Positions 1 to 64,000 of a DNA stretch of 64,000 nucleotides are shown here, piece after piece (within the stretch, counting starts at the first letter, position 1; each line of letters begins with the position of its first letter). Origin of the DNA: Thiobacillus sp. (GTDB taxonomy: Bacteria; Pseudomonadota; Gammaproteobacteria; Burkholderiales; Thiobacillaceae); assembly GCA_030692355.1 (NCBI GenBank), contig JAUYCF010000039.1, positions 1-64,000 of the forward strand. The letters run 5' to 3'. The notes beneath the pieces are model-generated. The model searched no databases and was not told the origin of the DNA. It worked only from the letters and a program-made list of their open reading frames with translations. Both the position numbers and the translations under genes were made by a program.

Positions 1-201
1 GCGTTGCATGCGGTGCTCTGTGCCGCTGGCTACAACCTGCGCTGGTTGCTGAGGGCGATGGCCCGTCTGGGCCTGAAGGCCCTTTTATTGCGCCCGCTAT
101 TTGTGGCGCTGTTGGCTGCGTTCCTGCGCGCGAATCCGCTCCGGCAGGCTCATCCGGCGGCAGGGCTTTCGCTTGGGGTTGCTAGCGGGGGCGTTGGGTG
201 A
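1..201 (+). pseudogene. C-terminal end of an IS5-type transposase (cut by window edge)
   Basis: The reading frame is open from the first base and ends at TGA at 201. The translation begins ALHAVLCAAGYNLRWLLRAM, which matches the conserved last helix region of IS4/IS5-superfamily DDE transposases. The catalytic residues lie outside the window, so I cannot tell whether the transposase is intact. The right end of the element should fall between here and about 310, but I could not identify a terminal inverted repeat. It marks the left border of the accessory island. Confidence 0.55.
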
Positions 202-312
202 ATTTTGCAGGGGCGACTTTTTATTGTTTCCTTCGGAATGGCTGCGCACTGTTACTCTGAGTGGGCTCTACAGCCGCGCACGGCCGCCCTCAATGAGTGC
301 GGTCTAGGCACC

Positions 313-1182
313 TCACGTCATAGCCGACCATGAACAGCGCCGCCTCGAACGTATGCATGCGCTCGGCAAGGCTCGGCGCAGCGCAGCGCAACAACCCGAA
401 AACAACTCCGGCATCTCTTCCAGGATGCTTTCCATGATCCATCCTAACCGAATTTTGGCGCTCGCCCATTGTCCGGTCGTCTCTGGCGCGCCATAGGCCA
501 TGACGCCCGGGGAGCGGGCGTGCGGGAAGCGCTCGCGAACGGTGCGCGATGCCGTGGTCGCAGGAAAAGTCAGCGGCGCAGGCAGAGGATTTCCAGACTT
601 GCCGGTTGCCACGCGCCACGTTTCCACAAGCGATGCGATAGCGGCAGCGTCCCTTGAGTCATAGATCGGCAGTCCGTCTTCCGCGTAGATCGCATGCACC
701 TTGGTGAGCATCGAGTTCAGCATCTCCACTGGCGGGACGAGCGTATCCACATCGGCTTTATTCAGCGCAAAGGCGGCGCTCGTGTCTTTCAGGTACTGGC
801 AAAGCACGCCCGCTGCGGCCCGTGCGCTGAGGAAGGGGTAGGCGCCCGTGTTCCAATTGCGATTGCCACCCCATTGAAGAATGTCCCAGCAGGCGTCGAG
901 CGCATCCGGGTCGCTGTTTCTTCGAACTGCGTCGCGCAGCGCATGAGCCAACGCGGTCAGGCGCGCGCTTGCCTCCACCCAGTCGCCCGTCGCCATGCCG
1001 TGTGACTTCCAGGTGTAGTGCGCCAGAACGCTTTCCAGCCCGGTGACATCCACTTTCAGTCCCGAAGGCACGAAGCGGGATCGCTTGATGTCCAGGCGAA
1101 TCTTCAGTCGCGGCAACTCGCGGGCAAGCCAATCCAGAAAATCCTCAACATCCTGGTTGGCCAGAAATTCTTGTTTATTCAC
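313..1182 (-). CDS. Hypothetical protein, last gene of the envelope operon, probably frameshifted at its C terminus
   Basis: This encodes 289 residues from a GTG start at 1182, chosen because a purine-rich AGGGGG lies about 10 nt upstream and the frame further upstream belongs to the shadow of the preceding gene. I do not recognise a domain; the protein is soluble with no signal peptide. Near 390-400 (a run of four T on the coding strand) the natural-looking sequence jumps frame. The annotated frame ends in an arginine/serine-rich tail, while the neighbouring frame carries a more protein-like continuation (CAAPSLAERMHTFEAALFMV) and stops at 290. One missing base would join them. It lies 26 nt after the periplasmic protein gene, so it probably belongs to the same operon. 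Confidence 0.55.
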   Translation of the reverse strand: MNKQEFLANQDVEDFLDWLARELPRLKIRLDIKRSRFVPSGLKVDVTGLESVLAHYTWKSHGMATGDWVEASARLTALAHALRDAVRRNSDPDALDACWDILQWGGNRNWNTGAYPFLSARAAAGVLCQYLKDTSAAFALNKADVDTLVPPVEMLNSMLTKVHAIYAEDGLPIYDSRDAAAIASLVETWRVATGKSGNPLPAPLTFPATTASRTVRERFPHARSPGVMAYGAPETTGQWASAKIRLGWIMESILEEMPELFSGCCAALRRALPSACIRSRRRCSWSAMT

Positions 1183-1208
1183 TTGTACTTGCCCCCTGTT
1201 AAATGCAC

Positions 1209-2270
1209 TCAACGGGATCCGCCCCGCAGTCCGGCGAACTTGATCCGGCCGGCCTGCGCCAGATTCCGGGTGGGCAAGGTGATGACCTGCTCGAAGGGCT
1301 GTGCCCCCTTGCGAAACAGCACGATTCCCGGGCTCTGAAACTTCCGCTCCGTCGCGCTTTTCGAGAAATAGACCCGCCTCCCCGGATAAACTCCAAGGAA
1401 AAGCCCTTCCCCAAACTCGACCCGCAGTTCCCCAAAGGGAAGCCGGCCGTCGTCCTGCACCAGGCCGCCGTAGACCCGTAGCGGGCCATCGTCCCGGATG
1501 TTGGTGAAGGGGTGGCGGGTCTCGTAGCATTCGTCGATGTCCCAGCCGTTGTCCTTGCCGAAGCAGACCATGTGCTCGGGGCTGGATTTCGGCGGGGGAT
1601 TGGCGTGGCGGGCGATCGAGAACATCGTGCCCGGCAGCACGGGGTTGATCGCGGCGGTCAGGGCGGCCAGACCCCACAGGGCTTCCCGCCATTTCGAGCC
1701 GATGTCGACCTTGCGACCGATCGTCTTTGCCATCACGTGCACGTCGTCATACCACTTCGGCGAGTAGACGATCCGCCCCTGCACGATGAGGTCCGTGTGC
1801 TCGCCGCGATTGCGGTAGGTGACCTTGGTGACTTCGACGGAAAAGGCCTGGGCGGGATCGTCCAGCGCTTCGACGATTCGTCGCGTCTTCTCGTGGTCGT
1901 CCCGCGCGCTGTCGAGCTGGTCGGCGACCTGGGCGTCGATCTCGGCGCCGTTCGAGACGATCACGGTGTTGACCTTGTCGGTATCGACGTCGGCAAGGAT
2001 GCGCACGGCGAACAGTCCGTTCTCCTCGTCGACGGACAGGATCTCGTGCTTCCTGATCCGGCCACCGTTGTATTCATCAGTGCGCGAGCGATAGGCGTCG
2101 CCTTCCAGCGTCGACTGGCCAGTGACGAACGTCCCGGCGACCTGGCCGACGGCAGCGGTCCTGGCGTTGGCAAGCGCCTCGTCCACCGACGTTCCGTAAC
2201 CGGTGACGGTGACCTCCGCCGCCTGGGCGCTTAGGCCCAGGCAGGCGAGGAGGGCGAGCCATCGCTTCAT
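1209..2270 (-). CDS. Secreted protein with LPP20/FlgT N-terminal-like region
   Basis: 353 residues with a clear Sec signal peptide (MKRWLALLACLGLSAQAAEV, cleavage after AQA). Residues about 20-115 (VTGYGTSVDEALANARTAAV, then a stretch of alternating strands) resemble the small alpha/beta domain of LPP20 lipoproteins and the FlgT N-terminal domain. This is a pattern judgement, not a profile hit. The rest is unrecognised; a hydrophobic segment near residues 200-220 may be a membrane or buried helix. Its start overlaps the stop of the upstream lipoprotein gene by 4 nt (ATGA), so the two are probably translationally coupled and act together in the periplasm. Function unknown. Confidence 0.7.
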   Translation of the reverse strand: MKRWLALLACLGLSAQAAEVTVTGYGTSVDEALANARTAAVGQVAGTFVTGQSTLEGDAYRSRTDEYNGGRIRKHEILSVDEENGLFAVRILADVDTDKVNTVIVSNGAEIDAQVADQLDSARDDHEKTRRIVEALDDPAQAFSVEVTKVTYRNRGEHTDLIVQGRIVYSPKWYDDVHVMAKTIGRKVDIGSKWREALWGLAALTAAINPVLPGTMFSIARHANPPPKSSPEHMVCFGKDNGWDIDECYETRHPFTNIRDDGPLRVYGGLVQDDGRLPFGELRVEFGEGLFLGVYPGRRVYFSKSATERKFQSPGIVLFRKGAQPFEQVITLPTRNLAQAGRIKFAGLRGGSR

Positions 2271-2926
2271 TGCAGCGTGCCCCGCATCATTCCGGACACC
2301 TGGTGCGCCGCAGCGATGGAATGGCGGGTGGTGGTGAGCTCCACGATCACCTGTTCGCCCTCGAAGACACGGAGGCTGACGTAGGAACCCTTAAGAATGG
2401 CGGCGCTGTTGTCCTGGATGCGCTCAGTCAGGATCGTGGCGAGGTGTTGCGCCTGGCGGGCTTTCTCGGTGTGGGCGCCCTTGGCTTCCATATCGAGGTC
2501 GTCCATGGCGTCCGTGTCGAGGTTGCTCGTTGACGCACCGGGGTCCGCGGTCTCTTCCGACTGGAAGGCCCGCGCGTAGCTGCGGGCAACCCGGGTCAGT
2601 GTCTTGGTGGACTTGACGTCATTACTGAGGAACTCAGTAACCGTGCGCTTCGCGCGCATGGTGGCGATCATCAGCGCGGTCTCGCGTCCGGACGAGGTAT
2701 CCGCGCTCAGGCTGGCCGTTCCCTTGCTGGTGATCTTCACCCAGTTTCCCTGCTCGTCGAACACCAGGTTCAGCGTGCCGCTGGAGCCGTCAAAAGCTGA
2801 TTCTGCAAGCCGTGAGGCACCCGCGTCAGGTTTGATGGCCGGGTCGGGATGATTCGCCTGCTTGCTTCCGGGGGAGGAACAGGCGGCCAAGGCCAGGGCC
2901 AGAATGGTCACGATCAGTGCTTTCAT
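2267..2926 (-). CDS. Lipoprotein of unknown function
   Basis: 219 residues. The N terminus MKALIVTILALALAACSSPG is a type II signal peptide with lipobox LAAC (lipidated Cys16). The Ser after Cys suggests outer-membrane sorting under the Lol +2 rule. The mature part is polar, with an alpha-helical region rich in Thr/Arg/Glu (about 80-180), and I recognise no domain. It overlaps the upstream TPR-like gene and the downstream secreted-protein gene by 4 nt each. This links it tightly to one operon that starts with the 58-residue gene behind operator A. Confidence 0.75.
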   Translation of the reverse strand: MKALIVTILALALAACSSPGSKQANHPDPAIKPDAGASRLAESAFDGSSGTLNLVFDEQGNWVKITSKGTASLSADTSSGRETALMIATMRAKRTVTEFLSNDVKSTKTLTRVARSYARAFQSEETADPGASTSNLDTDAMDDLDMEAKGAHTEKARQAQHLATILTERIQDNSAAILKGSYVSLRVFEGEQVIVELTTTRHSIAAAHQVSGMMRGTLQ

Positions 2927-3288
2927 GTGCGTTCTCCTTCATTTGATTCAGGTGGTGTGGTGGGTGCGTTGTCTGCTTCGGCGGCGATAAGGTCGCGATG
3001 CCGATCGAGAAACGCCTGCGCATGTTTCGGCAGCTGGCGTGGATTCAGTTGCCGCAGCCGCTCGTAAGTGGTTACAGCCTCCCGCATGCACCCCAGCTGC
3101 TCGTATACGGCCCCCAGCTCGATGAGTTGCTCGATGTCCTCTGGCTTGTCCTCCATCAGGGGGGGCAGCGACTTGCCGAGCAGCACATAGGTTTCGCGCA
3201 TCTGCCGAGTGAAGGCTTCAACCAACTGCTCGGTCCGCTTCTCTGGCGCGTTCGGCTTGCGGCCTGGGTGATCGGGATGGCGCGGCAT
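2923..3288 (-). CDS. Small TPR-like helical protein
   Basis: 121 residues. The ATG at 3288 is preceded by AAGG and lies 4 nt after the stop of the 58-residue gene. Residues about 50-90 (IEQLIELGAVYEQLGCMREA followed by VTTYERLRQLNP) have the spacing of a single tetratricopeptide repeat. Flanks are charged, with no signal peptide, so it is probably cytoplasmic and mediates protein contacts. It is the second gene of the operon behind operator A and is followed, with 4-nt overlap, by the lipoprotein gene. A TPR adaptor is the best reading, but no partner is evident from sequence. Confidence 0.7.
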   Translation of the reverse strand: MPRHPDHPGRKPNAPEKRTEQLVEAFTRQMRETYVLLGKSLPPLMEDKPEDIEQLIELGAVYEQLGCMREAVTTYERLRQLNPRQLPKHAQAFLDRHRDLIAAEADNAPTTPPESNEGERT

Positions 3289-3292
3289 GACC

Positions 3293-3469
3293 TTATCGCC
3301 CGAGCACGCGTGAGGCGCTGGACGCGCGGTAGCCGGGAAACTGGGCAGCCGCCGTGCGTTTGGCCGTCTCATTGTCGGGCGCGCGAACTTCGATGCGAAG
3401 GTTCGACAACGGCCCGGCGCTCGACTCGACGCGGACGAGGAAGACGGAATAGGTGTGCATGAATGCCAT
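3293..3469 (-). CDS. Small protein, 58 aa, first gene of operon
   Basis: Starts at ATG 3469 with an AGGAG ribosome-binding site 6 nt upstream and ends in TAA at 3293, four bases before the next ATG. The sequence MAFMHTYSVFLVRVESSAGP continues into a short strand-helix unit containing NETAKRTAAAQFPGY. This resembles small uncharacterised proteins often found on plasmids and integrated elements, where Asn-Glu-Thr-Ala-Lys and a Pro-Gly-Tyr turn are conserved. Basic (pI high), no membrane segment. Its position directly after operator A makes it the leader gene of the unit. Function unknown. Confidence 0.6.
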   Translation of the reverse strand: MAFMHTYSVFLVRVESSAGPLSNLRIEVRAPDNETAKRTAAAQFPGYRASSASRVLGR

Positions 3470-3558
3470 GTGTGTCTCCTGATGAACAAGGTTTCTGGGG
3501 CACGCGAGGCCAGGCCATTCTGCTGGCGTTCACGATGGAGACAGCATGACAAGCGGGT

Positions 3559-3573
3559 CGACAGCATGTGTCG
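3559..3573 (-). promoter_or_regulatory. Shared island operator, copy A
   Basis: Read toward the gene at 3469: CGACACATGCTGTCG. One of seven copies of CGAC(A/T)CAT-N2-TGTCG; 89 nt lie between it and the 58-aa gene start. Confidence 0.7.
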
Positions 3574-3690
3574 CGGATGCCTTTCAATTGACAACAAGGC
3601 AGACCGGTTTTTCTTAACGTTTGAAATCCAGTGGCGTCCCGGGCAGCGGCCTGGTGCCTTGGGACACGCCCATGCGATTACGATCACGCC

Positions 3691-3728
3691 AAGAAAAATG
3701 GCCAGCTTGGTGTTGTCCAAACTGGCCA
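3691..3728 (-). terminator. Rho-independent terminator after the first Sel1 gene
   Basis: On the minus strand a 12-bp stem (TGGCCAGTTTGG with CCAAGCTGGCCA, one G-T pair) and a 6-nt loop are followed directly by TTTTTCTT. It lies 70 nt after the stop of the Sel1 gene at 3798 and before operator A. This separates the Sel1 unit from the envelope operon and shows operator A must serve its own promoter. Confidence 0.75.
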
Positions 3729-3797
3729 CTCGAATTGAATTGCCTCAGGAAGATCGCGGGAATCTGGAACTGTGCTCGCTCTCTGAGGCGTTATCGA

Positions 3798-4778
3798 TCA
3801 TTCCTTTAGTTCGTCCGGGGAATGAGGGTCTTCAGCCCCCAGTTCCCGAAGCTTTTCGGGCGCCATTTCCTCACCATGTTCTGCCGCAAGGCGAAACCAC
3901 CTGATCGCCTCTGCCTTGTCCTGGGGAACGCCATGGCCCGACTCATACTTCAAGCCCAGTGCAAACTCGGCGTAAGGATGACACGCCTCAGCGGCCTTCA
4001 GGTACCAGGCAATCTCTTCGCGTTCGTTCTTGGGTAGCCCGCCGGCGCCTTTGTGGTACATGGTGCCGAGGTAATACTGGGCATCGGGGTGCCATTGCTC
4101 AGCTGCCTGACGGAACCAGGCCGCTTTCTGAGTCTCGTCTTTCGGGACGCCTGTCCCTCGCGAATACATCAAGCCGAGCTCATACTGCGCGTTGGGTTCA
4201 CCCTGCTCAGCCGCTTTTCGAAACCAGTTGGCTGCTTCAACCATGTTCTTGGGAACACCTGTTCCAACTTGATACATCCAGCCCAGATGTACCTGTGCGA
4301 ATGCGACATGTGCGCCATTTGTGCTTTCGGCTGCCTTGAGAATCCAGGCGGCAGCCTCCTTGTCATCCTGAGAAACGCCTCGCCCCTCCTGATGCTTCAA
4401 TCCAATCGCGAACTGCGACTCCTGATGGCCTTGCTCCGCGGCCTTCCTGAACCACTTGGCAGCTATGGAATCATCTTGTTCATCCCGGGAAACGGAGCTG
4501 ATTGAAACGCCGTACAAGTTCCCTCGCTCGTACCATAGCCCCAAGTCGTGCTGGCTATTGGTGTGGCCCTGCTCCGCGGCTTTGCGCAGCCACTTCAGCG
4601 CTTCAGTCGCATTGGCCAATTCATCCATATCGAAGTTAGTGAAGCACGCGTGGCCCAGCGCGTACTGTGCGTCGGGATCACCCCGCTCGGCATCTGCCCG
4701 ATGTTTGGCGGTGAATTCGTCATCGATGTAAACACTACCTGGCGTTGTCTCGCTCGTCTTCGAGTTGTCGTTTGCCAT
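3798..4778 (-). CDS. Sel1-repeat protein
   Basis: 326 residues, no signal peptide, hence probably cytoplasmic. From about residue 28 to 310 it is built of roughly seven Sel1-like repeats (about 36 residues each, core A-x-x-W-x-x-x-A-A-E-x-G-x-x-x-A-Q-x-x-L-G and G-x-G-V-P-x-D). Examples are AANWFRKAAEQGEPNAQYEL and AIRWFRLAAEHGEE. Sel1 repeats form alpha-solenoids that scaffold protein complexes; here the partner is unknown. Operator B lies 66 nt upstream and a strong terminator follows, so it is a single-gene unit. It is a paralogue of the next Sel1 gene at 5036-5974, and a third decayed copy lies at 10955. Confidence 0.9.
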   Translation of the reverse strand: MANDNSKTSETTPGSVYIDDEFTAKHRADAERGDPDAQYALGHACFTNFDMDELANATEALKWLRKAAEQGHTNSQHDLGLWYERGNLYGVSISSVSRDEQDDSIAAKWFRKAAEQGHQESQFAIGLKHQEGRGVSQDDKEAAAWILKAAESTNGAHVAFAQVHLGWMYQVGTGVPKNMVEAANWFRKAAEQGEPNAQYELGLMYSRGTGVPKDETQKAAWFRQAAEQWHPDAQYYLGTMYHKGAGGLPKNEREEIAWYLKAAEACHPYAEFALGLKYESGHGVPQDKAEAIRWFRLAAEHGEEMAPEKLRELGAEDPHSPDELKE

Positions 4779-4825
4779 TTGTTTTCTCCGGAGTCTGGTG
4801 TTCAGTTGGGACGCTCCAACCGAAA

Positions 4826-4950
4826 TCAGGATATAAAGAAAGACGACAAATTGTGTCGACTTACCCCGGGCGGGGCGTTCTCGAAGAAATGCGCTGATTT
4901 CGACATCGCCAGGGTGTCTCGTTCGTGGTGGCTGAGTAGGGCTTGCCTCA
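4826..4950 (-). pseudogene. Remnant of a second DUF2779 gene (3' end only)
   Basis: The minus strand encodes ALLSHHERDTLAMSKSAHFF followed by ENAPPG. It aligns with the C terminus of the intact DUF2779 protein at 6120-7616 (SLLSYCERDTLAMVRLAHFF). The DNA also aligns (CTCGAAGAAATGCGC is shared exactly). Nothing upstream of this tail remains. The remnant sits in front of a Sel1 gene exactly as the intact DUF2779 gene sits in front of the other Sel1 gene, so a [DUF2779 - operator - Sel1] block was duplicated and one DUF2779 copy was lost. Confidence 0.75.
4844..4858 (-). promoter_or_regulatory. Shared island operator, copy B
   Basis: Read toward the Sel1 gene at 4778: CGACACAATTTGTCG, 65 nt from its start. 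It lies in DNA that is a decayed duplicate of the 3' end of the DUF2779 gene, as does copy C in the intact gene. Confidence 0.7.
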
Positions 4951-5035
4951 GCCTAATGAATCTTGAGTTTTTCCCCATTGAACAGTTGTTCAGGTCGTCG
5001 ATTGGCCGGAGTGTTAAGCGCATGAGGGACGTGCC

Positions 5036-5974
5036 TTAATGCACCCCCCCTTCGGCCTCGACGTCTACGAGATGGTGCGCAGACTCCGCGGCCGCCCTCC
5101 GACGCCATTTCTGGGATTCGGCTCGGTCAGGAGGGATGCCCCATCCATATTTGTACAAGTCCGCCAGATACATCGCCCAGACCTCACAGGACTCTGCCGC
5201 CTTGCGATAGGCGGTGAGCATTTCCTTAAGTGGGACGCCACGCGCTTTGCAGGTTTTCTGGAGATCACTTCCCTCCGGCTCGAAATTCGCGTCCCGTGAC
5301 TCGGCCTCGACATACCATTCCGCGGCGACCGCAGTGTCCTTGGGGATGCCAATTCCTTTTGCGTATCGATCGGCAATATCCCAGGGGGCTTTCGGATCAC
5401 CTTTCTCGGCAGCTTTGAAGAGCCAGGCCACCGCGGTTTCGTCGTTCTTGGGAATGCCTCTACCTTCTTCGTACATTTTCGCGATTTGGTAGGCGGCTTC
5501 CCCTGCGGTTAAGTCCCACCCCTCAAGGCTATCCGCATTGTTGAACGCTTTCAGGTACCAGCTCATTGCTTCGGCTGGATCCTTTTCTATGGATTGATCG
5601 CCCAACTTGCACTGAGCAAGTGGATTTCCAAGGTCGGCAGCCTCGCGATACCTACCGAGGTGCATCATCGCCCCTATATGGCCTTGTGCAGCGGCCTTGC
5701 TGAACCAGACATCTCCTTCAGCTTGATCCTTGGCAACAGTCCCTACCCCGTGCCGGTAATAGAGACCTAACCTGTATTGGGCTATAACATGACCTTGCTC
5801 CGCGGCTTTCAGGAACCACCTTAGGGCCGCTGTCCTGCGCTCTTTCGTATCCGTTCCTGGGGAGTAGCTTTCATACAGCCGCGCCAGTTGGAACTGCGCT
5901 TCGGCATCTCCCTGCTCGGCTGCGGGGCGGCATTTGGCTTCCTGTTCGGCGCGCTTTTCTGCGTAGTGCATCAT
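5036..5974 (-). CDS. Sel1-repeat protein, second copy
   Basis: 312 residues from ATG 5974 (a double ATG), preceded by GGGAG at 6 nt. No signal peptide. Sel1 repeats cover about residues 18-290 (AALRWFLKAAEQGHVIAQYR, AVAWLFKAAEKGDPKA and others), with a longer irregular linker around residues 190-250. Paralogous to the product of 3798-4778 but clearly diverged. It lies 145 nt after the DUF2779 stop, and operator C sits at the very end of the DUF2779 gene. It may therefore be transcribed both from its own promoter and by read-through from the AAA-DUF2779 operon. Confidence 0.9.
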   Translation of the reverse strand: MMHYAEKRAEQEAKCRPAAEQGDAEAQFQLARLYESYSPGTDTKERRTAALRWFLKAAEQGHVIAQYRLGLYYRHGVGTVAKDQAEGDVWFSKAAAQGHIGAMMHLGRYREAADLGNPLAQCKLGDQSIEKDPAEAMSWYLKAFNNADSLEGWDLTAGEAAYQIAKMYEEGRGIPKNDETAVAWLFKAAEKGDPKAPWDIADRYAKGIGIPKDTAVAAEWYVEAESRDANFEPEGSDLQKTCKARGVPLKEMLTAYRKAAESCEVWAMYLADLYKYGWGIPPDRAESQKWRRRAAAESAHHLVDVEAEGGVH

Positions 5975-6119
5975 GTGCTCCCTTGGGTGGTGTGTGTGAG
6001 ATAGTCGAGTTTGCGGATCAATCAATTAGTGCGCCCGATTTCACTCTCAGAGCGCCAACGGCGGGTTTCAGGTCAGATCCTTCGGCCTTATATTGGGTAA
6101 TCGAGAGCGTGAGTGTCTC

Positions 6120-7616
6120 TCATAACTCGACAATATGTGTCGACGGATTCTGGGCCGCGCCGCACTCGAAGAAATGCGCCAGCCTCACCATGGCCAGCGT
6201 GTCGCGTTCGCAATAGCTGAGCAGGGATTCACGCAGGCTGGTTCGGCGCGCATCCGGCAAGTCCGGATTCATCAGCTCTGCAAAAACATGCTGGGCCTGA
6301 ACACCATTACGGACTTCGAGATCGCCGTAGGCCAGCTCAGGGGCGATGGTGGGCAGAACATCCTTGATCTTCCATGAGCCATGCATGTCTGGGTGGTAAT
6401 AGTGCGCACGGGCGATTGGCAGCAGGTCGACGATCCGGTCGGCCGCCGCGTTGAGTGCGGGGGCGAGGTCGGGGAAGCACAGCGCCAGGTGCCGGATGTG
6501 GCTGCGCTCCGTGCCGGCGTTGTAGACAAGGATGGGTCCAGTCTGGCCCAGCACATCGACCAGCGACTCGGCGAAGGCACGGCGCGGATCGTCGGTGCCA
6601 AGGGCCAAGAAGGCCTTGTGCTCGATTGTTCCATTGCGAGTTTCAATGTGGCACGACCACTGGAACGGGATCTGTTGATAAGGCCGTGTGTTCGCCCAGA
6701 CGGGGACGGCAGGGTTGGCCGTTTCAAAGTCGATGTAATAGCGCGGGTAGGCAAGGTGCTGAATTTGCTCCTGTGCTTCCGGGCTGAGTTCATACCGCCC
6801 ACTCGTGCACACGCGCTGGATGCGTTGATGGAGCGGGTTTTTCAACCGGAAGGCCGGGACCTCACGCATGTCGTCATACCCCTCAATGCGCAGATCGATG
6901 GCGAGTTCATCGGCCCAGGGCAGGATTTCCACGGGGTAGTAGGCTTTTGACCCCGGCACGCGTTTTGGCGCGCAGCTGTGGAAGAACGGGCAGCGGTTGG
7001 GTTTCTCACACTGGTCACCGGTATCGATCAGGGGCTCCTTGCTGGCGAGGGTGTCTCGTGCCGCATTCACCCAGCCTGGGATCTGCGATTCAAAGCTATG
7101 AGTGGCGACGGTCACGTCGACGTGCTTCAAAAGGCCGTCGTAGTTGCCGTCGCCCCGGTAGGTGAAGGATTTGTCGATGATAGCGACCTCGACGCGTGTG
7201 ACCGGGATGCCGGCCTTTCGTGCTACCCAGGCCTGGATCGCGGCATCGTCCAAATAATTGGGTTTGACCTCGGTGGCGGATTTGACCTCGACCATGCGGT
7301 AACCGACGGCGTCTGGCAGCAGCAGGTCAGCGCGCACCAGCACGCCATCGGTCTCGAAGGTGGCTTCGAAGATTGGGCGTGGCGCACCAGAGAGGACGCG
7401 CTTTGTCTCTGCAAGTTGTTGTGCTGCGGAAGGCGCATCGATCAGCACACCATCCGGATAGAAGGTGCGGGCGGCCTCGCCGATCTGATTGCCGATGTCG
7501 AAGCGCATCTGCATGGCAGGGTCGATTTCCGCGAGCTGAGGGCGGTAGGTATGCAGCCACAGGCGGCGCGGACATTGCCGGTGGTACTGAATGCGCGACT
7601 TGGACAATCCACTCAT
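6120..7616 (-). CDS. DUF2779 protein: Cas4-like Fe-S nuclease fused to DEDD exonuclease
   Basis: 498 residues from ATG 7616 (GAGGT at 7 nt). Two nuclease modules are visible. Residues 10-220 are a PD-(D/E)XK fold of the RecB/Cas4 type: Glu84, Asp97 (VRADLLL), Glu110-Val-Lys112. Four cysteines, Cys15 (QCPRRLW), Cys203, Cys209 and Cys215, are placed as in the Cas4/AddB 4Fe-4S cluster. Residues 290-485 match a DnaQ/RNase H-like exonuclease: YYIDFETA (Asp296, Glu298), VYNAGTE, VDLLP, and CERDTLAM with Asp472. Family members carrying DUF2779 are uncharacterised as far as I know. Its gene lies 17 nt after the double-AAA+ ATPase gene, so the two probably form one DNA- or RNA-processing machine. Confidence 0.85.
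   Translation of the reverse strand: MSGLSKSRIQYHRQCPRRLWLHTYRPQLAEIDPAMQMRFDIGNQIGEAARTFYPDGVLIDAPSAAQQLAETKRVLSGAPRPIFEATFETDGVLVRADLLLPDAVGYRMVEVKSATEVKPNYLDDAAIQAWVARKAGIPVTRVEVAIIDKSFTYRGDGNYDGLLKHVDVTVATHSFESQIPGWVNAARDTLASKEPLIDTGDQCEKPNRCPFFHSCAPKRVPGSKAYYPVEILPWADELAIDLRIEGYDDMREVPAFRLKNPLHQRIQRVCTSGRYELSPEAQEQIQHLAYPRYYIDFETANPAVPVWANTRPYQQIPFQWSCHIETRNGTIEHKAFLALGTDDPRRAFAESLVDVLGQTGPILVYNAGTERSHIRHLALCFPDLAPALNAAADRIVDLLPIARAHYYHPDMHGSWKIKDVLPTIAPELAYGDLEVRNGVQAQHVFAELMNPDLPDARRTSLRESLLSYCERDTLAMVRLAHFFECGAAQNPSTHIVEL
6128..6142 (-). promoter_or_regulatory. Shared island operator, copy C, inside the DUF2779 3' end
   Basis: Read toward the Sel1 gene at 5974: CGACACATATTGTCG. It overlaps the last codons of the DUF2779 gene (encoding STHIVEL and stop) and lies 153 nt before the Sel1 start. 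Confidence 0.7.
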
Positions 7617-7633
7617 GTCTGACCTCGATTCGA

Positions 7634-9733
7634 TTAGATGAAACCAACGGCCTTGCGGCTGTCCTTTTTGATGCTGCATTCCGCTTCCAGCGCGGCGATC
7701 AGCGCGGAAACGCTGGCGACCGGGCGGAAGCGGTGCTGGCGCGCAACAGCCGCGAAATCGCCCGGGGTCAGGGTCGTGAGTCGTCCCACAGCGGTGCGGG
7801 TAGATTCATCCGGGACCAGCAGGCCGAGCGACTCGCAGAGCACCTCGAACAGGTCCCAGGCCTGGGCAGGGCGCAGGTAGCCAAACTTCACCTTGAGGTC
7901 GAAGCGGCGCAGCGCCGCCTGGTCGAGTCCGTCCATCAGGTTGGTCGAGGCGATGAACACCCCGGAGAAAGCCTCCATCTGCGTCAGCATCTCGTTGACG
8001 GCCGTCACCTCCCACGAGCGCTGGGCACGCGTGCGGTCCTGCAGGAAGCTGTCCACCTCGTCGAGCAGCAGTACGGCACCGTCGGACTCGGCCTCGCGGA
8101 ATACCCGTGCCAGATTGCGTTCGGTCTGTCCCACGTAGGGCGAGACGATGTCCGACACGCGCTTGGCGTGCAGCGGCACATCGAGCCGGGTGGCGAGCCA
8201 GCGGCCGAACGCAGTTTTGCCGGTGCCGGGCGGGCCATACAGGCAGATGCGGCCCGCCTTGGCCTGCATGATTCCGGCTGAGACTTCAGCCAGGTCGACA
8301 TCGGCGGCGATGTGGCGCGGGTCATAGCTCTCCGGCAGCGCGGCCGCCTCACCGGTCATCAACCCACCGTGGCCCTGCGCTTCCAGTGTGCTCTCGATCA
8401 GCTGTTCGAGGATCGCGCTGGTTCGGTTGGCCGGCAGGACGTCCTGAATGGAACGCACCACACGGGCCGCGCGCTGCACCACGGCAGGCGCCAGCCCGTG
8501 TGCCTCGACCAGGCGGTTGCGGGTGGTCGCATTGATCAGGTCGCCGCAGGCTTCGTCCAGCAGGCGTTCACGGTGGCGGCCGCGGGGCAGCGGCATCTCA
8601 AGCACGACGTCGAAACGGCGCAGGAAAGCTGGGTCCATGCACTCCACATTGTTCGACAGCCAGATGACCGGCGCCGTGTTGGTTTCGAGCAGGCGGTTCA
8701 TCCAGGCTTTCTGCGAGCGGGCAGAGCCTTTCTCACGCAGGTGAGTCCAGCCGCCGTCGAACACGTCCTCGGCTTCATCGAACAGAATCATGGCGCGGCG
8801 CTGGCGCAGCATGCTCTGGGCGGCGCGCAGCGCGCGAAGTCTGCCGTAGCCGTTGATGCCGTCGCCGGCCTCGTTCTGCGACGAGATCTCGAACAGGTCG
8901 CAGCCGAGTTCGCGTGCCAGCGCAAGGGACAGCTGGGTCTTGCCGGTTCCGGGTGCGCCGTGAATGAAGACATTGACCCCGTTGTTCTTGTGTTCGAGGG
9001 AGCGCTCGAGATAGGGGTGCAGCACGTCGAGCGTGTTTTGCACATGGCTGAAGTCGCCGAGCGTAAGTTCGGCCTTCGCTGCCGGAGCGACGATGTCGCG
9101 CAGCAGTTCGAACGGATCCCCATCGAAATATCGCAAGCGGTCGGACGTCTCGTCGGAAAGCATCGTAATCTTGGCTGCGAGACTGCGTGCCACGCTCGGA
9201 TCGATCTTGATGAAACAGGATTCGGACAACGAACCCTTGGGGGAGACGCTGTGGCGAATCAGATCGCGGTCAAACCCCAGCACGCCGCTCAGTACATCGA
9301 TGAGACGAGCCGTGGGGACGCTCCCGATCGTGCTGCACGCCACCTCCAGGCGAGGGTCGGTTTCCATCAGCACCGCGAAGGCAATCACGGCCTTGTCGAC
9401 GTTGTTCCACCCCAGCAGTTCGCTATAGCGTTCGATATTCTTCGCCAGGACCTCGGGAATCGCGTTCACGCTGCGGCGACGTTCTGCCTGGCCATGCTTC
9501 TTACGCAGCTCCGCCATGGCAGGCTTAATGTCGAAGTTTCCTTCAAGGGACGGAAGACCCAGGTAATTCGCGAGATGGTCATGCTGGTAACCGTAGGAAA
9601 CGATCAATTCGCGGCTTCCCCCTAGCGGGACAAGCAGCCGAAGGATCCAGAGGCGGATCAGGGCCTCGTAGGATTTGTCCGAAGCGTCGGGTGAGGGGAA
9701 GGGAATCGATTTCTTACGCCGGGTAATAGCCAT
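7634..9733 (-). CDS. Double AAA+ ATPase
   Basis: 699 residues from ATG 9733 with GGAG 9 nt upstream. An N-terminal helical region of about 240 residues without a known domain precedes two AAA+ modules. Module 1: Walker A GAPGTGKT (259-266), Walker B ILFDE (316-320), arginine-finger-like RRFD (372). Module 2: Walker A GPPGTGKT (500-507), Walker B LLLDE (555-559), sensor-1 STN (596-598), RRFD (609). The tandem layout recalls Cdc48/ClpA-type remodelers; the target is unknown. The short gap to the DUF2779 nuclease gene suggests ATP-driven loading or control of that nuclease. Operator D is 46 nt upstream, so this is the first gene of its unit. Confidence 0.9.
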   Translation of the reverse strand: MAITRRKKSIPFPSPDASDKSYEALIRLWILRLLVPLGGSRELIVSYGYQHDHLANYLGLPSLEGNFDIKPAMAELRKKHGQAERRRSVNAIPEVLAKNIERYSELLGWNNVDKAVIAFAVLMETDPRLEVACSTIGSVPTARLIDVLSGVLGFDRDLIRHSVSPKGSLSESCFIKIDPSVARSLAAKITMLSDETSDRLRYFDGDPFELLRDIVAPAAKAELTLGDFSHVQNTLDVLHPYLERSLEHKNNGVNVFIHGAPGTGKTQLSLALARELGCDLFEISSQNEAGDGINGYGRLRALRAAQSMLRQRRAMILFDEAEDVFDGGWTHLREKGSARSQKAWMNRLLETNTAPVIWLSNNVECMDPAFLRRFDVVLEMPLPRGRHRERLLDEACGDLINATTRNRLVEAHGLAPAVVQRAARVVRSIQDVLPANRTSAILEQLIESTLEAQGHGGLMTGEAAALPESYDPRHIAADVDLAEVSAGIMQAKAGRICLYGPPGTGKTAFGRWLATRLDVPLHAKRVSDIVSPYVGQTERNLARVFREAESDGAVLLLDEVDSFLQDRTRAQRSWEVTAVNEMLTQMEAFSGVFIASTNLMDGLDQAALRRFDLKVKFGYLRPAQAWDLFEVLCESLGLLVPDESTRTAVGRLTTLTPGDFAAVARQHRFRPVASVSALIAALEAECSIKKDSRKAVGFI

Positions 9734-9778
9734 CGTGATGATCTCCGTATATGTTTGTTGGCATTGTCGAGACGCCGT

Positions 9779-9793
9779 CGACAACATACGTCG
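9779..9793 (-). promoter_or_regulatory. Shared island operator, copy D
   Basis: Read toward the AAA+ gene at 9733: CGACGTATGTTGTCG, the most divergent copy (outer CGAC...TGTCG kept). 45 nt from the start codon. Confidence 0.65.
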
Positions 9794-9916
9794 ACGGGGG
9801 GCAGTCAGGTGTCCATGCCTCACGGTTGGTGTGCCGAAAGGCCCGAAATGAATCCAACCGAAAATCACCCACAATCGAGTAGGCGAATTTCCGGTGGGGT
9901 TTTCACCCCGAAAACC

Positions 9917-10672
9917 TTAGGGACGGACTTCGGCCACCTGTTCGCTGAAACGGGTTCCAACTTGACGGAGGTGATCCGTCCGGTCGACCGGTTCAATTTT
10001 GGAACCCAAAAACATCAGGTTCAGATGGGAGGGGGGAACCAGAACTCGAAGCGGCTCGTTGTCCGGATCATTGAGTTCATCTCTCAAATTCATCAGGAGG
10101 CGACCGAGATGGTTGTATCCACAACGGCAATATCCATCTTTCGATGTAAACAGTCCCCAATAGGATTCTTTCTTGAGCGCCTTCAAGACAATTTCACGAT
10201 CTTCCGTACTGCGAAGCAGTTCACCAAATTGAACCCAGTTGTTGATGAGTTTGGCACGCAGACAGAAATCCATGACTTCGAGCTTTACTTGATTCCAGTC
10301 GGGGCGAATTTTCGCGTCATGTGCTTTTTTCAGCGCCAGTTTTTTAGCCGATTCTTCCGCTTTTTCAGAATACGGTTTGATCTGGGATGTGACCGCGAAC
10401 TTCTGTTGAGGGACACGACGGGACAGAGCCGTTTGCACCCCAACCAGCACCTTGTTCGAAGCGATCTTGACCGCCTCAGCAGGGGTTCCAGCCTTCAGGA
10501 TGCGGCCCTGGATTTCGGGGTGATCCGAAAATTTCAGTGCTTGATACAGGTGTTCACTACTCGTAACGCTGACGCCATTGATTAAAAGTGGGTAACCTTC
10601 AGCGAGATTGGACAGGCCACCAAACTCATCTTCAGATTTAAGAAAAGAAACAACGCGATTTTGAATGTTCAT
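9917..10672 (-). CDS. NADAR (YbiA-like) domain protein
   Basis: 251 residues from ATG 10672. Residues 1-150 match the NADAR/DUF1768 fold: FGGLSNLAEGYPLLINGV, then SSEHLYQALKF (the conserved Glu-His pair), RGR-like basic stretch, and later NNWVQFGELLRSTEDREIV. E. coli YbiA is an N-glycosidase acting on riboflavin intermediates, and other NADAR proteins remove ADP-ribose from nucleic acid. Which reaction applies here is not visible. The C-terminal 70 residues contain a Cys pair (GYCRCGYNHLGRLL) also seen in family members. It is a single-gene unit behind operator E. In this setting a role in ADP-ribose or nucleotide-based defence is plausible but inferred. Confidence 0.8.
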   Translation of the reverse strand: MNIQNRVVSFLKSEDEFGGLSNLAEGYPLLINGVSVTSSEHLYQALKFSDHPEIQGRILKAGTPAEAVKIASNKVLVGVQTALSRRVPQQKFAVTSQIKPYSEKAEESAKKLALKKAHDAKIRPDWNQVKLEVMDFCLRAKLINNWVQFGELLRSTEDREIVLKALKKESYWGLFTSKDGYCRCGYNHLGRLLMNLRDELNDPDNEPLRVLVPPSHLNLMFLGSKIEPVDRTDHLRQVGTRFSEQVAEVRP

Positions 10673-10821
10673 AGTTTTAACCTCGGGTAGTGGAAAACAG
10701 AATCAAAGCGATCCGCGGGCCTTGTGAGCCCACCTTTCGCGGCTTGAAACAACAAAAACATTCCCAACAATTTTTAAAGAGCGGTGTGGCGTGAAGCAGG
10801 TGGGTACTCTAGGGATGTCGT

Positions 10822-10836
10822 CGACAATATGAGTCG
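10822..10836 (-). promoter_or_regulatory. Shared island operator, copy E
   Basis: Read toward the NADAR gene at 10672: CGACTCATATTGTCG, 149 nt upstream of its start. The interval contains an AT-rich stretch (CTTTAAAAATTG) that could hold a promoter. Confidence 0.7.
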
Positions 10837-10954
10837 GCGCGCCACGCGGGGCAGATCAGGCGGTATTGGGGAAGGTGTGGGAGGTAGGGTGCCCGCCTAT
10901 CGTGCAGACATCCTGGGTGATACGTTCATCGGAGGGCAGCCCCTCCGATGACGC

Positions 10955-11265
10955 TCAATGGAGAATTCGCCTGCTGACAGAGTCGCGGTCGAGGAGATCA
11001 ATCCTGTCACGGGTGCGGGGATCGAGCGCGCCCGAACGCAGAAGCCGGTCGAGCCGGATCTGGGCATCTTCGTCCCCCCAGTCGGCGGCCATGCCGAGCC
11101 ATTCTGCGGCCTCGTCCAGGTTCCTGGGCGTGACTTGACCCAGTTCGAGCATCTCACCGAGCAATGCCTGTGCGCCACGGTATCCGTTTTCGGCACTCAC
11201 GCGGATCCAGTAGCAGGCCTGCTCGTCATCCTGCGGCACGCCCCGAGCGTACGCAGGACTGCGTG
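10955..11265 (-). pseudogene. Sel1-repeat protein remnant
   Basis: The minus-strand frame encodes YARGVPQDDEQACYWIRVSA and continues through a second repeat (EAAEWLGMAADWGDEDAQIR) to a stop at 10955. This is the C-terminal two and a half Sel1 repeats of a protein like those at 3798 and 5036. No start or earlier repeat exists upstream; the sequence becomes unrelated at about 11265, next to the Fic promoter. It is a truncated third paralogue, probably cut when the Fic gene or its flank was acquired. Confidence 0.75.
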
Positions 11266-11516
11266 AAGCAGATGCGAATCTTCCCAATGACGTTGACAGT
11301 TTGTATCCGCGTGGTGCTGCCACGCAGATGGCTGATCGTGAAGGGGGTGGTGGGCGCCATTGGGGAGGGACCAGGTCTTGCGGGCGCGAGCCGACAAATC
11401 CTTCAAGTAGCCTAAAAAAACGTCATTTCAGCAAGAGGTGCGGTGGTATTCGTACAGGCTGCCGTGTGAACCAGCCGGAATCGCGTGCTTTTCGTGGGGG
11501 GCGAAGGAAGGCCGAC

Positions 11517-11578
11517 TTGACAAATAAGATATGTTTCGTACATTAAGCGATGAAGCAATATAAAATACGTACAATATT
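11517..11578 (+). promoter_or_regulatory. Promoter and likely operator of the AbiEi-Fic gene
   Basis: TTGACA (11517-11522), 16-nt spacer, TACATT (11539-11544). The following 35 bp carry the repeated word CGTACATT / CGTACAAT and an AT-rich inverted repeat (CAATAT...AATATT), a usual layout for autoregulated toxin-antitoxin genes. The rest of 11266-11516 holds nothing I recognise. No copy of the shared island operator is present. Confidence 0.5.
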
Positions 11579-11581
11579 TGG

Positions 11582-13105
11582 ATGTGCGCAATGAATATCC
11601 AGCAAAAAACCGACAAACCGCTTCCCGAAGTCGTTTTCAGCTCCGGCGATGCCACCCATGCCCAGCGCGTCCGGCGCCTGGCCCGGGGGGGCGTGCTGCG
11701 CAGGATCTACAGCGGGGTTTTCACAAGCAATCTTGAAAGCCCGTTGGAGAACATCGTCCTGCGGAACTGGGCAGAGATCGTCAGCAATCTTCTGCTGGGT
11801 GGGGTTGTGAGCTTCCGTTCGGCTGCCGTAGGCAAGCCGGAAAACGGCTGGCTGTATGTCACGCGAGGAAAGACGCCGCGCACGATCGAGTTGCCTGGAT
11901 TGACGGTCCGCGTGATCCCCGGCGCCGGTGCTTTCCAGGGGGCAGGGGTGAGCGATACGCCATACAAGGGGATTTTCTTTTCCAGCGAGCCGCGTTGGTT
12001 GCTCGAAAACATGGCCACTGGCCGAGGCGTTGCCTCGCGGGTGCTTTCCCAGGAGGCCGTTGAAACCTATCTCGACAAGGTTCTTCTCATCCGCGGCGAG
12101 CACAAGCTCAATGTCCTGCGCGACAACTGCCGTGGACTTGCCGCTGCGCTCGGCATGCCGAAGGAGTTTTCCCGCCTGGACAAGATCATCGGCGCGCTGC
12201 TCGGCACCCAGCAGCAGCGCCGGCTGCGCAGTCCTCAGGCGATCGCGCGCGTGGCCGGTCGTCCCTATGACCCCGGTAGGCTCGAGTTGTTCGAGGCGCT
12301 GTTCTCACACTTGAAGGCGAACGTCATGCCGGAGGTTCCAGATCGGGCGTTTACTGGCCAGGCGTTGGAAAACTTCGCCTTTTACGAAGCCTATTTCTCG
12401 AACTTCATCGAGGGCACCACCTTCCTCGTATCCGAGGCGGAGCAGATCGTCTTTGAGGGCAAGATCATTCTTAATCGTACCGAGGACTCGCACGATGTAT
12501 TGGGCAATTTCCAGGCCGCGTCGCAGGCGCCCTGGCGCAACACGCCAGCCCGGACGGCAGACGAGTTCCTCGCCTGGCTGAAATCGGTCAACGCGCTGGT
12601 GATGAAATCGCGCCCGGACAAACGCCCCGGCGAGTGGAAGGACAAGCCGAATCAAGCAGGTGCCACCCTGTTTGTCGATCCAACCCTGGTGCCCGGCACA
12701 TTGCGGGAAGGTTTCGCGCGAATCGCGGCCTTGGAAGACCCGTTTGCGCGGGCGCTGATGACAATGTTCGTGGTCTCCGAGGTCCACCCGTTTCTGGACG
12801 GCAACGGCCGTACCGCACGCCTGGCGATGAACGCCGAGCTAACCGCCGGCGGCTTGTCGCGCATCATTGTCCCGACGGTGTACCGGGAAGATTACATGCT
12901 GCCCCTCAAGGCGCTGTCCCATCAGAAGGATCCAGTCGCTTACTTGCGCGCAATGAGCCGCATCCAGCAATGGACCGCTGCCTTCGACTACAGCGTCCCA
13001 CGCAACGTGCTCACTGTGGCTTTGAAGACTTGCAACGCCTTCGAAGAAGACCTGCGGAATTTCAAGCTGACTTTCCCGGAGGCGCCGTCGATCATGTCAC
13101 GCTAG
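11582..13105 (+). CDS. Fic-family protein with AbiEi-like N-terminal domain
   Basis: 507 residues; a second ATG three codons in (11591) is equally possible. The first 90 residues (THAQRVRRLARGGVLRRIYS) match the winged-helix N terminus of type IV AbiEi antitoxins. The C-terminal half is a Fic domain with the complete motif HPFLDGNGRTAR (402-413), so transfer of a nucleotide monophosphate to a hydroxyl side chain is expected. SNFIEG (273-278) fits the inhibitory (S/T)xxxE(G/N) motif placed before the catalytic helix (class II, self-inhibited). A DNA-binding antitoxin-like domain fused to a toxin-like enzyme suggests a self-regulating single-gene module. It is the only plus-strand gene in the first 16 kb and could be the regulator of the island, though it lacks the shared operator. 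Confidence 0.85.
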   Translation: MCAMNIQQKTDKPLPEVVFSSGDATHAQRVRRLARGGVLRRIYSGVFTSNLESPLENIVLRNWAEIVSNLLLGGVVSFRSAAVGKPENGWLYVTRGKTPRTIELPGLTVRVIPGAGAFQGAGVSDTPYKGIFFSSEPRWLLENMATGRGVASRVLSQEAVETYLDKVLLIRGEHKLNVLRDNCRGLAAALGMPKEFSRLDKIIGALLGTQQQRRLRSPQAIARVAGRPYDPGRLELFEALFSHLKANVMPEVPDRAFTGQALENFAFYEAYFSNFIEGTTFLVSEAEQIVFEGKIILNRTEDSHDVLGNFQAASQAPWRNTPARTADEFLAWLKSVNALVMKSRPDKRPGEWKDKPNQAGATLFVDPTLVPGTLREGFARIAALEDPFARALMTMFVVSEVHPFLDGNGRTARLAMNAELTAGGLSRIIVPTVYREDYMLPLKALSHQKDPVAYLRAMSRIQQWTAAFDYSVPRNVLTVALKTCNAFEEDLRNFKLTFPEAPSIMSR

Positions 13106-13212
13106 AAAGGCGAGGATCGACGGGGTAGGGGTGAGTAGCGGAAAACCCCCAGGCAGGCAATGGGGCTTGATCCAGATGACGTGCGTTGACGAACCGGTGG
13201 ACGCTGCCTCGG

Positions 13213-14040
13213 CTATTTGGCCGTCCCCGCCATCAAGCTGACCGCGAAGCCCACCTCACGGTGGGGCAGGTGGCCGACCATGAGCAGGTAGTCGTCATCC
13301 CTGACTCCGCGAAGGGCATGCTTGAATGCCTGAATGCCCCAGTGGATTTCTTTGAGCCGGACATCCGGCCCGGTGTGGAACAACAGCAGAAAAGTGTCGC
13401 ACGCGCCGAGGTCGCAGCGTGTTGCCAGCGACTGCACGGCACGCTCGGCGCCTACGATTGCCCGTCCTTCCCCAATGGCATGAACCACCGTGAACTGGCT
13501 CGCCCGGTTCTCGGTGCAGGCCTGGATCGCGAAAGCATCCAGGCAGATGAGGCCGCGGTTGAGCATGGCGTCCAGATAGACGCGCATGGCCCATGCCCAT
13601 TGGGCATCGCGTGACCGGTGTGGCGGCAGGCGTATCACCGATGTCCATTCCGGCCTGATCGCGGTCGTGGCGTCGACCACGACGGTGCAGTGTCCTCCCA
13701 GCTGAACCAGCTGCGCGGCAAGCCGGATGTCTTGATTAGTGAGCGCGCCGCTGATGGCGATGATGCAGGGCAGGCGGCCAGCCAGCGGCGGCACGTGTTC
13801 GAGCGGCTGGAGGACTGCCGTCAGCGTTCCCAGTGTTTTCATCCAGTTGGTGCCTGGCAGGGATTGCGCATAGTCTGCGAGGCGCTCGGCCAGCACGGGC
13901 GCGCCTTTGCCTAGCACGAGAAGCACGGCCGCATCCTGGCAACCGGGGTCTTCGTCAGGAAAGCGGAAGAGTATGGCCGACGGTTGGGCATGTCGCCGCA
14001 TGAGTTTTCTGGTTGGTGGCGAGAGCAGTTCCTCGTTCAA
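13213..14040 (-). CDS. Degenerate FtsZ/tubulin-like protein
   Basis: 275 residues. The C-terminal part aligns with the FtsZ C-terminal domain: GEGRAIVGAERAVQSLATRC, then DLGACDTFLLLFHTGPDVRL and EIHWGIQAF, ending in a strand pair like the FtsZ core. GLICLDAFAIQ (163-173) sits where FtsZ has the T7 loop (GLMNVDFADV), keeping one Asp but not the second. CIIAISGALTNQDIRLAAQL occupies the place of the nucleotide-binding strand, with GALTNQD instead of GGGTGTG. GTP binding and hydrolysis are therefore doubtful. The gene overlaps the PDZ membrane protein gene by 4 nt, suggesting a membrane-tethered partner. The alignment is by eye; FtsZ homology is an inference. Confidence 0.5.
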   Translation of the reverse strand: MNEELLSPPTRKLMRRHAQPSAILFRFPDEDPGCQDAAVLLVLGKGAPVLAERLADYAQSLPGTNWMKTLGTLTAVLQPLEHVPPLAGRLPCIIAISGALTNQDIRLAAQLVQLGGHCTVVVDATTAIRPEWTSVIRLPPHRSRDAQWAWAMRVYLDAMLNRGLICLDAFAIQACTENRASQFTVVHAIGEGRAIVGAERAVQSLATRCDLGACDTFLLLFHTGPDVRLKEIHWGIQAFKHALRGVRDDDYLLMVGHLPHREVGFAVSLMAGTAK

Positions 14041-16103
14041 GGCAGTCTCCCCACGATCCAGAATCGGGACGAGACGACGGCGTGATTCTCATCGAAAGAC
14101 GGGGTTCCCAGTGCGCGCGGATCGTTCCGCGCAGCGTCAAACAAGGCTCTCGGCATGATTGGGGGATAGGCCGGCTGCGCGTAGAACGCGAGGCGCGACC
14201 ATTCGTCCGGATCCACTTCACCTTGGCGATGGGCTTCCGGCAGGCCGATCTCCTGATCGTCATGAAACAGCAGGGCGCTTGCCTTGAGGTTGGGACTGAT
14301 ATGGACGACCAGCCTGCCGTCGGGGCACGCGTGCGCCTTGCATGCCGTGTAGGTCAGGCCACCGTCGGCAGTGGCCTCGGCCGGGGTCCCGACCGTGAGC
14401 ATGTCCATGAGCGGCTGGTAGGATTGGCCCAGTGCGGCTCTGAGCGCGGTATCGATCTCCGGGTGTGCTTCCAGGATTTCGGTCGGGTAACGGCCAACCA
14501 GGCTGGCGAGCAGTTCCAGGATGGCTGTGGAAGTGCCGGCTTCGTTATGGAACGGGATTGCGCTGTGATCAGTCTGGGCGTGGTAGAGCGGCCCGGCTTG
14601 CTGCCCCGCCACGTGGGCAGGGCCGATCTTCCCGGTCAGGTCGAAGGCCAGCGCAAAGCCGTTGCCCCGCACCATGAGCCAGCGCCGGCCGTCCAGTGAT
14701 GCGTCCAGGAAACGTCCATCCTCCCAGCGGGCCGTGTCGTAGCCATAGCCTTTGTAGGTAGCCAGTTTGCGCTGATATCCGACGTCCCAGAAGGTCACGG
14801 TCCAGTCGTCGAGGATGAAGTTGCGCACGGCGTAATACGCGCGCTTGAACCAGCCGTCGTATTGCTCGTCCGGCTGGTAGGGGCGGGTGGCCAGGGCAAG
14901 AACGCGTCCGTCGGCAGACAGCCACCATTTGTCATGGGCCTGCCCCGGATCAAGCGCGAAGGTCTTGCCGGTGCCTGACTCGGAAAATGCAAACTTTCCG
15001 TCGGCATCACTGGTCATGCGGTAGCGCACTTCGGGCGTGGGTGCCGTGTTGTGCTGGTCGGGAAGGATCGACTGGTCCTCGGGCTCGATCCGTGTGCTGA
15101 ATCCATTGGCCCAACTGGCGTAGGAGCGCTGGCTGCGTGAATCGAAGTAAACCTCGCGCAGGCTGCTGTTCGCAGAGGGCTCGATACCGAGCCAGCGCTT
15201 GTCGGTGCTGTTGTGCCACGCCACGAACCGGCCCGATTTCAGGTCGACCAGCGCGGCGACGTACGGGGTGCGTGCAATCTTGTCGCCCAGGCCGAAGTAG
15301 TGTTCCGGTGTCGGCTTCACCATGGCGAGCCAGCGGCCGTCCTGCGAGACGGCGTACTTGCCTTCAACCTCGACGCAGCACACCTTCTGGTCGGCCTCGC
15401 TCTTCGCGGCAGCAAGCGGCTGGTAAATGTTGTACATCATCCCGACGGGGCCGATCAGCCCGAAAACCAGTACCCCGAGCAGGCCGGTCAATGCGCCGTT
15501 GATGCCGGCCCCGACGTATTCTCGGCCGCCCTTTTGGAATTCGCCGTAAACACCTGCTGCCGCGCCTCCGATTGCGATTTCTGTTTTGTGGTCCCTGAGG
15601 ATCAGCCACATGACTGGGGTCATGAACAGGGTCACAAGGAGAAAGAAGCCCGCCCACTTGAACCAGGACAACCAGTCGCCGGGTACCGTTCCGGTAACCA
15701 CGGCGGGCAGTTCCGCGCCAGACTGGATGGGCAGGGCGTCCCGTTTCAGGGTTCTGGGTTTCCCGGAGCCATCCTGCAAGGTGATCGAAAAGGCTTTACC
15801 AGCAGGAAACTCGCCACCCAGCCTCTCCAGATCGTACTGGCTGGCGACCGGCTTGCCGTTGAATCCGGTGATCAGCTCGCCCGGCTGGATGCCCAGGCCG
15901 GCGGCTACGCAGCCCTCGCGTACCTGTGCAATCAGCACGCCTGTATGGTTGCTGTCGGGTGATTTCCAGTTGATGGTGTGGATTCCCAGCTCGCTGCATG
16001 GTGCCTGCGCCATGGCAGGCAGACCGAACAGCGCCAGCAGGCAAAACCCGATGGTGGCTCGTACTCTTGAGTGAGTCAGAAAACGAAATAATGCGAATGA
16101 CAT
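14037..16103 (-). CDS. Membrane-anchored PDZ protein with large C-terminal domain
   Basis: 688 residues. Signal peptide 1-34 (LFGLPAMAQA then Cys36), PDZ-like domain about 55-115 (VREGCVAAGLGIQPGELITG, typical of HtrA/RseP-type peptide binding), transmembrane helices about 150-169 and 200-224. The remaining 460 residues contain repeated SxDGRxLA-type blades (AVSQDGRWLAM, LSADGRVLALA, ASLDGRRWLMV), which suggests a beta-propeller. Two helices after a cleaved signal would put the PDZ and the propeller on the same, periplasmic side; if the signal is an uncleaved anchor, the topology inverts. Operator F lies 52 nt upstream. It is the first gene of a two-gene unit with the FtsZ-like gene. No relative with known function is recognised. 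Confidence 0.7.
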   Translation of the reverse strand: MSFALFRFLTHSRVRATIGFCLLALFGLPAMAQAPCSELGIHTINWKSPDSNHTGVLIAQVREGCVAAGLGIQPGELITGFNGKPVASQYDLERLGGEFPAGKAFSITLQDGSGKPRTLKRDALPIQSGAELPAVVTGTVPGDWLSWFKWAGFFLLVTLFMTPVMWLILRDHKTEIAIGGAAAGVYGEFQKGGREYVGAGINGALTGLLGVLVFGLIGPVGMMYNIYQPLAAAKSEADQKVCCVEVEGKYAVSQDGRWLAMVKPTPEHYFGLGDKIARTPYVAALVDLKSGRFVAWHNSTDKRWLGIEPSANSSLREVYFDSRSQRSYASWANGFSTRIEPEDQSILPDQHNTAPTPEVRYRMTSDADGKFAFSESGTGKTFALDPGQAHDKWWLSADGRVLALATRPYQPDEQYDGWFKRAYYAVRNFILDDWTVTFWDVGYQRKLATYKGYGYDTARWEDGRFLDASLDGRRWLMVRGNGFALAFDLTGKIGPAHVAGQQAGPLYHAQTDHSAIPFHNEAGTSTAILELLASLVGRYPTEILEAHPEIDTALRAALGQSYQPLMDMLTVGTPAEATADGGLTYTACKAHACPDGRLVVHISPNLKASALLFHDDQEIGLPEAHRQGEVDPDEWSRLAFYAQPAYPPIMPRALFDAARNDPRALGTPSFDENHAVVSSRFWIVGRLP

Positions 16104-16154
16104 CGGCCCCTCCCTGAATGATCCTTATCAATTGACGTATTAAAAAGGATGAAT

Positions 16155-16169
16155 CGACAGGATGAGTCG
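16155..16169 (-). promoter_or_regulatory. Shared island operator, copy F
   Basis: Read toward the PDZ gene at 16103: CGACTCATCCTGTCG, 51 nt from the start codon. Copy G lies 54 bp away in the opposite orientation. Confidence 0.7.
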
Positions 16170-16223
16170 AGAGGCCTGTGGGCCTGCATGGTGGCGCTTG
16201 AGTGGGCGGGGGAGAAATCTCTG

Positions 16224-16238
16224 CGACTCATGCTGTCG
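16224..16238 (+). promoter_or_regulatory. Shared island operator, copy G
   Basis: CGACTCATGCTGTCG on the plus strand, 22 nt before the ATG at 16261. It is the only plus-strand copy and serves the only plus-strand unit that lies divergent to a controlled unit. Confidence 0.7.
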
Positions 16239-16260
16239 ACGGCCTGATTAGGCTGGCGAC

Positions 16261-16530
16261 ATGAACACAAAACATCCCCCTTGGGTGCGTGTGCTGCCTT
16301 CCAACCAGATCGGCCACGACTTTGTTATCGGTGATTTGCACGGCTGCTTCGATCTGCCCGACCGCTTGCTCGATCACGTTCGCTTCGATCCGGCTTGCGA
16401 CCGGATGTTTTCTGTCGGAGACCTGATCGATCGTGGTCCAGATTCGTTGCGCAGTTTGGGGTTTCTGGGTGCGCCCTGGTTTTATGCGATGAAGGGTACG
16501 CGCGAACACATGCTGCTCAAGTATTTTTGA
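16261..16530 (+). pseudogene. Truncated PrpA/PP1-like metallophosphatase
   Basis: 89 residues. FVIGDLHGCFD and SVGDLIDRGPDS are the first two metal-binding blocks of bacterial serine/threonine phosphatases of the PrpA/ApaH type. The third block reads GTREHM, where the family has GNHE/GNHD, so the metal-binding Asn is replaced. The frame stops at TGA 16530, whereas relatives run to roughly 200-250 residues and need two further histidines. It is thus probably inactive or a gene fragment. It is the first reading frame after operator G and is followed after 42 nt by an intact hypothetical gene. The phosphatase start may now act only as a leader. Confidence 0.65.
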
Positions 16531-16572
16531 TTCCTGGGCGGAGCACGCACTTCACCCTGTAATGGAGTCCCT

Positions 16573-17421
16573 ATGAACGACTTTGACGATTACGACGATG
16601 GGTTCGACGAAATCATGGTCTCGCGACTTTCCGGCGCCGGTCTGCCCGAGATGAGGCTCGACGCCTACAGGAGCTGGATAGCGGATGTGGCACCGCCAAC
16701 CGACAGCCAGATCGAGGCTTTCGCGGACTACGCTGCCAGCGCCCGCAGTTGGTACAAGCATCTGCCGCTGAATCCGCCCGGCGCCTTGTTCCAGTTATAC
16801 ATCGATCCCCATGCTGGAATGGACCGCGTAGTCCTCGCGTCGGGTGAGATCAGTATGTTGGAACGCACGGATGAAACCGAAGCATTCCATTATTCCTGGC
16901 GGACCACGGCCGACTATCGAGAGCGCTTCGGTTGCCTGGCGTTTGCCTGTGGCAAAGGCTCTGCACTGTTTCAGGATGCGATGCTGGGCGATGAACCCGT
17001 TCTGGTGGATGGGAACTGCTTGTACCCGGAACTCCGGATTTCAAAGGCAGTGGCAGAGCGGCCACCCGAAGAAATACTCGAAGCCGGCGCCTGCGGGCTG
17101 ACAGCGCTCGTTCATCCGCACGCCACCGTGGACTTCCTGACCAGCCAGCTCGCATCCAGGAAACGGTCGGTGCCAGAGAGAGGTGAGGGGGAAAGCGGGA
17201 CCTGGGCGGAGATTCTGGAATGGTGGCGCAAAGGGCAGGAGGTCCGGAATGCAAAAGGCGAGCCTGCATACCAGGCAGGTGACGACCCGGTATTGGCCGC
17301 CCTGGTCGAGCAGGAAAAGGTACGCCAGCATCGCGCCATGGTAGAGGCCATGCAACGCATGCGCAGCGTGGCTTTCCCGGGGTCATCCCCTCAAAAAGCA
17401 GAGCGAAAGGACCGGCAATGA
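16573..17421 (+). CDS. Conserved-looking hypothetical protein
   Basis: 282 residues from ATG 16573 with GGAG 7 nt upstream. The first 30 residues are very acidic (NDFDDYDDGFDE). The middle contains SARSWYKHLPLNPPGALFQL and YIDPHAGMDR, a pattern I associate with widespread uncharacterised bacterial proteins, then a Cys-rich stretch (FGCLAFACGKG). No signal peptide or membrane helix. It overlaps the next small gene by 4 nt (ATGA), so the two are coupled. Placed behind operator G, it belongs to the regulated set. Function unknown. Confidence 0.75.
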   Translation: MNDFDDYDDGFDEIMVSRLSGAGLPEMRLDAYRSWIADVAPPTDSQIEAFADYAASARSWYKHLPLNPPGALFQLYIDPHAGMDRVVLASGEISMLERTDETEAFHYSWRTTADYRERFGCLAFACGKGSALFQDAMLGDEPVLVDGNCLYPELRISKAVAERPPEEILEAGACGLTALVHPHATVDFLTSQLASRKRSVPERGEGESGTWAEILEWWRKGQEVRNAKGEPAYQAGDDPVLAALVEQEKVRQHRAMVEAMQRMRSVAFPGSSPQKAERKDRQ

Positions 17422-17606
17422 ATAATCAGATGGAAGCGGACGTTATCCAGGATTTGATCACCCTCATCATGCGCTCGGATACGCCGTTCGAGAAAACGAT
17501 GGACATGCTGGGGGCGCTGGAACCCTCGATTGAGGCGGCTTATGCGTTAGGGCAGACGCAAGTGAAGCCCGTTTGCCTAATGACAGCAGACGATCTCGTT
17601 TCGTGA
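17418..17606 (+). CDS. Small protein, 62 aa
   Basis: Begins inside the stop of the preceding gene (4-nt overlap) and runs from ATG 17418 to TGA 17606. The sequence MNNQMEADVIQDLITLIMRS continues as two amphipathic helices and ends in VCLMTADDLVS. Acidic, soluble, no recognised domain. Overlap with the 282-residue gene suggests an equimolar partner or an antitoxin-sized regulator, but nothing in the sequence decides this. Confidence 0.55.
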   Translation: MNNQMEADVIQDLITLIMRSDTPFEKTMDMLGALEPSIEAAYALGQTQVKPVCLMTADDLVS

Positions 17607-17727
17607 GCGAAAGCGCACAGTATTCATGAGAATGTCGCGACCGTTAGCAGGGGGGGGCTGTAGGCCCGCGTGAGTGGTGTGACGCGCACGCACGCATGTG
17701 CAGGAAAGAAAACCCAAAGGAGGTGGC

Positions 17728-18036
17728 ATGGCTACCAAGTTACCCAGAGTAAAGCCCCCGGCCTGGCTCACGAAGCTTTCGGCGGATTCGATGAAAAACG
17801 ATCCATTCCCGCTGGATCGTATTCTTCGGGGATCCCTGTTTTACCCCGCCTCCGGCTTCGACGACGACCCGATCAGGCACCTGTCGGGTAGCGTCCGAAG
17901 CTTCGTCTACGCCGACTACGGACTTGAGCGGGACGAATTCATGCGAGCGTTGGATGGTCCGGAGTTTCACGGCTACGAGATCCTCGGGATGCGGGAGATC
18001 GATGAAGCGGAGCTTGCGCCCCACGGGTGTCGTTGA
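17728..18036 (+). CDS. Small hypothetical protein, possibly C-terminally truncated
   Basis: 102 residues. ATG 17728 is chosen over the in-frame ATG 30 nt upstream because AAGGAGG lies 5 nt before it. MATKLPRVKPPAWLTKLSAD opens a proline/lysine-rich N terminus; the centre (SVRSFVYADYGLERDEFMRA and GYEILGMREI) looks like an alpha/beta domain. The chain ends abruptly at ELAPHGCR, right after a predicted strand, so a frameshift or stop may have cut a longer protein. It lies 121 nt after the 62-residue gene, at the right edge of the island. No family recognised. Confidence 0.6.
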   Translation: MATKLPRVKPPAWLTKLSADSMKNDPFPLDRILRGSLFYPASGFDDDPIRHLSGSVRSFVYADYGLERDEFMRALDGPEFHGYEILGMREIDEAELAPHGCR

Positions 18037-18268
18037 ACCTATCGTTTCACGCTTTCCCTCATACTTCGCGTCTGTCTTTGCTGGAATTACCACCTAAGCC
18101 TCAAAGGCAAATCTTAATGTGTAACACCGTGGGCCTATTGGTCTGCTAAGTAGTCAGTTGGATTCACCAGCTGGTCAGTTGGGTTGAGCTGCTAGTCACA
18201 CCAAGAATATGCAACACCTTAGAAACTACCTCTGATTCGCATAATGTATATTATGTTAAATAATATAC
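18037..18268. other. Intergenic boundary with direct repeat and perfect AT palindrome
   Basis: No gene seen. TCAGTTGG-(A/G)-TT occurs twice (18154 and 18174 regions). A perfect inverted repeat of 9-bp arms (GTATATTAT and ATAATATAC, 5-nt loop) spans 18246-18268. It could be an operator left from a lost gene or an insertion-element end. Confidence 0.35.
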
Positions 18269-18419
18269 AGGAGTGGGCATTGGGGGCCATGAAACTTCAG
18301 TATCTGCTCCCGTGCGGCAATAAAACCGGGGCGGAACATGCGTCGCTCATTGTGCCAGGCGCGCTCGACCTCGACCGACAGCAGCAGTGCCATGCCGGCG
18401 ACGATTATGCGATTCTGAC

Positions 18420-18585
18420 GGCCCGACACGCGCTGTACAGCCGGTCTCGCGAACTCAACCCGGCTCGCTGGTCTGGCAACACGCGTTATTGGGTGCCCAT
18501 CGGCGCTGTGACGCTGAATTTCGAACGCGACTGCATCGTCAAGTCGCATTTGGCTGGTCACAATATTCAACCGTTGGCTGCATGA
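18420..18585 (+). pseudogene. IS3-type transposase C-terminal remnant
   Basis: The plus-strand frame encodes RHALYSRSRELNPARWSGNT followed by RYWVPIGAVTLNFERD and a stop at 18585. The motif NPxRWSGxTRxWxPxGAVTLNPER is the usual C-terminal tail of IS3-family OrfB transposases. No catalytic DDE region is nearby, so this is only a scar, marking a former insertion at the right edge of the first island. The upstream part of the same frame (18244-18420) is not recognisably transposase. Confidence 0.5.
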
Positions 18586-18660
18586 ACGAGGCGACAACTA
18601 CCTTGACGTGCGCCGGCTGTGACCCACGGATTCAGTTCCACTCGAAACGGCATAGAGCCT

Positions 18661-19014
18661 TCAGGTATTTGATCCACCATCATGTTTTTGTTTTTCGGTT
18701 TTTTTGATGTGAATAAAACGAGATGAAAGTGTCATCAAAAAAATACTATAGGGAACTAAAATAATAAAAAGCATGGATGCCGGCCATCCGCCCAATGATG
18801 GCAGCGGGCTTACTATAAAAATACTTACTGTGGAAATGATTACAGATGAAAGAGGATAAACCTTTTCTTTCATCAACAAAGAAATACTGCTAAGTAATAT
18901 TGAAATAATGGCGATGTATACACCAATTCCAGATACAATGCTCAAAAAAACGGACGACAACGCAACAGCGAATGAAGATATTCCTATCAGTCGCGAGAAA
19001 AATGTTTTTGACAT
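18661..19014 (-). CDS. Small AT-rich membrane protein
   Basis: 117 residues from ATG 19014. The longer possible start at 19050 would lie inside the terminator hairpin of the upstream unit, so I prefer 19014. The chain has about four hydrophobic segments (IGISSFAVALSSVFLSIV, VYIAIISILLSSISLLM, VIISTVSIFIVSP, ASMLFIILVPYSIFLMTL) and a basic C-terminal tail rich in Lys and His. No family recognised. Base composition is far more AT-rich than the flanking DNA, which points to recent transfer together with the two secreted-protein genes upstream. Confidence 0.55.
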   Translation of the reverse strand: MSKTFFSRLIGISSFAVALSSVFLSIVSGIGVYIAIISILLSSISLLMKEKVYPLSSVIISTVSIFIVSPLPSLGGWPASMLFIILVPYSIFLMTLSSRFIHIKKTEKQKHDGGSNT

Positions 19015-19025
19015 AGCGATATTTC

Positions 19026-19066
19026 TAAAAAATATCGCATCCTTGGCCAAATCCCCAAGGATGCGA
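19026..19066 (-). terminator. Rho-independent terminator after the AT-rich secreted-protein pair
   Basis: On the minus strand, a perfect 12-bp stem (TCGCATCCTTGG / CCAAGGATGCGA) with an 8-nt loop is followed by TATTTTTTAG. It begins 6 nt after the stop at 19072 and ends the unit 20184-19072. Confidence 0.85.
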
Positions 19067-19071
19067 AACCA

Positions 19072-19761
19072 CTAATCATAAATGGTTTGAGCCAAAGAAA
19101 GGAACTCTTCGATCGCCTGTTGGTTTTTTAATGCTCGATTTACGCTAAGTGTGTATATCTTTCTATTATTAGCCCAAGTCAACTCCGATAAAGATTTTTT
19201 AGATTGACTTTGCTTAACCCTTAGAATTGCTGGATACCCATTGACATTTTGATTGATGGCCTCCTTTATCATTGCGAACCCGCCTTCAGAAGCCACGTAA
19301 TCCACTTCTTCCAAGCCAACAAGCCCTAATTTTGGAACAACAAAAAGCCTGCTTATGCCAGTCCACCCCTCATCCGTATACCCTCCGCTTGCCATGGCCC
19401 CCAAAAGGATTGATTGGCCGAGCGGAAAGCCACTTATATTTGCAGGGAATACTTTTAATGTCGGAGCTACTTCGCTCATCGGCTTTAGTCTTTTTTTATC
19501 ATCCTTTGCAGCGTCCAGATAAGTAACAGCGCTCTCGTCAGAATCAACATACCCTTGGTTTTTCATTTGCGCGATTTCTATTCGTGCCTGATTTTTTAAG
19601 AGATCAGGGACTGGATGGTTGTCGAGGGGGATAATAGACGTCCCTTGCATTTTTTCAGGCATTATCGGATTTACTGGATCTGAAAAAGCGTTTTGATATG
19701 GAAGTGCACCCAAAGCAATAGACAGAACAAAGCTGTTAGCTAAACACTTAAAATTAATCAT
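19072..19761 (-). CDS. Secreted protein of unknown function
   Basis: 229 residues with a signal peptide (NSFVLSIALGALPYQNAFSD) and AGGAG 7 nt before the ATG. The mature protein has a charged helical region (DAAKDDKKRLKP) and a glycine-rich centre (GFPLGQSILLGAMASGGYTD). No domain recognised. It lies 27 nt after the gene for the small aromatic secreted protein and is followed by a strong terminator, so the two form a two-gene unit. Its AT-rich composition contrasts with the GC-rich surroundings. Confidence 0.65.
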   Translation of the reverse strand: MINFKCLANSFVLSIALGALPYQNAFSDPVNPIMPEKMQGTSIIPLDNHPVPDLLKNQARIEIAQMKNQGYVDSDESAVTYLDAAKDDKKRLKPMSEVAPTLKVFPANISGFPLGQSILLGAMASGGYTDEGWTGISRLFVVPKLGLVGLEEVDYVASEGGFAMIKEAINQNVNGYPAILRVKQSQSKKSLSELTWANNRKIYTLSVNRALKNQQAIEEFLSLAQTIYD

Positions 19762-19788
19762 ATTTATTCTCCTGTATTTGAGTTCGGT

Positions 19789-20184
19789 TTACCACTGCGT
19801 AGCGTTGCAGTTAGTTGCTGATGTGCTGCCAAGAAGATAAGTTCCTGTAGAGGAGCTCCATCTCCAGTGATACCCAAGTACATACCAGCCTCCGCTAAGC
19901 CCCTCATTCCAGTGAACTGCGGCTGCGCGCCAAGTTAGCTGCCATGAATTTCCTGTACAGGCATTGCTGGCATTATTTTCGCAATGTTGGTAATAACCAT
20001 TTCTGTAATGGTATGAGTTTGTCCATAGCCAGTGGGATCCAAATGATTCCCATGTAATAGACTCATTGTTTATGCAATTTGCACGACTAAACCACGTTAA
20101 TGCGGCATTTGCCTCTGTAGGCAACCCCAGAATTGATAACGAGGCAAGAGCTGCGCATGATATTGAAATAAATTGTCTTTTCAT
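19789..20184 (-). CDS. Small aromatic-rich secreted protein
   Basis: 131 residues: signal peptide (LASLSILGLPTEANA, cleavage before ALTW), then a mature chain of about 104 residues with an unusually high Trp/Tyr/Asn/Ser content and four Cys (CINN, HCENN, ACTGN, NCNA), suggesting two disulfides. Segments such as WESFGSHWLWTNSYHYRN and GGWYVLGYHWRW read as short beta-strands. GGAG lies upstream of the ATG. No homologue with known function recognised; a secreted beta-rich binding module or effector is possible. First gene of the AT-rich unit. Confidence 0.65.
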   Translation of the reverse strand: MKRQFISISCAALASLSILGLPTEANAALTWFSRANCINNESITWESFGSHWLWTNSYHYRNGYYQHCENNASNACTGNSWQLTWRAAAVHWNEGLSGGWYVLGYHWRWSSSTGTYLLGSTSATNCNATQW

Positions 20185-20480
20185 ATCCTATCTCCATTGT
20201 GTTAAGCAAGACCATGACCACTACTATATCTAGCTGCCTTGGGAGCCAACCGGATAAGCACGGTTTGTAGATCCCGAGTGTGACTGTGGCTTTATGGCTT
20301 GCCGCTTGTCTATACAACTTTAGTTGTAGTTGGCCGTAACTAACTGTTTAAACAACGAATTATTCTTCGTTTTTGACTGAATGCATCGTCACAAGGCGCG
20401 CCCAGCACGTTACGCAATTATTAAATTTCTGATGATTCATGGGCGAGACAGGCCGTACATTCGCCGCAGCCACCCGTCCA
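20185..20480. other. Intergenic region upstream of the AT-rich secreted genes
   Basis: No gene seen. It should contain the promoter of the minus-strand unit starting at 20184. A perfect palindrome TACAACT-TT-AGTTGTA at 20313-20328 is the only notable site and could bind a regulator. Confidence 0.35.
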
Positions 20481-20594
20481 GATGGCGGGTTTCAATTAGA
20501 GCGGGTGGCGGGTTTGGATTGGAACCGCTGGCGAGTTTGAGCGGAACAGGTGGCGATTTTGAATCAGAATGAGTGGCGGTTTTCACTGGAATAC
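20481..20594. repeat. Five imperfect tandem repeats of 22-24 bp (IS21-like end)
   Basis: Units of the form GGTGGCGGGTTTNNATTGGAA (GATGGCGGGTTTCAATTAGA, GGTGGCGGGTTTGGATTGGA, CTGGCGAGTTTGAGCGGAA, GTGGCGATTTTGAATCAGAA, GTGGCGGTTTTCACTGGAA). Arrays like this are familiar from the ends of IS21-family elements, whose transposase binds multiple terminal repeats. No istA/istB remains. Confidence 0.5.
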
Positions 20595-20639
20595 ACACGT
20601 AGAAGCACCCCCGCGCCGGGTGTGGCCAAACCAACTTCC

Positions 20640-21170
20640 CATAGGGCGGGAGTCTTTTTCCGCCGCTGCGGCTGAACGGGGCGATGCAGATCTCGCGTCC
20701 ATGCTGGATCATGGCGTTGCCGAACGCAGTCCACTTGTCTTTCGCCACCTGGCGCATGAGCGCCTCCTCGTGGGAGGTCGTGCAGGGTATCGAGTTCACC
20801 CCGCCGAAGGGCGCCGACCTCATTGACGAGTAATCCGTTCAGCGGGTCGAACGGGCATTCCGCACATCCCGTGGGAGCGGGTTTACCCGCGATAGATCTA
20901 CCCATCGTGGCTAAAGCCCCTCCCACACCTGCCCGGGATCGTCGGAATGGACGAGCCCCAGGCGGATTGCTCACCCGCGGCACGTGCGTATCCACCGCAA
21001 TCGCCGGCACGCCAAAGGCGTTGCCCAGCACCATGTTGGCGGTCTTGCGCCCCACCCCGTGCAGCATCGTGAGCGCTTCCAGGGTGTGCGGGATCTCGCC
21101 GTGGAAATCCGCCACCAGCTTCTGGCTGCAGGCGATGACCGCGCGGGCCTTGTTCCTGTAAAAGCCGGGT
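20640..21170 (-). pseudogene. nth: Endonuclease III remnant
   Basis: The minus strand encodes [20 protein letters not shown], then the helix-hairpin-helix [20 protein letters not shown] and [13 protein letters not shown] with the catalytic Asp, from about 21165 to 20975. A short REP pair then interrupts it. Pieces of the C terminus follow in two frames: [12 protein letters not shown] (part of the 4Fe-4S cysteine loop) and [20 protein letters not shown]. The N-terminal third is absent. The DNA glycosylase/AP lyase is therefore broken here; a functional copy would have to lie elsewhere in the genome. IS21-like repeats immediately follow, so insertion or excision probably destroyed it. Confidence 0.75.
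20871..20926. repeat. REP/BIME inverted pair inside the nth remnant
   Basis: GTGGGAGCGGGTTTACCCGC and, in opposite orientation, GTGGGAGGGGCTTTAGCCAC form an inverted pair about 56 bp long. This is the common proteobacterial REP type. Confidence 0.75.
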
Positions 21171-21254
21171 GGTCGGCCATGACTCACTCCCGACGAGTGA
21201 TTCAAGCATGGCGCCCCCCCCAAAATTCGGTTTACCGGCTTCCCCAGCGGCGAT

Positions 21255-22658
21255 TCATGGCCGGGCGTGCTGGCCGAACTGTTCGCGCAGGCTGTCCAGA
21301 GCCCCCTGCTCGCCGCGGACGCGGAAGAACGCGCCCTCTTCGTCGGCGCGCTCCTCCAGCACCTCGCAGCGCGCGAATATTTCCCCGCGCAGCTGCTGTG
21401 CCGACCAGGGAAGAAAAAGCTCGGCCTCGACCAGATCCTGCTGGAAAAACGCAACGATCGCCCGGTGCAGTTTCGCGACGTCATCGGGGCGGCGCGCGCT
21501 CATCACGATGCAATCGGGATAGCCGGCGCGCAGCGTGGCTTCGCATTCGGCCTGCGTCGCGGCGTCGCCGACGTGGTCGATCTTGTTGAAGATGCGCAAG
21601 CGCGGCACGTCCTGCGCTCCGATCTCTTTCAGGACTTCTTCGGTGGTTTCGATCTGCCGCTCGAAGCCGGGATCGCTCGCGTCGATGACGTGGAGCAGCA
21701 GCGACGCATCCAGCGCCTCTTCCAGCGTCGACTTGAACGACGCGACCAGCCCGTGGGGCAGGTTCTTGATGAAGCCGACGGTGTCGCTGACCAGCACGCG
21801 CGGGACGCTCTCGGGGTGAAGGCTGCGCACGGTGGTGTCGAGCGTCGCGAACAGCTTGTTGGCGACCAGCACCTCGCTCCCGGTGAGCGCGCGCATCAGC
21901 GTTGACTTGCCGGCGTTGGTGTAACCGACCAGCGCCACGCTGGCGAGCCCCTGGTGCGCCTGCCGCCGTGCGCGCTGCGTCTTGCGATCGGCGTCCATCG
22001 CGGTGATCTCTTTCTGCAGTTCGGCGATACGGTCGCGGATCTTGCGCTTGTCCAGTTCGGTGTGCGACTCGCCGGCGCCGCGCCCGCCGACGCCGCTGCG
22101 CTGACGTCCCTGCGGCCCGGCGAGCTTCGCCGCCTCGCGCAGGCGCGGCGCCAGATAGGCCAGGCGCGCGATCTCGACCTGCGCGCGCGCAGCGGGGGAG
22201 CGCGCGTTGCGGTGGAAGATTTCGAGGATGACCATGGTGCGATCCATCACCTGGCAGCCGACCTCGTTTTCGAGGTGGCGCGCCTGCGACGGTGAAATCT
22301 CGTGGTCGACGAAGACGACGTCGATCGGGTCGGGCGAGACCATGGTCTCGTCGTTCGCCGCCTCGGCGAGCGGGAGTCGATACAAAGGGTTCTGCGGCGC
22401 GCGGTCGGGCTCGGTCTCGTCGCCGGTCCCGCCGTGAACGAAGTGGCGTATCTCCTGCCGCTTGCCCACGCCCAGATACGCCGTCGCGTCGAAGCCGGAG
22501 CGTTTCTGCGTGAAGGTGCGGGTGACCGTGAACCCCAGCGTCTTGGCGAGCTCGCGCAGCTCGGTAAGCGACGCCTCGAACTCGATGTCGCTCACGCCCG
22601 GCAACTGCACCGCTGCCACGACGGCGTATTGGAGTTTTTCTTTGGCTTCTCTTTGCAT
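21255..22658 (-). CDS. hflX: Ribosome-associated GTPase HflX
   Basis: 467 residues, full length. The N-terminal domain contains the HflX glycine-rich segment ([20 protein letters not shown]) that contacts the ribosome, followed by a coiled-coil ([20 protein letters not shown]). The G domain has G1 [10 protein letters not shown]2 around TLDTT, G3 DTVGF and G4 NKID. HflX splits stalled or hibernating 70S ribosomes after stress. In many proteobacteria it lies after hfq; hfq is not visible here, as a PIN toxin-antitoxin pair occupies the upstream side. An extra loop at about 75-105 ([20 protein letters not shown]) is longer than in E. coli. Confidence 0.95.
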
Positions 22659-22877
22659 TCGGCTTTGCTTCTGTTGAGTGGGCGAGGCGGATTATCCGTC
22701 AATGTACCCGTCGCCGGTATGGCGGCGGCTTCAAACAAAACCTGGCTGAATCGCTATATAAACAAACACCCGATTTGAAGCGCCGAGTAACGTCGTTGCG
22801 AGACCCGGAGTGGTAGGTAATGTGATCGCCCTGCCCCAGCGCCGGTCCGCCGCTCAGGTGGTCGGCATGGGCTCCGG

Positions 22878-23273
22878 TTAATCGATCAAGCGCATGCCAC
22901 AGTCCATCGCGGCGTTGCGGTCGAAGGTTGCCGTGTGGCTGCATCCGGCTTCGGCGGCTGACCGTTCGATCAGGCAGTCGGCAAAGTCGGCTTTGCCGTC
23001 CTTGAACAAGCGGATCGCCTTCCAGACGGTGTCGGACTGCGCCACGACAATTTCCCGTGTTCGCAGCAGCGTTTCCAGGACCTCGCAAATTTCATCTTTC
23101 GTGGACGCGTAGCACCCGGTCAACACCCACACCAACTCAACAACGGATACGACGCCTACATAGCCTGGCGCGGCCGTCGTCAAGGACTCGATGAGCCTCA
23201 TTGCCTTCGCGGACTGCTTCGGGTCGTCCTGCGCGATGTAGCGGACGAGGACGTTGGTATCCAGGCCAATCAT
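22878..23273 (-). CDS. vapC: PIN-domain RNase toxin (VapC type)
   Basis: 131 residues. PIN signature: IGLDTNVLVRYIAQDD (first Asp), VVELVWVL (Glu), DFADCLIERSA (DxxD-type pair) and ATFDRNA near the end, giving the four acidic metal ligands. Such toxins cleave tRNA or rRNA when released from their antitoxin. The start overlaps the stop of the AbrB-type antitoxin gene by 4 nt, the standard operon layout. Intact by sequence. Confidence 0.9.
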   Translation of the reverse strand: MIGLDTNVLVRYIAQDDPKQSAKAMRLIESLTTAAPGYVGVVSVVELVWVLTGCYASTKDEICEVLETLLRTREIVVAQSDTVWKAIRLFKDGKADFADCLIERSAAEAGCSHTATFDRNAAMDCGMRLID

Positions 23274-23512
23274 CTTGCCTTTGCCCCCTGGGCCGCGATC
23301 GCCTTGTTCATGTCTTCGACGGTTACCGGCGAGGCGGGCTTGCGCACAAGCCCCTTGAGCGCCGTGACCGGGTTCGTTGCGGGCACCAGTTCGAAACGTC
23401 CCGGCTCAACCTGGACAAATTCGACGCGATCCCCTGCTTCAACGCCGAGCGCGGCCCGAACAGCGGCAGGAATCGTGATCTGCCCTTTGGTGGTCATGGT
23501 TGCGGTTGACAT
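23270..23512 (-). CDS. vapB: AbrB/SpoVT-type antitoxin
   Basis: 80 residues. TMTTKGQITIPAAVRAALGV followed by GDRVEFVQVEPGRFEL is the swapped-hairpin AbrB DNA-binding domain; the C-terminal 30 residues would bind the PIN toxin. Cognate toxin gene overlaps by 4 nt. AGGAG lies about 6 nt upstream of the ATG, and the AT-rich stretch at 23520-23550 (CTTACTTTATTGTAAGG, inverted repeat CTTAC...GTAAG) is a likely autoregulatory promoter-operator. Confidence 0.9.
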   Translation of the reverse strand: MSTATMTTKGQITIPAAVRAALGVEAGDRVEFVQVEPGRFELVPATNPVTALKGLVRKPASPVTVEDMNKAIAAQGAKAR

Positions 23513-23743
23513 AAGGCACTCCTTTTAAAATTTCTTACTTTATTGTAAGGCATCGGGGAGCATCAAGCGAGGCTTGCCACAAGGCCTGGCTGAGGAGGAT
23601 TAGGGAGAGCCGTTTCCGGATTCCAAGAGCACGGCCCCTTTTACCGATTTACGGACGATTCAATATTTCGCCGGACGTACCGTTAAAGACCATAAGCTGA
23701 TGTAAACAATTTGAGCGCACCTGGGCGCATGCGGTAGTTGACG

Positions 23744-26722
23744 ATGTCCGAAAACCAGAAAAATCCATACAAGGACGGGAACGAAGCAGGGAATGGCGGT
23801 AAATGGGCGATGACATTGCGCATTCGCCTGCTGCTGCTTGTGCTGCTCGCCACGCTGCCGGCACTGGCGGTCATCATCGATGCGGCCATCGACCAGCATC
23901 GGCACCTGAAGGTCGATGCTCGGCAATCTGTGCTGAAGTTTGCTCGCTTCGCTGTCGGTTACCATGATTCACGGGTCGCCGAAACGCAGCGGTTGCTCAA
24001 CCTGATGGCCGAAATGCCGCAGGTGCGCGAACTTCAGACGCAGGACTGCAATACGTTGCTGGAAAAGATGCTGTTCGGGAACCTGAGCTATGCCAACCTC
24101 GGGGTCATCCGCCCCAATGGCGAGGTGGCCTGCGCCGGCGTGCGCGCCGCTGCGCCGGTCAATCTCGCCGACCGTGCCTACTTCCGGGCTGTCATGCAAA
24201 CCAGGCGCCCGAGCGTCGGCGACTACCAGATCGGCCGCTTGACGAACAAGCCGGTCCTGGTGATTGCTCAGCCCATCCCGAATGCCGGGCAGCAGGTGCA
24301 GAGCGTCGTCTATGCCGCGCTGAACCTGAACTGGCTCAAACAGTTTCTCCCGCTGTCGGAACTGCCGCCCGGCTCGGCCGTTACGGTCATCGATCGCCAT
24401 GGCGTCATCCTTGCGCGCGCCCCCGATCCGGAGGGACACTGGACCGGCGTCAACCTGGAAAAGGATGTCCCCATCGCAAGGCAATTCATCGCCAGCGGAC
24501 AGGACGAAACGGTCAAGGGCGGGCGTGGCGTGGACGGCGTGCAACGGATCTATGCCCTGGCCCGCCTGGGCCCGGCCGCCGACAGCCACGGCTACATCAT
24601 GGTCGGCATCCCCTCCGGAGAAATCAACGCCGCACGCAACGCGGAACTGCTGCCCCGCATTGCATTTTTCAGCGCCACCTTCCTCGCAACCATGCTGCTC
24701 GCTTGGTTTGGCAGCGAGGCGCTGATTCTGAAGCGTGCGCGCATCCTCACCGCGTCCACACGGCAGATGGGCCGCGGCGACTTCAGCGCGCGCGCCCGGA
24801 TCCGCGGCAACGACGAAATTGCGCACCTCGCCGCCGAATTCAACCAAATGGGCGAAACGCTGCAAAAAGGTCACCGCCAGATTCAGCGTCTCAACCGTAT
24901 TCACGCGGTACTCAGCGGCATCAATGGCGCCATTCTGCGAATTCGGGAACGCGATGCGTTGTTGCACGAAGCTTGTCAGATCGCAGTGCAACGCGGGGAA
25001 TTGCGATTTGCCTGGATCGGACTGATCGATGCCGCGACGGGCACGATGGACAAGGCCGCCTGGCATGGCGAGGGCGAGGGCTATCTGCACGACCTTTACC
25101 TGTCACCCCAGCCCGAAGCCGCGAGCGAACGCCAGCCTTGTGCCGTGGCGGTACTCGAGGGCCGTCCCGTCATCTGCAACGAGGTGAAGCGCGAGCAAGC
25201 CCATGCGCCCTGGCTCGGGCAGGCGCTTGCATACGGCTTCCGCTCGGTTGCAATCTTTCCGCTGCGCCGCGAAGGTCGCGTGATCGGGATTCTTGGTCTT
25301 TATTCCGACGAGGCGCATTTTTTCGAGGCCCCGGAAACCGATCTGTTCCTGGAACTCGCGGCCGATATTTCGCTTGGTCTCGAATACATCGACAAAGACC
25401 AGCGCATCGCACACATGCTTTACCATGATTCGCTTACCGGCCTGCCGAACCGCAAACTTTGCGAAGACCGCCTGCAGCAGGCGATTGCGCGTGCAAAACC
25501 CCACAACCGCTACGTCGGCGTGATCGTGGTCAATATCACGGGATTCCGCCGTGTGGTCGGCATTTATGGCAACCATGTTGCCGATGAAACCTTGAACATG
25601 GTCGCGAAGCACTTGCTTGGGCAGGTGCGCGAGGGCGATACGGTTGCCCGCCTCGAAGGCGATGAGTTCGCGATTGTCCTCAGCGACATGGCGTCCATGC
25701 AGGATGCCATCCGTCTCGCCCAATTCCTGGTTTTGGCAATCCCCTCCGTCGTGCATTGCGCCGAGCAGGAGATTCATCTGGCCATGCGCGGAGGGGTGGC
25801 CATTTATCCGGGCGACGGCGAGGATTCGACGAGTCTGCTTGGAAACGCAACCTTGGCCAGCGCCAGCGGGAAAGACGCCCGGCTTCATTCGGTCAACTTC
25901 TATTCGTCCGATATCCAGCAGGTTGCGATAGAACGGGAACAGCTTGAGCAAGCGCTGCGGCATGCCATTGCGGAAGGCCGCGAGCTCGAGCTGTACTACC
26001 AGCCGGTCGTGGATATCGCGTCGTACCGCATCGTAAGCCTGGAAGCGCTCACGCGCTGGAACAGTCCGGAATTCGGCGCCGTTTCGCCGGCGCGTTTTAT
26101 TCCCGTCGCCGAGGAAAGCGGCCTGATCATGCCGCTTGGGGACTGGGTATTGAGTACCGCCTGCCGGCAAATCGATGCATGGCGCCAGCTCGGGTTAGAC
26201 GAGATTCGCGTCGCCATCAACGTTTCGTTTCATCAACTGGGCGACGCCGACTTCATCGAACGGCTGTGCAATACCGTCAATGCCACTACGCCACAGGCGC
26301 AGAATCAACTCGCCATCGAACTGACGGAAAGCGAGTTGATGAACAACATCGAAATCACCATTGCCCAGCTACAAATACTAAAAGACCGGAACTTCACCAT
26401 TTACATCGACGACTTCGGCACCGGCTACTCATCCCTGAGCTACCTGCAAAGACTGCCGGTGCATGTGCTTAAAATCGACCAGAGTTTTGTCGGCATGCTG
26501 GGCAAATCCGAAAGCAGCACCGCCATCGTGCGCGCCATCATCGCGCTGGCACAAAGCCTCAAGCTCAAGACCATCGCCGAAGGGGTTGAAACGCCGGAGC
26601 AGCTTGCCCTGCTGCATCAGCACGGCTGCGACTACGCACAGGGTTACCTGTTCAGCAAACCGAAACCCGCCGCCGAGATCACCCGATTGCTCAAGCTGGA
26701 AACGCTTGCGCCGGAACTGTAG
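23744..26722 (+). CDS. Cache-HAMP-GAF-GGDEF-EAL c-di-GMP phosphodiesterase
   Basis: 992 residues from ATG 23744 (a TTG two codons earlier is possible). Transmembrane helix about 25-45, periplasmic double-Cache sensor to about 300, second helix (FFSATFLATMLLAWFG), HAMP about 325-380, GAF about 400-545, GGDEF about 560-720, EAL about 735-985. The GGDEF motif reads RLEGDEF and the upstream metal/GTP residues are lost (NITGFRRVVGIYG instead of DxDxFKxxND), so cyclase activity is unlikely. The EAL domain keeps EALTRW, ELTESELMN, DDFGTGYSSL, LKIDQSF and AEGVET, so it should hydrolyse c-di-GMP in response to a periplasmic ligand, perhaps with GTP control by the degenerate GGDEF. Confidence 0.93.
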   Translation: MSENQKNPYKDGNEAGNGGKWAMTLRIRLLLLVLLATLPALAVIIDAAIDQHRHLKVDARQSVLKFARFAVGYHDSRVAETQRLLNLMAEMPQVRELQTQDCNTLLEKMLFGNLSYANLGVIRPNGEVACAGVRAAAPVNLADRAYFRAVMQTRRPSVGDYQIGRLTNKPVLVIAQPIPNAGQQVQSVVYAALNLNWLKQFLPLSELPPGSAVTVIDRHGVILARAPDPEGHWTGVNLEKDVPIARQFIASGQDETVKGGRGVDGVQRIYALARLGPAADSHGYIMVGIPSGEINAARNAELLPRIAFFSATFLATMLLAWFGSEALILKRARILTASTRQMGRGDFSARARIRGNDEIAHLAAEFNQMGETLQKGHRQIQRLNRIHAVLSGINGAILRIRERDALLHEACQIAVQRGELRFAWIGLIDAATGTMDKAAWHGEGEGYLHDLYLSPQPEAASERQPCAVAVLEGRPVICNEVKREQAHAPWLGQALAYGFRSVAIFPLRREGRVIGILGLYSDEAHFFEAPETDLFLELAADISLGLEYIDKDQRIAHMLYHDSLTGLPNRKLCEDRLQQAIARAKPHNRYVGVIVVNITGFRRVVGIYGNHVADETLNMVAKHLLGQVREGDTVARLEGDEFAIVLSDMASMQDAIRLAQFLVLAIPSVVHCAEQEIHLAMRGGVAIYPGDGEDSTSLLGNATLASASGKDARLHSVNFYSSDIQQVAIEREQLEQALRHAIAEGRELELYYQPVVDIASYRIVSLEALTRWNSPEFGAVSPARFIPVAEESGLIMPLGDWVLSTACRQIDAWRQLGLDEIRVAINVSFHQLGDADFIERLCNTVNATTPQAQNQLAIELTESELMNNIEITIAQLQILKDRNFTIYIDDFGTGYSSLSYLQRLPVHVLKIDQSFVGMLGKSESSTAIVRAIIALAQSLKLKTIAEGVETPEQLALLHQHGCDYAQGYLFSKPKPAAEITRLLKLETLAPEL

Positions 26723-26769
26723 GCGTGACTGCTCCAAAGACCGGACTCTTCGCCTGCCGAGGCGATGTT

Positions 26770-27185
26770 CAAGAGCCCTCAGGCGCGGGTCGAAAGCAAA
26801 ATCCCTGGCGATCGCCATCGTGACTTGGGCCATCGCAGGGTGAGCCGGATTGATGAGAATGTTTCGCGCTTCCGGCATCACGGCGGACGGGACGGTCAGA
26901 CCCAGTGTCGCCATGCCCTGAATAAAGGTATCGCCGAATGCGGCCGCAGCGGGGGAACTGGGGAGCCCGGCCCAGCCGGCAGGCAAATCCACCGGGTCGG
27001 GCACCTCGTACAGGGCGGGATCATCGGGAAGCGCGATTTTGACAACGACGAGATCGGCAGGAATAAAGCGGCCGGTATGTACCAGCTTCTCCATTGCCGC
27101 AATTTCCGCCGTGAGGCCCGCATAGATCGCAGACACGCCTTCGCTCCAGGGCGTATGCGCGCTTGGCGATCCGCCACGCGAGCAT
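26770..27185 (-). pseudogene. RES-domain toxin pseudogene
   Basis: From ATG 27185 the frame starts MLAWRIAKRAYALE, the usual N terminus of RES toxins. It then jumps into another frame reading SAIYAGLTAEIAAMEKLVHT, DLPAGWAGLPSSPAAAAFGD, VPSAVMPEARNILINPAHPA and RDFAFDPRL, the C-terminal two thirds of the domain. The roughly 20-25 residues between them (the GGRWN segment with a catalytic Arg) are missing. RES toxins degrade NAD+, so this one should be inactive. No Xre-type antitoxin gene is next to it, which fits loss of the module. Confidence 0.75.
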
Positions 27186-27345
27186 CAGGCGGCCGCGCCG
27201 TAGGCGATGGCAGCCACACTCTTCCACCCCGGCGTTCGTTCCTGGCCGGGGCTGCCTTTGGGGGTAGGCCCCCGAAAACTGCCGTTGGGCCATCCAGCGA
27301 AAACGAACCCTTGGCGGACACGGTCGTTTCTGTAGAATGCGCACC

Positions 27346-27708
27346 ATGCGTCGCTTCATCGTCCTGATCATCATGCTCATCGTTCCGCTCCAGTTCGCCT
27401 GGGCGGCGGCGGCTGGGCTGCATGGGCACGCGGGGAAGGATGTGGCCACTGCGGGCTTTCATACCCATGATCATGAGCATCATGAAAGCGCTCATCCCGA
27501 TCACGACACCTCTGGCAACACGAATAATCAGGATCACAACGAGGACGGACATCATGGCCACACCCATCCCGTCTTCACCTCCATCCTGATGGAGTCCGGC
27601 GTCACGCTGGATATAGCCTTGTCCGGCGGACCGATTCTGTATCCGCCTGCGGCCTTTTTGTCGCACACCCCCCCGCTTCTCGACCGTCCCCCTCTAGCGC
27701 GCGCCTGA
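27346..27708 (+). CDS. CzcI-like histidine-rich periplasmic protein
   Basis: 120 residues from ATG 27346; an in-frame ATG at 27337 would overlap a possible -10 box (TAGAAT 27333-27338, with TTGGCG 16 nt before). Signal peptide (VLIIMLIVPLQFAWAAAAG) followed by a dense His/Asp region (HTHDHEHHESAHPDHD, HNEDGHHGHTHP) that must bind metal such as Zn, Co or Cd. Length and layout fit CzcI, the small regulator/metal buffer that precedes czcCBA. It lies 93 nt before the outer-membrane factor gene and is likely the first gene of the efflux operon. Confidence 0.7.
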   Translation: MRRFIVLIIMLIVPLQFAWAAAAGLHGHAGKDVATAGFHTHDHEHHESAHPDHDTSGNTNNQDHNEDGHHGHTHPVFTSILMESGVTLDIALSGGPILYPPAAFLSHTPPLLDRPPLARA

Positions 27709-27801
27709 ACCGGCGAGCGCTTGCTCCAACGCGGCTTTCGGCCGTGTTCTCCTGTCGCACGCCGGTGTTCTTCGTCCCCTGTTTCGATCACGAGGAAGAC
27801 C

Positions 27802-29010
27802 ATGCGATTCACGCTATCCGTATGTCTGCTCGCGCTGCCGTTGGCAGTGTGGGCACAAACCCCGCTTACCGAGGCCGAGGCGGTGCGCCTGGGCCTGGCG
27901 CGCGCCGATCTCGCCGATCTTGAGCGCGGCGCGGTGCAAGCTGCCGAGGCCGATGTCCTGGCCGCCGGCCTGTTTCCCAATCCCACCCTGAGCTATAGCC
28001 GGGATCGTGTTGACGGCTCGCCGGACACGGTCGAACAAAGCTGGATGCTCGAGCAAACCTTCGACGTCTCCGGGCGCCGTGGGCTGCATCGCGAAGCCGC
28101 CAGCCGCCGGGTGGCGGCCGTCACCGCCGGCAACGCCAGCCGGCAACTCCACATGGCCGCCGAAATCCGCCGCGGTTTCCATGACGTCCTGTTCCGGCAG
28201 GAGACCATCCGCGCGGCCGAAACCTGGGCGCAGCGCTTCGCCCGGGTCGAGGGCATGGTCGGCAAGCTGGCGCGCGCGGGCGAGGCTTCCGGTTATGACC
28301 GGCGCCGCCTTGCGCGCGAACGACAGACGGCGGAAGCCCGGCTGGCGGCCGAACGGGCCGAACTGGATCGATCCCTGGCGCGCCTGGCGGCGCTCACCGG
28401 CGCAGCCGAAGCCCCCCTTCTGAAAGGCGCGTTATTGCCTTCGCCCCCCACTCCGGTCGACACGGCATTGACCCGCCTCGATCAGCGCCCCGACCTGCAG
28501 TCGCTGTCCCGTCGTGCCGAGGCTGCTGATCTGGATGGGCGTGCTGCCAAGCGCGGCGGCATTCCGGCGGTGACCGTGGGGATCGGGCCCAAATATGCCG
28601 ATCACGGCAGCACCCAGGACCAGGGCGTGGCGCTTTCGCTTTCCGTCCCGCTGCCGGTGTTCGACCGCCAGCAGGCCGGTCAGCAGCGCGCGGCGGCAGA
28701 AGCCCTGCAGGCGCGCGCCGAATACCGCCTGGCGAAGCGCCGCGCCGAGGGCGAGCTGCGCGGTCTTTACCGCCAGGCCGAAGGCCTGCGTGCAACGGCA
28801 ATCGACTATCGCAGCCGTGCGGTGGCGGCCTCTCCCGAACTGCTGCGCATCGCGGAATCCGCCTATCAGGGCGGCGAATCCAGCCTGCTGGAATTGCTCG
28901 ACGCCTACCGCGGCACCCTGGAGACGGAAACCACCGCGCTTGAACTTGAAAAGCGGGCACGCGATGCCCGCATTGAATATGACTTGTTGACCGGGAGCGT
29001 CGACCAATGA
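27802..29010 (+). CDS. Outer-membrane factor of metal efflux (CzcC type)
   Basis: 402 residues from ATG 27802 (GAGGAAG 6 nt upstream). Signal peptide to about residue 18 (LALPLAVWAQ). Two repeats of the TolC-family coiled-coil/beta structure: FPNPTLSYSRDRVDG in the first half, PLPVFDRQQAGQQRAAAEAL and YQGGESSLLELLDAYR in the second, the latter being a hallmark of the family. It forms the trimeric channel for the adaptor and RND pump that follow. Its stop overlaps the adaptor start by 4 nt. Confidence 0.88.
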   Translation: MRFTLSVCLLALPLAVWAQTPLTEAEAVRLGLARADLADLERGAVQAAEADVLAAGLFPNPTLSYSRDRVDGSPDTVEQSWMLEQTFDVSGRRGLHREAASRRVAAVTAGNASRQLHMAAEIRRGFHDVLFRQETIRAAETWAQRFARVEGMVGKLARAGEASGYDRRRLARERQTAEARLAAERAELDRSLARLAALTGAAEAPLLKGALLPSPPTPVDTALTRLDQRPDLQSLSRRAEAADLDGRAAKRGGIPAVTVGIGPKYADHGSTQDQGVALSLSVPLPVFDRQQAGQQRAAAEALQARAEYRLAKRRAEGELRGLYRQAEGLRATAIDYRSRAVAASPELLRIAESAYQGGESSLLELLDAYRGTLETETTALELEKRARDARIEYDLLTGSVDQ

Positions 29011-30578
29011 ACAAGACCCTGATTAGATCACTTGCCGCATCCCTTTGCGCCGCCCTCTTTCTGATGGGCTGTAGCCGTGACCACGAACATGCCGAAGACG
29101 GCAGCCATCCCCCTGCGGCGGAAGCCGAGGCCGAACACGGCCACGGCGCCGGCGGCGAAAAGCTCACCCATTTCACTGACCGCACCGAGCTGTTCGTCGA
29201 GTTCCCGCAACTGGTGGTCGGCGAGAAATCGGCCTTTGCCGCGCACCTGACCACGCTGGCCGACTTCAGGGCGCTGACCGTCGGCAAAGTCACGGTCCGC
29301 CTGTCGGGCGGCGACCGGCCCGACGAGGTTTTCAGCGTGGACGGCCCCAGCCAGCCCGGCATCTTCCGCCCCGAGGCGATGCCGAAGCATGCGGGGGATC
29401 GCGATCTGACGATCGAGGTCGTCACCCCTGAATTCAGCGCGACGCACGAACTCGGCCCGTTCACGGTGTATCCCGACCGCAAGGCCGCCGAGGCCGAGCC
29501 GGCACCGCACGACGACGAAGGCATCGGCTTCACCAAGGAACAGCAGTGGAAAGTCGACTTCGCCACCGCCGAGGTGGTGGCGCGTCCGATCCGCACGGCG
29601 GTCAATGCAACCGGTATCCTGCGTGCCCGCCCGGACGGCGAGGCCCAGATCACTGCCGTGGCGGCGGGACAGGTGCAGCCCGCAGGCGCCTTCCCGCGCC
29701 TGGGCCAGCGGGTGAAAAAAGGCGAGCTGCTCGCCTATCTGGTGCCGCGCATGGGCGGCGACACCGATCTCGCCACCCTGCGCGCGGCGGCAAGCAAGGC
29801 ACGGCTTGAACACGAGCTGGCGAGCCAGGAATCGGCGCGCATGGAAAGCCTCTATCGCGACGAGGCGGTGCCGGAGAAACGGGTGCTCGCCACTCGGGCA
29901 GCCGCGGCCTCGGCGCGTGCCGAACTGAGCGCCGCGCAGCAGCGCCTGGGCCAGTATGGCGGCGCAGAAGGCGGCATCCCGGTCCGCGCGCCGGTGGCCG
30001 GGACGATCGCGGACGTGCGCGTGTCGCCCGGAGCGTTCACCCAGGAGGGGGCGCTGCTGTTCCACCTTGCCGACCGCAGCACCTTGTGGCTTGAACTGCG
30101 CGTTGCCGAATCCGACGCGGCGCGGATGGCCAGCCCGACCGGCGCCGCCTTCCGCGTGGCCGGCGATGAACGCAGCATCGAAATCGTCCCCGGCAGGAAC
30201 GGGCGGCTGATCGCCGTCGGCGGCGTGGTGGATAGCGTCACCCGCACCGTGCCGGTGGTATTCGAGTTCACCGCAGCTGACCGCCATCTGCCCATCGGCA
30301 TGGCGGTGCAGGCGCAGGTATTTGCCGGCGGCGCGCGCGACGCTGTGGCGATTCCTGCGTCGAGCGTGCTCGACGAGGGCGGGATGGCGGTGGTGTTCGT
30401 GCAGACAGGCGGCGAATCCTTCGAGCGGCGGCAGGTGCGCCTGGGCGCGCGCGAAGGCGACTGGGTGGAAGTGCTGGACGGCCTGACGCCGGGGCAGCGC
30501 GTGGTCTCGCGCGGCGCCTATCTGGTCAAGCTGGCGTCCACCGGCACCGCGCAAATCGGCCACGGCCATGCGCATTGA
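29007..30578 (+). CDS. RND periplasmic adaptor lipoprotein (CzcB/CusB type)
   Basis: 523 residues. Lipobox FLMGC (Cys22), then a His/Glu-rich linker (HEHAEDGSHPPAAEAEAEHG) that may capture metal. A beta-rich N-terminal domain of about 150 residues, absent from drug-efflux adaptors, fits heavy-metal adaptors. It is followed by barrel-sandwich (VAAGQVQPAGAFPRLGQRVK), helical hairpin (about 245-310) and beta-barrel domains (IPVRAPVAGTIADVRVSPGA). The C terminus is also His-rich (IGHGHAH). It couples the outer-membrane channel to the pump at 30594. Confidence 0.9.
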   Translation: MNKTLIRSLAASLCAALFLMGCSRDHEHAEDGSHPPAAEAEAEHGHGAGGEKLTHFTDRTELFVEFPQLVVGEKSAFAAHLTTLADFRALTVGKVTVRLSGGDRPDEVFSVDGPSQPGIFRPEAMPKHAGDRDLTIEVVTPEFSATHELGPFTVYPDRKAAEAEPAPHDDEGIGFTKEQQWKVDFATAEVVARPIRTAVNATGILRARPDGEAQITAVAAGQVQPAGAFPRLGQRVKKGELLAYLVPRMGGDTDLATLRAAASKARLEHELASQESARMESLYRDEAVPEKRVLATRAAAASARAELSAAQQRLGQYGGAEGGIPVRAPVAGTIADVRVSPGAFTQEGALLFHLADRSTLWLELRVAESDAARMASPTGAAFRVAGDERSIEIVPGRNGRLIAVGGVVDSVTRTVPVVFEFTAADRHLPIGMAVQAQVFAGGARDAVAIPASSVLDEGGMAVVFVQTGGESFERRQVRLGAREGDWVEVLDGLTPGQRVVSRGAYLVKLASTGTAQIGHGHAH

Positions 30579-30593
30579 TCGGGGACTGACATC

Positions 30594-33500
30594 ATGATCG
30601 GACACATCATCGCGTGGTCGCTGCGCAATAAACTCTTCGTCGTCATCGCAGGTGTGCTGCTGCTGGCCTGGGGCGGCTGGCAGGCCGCCAAAACGCCGGT
30701 GGACGTTTTCCCCGACCTCACCGCGCCGAGCGTGACGGTGGTCACCGAGGCGCACGGCATGGCGCCGACCGACGTGGAAGCCCTCGTCACCTTCCCCATC
30801 GAGTCGGCACTGAACGGCGCGCCGGACGTGCGCCGGGTGCGCTCATCCACCAAGATCGGCTTGTCGGTGGTGACGGTGGAATTCGAGTGGGGCACCGACC
30901 TCTATCTCGCCCGCCAGGTGGTGGCCGAACGCCTGCAGCTCGCCCGCGCTTCCCTGCCGGCGGATATCCCGGCGCCCGCCATGGCGCCGGCGGCGTCGAT
31001 CATGGGCGAGATCCTGTTCATCGCCCTGGCGTCCGACCGCCATAGCGGCATGGAGCTCAAGAACACCGCCGAGCAGGTCATCAAGCGCCGCGTGCTGGCG
31101 GTGCCCGGCGTGGCCGAAGTGCTGCCCATCGGCGGCGATACCCAGCAGTTCCAGGTGACACTCAATCCGGAGCGGCTGGCGGCGTACGGCCTGACCGTGG
31201 ACGAAGTGGCCCGCGCCCTGCGCGACGCCAACCAGAACACCTCGGCCGGCTTCATGGTCGAGGGCGGGCAGGAATACCTGATCCAGGGACTGGGGCGCAT
31301 CGAGGTGCTGGACGACATCGCCGACACCGTGGTGGCGCGCCGCGCCGGCCAGCCGGTGCTGGTGCGCCACGTCGCCGAGGTCGCCATCGGCCCCGCGCCC
31401 ACGCGCGGCGTCGGTTCGCACAACGGCAAGCCGGCGGTGGTGCTGGGCATCCAGAAGCAGCCCGGCGCCAATACGCTGGACCTGACCGATCGCCTCGATG
31501 CCACGCTGGAAGAAATCCAGGCCGGTCTGCCGGCGGGCATGAAGATCGAGCGTCACATCTTCCGCCAGGCCGACTTCATCCGCGTCTCCATCGACAACCT
31601 GAACAAGGCCTTGATCGAAGGCGCGATCCTGGTGGTGATCATCGTCTTCGCCTTCCTGCTTTCGGCGCGGGCCACGGCGATCAGCCTGGTGGCCATTCCG
31701 CTGTCGCTGGTGGCGGCGATCCTGACGATGAAGGCGCTGGGCGCGACCATCAACACCATGACGCTGGGGGGCATGGCCATCGCCCTGGGCGCATTGGTGG
31801 ACGACGCCATCATCGTGGTCGAGAACATCGTGCGCCGGCTCAGGGAGAACCGCGCCAGGCCAGCGGAACAGCAGGTCAACACGCTGCATCTGGTGTACGA
31901 GGCGACGCGCGAGATCCAGGGCTCGATCGTGTTCGCCACGCTGATCATCATCCTGGTGTTCCTGCCGCTGTTCTTCCTCTCCGGCGTCGAGGGGCGGCTG
32001 ATGGCGCCGCTGGGTCTGGCCTATGTGGTGTCGCTGGCCGCCTCGCTGGTGGTGGCGATCACGGTGACGCCGGTGCTGGCGGCGCTGCTGCTGCCGAACG
32101 CGAAGACGGTGCGCGAAAGCATCGAGCCGCGCATCATCCAACGCCTCAAGGCCGGCTACCGCCGCGTGCTGGACGCGACCGTGGTGCGCTGGAAGGCTGT
32201 TGCCGGCATCAGTGTCGCAACGCTGATTGTCGCGCTGGTCGCACTGGGCTTCGCCGGCCGCGCCTTCCTGCCGGATTTCAACGAAGGCACGCTCACGGTG
32301 GGCATGGCCACGCTGCCCGGCACCTCGCTGGAAGAGTCCGACCGCCTCGGACGCATGGTCGAGAACATCCTGCTGTCGCATCCCGAGGTAGTGGCCACCG
32401 CCCGCCGCACCGGCCGCGCCGAGGGCGATCCCCACGCCATGGATGTCTCGGCCTCGGAAATGGAGGTGACGCTGAAGATGGGCGAGCGCAGCAAGGAGGA
32501 CTTCCTCGCCGCGCTGCGCGAGGACTTCGCCAGCGTGCCCGGCACCCAGATCGTCGTCGGCCAGCCCATCTCTCACCGCATCGACCACATGCTGTCGGGC
32601 AGCCGCTCGAACATCGCGGTGAAGATCTTCGGGCCGGACCTCGACGAGTTGCGCCGGCTGACCCAGCAGGTCAAGGGCATCGCCCAGGCCGTGCCGGGCG
32701 CGGTGGATGTCACCGACGAGCAGCAGACCGACATCCCCTTTCTCACCATCCGCTTCCGCCGCGATGCGCTGGCGCAGCATGGCCTCAGCATCCGCGAGGT
32801 GTCGGAAGCGATCGAAGCGGCCTTCTCCGGCCTGCCGGTGAATCGTGTGCAGCAGGGGCAGGCGAGCTTCGATCTGGTGCTGCGCTTCGATCCGTCGACG
32901 CGGGCGAACATCGATGCGGTGCGCGCCACCCTCATCACCACCGCCGATGGCGCACGCCTGCCCTTGTCGGCGCTGGCCGACATCCGCAACGACCGCGCGC
33001 CCTACTCGATCAGCCGCGAGAACGTGCAGCGCAAGATGGTGGTGATGGCCAACGTGGCCGGGCGCGACCTGGCGAGCGTAGTCGCCGACATCCGCACGCA
33101 GGTGGCGGCGGGGGTGGAGCTGCCCGCCGGCTACCACATCGAGTACGGCGGCCAGTTCGAGAGCGCGGAAGCGGCCTCGCGCACGCTGCTGATCCTCGGC
33201 GCGGCGGTGACGGTCGGCATTTTCCTGCTGCTGTTCATCGCCTTCGGCACCGCGCGCGATGCGCTGCTGGTCATGCTCAACCTGCCGCTCGCCATGATCG
33301 GCGGGGTGATCGGTGTATTCGCCGCCGGCGGCGTGCTGTCGGTGGCGTCGATCATCGGCTTCATCACCCTGTTCGGCATCGCGACGCGAAACGGCGTGAT
33401 GATGATCTCGCACATTCATCACCTGGTGGAGCACGAGGGCGTGAAGGACGCCGCCGAAGCGGTGAAGCGCGGCGCGGAGGAAAGGCTGGTGCCGATCCTG

Positions 33501-33737
33501 ATGACCGCGCTCGCCACCGGCCTGGCCCTGGTGCCCTTGGCGTTGGCTACCGGCCAGCCGGGCAGCGAAATCCAGTCGCCGATGGCGGTGGTCATCCTGT
33601 GCGGCCTGTTGAGCTCCACCGTGCTGAACATGATCGTCGTGCCGGCCCTTTACCTGCGGTTTGGCGCGATCCGCCAACTGCTGGAAAATGACGACACACT
33701 GCATCGCCGCGCCGTTGAAGGCATCAATCCCGTTTGA
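30594..33737 (+). CDS. RND heavy-metal efflux pump (CzcA/CusA type)
   Basis: 1047 residues, the expected length, with 12 predicted membrane helices and two large periplasmic loops (after helices 1 and 7). The N terminus (MIGHIIAWSLRNKLFVVIAG) and PVDVFPDLTAPSVTVVTEAH match the HME-RND branch. Helix 4 contains GALVDDAIIVVENIVRRL. The paired Asp residues resemble the AcrB proton relay rather than the single-Asp pattern of CzcA or CusA, so the exact metal cannot be read from this motif. It lies 15 nt after the adaptor. Zn/Co/Cd is suggested by the His-rich CzcI-like protein; Cu or Ag by CopA nearby. Confidence 0.92.
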   Translation: MIGHIIAWSLRNKLFVVIAGVLLLAWGGWQAAKTPVDVFPDLTAPSVTVVTEAHGMAPTDVEALVTFPIESALNGAPDVRRVRSSTKIGLSVVTVEFEWGTDLYLARQVVAERLQLARASLPADIPAPAMAPAASIMGEILFIALASDRHSGMELKNTAEQVIKRRVLAVPGVAEVLPIGGDTQQFQVTLNPERLAAYGLTVDEVARALRDANQNTSAGFMVEGGQEYLIQGLGRIEVLDDIADTVVARRAGQPVLVRHVAEVAIGPAPTRGVGSHNGKPAVVLGIQKQPGANTLDLTDRLDATLEEIQAGLPAGMKIERHIFRQADFIRVSIDNLNKALIEGAILVVIIVFAFLLSARATAISLVAIPLSLVAAILTMKALGATINTMTLGGMAIALGALVDDAIIVVENIVRRLRENRARPAEQQVNTLHLVYEATREIQGSIVFATLIIILVFLPLFFLSGVEGRLMAPLGLAYVVSLAASLVVAITVTPVLAALLLPNAKTVRESIEPRIIQRLKAGYRRVLDATVVRWKAVAGISVATLIVALVALGFAGRAFLPDFNEGTLTVGMATLPGTSLEESDRLGRMVENILLSHPEVVATARRTGRAEGDPHAMDVSASEMEVTLKMGERSKEDFLAALREDFASVPGTQIVVGQPISHRIDHMLSGSRSNIAVKIFGPDLDELRRLTQQVKGIAQAVPGAVDVTDEQQTDIPFLTIRFRRDALAQHGLSIREVSEAIEAAFSGLPVNRVQQGQASFDLVLRFDPSTRANIDAVRATLITTADGARLPLSALADIRNDRAPYSISRENVQRKMVVMANVAGRDLASVVADIRTQVAAGVELPAGYHIEYGGQFESAEAASRTLLILGAAVTVGIFLLLFIAFGTARDALLVMLNLPLAMIGGVIGVFAAGGVLSVASIIGFITLFGIATRNGVMMISHIHHLVEHEGVKDAAEAVKRGAEERLVPILMTALATGLALVPLALATGQPGSEIQSPMAVVILCGLLSSTVLNMIVVPALYLRFGAIRQLLENDDTLHRRAVEGINPV

Positions 33738-33778
33738 GTTTCGCTATCTTGATTTTTTCGAATGAAAAGGAGTCAACC

Positions 33779-34171
33779 ATGAAATCTTCAATCCTTTCGC
33801 TGTGTGCCGCCGCCGGTCTTGCCGCCGCGCTGAATGCCGCCCCCGTCTTCGCCGGCGCGGGTCACGACCATGGGCCGAAATACGGCGGCGTGGTGCGCGA
33901 GCTCCACAACGTGGCCTATGAACTGGTCGCCAAACCCGATAGCCTGACGCTCTACGTCAGCGATCACGGCAAGCCGATTGCCACCCAGAGCGCTCAGGCG
34001 GAGGCCGTGATCTACGCCGGCAATGAGAAGACCACGGTCAAGCTGGAGCCGGCCGGCGAGAACCGCATGGTTGCCAAGGGCAACTTCAAGGTCGGCGTCG
34101 GCGTGCGGGTGGTGCTCACGACGAGCCTGCCCGGCAAGACCCCTGCGAAGGCGACCTTCAATCTGAAATAG
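33779..34171 (+). CDS. Small periplasmic protein of the efflux operon
   Basis: 130 residues from ATG 33779 (AAGGAG 7 nt upstream). Signal peptide (LAAALNAAPVFAGA), then GHDHGPKYGGVVRELHNVAY and a beta-rich domain (VSDHGKPIATQSAQAEAVIY). This type of small protein often follows czcCBA-like operons. The HDHG stretch could bind metal. It starts 41 nt after the RND stop, on the same strand, and is probably co-transcribed. Precise role unknown. Confidence 0.75.
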   Translation: MKSSILSLCAAAGLAAALNAAPVFAGAGHDHGPKYGGVVRELHNVAYELVAKPDSLTLYVSDHGKPIATQSAQAEAVIYAGNEKTTVKLEPAGENRMVAKGNFKVGVGVRVVLTTSLPGKTPAKATFNLK

Positions 34172-34255
34172 CACGACGCGTAAGGCCCGCTCTCGTGGGC
34201 AATCCGCGCGCCGCGATCGGGCTTTGTCAACAAACCTGCCACTGAATCGCTGCGC

Positions 34256-34711
34256 TCATTTCCCGCGAACCAGCAGGACGGGCGTGGTCGCCACGCGCGC
34301 AACGCCCTCGGCGACGCTGCCGAGGAACAGGCGGCTCAGGCCGCGCCGGCCGTGCGTGCCGATGACGATCAGGTCGGCCGGCCAGGTTTCCGCATCGCTG
34401 GCGATGACTTCGGGAATGCGCTGATTCAGGGTGTCGATGGTGATGAGATGGGTTTCGGCGGCAAGCCCTGCGGCCGCTGCGCTCGCTTCCGCACTGCTCA
34501 GGATTTTCTGCCCGGCCTTGACGATTTCTTCGGACACCTCGGACACTTCCGACCGCGTGGGAAATTCGGCGCTCAGGTTGATCTGCGCGGCATCGACCGC
34601 GTGCACGATCCGCAGCCGGGCCTGCATTTCCGCGGCAAGCCCGATTGCCGTCTGCAGTGCCAGTTCGCCGGTTTGGCTGGCGTCCACCGCTACCAGGATT
34701 CGCTTGAACAT
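34256..34711 (-). CDS. Universal stress protein (UspA family)
   Basis: 151 residues. [20 protein letters not shown] at the N terminus, [20 protein letters not shown] and [20 protein letters not shown] at the C terminus form the ATP-binding G-2x-G-9x-G(S/T) signature ([20 protein letters not shown]). Cytoplasmic, probably dimeric and nucleotide-binding. It is separated from the copper ATPase gene by 77 nt that carry AT-rich DNA; both read left. It could be part of the metal-stress response, but Usp genes occur in many settings. Confidence 0.92.
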
Positions 34712-34788
34712 GTTGCCTCCTTGGAATTCGTGTCGATTATCAAGAAAAATCCGTTTCTTGTTGATAGTTAAAAGTATTTTTCGGTGAT

Positions 34789-37176
<2,388 letters not shown>

Positions 37177-37185
37177 CGCGCTTCT

Positions 37186-37779
37186 TCACGATCTCATGGC
37201 AGGGGCGCGTTGCCGGTCATGGCGCCCCAGCCACCCGTGGCTGCGCCAAAAATGGGCCATTTGCCGGCGCTGGCTGTCGGTCAGCAGGCCATCGATTTTT
37301 TGCCGCGTGTCGATGGCCGCTTCCATTTGCTGGCGCTGCAGGTCGAACACGATCCGCGCGGCGGCGCGAATCGCGTCCCAGTCCCGTTCTTCGCTGGCGT
37401 ACAGCTGGTTCAGGCGAGCCTGCGCCTCCCGGCGCTGCTGCATCAAGCCGAGGTTGCGCCGGGTCAGCTCAGCCTGCAGCGGGTCGATTTTTCCGGCCTG
37501 CTCCGGCGTGAGGTCGGTCAGCAGCCGGAGCATCCTGGCGTAATCCACGCCATGCCCCCACATGCCGAATCCCATCATTCCGGGCCCCATGCCATCCCAC
37601 GCATGCGGGCCGTCTCCACGATCGCCGCGATCCATTTCCCAGGCGCCCATGCGGCCGCCGCCATGCCATGGCCCGTAGCCCGTGCCCATCGGGCCGTGAG
37701 CCCATGCCAGCCATCCTGTCACGACGACAAGGGCCAGCCACAGGGCGATCCAGAACCCACGCTTCCGATTCATCGACAT
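37186..37779 (-). CDS. CpxP/Spy-like periplasmic metal sensor/chaperone
   Basis: 197 residues. Membrane anchor or signal sequence (WIALWLALVVVTGWLAWAHG), a Gly/Met/His-rich segment (GPGMMGFGMWGHG) suited to Cu binding, then a helical domain with LTPEQAGKIDPLQAEL, the LTxxQ motif of the CpxP/Spy/CnrX group, and a second helical pair ending in LLTDSQRRQMA. Spy-like proteins bind misfolded proteins, and CnrX-like ones sense metal. It lies 9 nt before the CopA gene and should be co-expressed with it. Confidence 0.82.
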   Translation of the reverse strand: MSMNRKRGFWIALWLALVVVTGWLAWAHGPMGTGYGPWHGGGRMGAWEMDRGDRGDGPHAWDGMGPGMMGFGMWGHGVDYARMLRLLTDLTPEQAGKIDPLQAELTRRNLGLMQQRREAQARLNQLYASEERDWDAIRAAARIVFDLQRQQMEAAIDTRQKIDGLLTDSQRRQMAHFWRSHGWLGRHDRQRAPAMRS

Positions 37780-37859
37780 TCTCTGCGTCTCTGTGGTGAG
37801 GAACTCAGGTTCATTCCCGTTCCTTTCTCCCGGCGGCTATCGGATGCCGGGACGCACGG

Positions 37860-38096
37860 CTACTGGGTCAGATCGTGCTTCTTCTTCTGGAATTCCTGCT
37901 CGTCGATCTCGCCCCGCGCATAGCGTTCCTTGAGGATGTTCAGCGCCCTGCTCTCGCCGCTGCGCCCGTCCGCAGCGGAGGGTGTGCTGATCCATTTCAC
38001 CAGCACGACGATGCCGACGATGATGAGCATCGCCCACAGGATCATGAATATCCAGCCGAATCCGAAGCCGCCTGTCATGCCGTAGCCACCCATCAT
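37860..38096 (-). CDS. Small SHOCT-domain membrane protein
   Basis: 78 residues. Glycine-rich start (MMGGYGMTGGFGFG), one transmembrane helix (WIFMILWAMLIIVGIVVLVK), and C-terminal ALNILKERYARGEIDEQEFQ, the classic SHOCT helix pair. Such proteins are common in copper and stress operons and are thought to oligomerise at the membrane. Lies 21 nt after the second CpxP-like gene and 80 nt before the first; all read left, so probably one metal-response operon. Confidence 0.85.
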   Translation of the reverse strand: MMGGYGMTGGFGFGWIFMILWAMLIIVGIVVLVKWISTPSAADGRSGESRALNILKERYARGEIDEQEFQKKKHDLTQ

Positions 38097-38117
38097 GTCG
38101 TGTGCTCCTGTGCTTGA

Positions 38118-38714
38118 TCAGTTACCCATCATGCCGCGGCCGAAGCCGCGGCGCATTTGCGCCTGCTGTTCCCTGGTCAGCACGGCAGCCATCTTGTTTT
38201 CCGCGTCGATGTGCGCCTCGAGCGCCTGGCGCTGCAGGTCCGCGAGTTTGCTATAGGCCTTGCCGACCGCCGCCGGGTCGGGTTTCTCCGCATTCTTCAG
38301 ATTCCAAAGCTGTTTCTTTTCGTCCCATATCCGGCGCATGAGCGGACGCTGCGCCTTCATGAACTCGGCCTGGATCTTCTGCAGCTGGGCGGTCTGTGCA
38401 TCGCTCAGATCGAGCATGGCCATCGGCCCCATGCCCATCATTCCCGGGCCGAATCCGTCCATGCCGCCGCCCATCCCAGAGCCCATGCCGCCCATCATGC
38501 CCATTCCGGGGCCCATTCCGCCCATCATTCCCATCCCCATCCCAGAGCCCATGCCCCCGCCCATCATTCCGTAGCCGGGGCAGCCCTCCTTCGCGTCCTG
38601 CATCATTCCCGCACGTGGCATGGTTTTCTCATCGGCTGCAGCCGTCCCCGGCAGGCCGGCCAGTGCGCCGGCAAGCATGGACAGGGCGGCCAGGGTGTTG
38701 ATTGGCTTGTTCAT
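38118..38714 (-). CDS. Gly/Met-rich Spy/CpxP-like periplasmic protein
   Basis: 198 residues from ATG 38714 (AAGGAG 7 nt upstream). Signal peptide (LAGALAGLPGTAAADE), then about 50 residues of GMGSGMGMGMMGG-type repeats ideal for Cu(I)/Ag(I) thioether binding, then an LTxxQ-like helical domain (LDLSDAQTAQLQKIQAEFMK ... VLTREQQAQMRRGFGRGM). It is a second, diverged copy of the CpxP-like type at 37186. First gene of the leftward copper operon. The region 38715-38935 upstream contains its promoter; no operator was recognised. Confidence 0.82.
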   Translation of the reverse strand: MNKPINTLAALSMLAGALAGLPGTAAADEKTMPRAGMMQDAKEGCPGYGMMGGGMGSGMGMGMMGGMGPGMGMMGGMGSGMGGGMDGFGPGMMGMGPMAMLDLSDAQTAQLQKIQAEFMKAQRPLMRRIWDEKKQLWNLKNAEKPDPAAVGKAYSKLADLQRQALEAHIDAENKMAAVLTREQQAQMRRGFGRGMMGN

Positions 38715-38935
38715 CTGAATCTCCTTTGCTGTTGGGTAAGGGACGATGCCCAGGCATGCGGCAGCGTTCCGGAATGGCGTTCGCCGGACCACCGTATCGG
38801 CAGGCCATGCAAATTCATTTATAGACGGTATTTCCCAAGCAACCTGGCGGGCTGTTGCTGCAGCCTTTCATCCCGCCGGACGACTATCCGATCAACCGGC
38901 GCACCGTGATGGGGATTGCTCGTAAAGCCGACAGG

Positions 38936-39496
38936 CTAGGCCGGGATGAACTTGAGCGCGACACCGTTGTTGCACCAGCGCTGCTTCGTCGGCGGCGGGC
39001 CGTCGTCGAACACGTGCCCCTGATGCCCGCCGCAGCGGATGCAGTGGTATTCGGTGCGCGGCAGGATCAGCTTGAAATCCTTTTTGGTGCCGACGTGGCC
39101 GGGGATGTGGGTGATGAAGCTGGGCCAGCCGGTGCCGCTGTCGTACTTCATGCGTGAGGTGAACAGCGGCAGGCCGCAGCCGGCGCAGACGTAGACGCCC
39201 GGCCGTTTCTCGCGGTCGAGCGGGCTGGAAAACGCGCGCTCGGTGCCGTCTTCACGCAGCACGTCGAACTGCGCGGGGCTGAGGATCTTTTTCCACTCCG
39301 CTTCGGAACGCTGCAGCGGCTCGGTGGAGAGCGTCACGTCCGCGCCCGGTGCCAGCAGCGCCTTCCAGTCGCGTCGCATCGCTTCAACCTCCTGTTCGCT
39401 GGCCGTGGCTGCCGGCCGCGCCGAACTGTCGCAGGCTACGCCTGCCATGGCCAGCGGTGTAACCACGACCGCCCCGAGGAAAGTTCGCCGTTTCAT
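38936..39496 (-). CDS. msrB: Methionine sulfoxide reductase B, exported
   Basis: 186 residues from ATG 39496. The N terminus MKRRTFLGAVVVTPLAMAGV followed by ACDSS has a twin-arginine-like start and a lipobox-like end, so the enzyme is periplasmic, possibly lipidated. The SelR domain is complete: two CxxC zinc pairs (CAGC and CIRC), GTGWPSF, and the catalytic Cys in KQRWCNNGVALKF. It reduces Met-R-sulfoxide in envelope proteins. It is divergent from msrA with a 136-bp shared promoter region. Near the Met-rich copper proteins, repair of oxidised Met makes functional sense. Confidence 0.93.
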   Translation of the reverse strand: MKRRTFLGAVVVTPLAMAGVACDSSARPAATASEQEVEAMRRDWKALLAPGADVTLSTEPLQRSEAEWKKILSPAQFDVLREDGTERAFSSPLDREKRPGVYVCAGCGLPLFTSRMKYDSGTGWPSFITHIPGHVGTKKDFKLILPRTEYHCIRCGGHQGHVFDDGPPPTKQRWCNNGVALKFIPA

Positions 39497-39632
39497 GATG
39501 GACCTCTCTTTCTCGCTACTCACCTGGGACCGACAGGCCTGCATAAAATTCCGCCTGCACCGAAAGGCCTGCCGGGCAACCAAGCTCCTGCGGCCTGGTC
39601 GAAATCGAATCGGTTCATTGAGGAGCGGCGCC

Positions 39633-40235
39633 ATGATGAAAGACAGACTATTCACCGTATTCCTGCTGGCGGCGCTTGCCATGCCGGGGATGGCAAGCGC
39701 CGCCCTCGTCAGGGCCACCTTCGCGGGCGGCTGCTTCTGGTGCATGGAACCGCCGTACGACAAGCTCGACGGGGTGGTGTCGACGACGTCCGGCTATATC
39801 GGCGGCCACGCGAAAAACCCGACCTACGAGGCGGTGTCCGCCGGCGGCACCGGCCACGCCGAGGCGGTCGAGATCACCTACGACCCGGCCAAGGTCAGCT
39901 ACGCGAAGCTGCTCGACGTGTTCTGGCGCAACATCGACCCGACCGTGCGCGACCGGCAGTTCTGCGACGTCGGCGACCAGTACCGCAGCGCCATTTTCTA
40001 TCACGACGCGGAACAGCAACGCCTCGCGGAACAGTCGAAGGCGGCGCTGGAAAAGTCCAGGCCGTTTCCCCAGCCGATCGTGACGGAAATCGTGGCGGCC
40101 GGCGTCTTTACCCCGGCCGAGGCGTACCACCAGGATTACTACCTGAAGAACCCCGTGCGCTACAAGTTCTACCGCTATCGCTGCGGCCGCGACCAGCGCC
40201 TGGAGGAACTGTGGGGGAAGGCCGGCCTGAAATAG
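39633..40235 (+). CDS. msrA: Methionine sulfoxide reductase A, exported
   Basis: 200 residues from ATG 39633 (GAGGAGC upstream). Signal peptide (FLLAALAMPGMASA), then the MsrA catalytic block ATFAGGCFWCMEPPYDKL with reactive Cys, VSTTSGYIGG, GTGHAEAVEITYDP and a terminal YRCGRDQRL that may carry the resolving Cys. It reduces Met-S-sulfoxide and complements the divergent exported MsrB. Periplasmic MsrA and MsrB as separate divergent genes rather than a PilB-like fusion. Confidence 0.93.
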   Translation: MMKDRLFTVFLLAALAMPGMASAALVRATFAGGCFWCMEPPYDKLDGVVSTTSGYIGGHAKNPTYEAVSAGGTGHAEAVEITYDPAKVSYAKLLDVFWRNIDPTVRDRQFCDVGDQYRSAIFYHDAEQQRLAEQSKAALEKSRPFPQPIVTEIVAAGVFTPAEAYHQDYYLKNPVRYKFYRYRCGRDQRLEELWGKAGLK

Positions 40236-40277
40236 GCGCCGGCAGCGCAGTGCGCGCGCATTGCGCATCGCGCCGCA

Positions 40278-41817
40278 TCAAGGCTTGCATTGCGGCCAGG
40301 CCCACCCGGCGGCCTCGGGCTGGTCCGCACCGTATTCGTGGGCGTAGTTGAGGCATTCGATCTGCATGTCCCGGAGCTTTCCCTTCGCGTGCGCCCCGGT
40401 CACCAAGAGCCCGGGCACCCGGTTGATGACATCGATGGCCAGCGAGAAGCGGTCGATCTCGTTCTCGATCGCCAGTTCCAGCGGCGTGTTGATATTGCCT
40501 TTCTCCTTGTAGCCGCGCACGTGCAGGTTGCGGTGATTGGTGCGCCGGTAGGCCAGGCGGTGGATGAGCCATGGATAACCGTGGAAGTTGAAGATGATGG
40601 GCTTGTCCAGCGTGAACAGGCTGTCGAAGTCACGGTCGTTCAAGCCATGCGGATGTTCGCTCGCCGGTGTCATTCGATAAAGGTCCACCACGTTGATGAA
40701 GCGGATCTTCAGCGCCGGAAAATGCGCGCGCAGCAGGCACACCGCTGCCAGGGCTTCCTGGGTCGGGACGTCGCCGCAGGCGGCCATCACCACGTCGGGT
40801 TCCTCGCCGGCGTCGTTGCTGGCCCAGTCCCAGATGCCGATGCCCTTGGTGCAGTGGCGGATGGCGGCGTTCATGTCCAGGTACTGCAGGTGCGCCTGCT
40901 TGTCCGCCACGATGACATTGACGTGCCAGCGGCACCTGGTGGGCGCGCCAATAGCCCTCCACCTTGTGGCCGTCGACCTCCTTCGGCCCGGTCCAGCCCT
41001 TGGGCGTGCGCAGCACGATCATCGGCCAGCGCGGGCGGAATGGTTCGCCCGATTCGCGCGCCCGGCGCTGGATTTCGCGAATCTCCAGCACGCAGTTCTC
41101 CAGCGTGACGGCCATGGCCTGGTGCACGCTCATCGGGTCGTCGCCCTCGACGAAGCGCGGCGACCAGCCGTAGCCCTCGAACAGGCTCTTCAGCTCATCG
41201 TGGGGAATGCGGGCGAGCACCGTCGGGTTGTCGATCTTGTAGCCATTGAGATTGAGGATGGGCAATACCGCGCCGTCCCGGATCGGGTTCAGGAACTTGT
41301 TCGAGTGCCAGGCGGCGGCGAGCGGCCCGGTCTCCGCCTCGCCGTCGCCCACCATCACCGCGACCAGCAGGTCCGGGTTGTCGAAGGCGGCGCCGAAAGC
41401 GTGCGAGATCGAATAGCCCAGCTCGCCGCCCTCGTGGATGGAGCCCGGGGTCTCGGGGGTGCAGTGGGAACCGATGCCGCCGGGAAAGGAAAACGCCTTG
41501 AAGAAGCGCTGCATGCCTTCCTCGTTCTCGCTCTTGTTCGGATAGACCTCCGAATAGGTGCCTTCCAGATAGCACGGGGCCAGCACGCCCGGCGCGCCAT
41601 GGCCGGGGCCGGCGAGGAAAATGGCGTCGAGGTCGTGCTTGACGATCAGCCGGTTGAGATGGACATAGGCGAAGGACAGCGCCGGGCTGGCCCCCCAGTG
41701 GCCGAGGGGACGCTGCTTGATGTGCTCGGGCTTGAGGGGCTGGCGCAGCAGCGGGTTGTCCTGCAGATAGATCATGCCTGCCGCCAGGTAGTTGCAGGCC
41801 TGCCACCAGGCATGCAC
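40278..41817 (-). pseudogene. xfp: Phosphoketolase with central deletion and frameshift
   Basis: The 5' part encodes the thiamine-diphosphate domain of xylulose-5-P/fructose-6-P phosphoketolase ([60 protein letters not shown]) up to [10 protein letters not shown] at about 40935. In another frame the DNA then continues [20 protein letters not shown] to the normal C terminus ([32 protein letters not shown]). Roughly 280 residues of the middle, including the pyrimidine-binding domain, are missing, against about 790 in the family. The only start is a GTG at 41817 with an in-frame stop just upstream. The enzyme cannot be made; phosphoketolase flux is lost unless another copy exists. Confidence 0.88.
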
Positions 41818-41932
41818 GTGTGCCCGTTCCCTGTCCTCGAGCGGTGCGGCGGTTCGGGTTTTGTCGTTTACGTGGTCGTCCTCATTTTATTTCGGGAACG
41901 CGCGGCCGGTTCGCCGCCTGGACCTGGACAGT

Positions 41933-42048
41933 CTATTGATCCGGCACGAATTAAACATGACTACCGTTCGCCCTGAGCCTGTCGAAGGGCTGTGCTTCGA
42001 CAGGCTCAGCACGAACGAACTCACGGATAAATCTGGCCGGATCAATAG
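41933..42048. repeat. 116-bp palindromic element with nested REP core
   Basis: Outer arms are a perfect 13-bp inverted repeat, CTATTGATCCGGC (41933-41945) and GCCGGATCAATAG (42036-42048). Inside lies the common REP-like pair CGTTCGCCCTGAGCCTGTCG / CGACAGGCTCAGCACGAACG (41965-42017). The rest of 41818-42155 holds nothing else recognised. Confidence 0.7.
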
Positions 42049-42155
42049 CTGGCAGGCGGCGCTTGCGCGAGCATGGTAATGCGGCAAGACGGCGGTGCTG
42101 CGCTAGAATCGATTTGTACTGCCCCAGCCGGGGTTGACCCATTCAGGATATGACC

Positions 42156-42725
42156 ATGAAACACGCGGTGATGACCGGACTCAGCGAAGCGGACTACCTT
42201 GAAGGCGAACGCACCAGCCAGGTCCGGCACGAATACGTGTCCGGTGAGGTGTTTGCCATGGCGGGCGGCAGCAAGGCGCACAACATCATTTCTGGCAACG
42301 TTTTTTCCTTGCTTCGCAACGCCCTGCGCGGCAGCGGCTGCCAGACGTTTATCGCCGACATGCGTGTGCACGTCGCTGCGCAATCAAGCTACTACTACCC
42401 CGATGTCGTCGTCACCTGCGCGCCCGGCGACCTGGCAAGCGACGCGCCGAAAGACCATCTCGATTCCCCCGTCCTGATTGTCGAAGTGCTCTCGCCCACC
42501 ACCGAGGCAATCGACCGGCGCGAGAAAATGCTTGCCTATCGCCATATCGAAAACTTGCGCGAATACGTGCTCGTCGACCAGGAACGGCGGTGGGTGGAGG
42601 TGTACCGGCGCATCGAATCGGGCTGGGCCGCGGATCTGTATTCGCCAGAAGACGTGATCACGCTGGACACAGCCAAACTGGATTTCGGCATGGGCGACGT
42701 GTACGACGGCAGCGGGGTTGCCTGA
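42156..42725 (+). CDS. Uma2-family (DUF820) putative nuclease
   Basis: 189 residues from ATG 42156 (AGGA 8 nt upstream; an ATG 6 nt earlier is less well spaced). Restriction-fold signature: YLEGERTSQVRHEYVSGEVF, AMAGGSKAHNIISGNVFSLL, YYYPDVVVTC (catalytic Asp), VLIVEVLSPTTEAIDRREKM (Glu-x-hydrophobic-Ser) and LREYVLVDQERRWVEVYRR. Family members are widespread, often in multiple copies, with unproven function. A second copy lies at 43749, and a Phd/PIN pair sits between the two. Confidence 0.88.
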   Translation: MKHAVMTGLSEADYLEGERTSQVRHEYVSGEVFAMAGGSKAHNIISGNVFSLLRNALRGSGCQTFIADMRVHVAAQSSYYYPDVVVTCAPGDLASDAPKDHLDSPVLIVEVLSPTTEAIDRREKMLAYRHIENLREYVLVDQERRWVEVYRRIESGWAADLYSPEDVITLDTAKLDFGMGDVYDGSGVA

Positions 42726-42815
42726 ACCGAGCAAAAAGAAAGGCTATGTCACTGTTGGTTGTTGAAGTCATGCCTTGCCCCTTCTGATGAAGCGCCTCCC
42801 GCGGGGGTGTTGCTG

Positions 42816-42895
42816 TTGTGGGAGGCCCGCCCTCGGGCCGAATGGGTGGCGGTTGAGACTGCGCGACATTCGGGGCGAGGGCGCCCCTCCCACAA
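42816..42895. repeat. REP-like inverted pair
   Basis: TTGTGGGAGGCCCGCCCTCG ... CGAGGGCGCCCCTCCCACAA, an imperfect 80-bp palindrome between the Uma2 gene and the Phd/PIN promoter; same GTGGGAGG type as at 20871. Confidence 0.7.
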
Positions 42896-42951
42896 TTCCA
42901 GCCACGATCAAGCAAGCAGTCATTTCCGGATTGCCCTAAAGGACTCTGATC

Positions 42952-42981
42952 TTGACGTGCACCGGAATGTACACCTAAACT
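42952..42981 (+). promoter_or_regulatory. Promoter-operator of the Phd/VapC pair
   Basis: TTGACG, 18-nt spacer, TAAACT. The spacer contains GTGCACCGGAATGTACAC, an inverted repeat, and GTACATT recurs at 42993. This is fitting for autorepression by the antitoxin. Confidence 0.5.
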
Positions 42982-43010
42982 GACACCGTTACGTACATTC
43001 TGCTGCTGCC

Positions 43011-43247
43011 ATGAAACAAGCCACCTTGACCGAAGTCCGCAACAACGCCAAACAGTATTTCGACATCGTCGAATCTGGCGAATCCGTGCGCGTGCTGCGC
43101 AACGGCAAACCCATCGCCGACATCGTTCCTGTGTTGGCTGATCTGCCTTCGTGGAAGCGGCGCCGCGCACAACCCCTGGTGCTTGACGGCGTGTCGGTCA
43201 GCCGCATGATTCTCGAAGAGCGCGAAGCGGAGAAGCTGCCGGACTGA
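43011..43247 (+). CDS. Phd/YefM-type antitoxin
   Basis: 78 residues: MKQATLTEVRNNAKQYFDIV followed by GESVRVLRNGKPIADIVPV is the Phd/YefM DNA-binding fold. The C terminus (RRRAQPLVLDGVSVSRMILE) should wrap the toxin. Its stop and the toxin start share a base (TGATG), so translation is coupled. Promoter with inverted repeat immediately upstream. Confidence 0.9.
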   Translation: MKQATLTEVRNNAKQYFDIVESGESVRVLRNGKPIADIVPVLADLPSWKRRRAQPLVLDGVSVSRMILEEREAEKLPD

Positions 43248-43660
43248 TGCGTGTTTTTTTCGATTCCTCGGCTTTCGTCAAGCGTTATATCAGCGAAACC
43301 GGAACCGATTCCGTACTGGCGTGGTGCGATCAGGCGACAGAAATCGGCCTGTCCGGCATTGCGTTGCCCGAGATTGTTTCGGCCTTCTGCCGCCTGCACC
43401 GGGAAACCCGAATCACCGACGCCCAATACCGACAATTGAAATCCCTGCTGCTGGCCGATATCGAAGACGCCGCCATGTGCGACCTGACCCCGGCAGTGCT
43501 GGCGCAGGCGGTATTGAGCCTCGAAACCAATATCCTGCGCGGCATGGACGCCATCCATATCGGAAGTGCGCTAGCCTTGAACGCCGATGTGTTCATCTCT
43601 GCCGACACGCGACAGATCCAGGCCGCCGCTCGCGCAGGATTGCGGGCGGAGGCGGTGTAG
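43247..43660 (+). CDS. vapC: PIN-domain RNase toxin (VapC type)
   Basis: 137 residues. FFDSSAFVKRYISETG (first Asp), LPEIVSAFCRL (Glu), LRGMDAIHIGSALAL (Asp) and FISADTRQIQAA (last Asp) supply the metal site. Pairing with a Phd-type antitoxin is common for this PIN subgroup. Intact; starts inside the antitoxin stop codon. Confidence 0.9.
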   Translation: MRVFFDSSAFVKRYISETGTDSVLAWCDQATEIGLSGIALPEIVSAFCRLHRETRITDAQYRQLKSLLLADIEDAAMCDLTPAVLAQAVLSLETNILRGMDAIHIGSALALNADVFISADTRQIQAAARAGLRAEAV

Positions 43661-43664
43661 CTCG

Positions 43665-43675
43665 CCCCCCCCCCC
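43665..43675. repeat. Run of 11 C residues
   Basis: Homopolymer directly after the VapC stop and 73 nt before the second Uma2 gene. Prone to slippage; it could change spacing of an upstream element or cause sequencing error, but lies outside any coding region. Confidence 0.6.
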
Positions 43676-43748
43676 AGCCACGCCACTCGCTTCATTTCAT
43701 GCCGAATCAATAGGATAATCAGCGCGTCCGTCCACTCGCCCACCCGCC

Positions 43749-44324
43749 ATGTCGCAAGCCCACGTCCATTCGCCTGTCGAGGAAACCGACTACCTTCGCG
43801 AGGAAGAAACCGCGACCTCGAAACACGAGTTTGTGGGCGGCGAGATCTACGCCATGGCCGGCGCAAGCGAGCGACACAACCGCATTGCTGGCAACATATT
43901 CTTCCACCTGCGCAGCGCAACCCGCGGCAAACCCTGCCGCGCCTTCATGGCGGACATGAAGCTGCGTCTGGCGGGCGGCGCGACCTATTACTATCCGGAC
44001 GCCATGCTGGTGTGCGATCCGGACGATGACCACCCTATCTACAAGCATTCCCCCTGCCTCATCGCCGAGGTGCTGTCCCCCGCCACCGCCACGGTGGACG
44101 TGCGTGAAAAATGGGCAGCTTATCGCGGACTGGCCAGCCTGCGCTATTACCTGCTGGTCGATTCGGAACGGCTGTGGGCCAAGGTTTTCTTTCTCGACGA
44201 GCACGACGCCTGGTTCGAACAGGAACTGTCTGCCGAAGACCGCATCGACGTGGCGTGCGACGGCACCAGGCTGACGCTGACACTGGACAATCTGTACGAG
44301 GATACGGGGCTGCTCGTTGTCTGA
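43749..44324 (+). CDS. Uma2-family (DUF820) putative nuclease, second copy
   Basis: 191 residues. Same family as the product at 42156: YLREEETATSKHEFVGGEIY, AMAGASERHNRIAGNIFFHL, YYYPDAMLVCDPDD (Asp), CLIAEVLSPATATVDVREKW and LRYYLLVDSERLWAKVF. The pair has diverged strongly, so it is not a recent tandem copy. The end overlaps the ELM1-like gene by 8 nt, suggesting co-transcription with it, although the two have no evident functional link. Confidence 0.88.
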   Translation: MSQAHVHSPVEETDYLREEETATSKHEFVGGEIYAMAGASERHNRIAGNIFFHLRSATRGKPCRAFMADMKLRLAGGATYYYPDAMLVCDPDDDHPIYKHSPCLIAEVLSPATATVDVREKWAAYRGLASLRYYLLVDSERLWAKVFFLDEHDAWFEQELSAEDRIDVACDGTRLTLTLDNLYEDTGLLVV

Positions 44325-45255
44325 AGCAGCGGACGATCGTCCGCTGATCGTCTGGATCGTCAGCGACGGCAAGCCGGGACACGTCAATCAGTCGCGGGGG
44401 CTGGCCGAGGCGCTGGCGCGCGCCGTCCCCACCAAAATTCATACCCTTCGCGCCCTGCCCGCCCGGCGCGCCTGGCTGGCGCTGCTGCTGAAACGCTTTC
44501 CCGGCAACACGCTCACCCAACCCGATCTGATCATCGGCGCAGGTCACGCCACCCACCCGACGCTGCTGGCCGCACGCCGCGCGCACGGCGGCCGCGCAGT
44601 GGTGCTGATGAAGCCGAGCCTGCCGCGTCGCTGGTTCGATCTGTGTATTCTTCCGCGGCACGATGCCGTTGCGACGGACGCGCATACGCTGGTGACCGAT
44701 GGCGCACTGAACCGCGTCCGCCTAGCGACGGCAAGCGATGACAACCACGGCTTGATTCTGATCGGCGGCGCCTCGCAGCATTTCGAATGGGACAGCAACG
44801 CCGTTCAGGCGCAGATCAAGCGCATCCTCGCGCGCACGCCCGACATGCAATGGACGCTGACTACCTCGCGCCGCACCCCGGCGGATTTTCTGGCGCTGCT
44901 GCCGCAGCATCCCAGGCTGAACATCGTCCCCCACACCGCCACCTCGCCCGACTGGCTGCCCGAACAACTGGCGCGATGCGGCACGGTATGGGTGACGCCC
45001 GACAGCGCCTCGATGGTGTTCGAGGCATTGACGGCCGGCGCCGATGTCGGCGTATTCGACCTGCCGGCCAACCCGAAAAGCCGCGTCGGCCATGCGATTG
45101 CCCAGCTCGCCGATGCACAGCGCATCACCCGCTTCGCAAACTGGTGCGCGAACGATCAATTGCTGCCCAACACGCACCCGCTAGCCGAGGCCGACCGCTG
45201 CGCACAAAGCATCGTGCAACGCTGGTTTAGCCCCGATTGCCCATTGGACTTGTGA
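44317..45255 (+). CDS. ELM1-family protein (mitochondrial-fission-ELM1-like)
   Basis: 312 residues from a TTG start at 44317, overlapping the Uma2 stop. IVWIVSDGKPGHVNQSRGLA is the conserved N terminus of the bacterial ELM1 group (glycosyltransferase-like GT-B fold); PDLIIGAGHATHPTLLAARR, GGASQHFEWD and VWVTPDSASMVFEALTAGAD follow the family order. Bacterial members usually lie in lipopolysaccharide or glycan regions and are presumed transferases of unknown substrate. Here it lies close to a surface polysaccharide locus starting at 46288, which supports an envelope role. Confidence 0.85.
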   Translation: MSEAADDRPLIVWIVSDGKPGHVNQSRGLAEALARAVPTKIHTLRALPARRAWLALLLKRFPGNTLTQPDLIIGAGHATHPTLLAARRAHGGRAVVLMKPSLPRRWFDLCILPRHDAVATDAHTLVTDGALNRVRLATASDDNHGLILIGGASQHFEWDSNAVQAQIKRILARTPDMQWTLTTSRRTPADFLALLPQHPRLNIVPHTATSPDWLPEQLARCGTVWVTPDSASMVFEALTAGADVGVFDLPANPKSRVGHAIAQLADAQRITRFANWCANDQLLPNTHPLAEADRCAQSIVQRWFSPDCPLDL

Positions 45256-45263
45256 GGCGTTCA

Positions 45264-45319
45264 GTAGGGTGCGCCATGCGCACCATGGAGCAAGAATCGG
45301 TGCGCATGGCGCACCCTAC
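45264..45319. repeat. REP-like inverted pair
   Basis: GTAGGGTGCGCCATGCGCAC and its complement (GTGCGCATGGCGCACCCTAC) face each other across 14 nt; a widespread intergenic repeat. Confidence 0.75.
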
Positions 45320-45407
45320 AAGCTTTAAATCGGCAATGGATAATCTGGGTTCAAGGCGCCTCAAACCAAGGCAGCGCCCAAGCGATGACAAGCGCCGGCC
45401 GACTCTG

Positions 45408-45435
45408 TATATTGGCCATATTGGCTATATTGGCC
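45408..45435 (+). promoter_or_regulatory. Triple TATATTGGCC-type repeat before a Phd-type antitoxin
   Basis: TATATTGGCC, ATATTGGC, TATATTGGCC in direct succession, ending 17 nt before the antitoxin start. Likely binding sites of the antitoxin over its own promoter. Confidence 0.5.
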
Positions 45436-45452
45436 ACCCCAAGGGGAATACC

Positions 45453-45722
45453 ATGATTGCCGTGACTTCAGTTGAAGCCCAGAGCCGATTTGGCGAGTTG
45501 ATAGATCGGGCGCAACGCGAACCGATCGAAATCACGCGCCGCGGCCGCACTGTTGCCTATGTGGTTTCCGGGCACGACCTCAAGGAACTGCAGGACGTCC
45601 GCAAGCGCCGCGAAGATGCCGTCCGGTGGTATTCAAGCTACAAGCAACACTCCGCTCCCCTGCCTGACGCCGCATCGCTGACCGACGACGATATCAACCG
45701 CCTGGTCCATGAGCTTCGCTAG
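45453..45722 (+). CDS. Phd/YefM-type antitoxin
   Basis: 89 residues from ATG 45453 (AGGGGA upstream). MIAVTSVEAQSRFGELIDRA then PIEITRRGRTVAYVVSGHDL form the Phd/YefM domain; the C-terminal half (KQHSAPLPDAASLTDDDINR) is the toxin-binding tail. Ends in TAG at 45722; this stop lies within the CTAG target site of the MITE that follows, and the duplication of CTAG kept the codon intact. Confidence 0.88.
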   Translation: MIAVTSVEAQSRFGELIDRAQREPIEITRRGRTVAYVVSGHDLKELQDVRKRREDAVRWYSSYKQHSAPLPDAASLTDDDINRLVHELR

Positions 45723-45852
45723 GGAACCGCTGATTAATTCGTCATTGCGAGGAGCGCAGCGACGTGGCAATCCAGAAATGCCCGTTTAATCAATGCACTG
45801 GATTGCTTCGCTGCGCTCGCAATGACGTCATATCGAATTAATCAGCGGTTCC
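45723..45852. mobile_element. 130-bp IS5-type MITE with 4-bp target duplication
   Basis: Perfect 19-bp terminal inverted repeats GGAACCGCTGATTAATTCG (45723-45741; complement 45834-45852), flanked on both sides by CTAG (45719-45722, 45853-45856). The inner part is the palindromic CGTCATTGCGAG...CTCGCAATGACG repeat. CTAG fits the YTAR target of IS5-group elements, and the GGAA-start fits their ends. It has no coding capacity, so it would have moved with a transposase in trans. Confidence 0.85.
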
Positions 45853-46259
45853 CTAGGTGGGTGATTCTGGACACGGGCATTCTGGTCAGTGCGGCAATCC
45901 GCCCGGATTCCATCCCGGCCCTGGCCCTGGAAAAATCCTTTCTGGATTTCGATGTCTGCGTAAGCCAGGAGACGCTGGCGGAACTGGAACGGGTATTGGG
46001 CCGATCCAAATTCGATCGCTATGCCCCCAAGGCCCAGCGCGAGGTTTTTTTAAAAGGTTTTCGTGAGCAGGCAACGATGGTCAATGTGTCGGTCATCGTG
46101 ACCGACTGCCCGGACCCCAAAGACAACATGTTTCTTGCGCTGGCTGAAACAGCGATGGCCGAGCTGATCGTCTCCAGTGATCCACATTTAACAAACATGC
46201 ATCCATGGCGCGGAATCCCCATCCTCCCGCCAGCGGCCTTTTTGGTCGGCATCAAATAA
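45822..46259 (+). CDS. PIN-domain toxin with MITE-derived N terminus
   Basis: 145 residues. WVILDTGILVSAAIRPDSIP (first Asp), CVSQETLAELERVLGR (Glu), DCPDPKDNMFLALAETAMAE (two Asp) and IVSSDPHL match the putative-toxin PIN family of the COG1569 type. The first 11 residues (MTSYRINQRFP) are encoded by the MITE. Removing the element and one CTAG restores an older start, ATG 45709, overlapping the antitoxin and giving MSFARWVILDTG. The frame is open across the junction, so a chimeric toxin can still be made, though its ribosome-binding site and coupling to the antitoxin are changed. Confidence 0.85.
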   Translation: MTSYRINQRFPRWVILDTGILVSAAIRPDSIPALALEKSFLDFDVCVSQETLAELERVLGRSKFDRYAPKAQREVFLKGFREQATMVNVSVIVTDCPDPKDNMFLALAETAMAELIVSSDPHLTNMHPWRGIPILPPAAFLVGIK

Positions 46260-46287
46260 AGCCGGCATTGCACATCGTTAATCGCAC

Positions 46288-47433
46288 ATGGCCGCCGCCC
46301 GCAAACTGACCGTCCTGCAACTATTGCCCGCGCTGGAATCCGGCGGGGTAGAACGCGGAACGCTCGAAGTGGCGCAGGCGCTGGTCGAGCACGGCCACCG
46401 CGCGCTGGTGATGTCGGCCGGCGGGCGGCAGGTGGCGCCGCTGGTTGCCTCGGGTGCCGAGCACTTCGCCTGGCCGATCGGAGAAAAATCGTTCAAAACG
46501 CTGCTGCTCGTCGGCAAGCTGCGCAAGTTTCTGCTCGAGCAAAAAGTCGACATCCTCCATGCGCGTTCGCGTGTGCCGGCCTGGATTGCGTATCTGGCCT
46601 GGCGCGGCATGAACCCGGCGACGCGACCGCGTTTCGTCACCACGGTGCACGGCATGTATGGCGTCAACCGCTACAGCCGCATCATGACGCGGGGCGAAGC
46701 CGTGATCGCGGTGTCCAACACCGTGCGCGACTATATCCTGCGCGAATATCCCGACACCCCGCCATGGCGCATTCAGGTGATCCATCGCGGCGTCGATGGG
46801 CAAGCCTATCCGCACGGCTGGAAACCCGACCCGGTCTGGCAGCAGGCGTTCTTTGCGCAGTTTCCGCGCGCCGCGGACAAGCAACTGGTCACCCTTCCCG
46901 GCCGCATCACCCGGCTCAAGGGCCATGAAGACTTCATCGAGCTGATCGCGCGGCTGAAACGGCGCGGGCTGCCGGTGCACGGCCTCATCGTCGGCGGCGC
47001 GTCGGCATCCAAGCAGCGCTATCTGCAAAAGCTGCGCTACCGCGTGCGCAGCATGGGGCTTGAAGCCGACGTCAGCTTTACCGGCCAGCGCGACGACCTG
47101 AAAAACATCCTGGCGATTTCCAGCCTGGTGCTGTCGCTCTCCACCCAGCCGGAATCGTTTGGCCGCACCACGCTGGAGGCGCTGCGGCTCGGCGTGCCCA
47201 CGGCGGGCTACGACCACGGCGGCGTGGGCGAAATCCTGCGGACGATTTATCCTGCCGGCTTGCTGCCGCTCGATTGCCTCGATGAAATCTGCCGGCGCAT
47301 CGCACAACTGGTGAAAGACCCGGAACCGGTTCCAGCCGGTGAATCTTTCCCGCTGCAGGCCATGCTGGATCAGACGCTGGCGCTGTACGCGCAACTGATG
47401 TGCACGCCGCGCAGACAGGATACGAACCAATAA
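46288..47433 (+). CDS. GT4-family glycosyltransferase
   Basis: 381 residues. GT-B fold: LQLLPALESGGVERGTLEVA at the N terminus (glycine-rich acceptor loop), DILHARSRVPAW, then in the C-terminal half LPGRITRLKGHEDFIELIAR, GADxSFTGQRDDL-like and QPESFGRTTLEALRLGVPTA (the E-x7-E nucleotide-sugar motif). The family transfers sugars from NDP-sugars with retention. It probably acts in lipopolysaccharide core or polysaccharide assembly with the following genes. Confidence 0.9.
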   Translation: MAAARKLTVLQLLPALESGGVERGTLEVAQALVEHGHRALVMSAGGRQVAPLVASGAEHFAWPIGEKSFKTLLLVGKLRKFLLEQKVDILHARSRVPAWIAYLAWRGMNPATRPRFVTTVHGMYGVNRYSRIMTRGEAVIAVSNTVRDYILREYPDTPPWRIQVIHRGVDGQAYPHGWKPDPVWQQAFFAQFPRAADKQLVTLPGRITRLKGHEDFIELIARLKRRGLPVHGLIVGGASASKQRYLQKLRYRVRSMGLEADVSFTGQRDDLKNILAISSLVLSLSTQPESFGRTTLEALRLGVPTAGYDHGGVGEILRTIYPAGLLPLDCLDEICRRIAQLVKDPEPVPAGESFPLQAMLDQTLALYAQLMCTPRRQDTNQ

Positions 47434-47486
47434 CAGGCACGCACAGCGGCAGTCTGTTCACTCACTTAACTTAAAAGGAAAACGCA

Positions 47487-47894
47487 ATGTCCAGCACGAC
47501 AAAAGGTTCGTTGATGATCGAGGTTGGAGCAGGTGAACTGATCGACAAAATCACCATACTTAGAATCAAGGCCGCGCGCATGACCGATCCCGCCAAACTC
47601 GGAAATGTGAAACATGAATTGGACGTGCTAAGCCATGCCCGTGCCGAGAACCTCAGTCAGTCAGTTGAACTTGATCGACTGGAAGAAGCGTTACGCATGG
47701 TTAATGAAAAACTTTGGGTTATCGAGGACGATATCCGCGCATGTGAGGCAGCACGTGATTTTGGAACGAAATTCATCGAACTGGCGCGTTCTGTGTACAT
47801 TCAGAACGACAAACGCGCGGCGATCAAGAAATCAATCAACGAGCTGTGCGGCTCCAGCATCGTCGAAGAAAAGTCTTATACCGAATTTTCCTGA
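47487..47894 (+). CDS. DUF6165 family protein
   Basis: 135 residues. IEVGAGELIDKITILRIKAA then a long helical region with many Glu/Lys/Arg (DRLEEALRMVNEKLWVIEDD) and RSVYIQNDKRAAIKKSINEL are characteristic of this short uncharacterised family, commonly located in lipopolysaccharide/capsule loci. No signal peptide. Its 3' end overlaps the convergent GT9 gene by 19 nt. AAAGGAAAA lies upstream of the ATG. Confidence 0.8.
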   Translation: MSSTTKGSLMIEVGAGELIDKITILRIKAARMTDPAKLGNVKHELDVLSHARAENLSQSVELDRLEEALRMVNEKLWVIEDDIRACEAARDFGTKFIELARSVYIQNDKRAAIKKSINELCGSSIVEEKSYTEFS

Positions 47895-48808
47895 GCAGGA
47901 GGCAGCTTGGGCATGACCGCCGCAAGCACGGTCTCGACCGTAAGGCCGGCAAGGTCCGGCACCTCGATTGCGTGAAACGCTCCCCGGCAGATACCGGTGC
48001 GCGCCGCCGATGTGTGCGCCCCGAAAAGCGCCAGACCGGGCTTGCCGAGGCAGGACGCAACATGGCTCGGGCCGGTGTCGTTGCCGACGACGTAACAAGC
48101 CCCCTTCAACACGCCGGCGAGCTCGAACCAGTTCAGGAAACCGTTGGGGCCTAGCAGCGTATGCCCCGGAATGCGCCTGGCCAGTTCGATTTCGTCCGGC
48201 CCCGGCGCAGTAACAACTTCATAACCACGCTCGATCAATGCCGCAGCCAGCTGCCCATAGTATGGCCAGCGCTTGTGGGGATGCCGCGCAGAACACCCGG
48301 GAATGAGTACGACATAAGGCTTGCGCACCCCTTCCTGTTGGAGAAATTCGCTCATATCGTCCGCCATCCAGGAAACATCCGGCATCAAGCAGTGTTGGGG
48401 AGCAATACCGGCACTTTCCAGCTGGGAGAGGAACCCTTCCAGCGCCGATGGTGGCCGCGGGCCGGGTTGCCTGCCGCTCCAGGAAACATTGCGAAAGAAC
48501 AGTTTTCGATACAACTCGGTCCGGTCCTGCTTCTGCAGATCGTAAACCCTTGTGAACTGCCCACCCCGAAATATCCGGCCAAGGCGGATCCATTCGCCTG
48601 CCTTCCAGAATGGTGCCCTCGAATCCGTAAGTACATGATCGACGTGCGGACACCGGCTCATCAGCTTGCGAAACGGCGGAGTCGTCAGCAGGGTGATTTC
48701 GGCATCATGATGAAACGCACGGATATCGCGCAAGGCGCCGTCAGCCTGGACGACATCGCCAAATGCGCCAAGCTTGATGACAAGAATTTTTTCGGCAGCG
48801 CGGGCCAT
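47876..48808 (-). CDS. GT9-family glycosyltransferase (heptosyltransferase-like)
   Basis: 310 residues from ATG 48808; a GTG at 48829 overlapping the upstream stop is an alternative. KILVIKLGAFGDVVQADGAL is the N-terminal motif of ADP-heptose transferases; VLIPGCSARHPHKRWPYYGQ, VGNDTGPSHVASCLGKPGLA (D-S/T-G-P-x-H) and LFGAHTSAARTG follow. It is likely to add a heptose or related sugar in the LPS core. Part of a leftward run of overlapping glycan genes. Confidence 0.88.
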   Translation of the reverse strand: MARAAEKILVIKLGAFGDVVQADGALRDIRAFHHDAEITLLTTPPFRKLMSRCPHVDHVLTDSRAPFWKAGEWIRLGRIFRGGQFTRVYDLQKQDRTELYRKLFFRNVSWSGRQPGPRPPSALEGFLSQLESAGIAPQHCLMPDVSWMADDMSEFLQQEGVRKPYVVLIPGCSARHPHKRWPYYGQLAAALIERGYEVVTAPGPDEIELARRIPGHTLLGPNGFLNWFELAGVLKGACYVVGNDTGPSHVASCLGKPGLALFGAHTSAARTGICRGAFHAIEVPDLAGLTVETVLAAVMPKLPPAQENSV

Positions 48809-48825
48809 GTCCAATCGTCCCGCAA

Positions 48826-49890
48826 TCACGCAACACGCTTTCCGAAGAGCGATCGGCCGCGAACGTATAGTTTTTCCAGCACATGCGCCACGCCACCGAT
48901 CTTGTGCTGTTTCCGCCAGGCATGGCGACCAAGGATCGACCCATCGTTTTCATGCAGGCAGGTGTTGCTCGTTTTGCTGTCCGAAATGAGCCGGCACAAC
49001 ACCGCGAAAAGGTGTTGTTCCTCAAGAACGCGGCGGCGCGCTTCTTCGATTGCCGGCAAGCGCTTTGTCCAGGCGTCTTCCCGTATGGCTTCGCGAATTA
49101 CCCGTGCCGCAGCGACCGGGTCGCGAATATCGATGGGGATAAAGCTATCGGCAGGAAAGTATTCCGCAGCGTTCGGCGCCCCGGCATAGAACGGCAGGCA
49201 TCGCCCCAGGAAGGCGTCTGTCAGCTTCTCGGTGAGGTGATGCAGTCCGATGTGATTTTCCACTGCAAGATGGTAGCGAAAGGGCGCGAGCGCTTCCGCC
49301 TTGTCGTCCATTGGCCGGGCACCACGCCCAAAAACAATTATTTCCGGCAACAAGCTACGCATCGCCTCAATGAACCTGAAACGCCGGGCATGCAGGGTAT
49401 GCCACTGGCGTTTAGGAGAATAGACGACGGAGATGGCTTGGGTTTTGTCCTCGAGAGCAGGCCCCTGAACGAGATCAGTGCGGCTCAGCCAATGCCCATT
49501 TCCGCTGCCGAAGAACCAATGGTTCGCCGCCTGCTGAAAATGCCGGTCAGTATGCGGCAAAGCCCAGGCCGGCTGGCTGGTGAGAACATGGCCGAATTGC
49601 GCGGCAAACCCACGGCCGTAGGTCTTGATCGATGCAGGCTCAGTCGTAACCAGAAGGGTGTTTTCGCGGGGGCAGGCGATTTCTTCGCCGGCGGAGTTGC
49701 GGGATTGTCCGGCTGCCGCCGGGATGTCGTCGTACACGACCAGCCAGTCATAGTCGCGTGCGTCGCGGGCGAAGATAAATTCGCACCCCTCCCACCGCCC
49801 ATCCTCGCGCGGAAAATAGCGCAGCCACTCACGAGGATCGAGGCGGCTGAGAAATTTGACGCGTATCGGGGGCAGAGCCATTCCGGTCAC
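48826..49890 (-). CDS. GT10-family (alpha-1,3-fucosyltransferase-like) enzyme
   Basis: 354 residues. The C-terminal half carries the GT10 donor-binding block: PFRYHLAVENHIGLHHLTEK then LTDAFLGRCLPFYAGAPNAA and EYFPADSFIPIDIRDP. The N-terminal half is a diverged GT-B domain (WLVVYDDIPAAAG). GT10 enzymes use GDP-fucose or similar donors. The C-terminal 50 residues are basic (RKQHKIGGVAHVLEKLYVRG), possibly for membrane contact. Overlaps the upstream GT2-like gene by 4 nt. Confidence 0.85.
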   Translation of the reverse strand: MTGMALPPIRVKFLSRLDPREWLRYFPREDGRWEGCEFIFARDARDYDWLVVYDDIPAAAGQSRNSAGEEIACPRENTLLVTTEPASIKTYGRGFAAQFGHVLTSQPAWALPHTDRHFQQAANHWFFGSGNGHWLSRTDLVQGPALEDKTQAISVVYSPKRQWHTLHARRFRFIEAMRSLLPEIIVFGRGARPMDDKAEALAPFRYHLAVENHIGLHHLTEKLTDAFLGRCLPFYAGAPNAAEYFPADSFIPIDIRDPVAAARVIREAIREDAWTKRLPAIEEARRRVLEEQHLFAVLCRLISDSKTSNTCLHENDGSILGRHAWRKQHKIGGVAHVLEKLYVRGRSLFGKRVA

Positions 49891-50762
49891 GTTTTCCTGC
49901 CTTCAGGGTAATCAATCCGTTCAACGGGTCCGCCATCGTCGGCAGGGTCGGCAGTCAACCATTTATCGTCACCGGCCCACCGATCCAGCCGACGATGGCC
50001 AAACAAGCCGGGTTTTGCGATGAGCAGCTTGAAATTCTTGCCTCGCCACCAGGATTTATTCTTTTTTGAGTTTATCCGGTGTTCCAGGTCCGGGTAGCCA
50101 TTGACCGTTCTGCTTGTCGGATGCGTTTCCGCGAACGGGATGAGCACATCGAGAAAAAACGATCTTCTGGCAAATACTGCCAGGTTTTCCCATTTGCTGT
50201 ATCGGGAAGACGTTTGATAGATCCCCCCACCAAGATCGACAAGGTGGCGGGAGGCAAGCCCAGGTGAAATGTCGAAATGAAGCGTGTCAGCCGCCATGCT
50301 GTTCGCCACGCCATATCTCAGGTAACCCAGCAGCCGTCTTTGAGGACGACCATTCGACAAGCGCCAATAGCGGCGGAAATTCATCTTGCGGCTTTCCGGC
50401 AAATATCTGAGCTTTGCAAATTCGGCCCTGCCTTCAGCCAGTTCAGTGCCGATCGCGGTCAGAATTTCTTCTGCTGCTTCCCGGCCCGCTTTCAACACGA
50501 GATCGTTTTCCAGAAACAGCACCAACTCGTTGGTGCACGACTCGAATGCCAATTTCATGCCATTTTGAATCCCGACATTGGTTTCGAGGACAACGGCCTT
50601 GAACCCAAACTCGCGGGCAAGCGCAATTTCATCAGGATCGTTTTCCTGACAGACGATGATTTTTTCGTCGAAGAAATCCAGGATGGGTTCAAGGTTCTGT
50701 AATGTGTGCAGGAGCGTCTTGGGCGCCTTCCAGGTCAGTATTGCAAGGGAGATCTGCGCCAT
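49887..50762 (-). CDS. GT2-like glycosyltransferase
   Basis: 291 residues. ISLAILTWKAPKTLLHTLQN then KIIVCQENDPDEIALAREFG and LETNVGIQNGMKLAFESCTN form a Rossmann-like GT-A start. LVLFLENDLVLK supplies the D-x-D-like acidic pair (ENDL), here degenerate compared with DxD. The rest (RYLPESRKMNFRRYWRLSNG) is unrecognised. Context in a polysaccharide operon with 4-nt overlap supports transferase function; donor and acceptor unknown. Confidence 0.7.
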   Translation of the reverse strand: MAQISLAILTWKAPKTLLHTLQNLEPILDFFDEKIIVCQENDPDEIALAREFGFKAVVLETNVGIQNGMKLAFESCTNELVLFLENDLVLKAGREAAEEILTAIGTELAEGRAEFAKLRYLPESRKMNFRRYWRLSNGRPQRRLLGYLRYGVANSMAADTLHFDISPGLASRHLVDLGGGIYQTSSRYSKWENLAVFARRSFFLDVLIPFAETHPTSRTVNGYPDLEHRINSKKNKSWWRGKNFKLLIAKPGLFGHRRLDRWAGDDKWLTADPADDGGPVERIDYPEGRKT

Positions 50763-50780
50763 TTCACTTCGCCATCTGAA

Positions 50781-51503
50781 TCAGTTAACGTTCTCATCCA
50801 CTTTCACAAAATAAGCATCGTATTCAATAATACGACCATCAAACCCACGACTGACAGTGGAAAACCAGAATGGCTCAAAGCCATATTCCCGCAACACATC
50901 CAACATTTCCCAATGCAACGGCGCACCTTGATAAATAGTCTGCACTGAAAATTCAGCCTTTATGCCAATCACTTGCGCAATCCTGTCTCCCATCCCCAAA
51001 AAAGTTGCGCGATCAAATCCTTGAGTGTCTATCTTCATGAAGATACGCTCGTCTTCCGGCACCCTCTCTTCATCAAGCACCCGGTCCAGTCTTCGGACAT
51101 TCACTTCATACTGATCACGAACCCATGCACTCTTGAATCTGTCAGTCATCCAGGGTTGCTGTGGAAGCAATGACCCCATATTTCCGTCCTCGCCAGCAAC
51201 TTGAAGTGTGGTAGTGGAGTCGGCATCACCCGTACCGAGTGGGAAAACACGCATATTTCCATCGCTGCCTGCCATAGCATTCAGGTTTTCAACACACTTT
51301 ACATTGGGTTCGAAACACCATATTTTCCCTTTATACCCAACGTTGCGGCACGCTTTATAAAAAGCACCCTGATTGGCTCCACAATCCAAAATTAGCGTTG
51401 GCTTCGTTAACTTGAATGCCATGTAATGAATATCTTCTTCTGCATCGGCCCTTCTTAATTTTTGCAATGAGTAACCCAAAGCGCGCGCAATCTTTCTTAA
51501 CAT
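50781..51503 (-). CDS. FkbM-family methyltransferase
   Basis: 240 residues. LTKPTLILDCGANQGAFYKA is the S-adenosylmethionine motif I (DCGANxGxF), IWCFEPN motif II, and RIFMKIDTQGFDRATFLGMG the conserved FkbM signature (K-I-D-x-Q-G-x-D). It probably O-methylates a sugar of the surface glycan. It is somewhat more AT-rich than its neighbours. A gap of 83 nt separates it from the upstream O-antigen-ligase-like gene. Confidence 0.9.
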   Translation of the reverse strand: MLRKIARALGYSLQKLRRADAEEDIHYMAFKLTKPTLILDCGANQGAFYKACRNVGYKGKIWCFEPNVKCVENLNAMAGSDGNMRVFPLGTGDADSTTTLQVAGEDGNMGSLLPQQPWMTDRFKSAWVRDQYEVNVRRLDRVLDEERVPEDERIFMKIDTQGFDRATFLGMGDRIAQVIGIKAEFSVQTIYQGAPLHWEMLDVLREYGFEPFWFSTVSRGFDGRIIEYDAYFVKVDENVN

Positions 51504-51586
51504 TATGAGTTTCCAATCCGTATGAAGTAGATATTTAGCAGTAAATTTACAAGTGGATATCCACTCTCAACCATCAGAATTTGATC

Positions 51587-52846
51587 CTAAGTCTTGATGG
51601 AATTTCGTTGGGCAGAAATTGCAAACGCCAAGATAAGCAGCATCCAAAGCAATGATGCCGGCCTTGGCGCGTAAAAACTCCAGTGCGCATTGAGCGGGAA
51701 CATGATCGATACAGCTGCAAGCCAAGCCGGGAGCGTGGGAAGCGCCCATTTAACAGACTGCACCAGCTTGAAACACAGATAGAAAAAAGCAGCCATAAAG
51801 GCGACGAATCCGATGACCCCTGTGCTTAAAAGCACATCAAGCCCATAGAGGTGGGTGTGACCATATTTTGAAGCCGTGTAGCCCCGCTCAAAAACCAACG
51901 GATCATAGGCATTGACGCCAACACCGGTCAAGGGTGACTCCTTGTACAACATCCAGGCGCCTTTCCAGACTTCAAGCCGATTTGCGCCTGCTGCATTGAC
52001 CGTATCCCAGGTGCCGCTGAACACATACATTGAGGTCTGAACGCGAAGTTGCAAGTCAGGCGAAATGGCAACGGCTGCACCAATCGCAATGAAAAATGCG
52101 ACGACGCCAATCAAGGCATGCCGCAACTTAATATCACCATGGCGAATCAGCCATATCAGGTAAATTGATGCGACAAGACCCAACGTCACCCAAGCTGCAC
52201 GCCGGCCCGAGAGCATCACGACCATGATGAATGGAATGGCCAGCAGCCAGGACCATTTAAATCCAGGTTTGGCAGCCCACCGACGCAGGGATTCGAACAA
52301 GAATGGCGCCAGGTGTGCAAACGTATAGCCTATCCAAAGTTTGCGGTCATAGATCCCCGTTATGCCTTCGCTATAGCCTGTCCAGCCAAAAACATTCGTT
52401 CCATGGAAATATTGCAGAAGTGCATCGGCTGTCCAGAACAGCAGGATCCCAGAAATCCCATAAAGCACAAGATCAATATCCGCTCGATCTTGGAATTGCC
52501 TGACCACATAAACACCCGCAATTGAGTACAGGGTAAAGACCAGTGTGGTTTGTAGCGTTTTGCTTATGTCATAGGCGCCCATGGCGGACATAAGCAAGGG
52601 CACAATAAGCGTAAGGGCGATCCCTAAAAAAATCCTTGAATCGAAATTAATGATGAATCCGTTCCGCCGGATGTCGTGAATGCCCAAGAGGACAAGCATT
52701 GCAACAGGCAAATGACTGGCCTCACCAAATGGCAGCAGCAAGACAAAGAGAAGAATGAGCAATTCGGCCCTGCGCTGGCCAAACCAGGCCAACGGCGGGA
52801 TGGAAAATCTTGATATCAAACTCACCTTTCGACAGGCTTCGCGCAT
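51587..52846 (-). CDS. O-antigen polymerase/ligase-like membrane protein (Wzy/WaaL)
   Basis: 419 residues with about 11 hydrophobic helices. The large periplasmic loop contains RLEVWKGAWMLYKESPLTGV and GVNAYDPLVFERGYTASKYG, followed by THLYGLDVLLSTGVIGFVAF. This is the Wzy_C pattern, with an Arg and a His essential in WaaL. It either polymerises repeat units or attaches the polymer to lipid A core; sequence alone does not separate the two. No wzx flippase or wzz is visible in the window. Confidence 0.85.
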   Translation of the reverse strand: MREACRKVSLISRFSIPPLAWFGQRRAELLILLFVLLLPFGEASHLPVAMLVLLGIHDIRRNGFIINFDSRIFLGIALTLIVPLLMSAMGAYDISKTLQTTLVFTLYSIAGVYVVRQFQDRADIDLVLYGISGILLFWTADALLQYFHGTNVFGWTGYSEGITGIYDRKLWIGYTFAHLAPFLFESLRRWAAKPGFKWSWLLAIPFIMVVMLSGRRAAWVTLGLVASIYLIWLIRHGDIKLRHALIGVVAFFIAIGAAVAISPDLQLRVQTSMYVFSGTWDTVNAAGANRLEVWKGAWMLYKESPLTGVGVNAYDPLVFERGYTASKYGHTHLYGLDVLLSTGVIGFVAFMAAFFYLCFKLVQSVKWALPTLPAWLAAVSIMFPLNAHWSFYAPRPASLLWMLLILAFAISAQRNSIKT

Positions 52847-52889
52847 AAGGAATTGAAACCAACTTGCCGGATCAATCGATGCATGGTTT

Positions 52890-54725
52890 TTACGACGATT
52901 TCGTTTCAGGCTGATATTCCGGCACCCAGGTCTTCAACTGGCGCTTGACCGCCGCTTCATCGTAGGTGTCGGGATGCGCCAGCCAGGTCAGGCACTCGGC
53001 GTACCAGCCGGCATCGGCTGCCCGCGCCTTCGCCACCCGCAACTTCGGGTGCGGCGTCGGCAGCGTAGACTCGTCGTCGGCGAGCAGTTCCTCATACAGT
53101 TTTTCGCCGGGTCGCAGGCCGGTGTATTCGATGCGGATGCGGTCTTCGTCCGCGCCGGACAGGCGAATCATGAGTCTGGCCAGCTCGGCGATTTTCACCG
53201 GCTCGCCCATGTCGAGCACGAAAATCTCGCCGCCCTCGCCCATCAGGCCCGCCTGCAGCACCAGTTGCGCAGCCTCGGAAATCGACATGAAAAAGCGCGT
53301 GATCTCGGGATGCGTCACCGTCACCGGCCCGCCCGCTTCGATCTGTTTCTGGAACTTGGGAATCACGCTGCCGGACGAGCCGAGCACGTTGCCGAAGCGC
53401 ACCGACACGAAGCGCGTGCCGCTCGGCTTTTGCATCGCCTGGCAGGTCATCTCGGCGAGCCGCTTGGTCGCACCCATGACATTGGTCGGGTTGACCGCCT
53501 TGTCGGTGGAGATCATCACAAACTTGCCCACCCCATGCGCCTGCGCCGCCGCCGCGACAACCTGGGTGCCCAGCACGTTGTTGCGCACCGCCTCCCAGGC
53601 GTTACAGCCCTCCATCAAGGGTACGTGCTTGTAAGCCGCCGAGTGGAACACCACGGCAGGTCGATGCCCGGCCATCACCTGATTCACCCAGACTGCGTCC
53701 TTCACATCGCCGATCACCGGCGCAATCTGCAAGCCATGGAAACGGGTCGACAACTCCTCCTCCATCGCATACAGCGCCAGTTCCGACTGCTCGAACAATA
53801 CAAGTCTCGCAGGATCAAAACGCACAATCTGGCGGCACAGCTCCGAACCGATCGAACCACCTGCGCCAGTCACCATCACCACCTGGCCGGTCAATAACTG
53901 GTGCAGGCCGCTGTCATCCAGTTCCACCGGGTCGCGCCCCAGCAAGTCGTCAAGTTCGATCGGGCGCAAACTTGACACCGATATCCGACCTGCCACCAGG
54001 TCTTCGAGCGAGGGCACGGTCAGTACATTCAGCCCGGCTTCGGCGCATATCTGGGTAATGCGCTTGCGCACTTCGTGCGCGATCGACGGCAGTGCCAGCA
54101 CCACATCATCGACGCCCATACTTTGTGCATAGGCCGCGACATCGTCCAGCGTTCCCAACACCGGAATCCCCTGCACCAGCCGCCCCTGCTTGTCACGGCT
54201 GTCGTCCAGCAGACCCACCACATGAAACCCGGACGGATTGCGTGCCAGTTCGCGCAGCAGGAAATCCGCCGCCGATCCGGCGCCGGCCACCAGCACCGGC
54301 TTGCTGTCCGGGTGCAAGACACTGGCCAGGCGATGCTCTTTCCAGGCCCGATACGCCATGCGACTGCCACCCATCAGGATCACCAGCAACAGCGGGTCGA
54401 GAATCAGCACTGAACGCGGTACTGCCGCACTGACACCGAACAGGATCAACACCAGCGGAATCAGCAGTGCCGCCAGGCCGATGGCCAGCACAATGCGCTT
54501 GAGGTCGGGCAGGCTGGCAAAACGCCAGATGCCGCGATACAGGCCGAAGCGCCAGAATGCCACAGCCTGCAGCGGCACCACCCAAACCAGCGTGGTCAGC
54601 GCCGCCGCCTGGAACTCGGCGGGCATATCCAGATTGAAGCGCAGCCAGTACGCCCCCATCCAGGCAAAGCACGCAGCCAGAATGTCATGCAGGATGATGC
54701 CGACGGTGCGGGAACTAAGATTCAT
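52890..54725 (-). CDS. Membrane NDP-sugar 4,6-dehydratase/epimerase (WbpM/FlaA1-like)
   Basis: 611 residues. Four N-terminal membrane helices, a CoA-binding-like domain (KPVLVAGAGSAADFLLRELA), then a short-chain dehydrogenase domain: VVMVTGAGGSIGSELCRQIV (NAD site), FHSAAYKHVPLMEGCNAWEA, MISTDKAVNPTNVMGATKRL (the altered catalytic SMxxxK/ YxxxK-type motif of this group) and RFGNVLGSSGSVIPKFQKQI. It should convert UDP-GlcNAc to the 4-keto-6-deoxy sugar that feeds QuiNAc/FucNAc-type residues. Overlaps the WecA-like gene by 11 nt. Confidence 0.93.
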   Translation of the reverse strand: MNLSSRTVGIILHDILAACFAWMGAYWLRFNLDMPAEFQAAALTTLVWVVPLQAVAFWRFGLYRGIWRFASLPDLKRIVLAIGLAALLIPLVLILFGVSAAVPRSVLILDPLLLVILMGGSRMAYRAWKEHRLASVLHPDSKPVLVAGAGSAADFLLRELARNPSGFHVVGLLDDSRDKQGRLVQGIPVLGTLDDVAAYAQSMGVDDVVLALPSIAHEVRKRITQICAEAGLNVLTVPSLEDLVAGRISVSSLRPIELDDLLGRDPVELDDSGLHQLLTGQVVMVTGAGGSIGSELCRQIVRFDPARLVLFEQSELALYAMEEELSTRFHGLQIAPVIGDVKDAVWVNQVMAGHRPAVVFHSAAYKHVPLMEGCNAWEAVRNNVLGTQVVAAAAQAHGVGKFVMISTDKAVNPTNVMGATKRLAEMTCQAMQKPSGTRFVSVRFGNVLGSSGSVIPKFQKQIEAGGPVTVTHPEITRFFMSISEAAQLVLQAGLMGEGGEIFVLDMGEPVKIAELARLMIRLSGADEDRIRIEYTGLRPGEKLYEELLADDESTLPTPHPKLRVAKARAADAGWYAECLTWLAHPDTYDEAAVKRQLKTWVPEYQPETKSS

Positions 54726-55671
54726 TTGAAATACGGTGCCAGCGCCAATCGATGGCCAGAAAGATCAGGAGATATATAGCGGCCGACAGTATAAGCAACC
54801 ATGCGGTGTATTGGATATTACGCAGCAGCGCGAAGGCCAGCGCGGCGGCGGCCAGCATCAGCGCATAGGCCGCCAGGGCAAGCTGGCGATGCGACGCACC
54901 GAGCAGCACCACCCGCTGATAATAATGCGAACGGTGCGCCCGCCAGACGCTTTCTCCGCGCAGCGCGCGCCGGATGAGCGTCACGCTGGCATCGACGATA
55001 AACGGCGAGAACACCAGCAGCGGGAACAGCAACGGCCACACGTGCTGCATCGCACCCGCAATGCCCAATGACGCCGCCAGGAACCCCAGCGGAATCGACC
55101 CCGCATCGCCCATGAACACCCGCGCGGGCGGGAAGTTGAAGCGCAGGAACGCCAAAGCTGACGCCGCAATCGCCGCGCAAAACGCGGCCAGCCACGGCGC
55201 ATCGCCCAGCATTGCCGCCAGCGCCAGCGCGCCGAAACCGATTGCGGCCATGCCGCCCGCCAACCCGTCCGTGCCGTCCATGAAGTTGTACAGGTTGGTC
55301 ATCCAGACCACGGCCAGGGTCGCCCCGACCAGCGCCCAGCCGGTCAAGCCCAGCGCCAGCAGGCATGCCACGGCCGCAATAAAATGCGCCAGCAGGCGCG
55401 CCGCCATCGACAGGCTCCGCACATCGTCCAGCAGCGACAGCGCAGCCAGGGCAAACGCTGCCAGCATCGCTGGCAGCAGAACCGCGTCAGCCAGCCACAG
55501 GCTGGCGACACCCACCCCGGCCACGATGCCCAGCCCGCCGATGCGCGGCGTCGGCGTCACATGCAGCGAGCGTTCATTGGGGTGGTCCATCGGCAGGCGG
55601 CGGTGTTGCAGAAGCCAGGCCAGCACCATCCAGCAGACGATGAAGGCGGACATGACGGCAAGCCCGTTCAT
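54715..55671 (-). CDS. WecA-like polyprenyl-phosphate sugar-1-P transferase
   Basis: 318 residues from ATG 55671, which overlaps the epimerase stop by 4 nt; a longer frame upstream is the shadow of that gene. About 10 membrane helices. Motifs: LSLLDDVRSLS (DDxxS/D), NLYNFMDGTDGLAGGMAAIG (N-x3-N-x2-D-G-x-D), MGDAGSIPLGFLAASLGIAG and RAHRSHYYQR (cytosolic His loop). It transfers a sugar-1-phosphate, often FucNAc or QuiNAc in this context (WbpL-like), to undecaprenyl phosphate, starting the repeat unit. Confidence 0.92.
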   Translation of the reverse strand: MNGLAVMSAFIVCWMVLAWLLQHRRLPMDHPNERSLHVTPTPRIGGLGIVAGVGVASLWLADAVLLPAMLAAFALAALSLLDDVRSLSMAARLLAHFIAAVACLLALGLTGWALVGATLAVVWMTNLYNFMDGTDGLAGGMAAIGFGALALAAMLGDAPWLAAFCAAIAASALAFLRFNFPPARVFMGDAGSIPLGFLAASLGIAGAMQHVWPLLFPLLVFSPFIVDASVTLIRRALRGESVWRAHRSHYYQRVVLLGASHRQLALAAYALMLAAAALAFALLRNIQYTAWLLILSAAIYLLIFLAIDWRWHRISNES

Positions 55672-56660
55672 TGTGAAAAAGCCACCGTTGCCGCCAGACC
55701 TGCTTCCATTGAATACGGAGGCGTCCAGTTCAGCTGCGACCGGATCAACGAACTGTCCACCCACAACGAACCCGTCAGACGAGCTACGGCGGCGCGTTTT
55801 CCCAAAAGTACGCCGGCAAATTCGATCCCCCTCACTGGAACCGCCGGCAGACGCGCAGTTCGGCCCATGGCATGCGCCACTGCGCGAATCAGGGCGGGTG
55901 TCGAAACCGCCTCGCCATCATCCAACAGAAAAGTCTGCCCCGCGGCGGCCGGGTGCTCGACGCACAGCCGGATCGCATCGACAAAATTCCCCAGATACAA
56001 CAGGCTGCGGCGATTGCGAATCGCCCCCAGCGGCAGCGGCCAGCCCTTTTGAATCAGCTGCATCAGCCGCAAAAAATTCGCCTTCACCCCCGGTCCATAC
56101 ACCAGCGGTGGGCGCAGGATGACGACCTCAAGTCCGGTATCCGCAGCAATCCGCTGCAAGCCCTGCTCGGCCTCCCATTTTGAAATCGCATACGCATCCG
56201 CAGGCGCAGGCACGTCGGTTTCACGATAAGCGGTATCGCGCCCTTCGCCGTTGACCTTGATCGTGCTGATAAAGACGAAGCGTCTCGCCCCGGCATCGGC
56301 CGCCTGGCGGGCAAGATTGAGGGTGGCGTCAAGATTGGTTGCCCGATACAAGGCCAGTGGATTTTGATCCGTGTCGTCCATCACGTGTACCCGCGCAGCC
56401 AGGTGGACAACAACATCCACACCCGCAAACATGCTGCCGCCCAGACCCACATGATCATCCCGGGGAAAAGCTGAAGAATCGCCATCAACCAATGCCGTCA
56501 AATCCCCCACCACCTGTCCAGCCTCAACAGGCAAGTCCCCACAAACCTTACGAACAAGCGCCTTTACTTGATAGCCTTTGATCAGCAACTCAGAAACCAA
56601 CGCGCGGCCCACAAACCCGGCCGCGCCGGTGACAAGCACTTTGGGTAGGCCCGTATTCAT
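55668..56660 (-). CDS. NAD-dependent sugar epimerase/reductase
   Basis: 330 residues. KVLVTGAAGFVGRALVSELL (NAD site), VVVHLAARVHVMDDTDQNPL, FVFISTIKVNGEGRDTAYRE and DAYAISKWEAEQGLQRIAAD (Y-x3-K catalytic pair), then VILRPPLVYGPGVKANFLRL. It resembles WbpV/WbpK-like enzymes that reduce or epimerise the 4-keto sugar formed by the WbpM-like product, and it lies directly in front of the WbpL/WecA-like and WbpM-like genes, the same trio as in Pseudomonas O-antigen loci. Overlaps the GT4 gene by 4 nt. Confidence 0.9.
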   Translation of the reverse strand: MNTGLPKVLVTGAAGFVGRALVSELLIKGYQVKALVRKVCGDLPVEAGQVVGDLTALVDGDSSAFPRDDHVGLGGSMFAGVDVVVHLAARVHVMDDTDQNPLALYRATNLDATLNLARQAADAGARRFVFISTIKVNGEGRDTAYRETDVPAPADAYAISKWEAEQGLQRIAADTGLEVVILRPPLVYGPGVKANFLRLMQLIQKGWPLPLGAIRNRRSLLYLGNFVDAIRLCVEHPAAAGQTFLLDDGEAVSTPALIRAVAHAMGRTARLPAVPVRGIEFAGVLLGKRAAVARLTGSLWVDSSLIRSQLNWTPPYSMEAGLAATVAFSQ

Positions 56661-57784
56661 CGCAGCTCCAACACCTCAAGCAACCTGGCATTGACCACGT
56701 GCACATCAAAACGCGCCTCCGCCAGCAATCTGCTCTGATGCCCCATGGTTTTGATCAGATCAGGGGTCTCTATAAAGCGCAGCATGGCAGCCGCCAAAGC
56801 AGTCGCATCACGTACTGGCACCAAAAAACCGTTGACACCATCATCCACCGTTTCGCGGCAGCCAAACGCATCGGTGGTAATCACCGCGCGTCCCATGGCC
56901 ATGGCCTCTTGGGTGCTGCGGGGCACGCCCTCCCGGTAGTAAGACGGCAACACATACACGCTGGTCTGCGCCAGCCAGGGCTGCACCGGCACATGGCCGG
57001 GCCATTCCAGCAGGTTTTCATCGACCCAGGCTTGCACTTCGGCGCGTTGCAGGCTGCCGGGATTGGGGTCCAGCCCTCCCAGCAACACAAAGCGCACCGC
57101 CGGGTATTGGGCCTTTACCAATCTTGCTGCGTCGGCGTACTGGACAATACCTTTTTCGCGCAACAGGCGTGCAGCCAGCAAAAAGGTAATGGGCTGGGTA
57201 CAAGGCGGGGATTCCGACCATTCGTTCAAATCAATGCCTATTCCACCCAGGCAGCTAACCTTGGCCGGGTCAACCAAACCACCATGCACAAACTCTGCAA
57301 GATCGTCCTTGTTTAGAAAAATAACCCTATACGCCCGAGACAGTGCCAAACGATACAGCCACGATACGCCGGCACGCAGCAATCGACGCTTGCGTGACCA
57401 GGCCTCGCCATTTTCGGTAAAGACATAGCCCAAGCCTTCAATCATCGTCACCCGTTGCGGAACCCGCGCCAACCAGGCCGCCAGGGTGCCAAAAACCACG
57501 GGTTTAATGAAGTATCCCAAGGTCACATCTGGCCGCAAGCGGCGCAGCACAAGGGCCAGCTTGAGCGCGTCGAAGGCATCACGCAAGGGGTTCATCCCCG
57601 TGCGGGAAAAATCATAATCAACAGGCTCTGCACCCAGCGCCTTAACCTGTTGCCGAAGTTCATCGCTGTAGTCCGGCGCCAAGGCATAAACACGCGTTCC
57701 GGTTGCTACCAGCGCCTGAATCAACGGTCCGCGAAAGTTGACCAGCGAAAAAGCCTGGATAGAAATAATGGCAAGGGTTTTCAT
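56657..57784 (-). CDS. GT4-family glycosyltransferase
   Basis: 375 residues. SLVNFRGPLIQALVATGTRV at the N terminus, GYFIKPVVFGTLAAWLARVP, MIEGLGYVFTE in the middle, LLAARLLREKGIVQYADAAR and YVLPSYYREGVPRSTQEAMA then MGRAVITTDAFGCRETVDDG near the C terminus. These are classic GT4 features; the pattern resembles PglA/WbnE-type N,N'-diacetylbacillosamine or GalNAc transferases. Adds the second sugar to the lipid-linked unit by inference. Confidence 0.9.
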   Translation of the reverse strand: MKTLAIISIQAFSLVNFRGPLIQALVATGTRVYALAPDYSDELRQQVKALGAEPVDYDFSRTGMNPLRDAFDALKLALVLRRLRPDVTLGYFIKPVVFGTLAAWLARVPQRVTMIEGLGYVFTENGEAWSRKRRLLRAGVSWLYRLALSRAYRVIFLNKDDLAEFVHGGLVDPAKVSCLGGIGIDLNEWSESPPCTQPITFLLAARLLREKGIVQYADAARLVKAQYPAVRFVLLGGLDPNPGSLQRAEVQAWVDENLLEWPGHVPVQPWLAQTSVYVLPSYYREGVPRSTQEAMAMGRAVITTDAFGCRETVDDGVNGFLVPVRDATALAAAMLRFIETPDLIKTMGHQSRLLAEARFDVHVVNARLLEVLELR

Positions 57785-57876
57785 TTCTCAGCCTCCGGCT
57801 GCAATGCCTCCACGCGGCAACCATTCTTGTGGACCCGGGAGAACAGTTCAGCGCACCCTTGGTATGACGTTGCGAA

Positions 57877-59778
57877 TCAGGCTCTACCGCGCTTCAGTCG
57901 CCACGTCTTCAGCGCCAGGGTATGCCTTTTGTATATAAGGCCCACCATCATTGGCGAATAAACCACGGAATGCAATCGCCGGCCCAGAAAACCCATGAAC
58001 CCCTTGGCGGTAAAAACATACGCAGCACGCCAATAGGAGTTTCTGTAGCCCGAAAATGTGAACGCCTCCTTATTGACGATCTGTGCGTATTTGCTGCCGC
58101 CAAAGCCCTCAGCATGCCCAACACCATTAAAGGCCTCAATAATTTCAGCGTCTGGCTTGATCAGATAGCGATCGAGTAAAACATCGAGAGACCTGAGATA
58201 AAGCCTGCTGTCGCAATGCAGAATGTTTGCCACTCTTCCATAGTCTTCAATAAATTGCCTGCATCCTTTCGCAATTTCCTGCCTCAACTCAATTTGTTTC
58301 TGCTGCTCATCATCAACATACTCATAGCAGAACTCACCATTGTCATGGCAAATACGCTTCAAGCTTCGCACAGGCTCTGTAAACAAGAACTCAAAAATGG
58401 GAAGCGCCTGAAAAATTCTTGAAAACCGCCTCCGTGGCGCACAATCATCAAAATAGAATCCATGCATGTCTTCCGACCCGACAATGCTGCCGAAATAATA
58501 TCCGGTCATTTTGCACTGTTTTCCAACGACCGATTTCAGGGATTCCTGCAATGTTCCCCTCCAGCCAAGATCGACCAAAGCCACATTACCGGCAAAATCC
58601 TGATTTTCAAGGTAATCAAGCAGAACAGTCGCGTCTTCCTCCGAGCGCTGGAAAAAATCACTTTCCTTAAGCGCCTGCATGAAAAGTGGTTTGTTTTTGC
58701 ATGGATCAAGGTCAACCAGGCTCTCAGGCGGTACAACATCAATCCGCTCAAAGAACTCTCGCCCGGAAATGCGCCGCTCAAACAGGCGCTCTATATTTTT
58801 ATGGCATGAAAATGCAGGCACATACAAGGCACGTCTCGACAATCTCAAATAACAACTTGTCGACTCAGGGGCGAGTTGGTCAAACGCCTCCTTGATAAGA
58901 TACGTATCTCGCGCGCAAAAGAAAACCTTGTCGATCCCCCTGTGCTCGACATCATCCTTGATGAACTTTGCAAAGGCCACACAGGCTGGCCCAACCAGGG
59001 AATATCCAAGTTTTGCTAATGTATTATTTTGAAAATCATCATGGGGCGCGAAGTATTCGAATATGCTGCTGGAACCATCCCTAACCGAGCGGTCAGGCAT
59101 TTTATTCACCGCCATTCCCAGCCGCTCTGGAACGATGCAATCCGAATGGTGATTATCGCCAACATGCTGGATTTCCGAAAAATCAAGGCCGTAATGTTCA
59201 GCGACCAGCTTGTACAGGTTGCCGCTATGTTTTGTTACCCCAAAACTTGACGATGCAAAAATATTGATGCCGTGCGCCACATGTTCTTGAACGATTTTTC
59301 GCAAGAACCAGAGGGGCAAGTACATATCCGTAACAATGCAGCACTGTTTACCCTGATCGACCAGCGATGCGACAACACGAACATTTTCCGGAATCGGCTT
59401 TAGAAGGGCACGCTCAAGGGCGAGTTCCTGCTTGAGCACCCTGGCCGGATTCAGAACGACCCAACCCAATACCCGGTAAATTTGCCATATGGAAATATCT
59501 TCTTTTTTACTGAGCTTCCTTGCGACACGCTCCGCCATCACACGCCAGCGCCGAAAGCCCAAAAAACCAAAGCCTGGAAAACGATAATCGACCACACCCG
59601 TGCATTCGACCAGGTCAAACACATGGAAAGGTCTCTTCAGCGGGCGATAAATCAGCGTATCGAACAGATCGAAGCTATACAGTTTCTTGTTTTCTTCCAA
59701 CTGGTCTAACACAATTGAACACCCTGAACAGCTGGAATTTTTCGATGGATTGCACCGCCCATTGATGAGCACAACCAA
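57877..59778 (-). CDS. HAD-domain protein of polysaccharide loci
   Basis: 633 residues if the TTG at 59778 is used; a GTG 22 codons later is also possible. LYSFDLFDTLIYRPLKRPFH is the HAD motif I (DxFDT), CCIVTDMYLP motif II, and HVGDNHHSDCIVPERLGMAV motif IV, so an aspartyl-phosphate hydrolase domain occupies about 34-230. The remaining 400 residues (DKVFFCARDTYLIKEAFDQL, LVDLGWRGTLQESLKSVVGK) are typical of large HAD proteins found in capsule and O-antigen clusters, where a transferase role is suspected but not shown. First gene of the leftward glycan run. Confidence 0.75.
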   Translation of the reverse strand: MVVLINGRCNPSKNSSCSGCSIVLDQLEENKKLYSFDLFDTLIYRPLKRPFHVFDLVECTGVVDYRFPGFGFLGFRRWRVMAERVARKLSKKEDISIWQIYRVLGWVVLNPARVLKQELALERALLKPIPENVRVVASLVDQGKQCCIVTDMYLPLWFLRKIVQEHVAHGINIFASSSFGVTKHSGNLYKLVAEHYGLDFSEIQHVGDNHHSDCIVPERLGMAVNKMPDRSVRDGSSSIFEYFAPHDDFQNNTLAKLGYSLVGPACVAFAKFIKDDVEHRGIDKVFFCARDTYLIKEAFDQLAPESTSCYLRLSRRALYVPAFSCHKNIERLFERRISGREFFERIDVVPPESLVDLDPCKNKPLFMQALKESDFFQRSEEDATVLLDYLENQDFAGNVALVDLGWRGTLQESLKSVVGKQCKMTGYYFGSIVGSEDMHGFYFDDCAPRRRFSRIFQALPIFEFLFTEPVRSLKRICHDNGEFCYEYVDDEQQKQIELRQEIAKGCRQFIEDYGRVANILHCDSRLYLRSLDVLLDRYLIKPDAEIIEAFNGVGHAEGFGGSKYAQIVNKEAFTFSGYRNSYWRAAYVFTAKGFMGFLGRRLHSVVYSPMMVGLIYKRHTLALKTWRLKRGRA

Positions 59779-59816
59779 ATCCGGCTCAATTTCTTCAGCA
59801 AATCACGGCCCCTCGT

Positions 59817-60251
59817 TCAATCCGCAAAATTTCGGATGACCATAAAGCCTTCGCGCTCGGCTGCCAGACTCAAGCGCGCATCCAGGCATACGAATTGCCA
59901 ACCTTTCGGTCGATGCTCGCAGACAAGCAGCGCTGCTGCCAATTGCAGTGAATCGGCGCCACGCAAAGGGTGAAGCCGCAGCAGGCGTTGAGCGACTTGG
60001 CGCACGCTGTCCAGGGGTTGCACTTCATGCCAGGCTGCCTGCAGCGCTGCCAATTGACCCAGCGCCAGCGTGATTTCTGTCGAATCGAGCCTGGCTTCGC
60101 GTTCGAGTCTTGCCAGGGCGGAAGCGCACTCGACCGGGGTTCCCCACCAGGCAACGATTTCCGGGTTGTTTTCGTAATAGCCGAGTGCCGAGGGCGTGCT
60201 CGCTTCTTCAACCAGCAACGGCAGGATTGCAGAGCTATCCCAGAATTTCAC
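59817..60251 (-). CDS. vapC: PIN-domain RNase toxin (VapC type)
   Basis: 144 residues. MKFWDSSAILPLLVEE (first Asp), TPVECASALARLE (Glu), LRGADSLQLAAALLV (Asp) and FVCLDARLSLAAEREGF (last Asp). Starts 4 nt inside the antitoxin gene. With that antitoxin it lies between hisG and the polysaccharide genes, i.e. at the boundary of a variable region. Confidence 0.9.
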   Translation of the reverse strand: MKFWDSSAILPLLVEEASTPSALGYYENNPEIVAWWGTPVECASALARLEREARLDSTEITLALGQLAALQAAWHEVQPLDSVRQVAQRLLRLHPLRGADSLQLAAALLVCEHRPKGWQFVCLDARLSLAAEREGFMVIRNFAD

Positions 60252-60532
60252 CGTCCCGACTCACGTTCTTCCAGCAAAGCCTGAAGTGCGCTGGCATGCT
60301 GCTGTGGTACGGAGGGCGGCGCCAAACGACAGGCCGTTCCATGGCCTCGCCGCAGGATGCCTTTGCGCTCCAGAAGCGCAAGCTCGTCCGATTGGCCGTT
60401 TTCACTCACGACCGGGATGAGCCGGGCGACCGGCCGGTCGTGGTCGGTAATGAGGATGGTCTCGCCGTGACGCACTTGTTCAATCAGCGCGCTCAACTGA
60501 TTTTTGGTAGTGGATATTGAAGCGGTTTTCAT
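60248..60532 (-). CDS. Phd/YefM-type antitoxin
   Basis: 94 residues: SISTTKNQLSALIEQVRHGE then TILITDHDRPVARLIPVVSE gives the DNA-binding domain. The long C-terminal tail (ALLERKGILRRGHGTACRLA) should bind the PIN toxin, whose start overlaps by 4 nt. An inverted repeat ATGGCCATTATAGCCATAAT-like sequence just upstream (60535-60556) may be its operator. Confidence 0.87.
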   Translation of the reverse strand: MKTASISTTKNQLSALIEQVRHGETILITDHDRPVARLIPVVSENGQSDELALLERKGILRRGHGTACRLAPPSVPQQHASALQALLEERESGR

Positions 60533-60565
60533 TTGGCCATTATAGCCATAATTATATTGAGGCCG

Positions 60566-61228
60566 CTACGCAGCGTCGCGTGCGCCGACCGCCGACAAGA
60601 AGCCATCGATCACGGGCTGGACCAACCCGCGCTTGAGCTTGAGCGCAGCCTGATTCACCACCAGGCGCGAACTGATGTCGCTGATGTGTTCCACCGCGAC
60701 CAGGCCGTTGGCCTTGAGGGTGCCGCCGGTGGAGACGAGATCGACGATGACGTCGGACAGGCCGACCAGGGGAGCGAGCTCCATCGAGCCGTAGAGCTTG
60801 ATGAGGTCGATGTGCACGCCCTTGGACGCGAAGTGGTCGCGTGCGGCGTTGACGTATTTGGTGGCAACGCGGATGCGCGCGCCCTGCTTCACGTTGCCGG
60901 CGTAGTCATAGCCTTCGCGCACGGCGACCATCATGCGGCAGCTTGCGATCCGCAGGTCGAGCGGCTGATAGAGGCCGTTGCCGCCGTGTTCGTTGAGCAC
61001 ATCCTTGCCGGCGATGCCGAGGTCGGCGGCGCCGTATTGGACGTAGGTGGGTACGTCGCTGGCGCGCACGATGATGAGCCGCACGTCGGCGCGGTTGGTG
61101 CCGATGATGAGCTTGCGCGAGGACTCGGGGTTCTCGGACGGCGTGATGCCTGCCGCCGCCAGCAGCGGCAGGGTTTCTTCAAAGATTCGGCCCTTGGACA
61201 GGGCGAGGGTGATTCCGGTGTAGGTCAT
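60566..61228 (-). CDS. hisG: ATP phosphoribosyltransferase, short form
   Basis: 220 residues from ATG 61228; an in-frame ATG at 61252 is possible. [52 protein letters not shown] and [20 protein letters not shown] (the PRPP loop) are all present. It lacks the C-terminal ACT-like regulatory domain, so it needs HisZ as partner, which is not in the window. It makes phosphoribosyl-ATP in histidine synthesis. hisD does not follow: a toxin-antitoxin pair and the glycan genes do. Confidence 0.95.
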
Positions 61229-61283
61229 ATTGGTTGGTGTCAGGTATTGCAATTATTCAACCTGGATTATCCATCGCGACTAG

Positions 61284-61393
61284 GGAAGCCCTGAACAAGT
61301 TGTCACCCCGGCGGAAGCCGGGGTCCAGGTGCTTGATTTAACTGGATTCCGGCTTCCGCCGGAATGACGATTGTGGACTTGTTCAAGGCTTCC
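61284..61393. mobile_element. 110-bp IS5-type MITE, second copy type
   Basis: Ends GGAAGCCCTGAACAAGT and (complement) GGAAGCCTTGAACAAGT, 16 of 17 matching, and very similar to IS5 ends (GGAAGGTGCGAACAAG). Flanked by CTAG (left) and TTAA (right), both YTAR but not identical. The inside has the CCCCGGCGGAAGCCGGGG / CCGGCTTCCGCCGGAA palindromes. Confidence 0.75.
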
Positions 61394-61401
61394 TTAACTG
61401 A

Positions 61402-61880
61402 TCAGGCCCAGCCGCGCCGCTCGATTTCCGCTATCAACTTATGGGCTGCGCTGGTGAGCACCGGAACAAAGTCGTGCCCCGTCTGCAATGCGCTGGCAAG
61501 CACTACCAGGTCTTCCACGTATTCATGCACCATCTGGTTTCTGAGCTTGCGCAGGGTCATCCACTCGTCGACCGAGACAATCAGTCCCAGACGTTCGGCC
61601 CTGTCCAGGTTATCGATGGCTGCAGCCGGCGTTTCACCCAGCGCAACCAGCAGCACAGGCAACAGCTTGTCGCCGATGGTGTCCTGCAAGCGTCCGAATC
61701 GACCCACAAAGGCTTCTACCCGCTCCGCCAGATCCGGATCGGTTCGAGTTGGCCGGCACGTTGCGTGGTGAAGGGGTCGCCAAAAATACGCTGGTCTGTG
61801 CTTGTGAGGTGTTGGCATTCCTTACGCACCACGCGCATCAGGAATTGCAGACGTAGCGCAATCTTTGGATCGATCGTCAT
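61402..61880 (-). pseudogene. HEPN-domain RNase toxin, frameshifted
   Basis: From ATG 61880 the frame reads MTIDPKIALRLQFLMRVVRK and stops after FTTQRAGQLEPIRIW at about 61720. The other frame continues PDLAERVEAFVGRFGRLQDT and TLRKLRNQMVHEYVEDLVVL to the stop at 61402. RNQMVH is the R-x4-H active site of HEPN RNases. A one-base deletion near 61735-61745 joins the halves. The start overlaps the MNT gene by 4 nt, as in MntA/HepT modules. As it stands no full toxin is made, unless this is a sequencing error. Confidence 0.8.
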
Positions 61881-62176
61881 AGAACCTTCCCTTCCTTGAA
61901 AGCGATGTCATGGATGGACAAGCGCTTGAGGTTGGGGGCGGCAAGTAGAACATCCACTTTGCGGCCTTGCATCAGGCGGGAGACTCTAGCAGAAAACCGG
62001 GCTGCCAGAAGCGCAGGGTTGGCCGCCGGCCCGGGCAATTCAAGCATGAGGTCAAGATCGCTGCCGCGTGCGTCATCGTCCAGCCTTGAGCCAAAAACCC
62101 GTACCTGAGCCCGCTCCCCCGCGATTTCATGCGCAAGCTGCGTGATGGCCCTGGCCTGATGGTCGGTCAGGCGCAT
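61877..62176 (-). CDS. MNT-type nucleotidyltransferase antitoxin
   Basis: 99 residues from ATG 62176. VFGSRLDDDARGSDLDLMLE contains the GS-x-R ... D-x-D active site of minimal nucleotidyltransferases; KRLSIHDIAFKEGKVL ends the chain. In MntA/HepT pairs the enzyme inactivates the HEPN toxin by adding AMP to a tyrosine. Here the third acidic residue after the DLD pair is probably the Asp of KVDVLLA. It remains intact beside a frameshifted HEPN gene. Confidence 0.87.
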   Translation of the reverse strand: MRLTDHQARAITQLAHEIAGERAQVRVFGSRLDDDARGSDLDLMLELPGPAANPALLAARFSARVSRLMQGRKVDVLLAAPNLKRLSIHDIAFKEGKVL

Positions 62177-62239
62177 TGATGGATGCCCTCCCCTGCCATG
62201 GCCCGCAGTGGCAGGGTACTTCGATCCCGCCGGCATTCC

Positions 62240-62267
62240 GGATTGCTTCGCGTTGCTCGCAATGACG
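62240..62267. repeat. Single copy of the CGTCATTGCGAG-type palindrome
   Basis: GGATTGCTTCGCGTTGCTCG followed by CAATGACG is the same repeat that fills the MITE at 45723, here without MITE ends. Located between MNT and murA genes. Confidence 0.6.
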
Positions 62268-62281
62268 GCGTCTGCATGGCT

Positions 62282-63773
<1,492 letters not shown>

Positions 63774-63787
63774 GCGTGTATGCCTCT

Positions 63788-64000
63788 TCAGTGTCTGAGT
63801 TTGTAGCCGCTTCTCAGCAGCGCCAGGGTGAGCGCGGATATTGCCACAAAGCAGGCGCCGGCGACCAGCAGGCCGAGCCAGGGATCGGTGTCGGAGTGGC
63901 CGACAAACGCGTAGCGGAAGCCGTCGATCAGGTAGAAAACCGGGTTCGCGTGCGAGACACCCTGCCAGAAGGGCGGCAGCGAATGGATCGAGTAAAACAC
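63788..64000 (-). CDS. ABC-2 type transporter permease, C-terminal part
   Basis: The frame is open to the window edge; 70 C-terminal residues are visible. FYSIHSLPPFWQGVSHANPV then FYLIDGFRYAFVGHSDTDPW are the typical last periplasmic loop of ABC-2 permeases of the YadH/NodJ type; the final helix is LLVAGACFVAISALTLALL, followed by LRSGYKLRH. The ATPase gene would lie outside the window. This pair commonly precedes ibaG-murA in betaproteobacteria. Confidence 0.88.
   Translation of the reverse strand: MFYSIHSLPPFWQGVSHANPVFYLIDGFRYAFVGHSDTDPWLGLLVAGACFVAISALTLALLRSGYKLRH

Follow-up and report, generated by a model that had tools for sequence, protein, structure and literature searches.

What controls the genes of the island at 3.5-16.3 kb of the window (the whole 64-kb stretch of DNA that was analysed), and do these genes form one system? 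The original prediction was that a single regulator, possibly a repressor acting at the -35 box, reads one oriented operator that is repeated in front of the units of the island.

Seven operators confined to one island

All seven predicted operator copies were found (Table 1), and the claim that the window holds no further copy holds even for the looser core CGAC-N7-GTCG, which matched seven times, in all cases within the island and facing a gene. The distances to the start codons lie within the predicted range of 22-153 nt. The CAT triplet that had been placed inside every palindrome is strict in five of the seven operators, the inexact ones being those at 4844 (CGACACAATTTGTCG) and 9779 (CGACGTATGTTGTCG). 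The operators at 4844 and 6128 are not independent of each other, because they lie in a common duplicated block (102 bp, 72.5% identity), the source of which is the DUF2779 gene at its 3' end.

Table 1. Operators (all probably of the DriD type), -10-like boxes and genes of the island, in window coordinates
Feature	Position	Strand	Operator to start codon (nt)	Remarks
Operator 1	3559..3573	-	89	CGACACATGCTGTCG
Operator 2	4844..4858	-	65	CGACACAATTTGTCG; within duplicated DUF2779 3'-end remnant
Operator 3	6128..6142	-	153	CGACACATATTGTCG; within 3' end of DUF2779 gene
Operator 4	9779..9793	-	45	CGACGTATGTTGTCG; upstream of AAA-DUF2779
Operator 5	10822..10836	-	149	CGACTCATATTGTCG; upstream of NADAR
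Operator 6	16155..16169	-	51	CGACTCATCCTGTCG; upstream of PDZ-p275
Operator 7	16224..16238	+	22	CGACTCATGCTGTCG; upstream of truncated phosphatase ORF and p282
-10-like box CATGCT	3543..3548	-		10 nt after operator 1
-10-like box TATCCT	4828..4833	-		operator 2
-10-like box GACACT	6112..6117	-		operator 3
-10-like box GACAAT	9763..9768	-		operator 4
-10-like box TAGAGT	10806..10811	-		operator 5
-10-like box TTTAAT	16139..16144	-		operator 6; position 2 without A
-10-like box TAGGCT	16249..16254	+		operator 7
A353	1209..2270	-		353 aa, no Pfam family; homologue in G069 island
A219	2267..2926	-		219 aa, no Pfam family; lipoprotein-like start (by eye); homologue in G069 island
First ORF after operator 1	3293..3469	-		58 aa, unnamed
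Sel1-repeat protein	3798..4778	-		326 aa; G069 homologue is the gene after the WYL gene
Sel1-repeat protein	5036..5974	-		312 aa from ATG 5974
DUF2779 protein	6120..7616	-		498 aa from ATG 7616 (our choice of start); weak Cas4-like match
Double-AAA ATPase	7634..9733	-		699 aa; anchor gene for searches in relatives
NADAR protein	9917..10672	-		251 aa
p275	13213..14040	-		275 aa, no Pfam family; homologues in G105 and both G111 islands
PDZ protein	14037..16103	-		688 aa; PDZ match below curated cut-off
Truncated metallophosphatase-like ORF	16261..16530	+		89 aa (285 aa in G105)
p282	16573..17421	+		282 aa, no Pfam family; conserved in G105 and G111

The genome-wide check of exclusivity, suggested originally with a position matrix, was run with exact patterns and did not speak against the prediction. 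The exact motif CGACWCATNNTGTCG was found five times in the whole 3.27-Mb assembly, always in the island (backward-pattern control, 0), and with two mismatches allowed the full motif gave nine matches in the window against a shuffle mean of 3.0, a count of at least nine being reached in 2 of 100 shuffles. The core palindrome CGACN7GTCG alone is not exclusive: it occurs 74 times in the genome, less often than its backward control (116 times). The island-exclusive feature is the core with a -10 box at a fixed distance, which gave six matches in the genome, 6/6 in the island, and none in the control; the operator at 16155 is missing from these because its box is TTTAAT. The combined pattern looks specific enough to list regulon members of this kind from raw genomes.

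Among 117 genomes of the family, nine contain the exact motif, the window's own included. In only one of the eight others (G111) does the DNA up to 1.5 kb from the site contain homologues of the listed island genes. The matches in four genomes (G052, G063, G082 and G106) belong to one near-identical stretch common to all four, and no island gene was found at the match in G018, G028 and G058; the matches in these seven genomes were treated as chance.

A position matrix was trained on 30 strict sites upstream of AAA genes in relatives, two of which themselves score only 10.9 and 14.4, with mononucleotide shuffles as nulls. Five of the island sites score 15.8-23.3, and a chance site at 50757 (13.3) exceeds the remaining two, at 16155 (12.3) and 10822 (12.1). 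Three shuffles of the window contained seven matches of 9 or more, the best scoring 15.2, and in 167 kb of control loci there were two matches of 18 or more, both directly upstream of AAA homologues.

Promoter architecture

A -10-like hexamer lies 10 nt past each operator, in all seven cases on the gene side, and has the form xAxxxT in six of them. In the relatives this form was found at N10 for 15 of the 30 sites and at N11 for another 12 (27/30 in total), at neither for three, and at any other tested offset or on the far side for at most 4/30. The operator thus has a direction, as predicted, but it comes mainly from the -10 box: the asymmetry of the palindrome, from which it had been deduced, is only mild in the relatives, with a pyrimidine at position 6 in 26/30 and no preference at position 10. 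The operator spans the -35 region, upstream of the -10 box, and no clear -35 hexamer was found, the best match to TTGACA being 1.9/6 in the 30 relatives (control, 2.4) and 2.4/6 in the window (control, 2.2). Transcription from operator 7 would start near 16261, at the ATG itself.

The operators between the PDZ gene and the phosphatase/p282 side form a divergent pair, spaced by 69 bp in the window, 67 bp in G111 and 93 bp in G105. An ECF-sigma promoter with TGTCGA as its -35 was rejected by eye, a conserved CGTC-type -10 being absent, and we set aside a LexA-type box on what we take to be its consensus sequences. The operator presumably also resembles the PafBC promoter motif.

The element is more frequent with a linked WYL gene in relatives

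Upstream regions of AAA homologues were compared in 75 loci, that is 80 AAA loci minus five with less than 200 bp upstream. At the matrix threshold the element was present in 38 of these and absent from 37, with none in 20 mononucleotide shuffles, so that the expectation that homologous islands carry it received a mixed but favourable answer. Nine of the 38 element-positive loci, together with four plasmid loci, lie outside the training set of the matrix; the strict pattern CGAC-N7-GTCG occurs 30 times upstream of AAA, in 29 of the 80 loci. With the element confined to the island here and found upstream of homologous genes in relatives, the predicted single regulator of one multi-operon system is supported.

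The element is more often present when a gene for a WYL-WCX protein is linked: it was found in 28/38 loci with such a gene and in 10/37 without (Fisher p=7e-5). Six of the ten WYL-containing loci below the threshold still score 13-18, and six of the ten element-bearing loci without the gene are on contigs of 3.5-7.2 kb. With the strict pattern, and with 5 kb or more required on either side of loci that lack the gene, the contrast shrinks to 22/38 and 3/13 (p=0.05). At the thresholds used, neither element nor WYL gene was seen in any of the 15 Campylobacterota and four Acinetobacter loci. Two loci (L105 and L106) have a degenerate element before AAA although this WYL gene is absent within about 20 kb.

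In G069, a genome of the same genus, the order is WYL, site, Sel1a, site, DUF5131, site, A219, A353, and DNA identity to the window is 66-84% in four aligned blocks. In 4/4 plasmid loci examined, taken from 16 records with a WYL match, a high-scoring element lies right before AAA or WYL; two of the plasmid records (L228 and L230) have a WYL gene and no AAA match at E<=1e-60, and the element is still found upstream of the WYL operon. Elements precede WYL genes themselves in four distinct loci (five matches, two from the same contig), in a sample that is not fully independent since 4 of the 19 loci tested overlap the 80 AAA loci.

The candidate regulator

Members of this WYL family are present in G069, G105 and G111. 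The window's own assembly gave no match to the family, only two other WYL proteins, and no remnant of the gene was found in the window; in this genome the regulon may even be an orphan, served from elsewhere. The linked proteins contain the Pfam domain WYL in 4/4 and WCX in 3/4 of those tested. A structure model of the WYL protein (mean pLDDT 87.4, pTM 0.63) had full-length DriD chains as its seven best PDB matches, ahead of PafBC, CapW and BrxR, with modest TM-scores of 0.42-0.44, an rmsd of 16-17 A over the full length and about 21% identity in the structural alignment (Foldseek alignment of 319-330 columns). Sequence comparison with DriD gave a profile match over WYL-WCX only and none over the N-terminal half, whose putative HTH is taken from the predicted structure.

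The WYL gene of locus L111 shares 42-49% identity with a second WYL subfamily (L104:418 and L107:3224), which was excluded from alignments A1 and A3. The neighbour of the L111 gene we take to encode Cas5, and the WYL protein of L112 is presumably BrxR/CapW-like.

Comparison with known WYL regulators

DriD of Caulobacter crescentus, with didA, bapE, recJ, dnaG and driD as its regulon, has the published consensus ATACGAC(X)7GTCGTAT, which sits over the -35 and keeps a constant spacing to poor -10 boxes, in promoters with a poor -35 (PMC12340889). In our own reading of the promoters printed there, xAxxxT stands at N11 for didA and at N9, N11 and N12 for driD. The window operators have the same CGAC(X)7GTCG core and are likewise placed over a poor -35, with a constant spacing to a weak -10. 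They differ from those of DriD in the flanks, which read GCGAC..GTCGCA in the relatives, and in the targets, which are a variable island (AAA, DUF2779, NADAR, Sel1, PDZ, FtsZ-like) whereas those of DriD include recJ and dnaG. The relatives-trained matrix gave the didA site only 4.6 and missed bapE.

SiwR of Mycobacterium smegmatis is a homodimeric WYL activator whose site, an imperfect palindrome of 19 bp, lies between the -10 and -35 regions (PMC10693628); it differs in its motif (GGA at -26) and its DinB-like targets. Mycobacterial PafBC, a case of sigma adaptation, shares WYL-WCX with the candidate and inserts between the promoter and sigma domain 4, at the place where reading of the -35 normally occurs (PMC11804915), but is a heterodimer with a non-palindromic site (PMC6789036). 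BrxR and CapW, WYL regulators of BREX and CBASS defence systems, match the candidate structurally less well than DriD does.

On account of the WYL linkage in relatives, the structural matches to DriD, the published core and the arrangement in G069, we consider it quite likely that the operator is of the DriD type and that a homodimeric HTH-WYL-WCX protein, triggered by single-stranded DNA, activates the seven island promoters through their weak -10 boxes. Such a factor would bind the CGAC/GTCG half-sites across the would-be -35 position, its WYL domains would bind single-stranded DNA arising from DNA damage or from phage or plasmid replication, and in this state it would recruit the housekeeping RNA polymerase to the weak -10 box 10 nt downstream (10-11 nt in the relatives). 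The seven promoters would then jointly turn on the AAA-DUF2779, NADAR, two Sel1, PDZ-p275, phosphatase-p282 and A219-A353 units. The island is most likely turned on as one unit, with single-stranded DNA perhaps as the signal.

That the same WYL regulator and operator work by repression, the protein blocking the -35 until a nucleic-acid ligand releases it as in BrxR/CapW, seems unlikely. The operators do cover the -35 region, as originally suggested, WYL proteins of the BrxR family act as repressors of defence islands (PMC9122601), and on plasmids the AAA-WYL block adjoins helicase/SNF2-type genes. However, the promoters offer no clear -35 hexamer to block and have weak -10 boxes, the first site of BrxR consists of two 11-bp repeats, separated by a 5-bp spacer, downstream of a -10 (PMC9122601) whereas the window sites lie upstream of theirs, and the structures nearest to the model are those of the activator DriD. 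Without a clear -35 hexamer, and with a geometry like that of DriD and unlike that of BrxR, the predicted repression finds no support, and the operator probably serves an activator.

Still more improbable is a regulator outside the WYL class, the WYL gene being just a neighbour of the operator. It would accommodate the lack of such a gene in the window's own assembly and the element in ten of 37 AAA loci without a visible one, but not readily a core identical to that of the published DriD consensus, nor elements before WYL genes themselves and before WYL operons in plasmid records that lack an AAA match. Recombination or cassette boundaries of mobile elements, to which the duplicated block at 4844 and 6128 with its DUF2779 remnant might point, hardly merit consideration for repeats that all face a gene at a fixed distance from a -10 box and whose divergent pair is kept in G111 and G105.

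Wider distribution of DriD-type control

In the library searched, no link between DriD-type operators and such islands was found. With DriD-type activation as the preferred reading, it is conceivable, although we would put it at somewhat less than an even chance, that an activation switch of this kind, responsive to single-stranded DNA, has spread far beyond Caulobacter as a common control module of mobile, modular stress or defence islands in beta- and gammaproteobacteria and Verrucomicrobia, and that any gene gaining the 31-bp promoter of operator and -10 becomes part of the regulon. If true, this would give the cell a second SOS-like response, one that is portable and whose cargo can be exchanged. 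The DriD-type reading itself would tie genes that are so far uncharacterised (double-AAA ATPase, DUF2779, FtsZ-like, Sel1, PDZ and p282) to a regulator class of known structure and signal, and they are therefore predicted to be made when single-stranded DNA accumulates. A contig scan with the PDZ protein as query gave no match. Across the window and the relatives, the genes preceded by the element include those for AAA, DUF2779, Sel1, NADAR, PDZ, FtsZ-like, Sir2, SbcD and other proteins.

Operator sites of the island

The seven operator positions of the original prediction were all correct, and its observation of a shared site is confirmed and strengthened. The exact motif CGACWCATNNTGTCG has five matches in the 3.27-Mb assembly, all five inside the island (backward control 0). 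All seven copies of the core CGAC-N7-GTCG in the window also lie inside the island; genome-wide the core was found at 74 places versus 116 for the control, so the core by itself is not rare. The CAT triplet, described as always lying on the side away from the gene, is strict in five of the seven sites and not in the other two.

Sites 4844 and 6128 belong to a repeat of 102 bp (72.5% identity) that arose by duplication of the DUF2779 gene's 3' end, one copy being found ahead of each of two Sel1 genes. The duplication carried the embedded operator along, and the promoter was thereby copied. Within the island, an oppositely oriented Fic-domain gene has no operator ahead of it.

Operator sites and other features (window coordinates unless stated; distance is from site to start codon)
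Feature	Position	Strand	Distance (nt)
Apparent transposase 3' end (by eye)	1-290		
Operator	3559	-	89
Operator	4844	-	65
Operator	6128	-	153
Operator	9779	-	45
Operator	10822	-	149
Operator	16155	-	51
Operator	16224	+	22
DUF2779 3' end, duplicated	4844-4944		
DUF2779 3' end, duplicated	6128-6229		
Fic-domain gene	11582-13105		
Phosphatase-like ORF, 89 aa	16261-16530		
Metallophosphatase, 285 aa, G105	L061:11962-12819		
Divergent operators, G111	17358/17425	-/+	
WYL gene L111, window's genome	G000:C103:1-750		

Promoter architecture

With the sites aligned towards the genes, six of the seven are followed at exactly 10 nt by an xAxxxT hexamer (CATGCT, TATCCT, GACACT, GACAAT, TAGAGT and TAGGCT) and the seventh by TTTAAT, whereas at any other tested offset at most one of the seven sites has this form. 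This -10-like box is the second half of the element, which the first inspection had missed. The combined pattern CGACNNANNNTGTCG-N11/12-ANNNT matches the whole genome six times, each time within the island (control 0). No clear -35 box was found 16-18 nt ahead of the -10 box, the best TTGACA match averaging 2.4/6 in the window sites (2.2 in the control) and 1.9/6 in 30 sites of relatives (2.4 in the control). At site 16224 the predicted start point coincides with the ATG at 16261, so that the message of the phosphatase-like ORF would be leaderless; compared with the metallophosphatase that occupies this position in the related genome G105, the ORF is truncated.

Conservation of the element in relatives

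A search for the exact motif in 117 genomes of the same family found it in G111, a member of another genus, where it lies between PDZ and p282, divergent as in the window; the gene order there is PDZ-p275-AAA-A268, in one direction. With degenerate half-sites allowed, G111 has the divergent pair of sites and a further site ahead of the double-AAA ATPase gene (AAA). In G105 the two equivalent promoters contain TGACTCATATTGTCG and TGTCACATATTGTCG, only the former reaching the matrix listing. The two divergent sites are 69 bp apart in the window, 67 bp in G111 and 93 bp in G105.

For wider relatives the AAA gene was used as the anchor; it was found at E<=1e-80 in 34 of 399 genomes of the order. 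Among the best 80 AAA loci retained from a contig scan, 75 had enough upstream DNA, and 29 of these have a strict CGAC-N7-GTCG within 300 bp upstream of AAA (200 dinucleotide shuffles: mean 0.48, maximum 4). The profile of 30 strict sites is roughly tGCGAC-A-Y-A-T/A-T-N-TGTCGCA, with a spacer to a box such as GACAAT of 10 nt (15/30) or 11 nt (12/30). A position matrix built from these AAA promoters, including the -10 box, scores at least 18 at 38 of the 75 loci (20 mononucleotide shuffles: 0); for two of the seven window sites its score does not exceed the chance level.

Association with a putative WYL regulator

When the ORFs of 23 sources chosen by an AAA or PDZ homologue (21 loci plus G111 and the window) were clustered, two families recurred apart from AAA: DUF2779, in 9 sources, and WYL-domain proteins, in 11. 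By Pfam the latter have a WYL domain in 4/4 and WCX in 3/4 tested. The element reaches the matrix threshold in 28 of 38 loci with a WYL gene versus 10 of 37 without (75 loci, Fisher p=7e-5). For the strict pattern the counts are 22/38 versus 7/37 (p=8e-4), or 22/38 versus 3/13 (p=0.05) when WYL-negative loci are limited to those with 5 kb or more of DNA in both directions. Six of the 10 WYL-positive loci under the threshold score 13-18, and six of the 10 WYL-negative loci with the element are on contigs of 3.5-7.2 kb. The AAA loci assigned by record title to Campylobacterota (15/15) and Acinetobacter (4/4) have neither this WYL gene nor the element at the thresholds used, and in them the ATPase is apparently controlled in another way.

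WYL genes are themselves preceded by elements in four distinct loci, and in all four plasmid records examined (of 16 with a WYL match) the best-scoring element is just ahead of the AAA or WYL gene. In G069, of the window's genus, a WYL gene lies directly ahead of [site-Sel1a-site-DUF5131-site-A219-A353]; four blocks of 116 to 1303 bp align with window 1.27-4.73 kb (66-84% DNA identity), the window having other small ORFs at the DUF5131 position. The idea of a single regulator for a single system is supported. G111 has two separate islands (L107, L029-L030), and both contain an AAA gene, a DriD-like WYL gene and sites of their own; the first is followed by what by eye is a DISARM-like helicase/DUF1998 pair.

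The window's assembly yielded no gene of the linked WYL family, only two other WYL proteins, and the window has no remnant of such a gene. The island seems cut by an assembly break at the contig start, and since the contig opens in an apparent transposase end, the regulator may sit in an unassembled stretch; alternatively, the regulon may be orphaned. One WYL gene of this genome (L111), cut by a contig start, neighbours a Cas5-like protein (by eye).

Activation or repression

The published operators of DriD, the WYL activator of Caulobacter crescentus (consensus ATACGAC(X)7GTCGTAT), share the core of the window element, its position over the -35 region and its type of promoter, according to the portion of PMC12340889 available. 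When an AlphaFold model of a Castellaniella WYL protein (mean pLDDT 87.4, pTM 0.63) was compared with the PDB, the seven best matches were DriD chains (319-330 columns, 21-22% identity), followed by PafBC, CapW and BrxR. The TM-scores to DriD reach a modest 0.42-0.44, with an rmsd of 16-17 A over the full length that probably reflects a different arrangement of the domains; the sequence-profile match to DriD is limited to WYL-WCX. The AAA-promoter matrix gives 16.8 (operator part) on the published driD site and only 4.6 on the didA site, and does not pick out bapE.

The most likely mechanism is that a DriD-like dimer, activated by ssDNA, would bind across the -35 region and bring RNA polymerase to a promoter having only a weak -10. 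SiwR and PafBC are WYL activators acting in the same promoter region, according to the accessible parts of PMC10693628 and PMC11804915. The repressor originally proposed for these sites explains the data less well, because it would need a promoter working unaided, for which a missing -35 is poor evidence; for the repressor BrxR, the first pair of repeats is placed downstream of a -10 (PMC9122601, in the part available). A DriD-type activator replaces the repressor as the best explanation.

Content of the predicted regulon

Matrix matches of at least 18 number 143 in 64 of 100 scanned loci, a count in which palindromes can figure on both strands and some loci are the same contigs. The first ORF downstream is AAA in 44 cases, DUF2779 in 6, WYL in 5 and FtsZ-like in 4, with 7 matches lacking an ORF; single or few matches precede a DnaQ-like exonuclease, Sir2, a cpYpsA SLOG protein, SbcD, a DSP phosphatase, a histone-deacetylase-like protein, a 5'-nucleotidase, an SNF2 helicase, Sel1 and PDZ. 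Many remaining downstream ORFs are unnamed, and Pfam gave no family for 10 of 20 census proteins. Together with NADAR in the window, this gene set points to nucleic-acid and NAD/ADP-ribose chemistry, which would fit stress or conflict functions. In two plasmids, unnamed or phospholipase-D-like genes come after the AAA-WYL block, together with a helicase/SNF2 gene.
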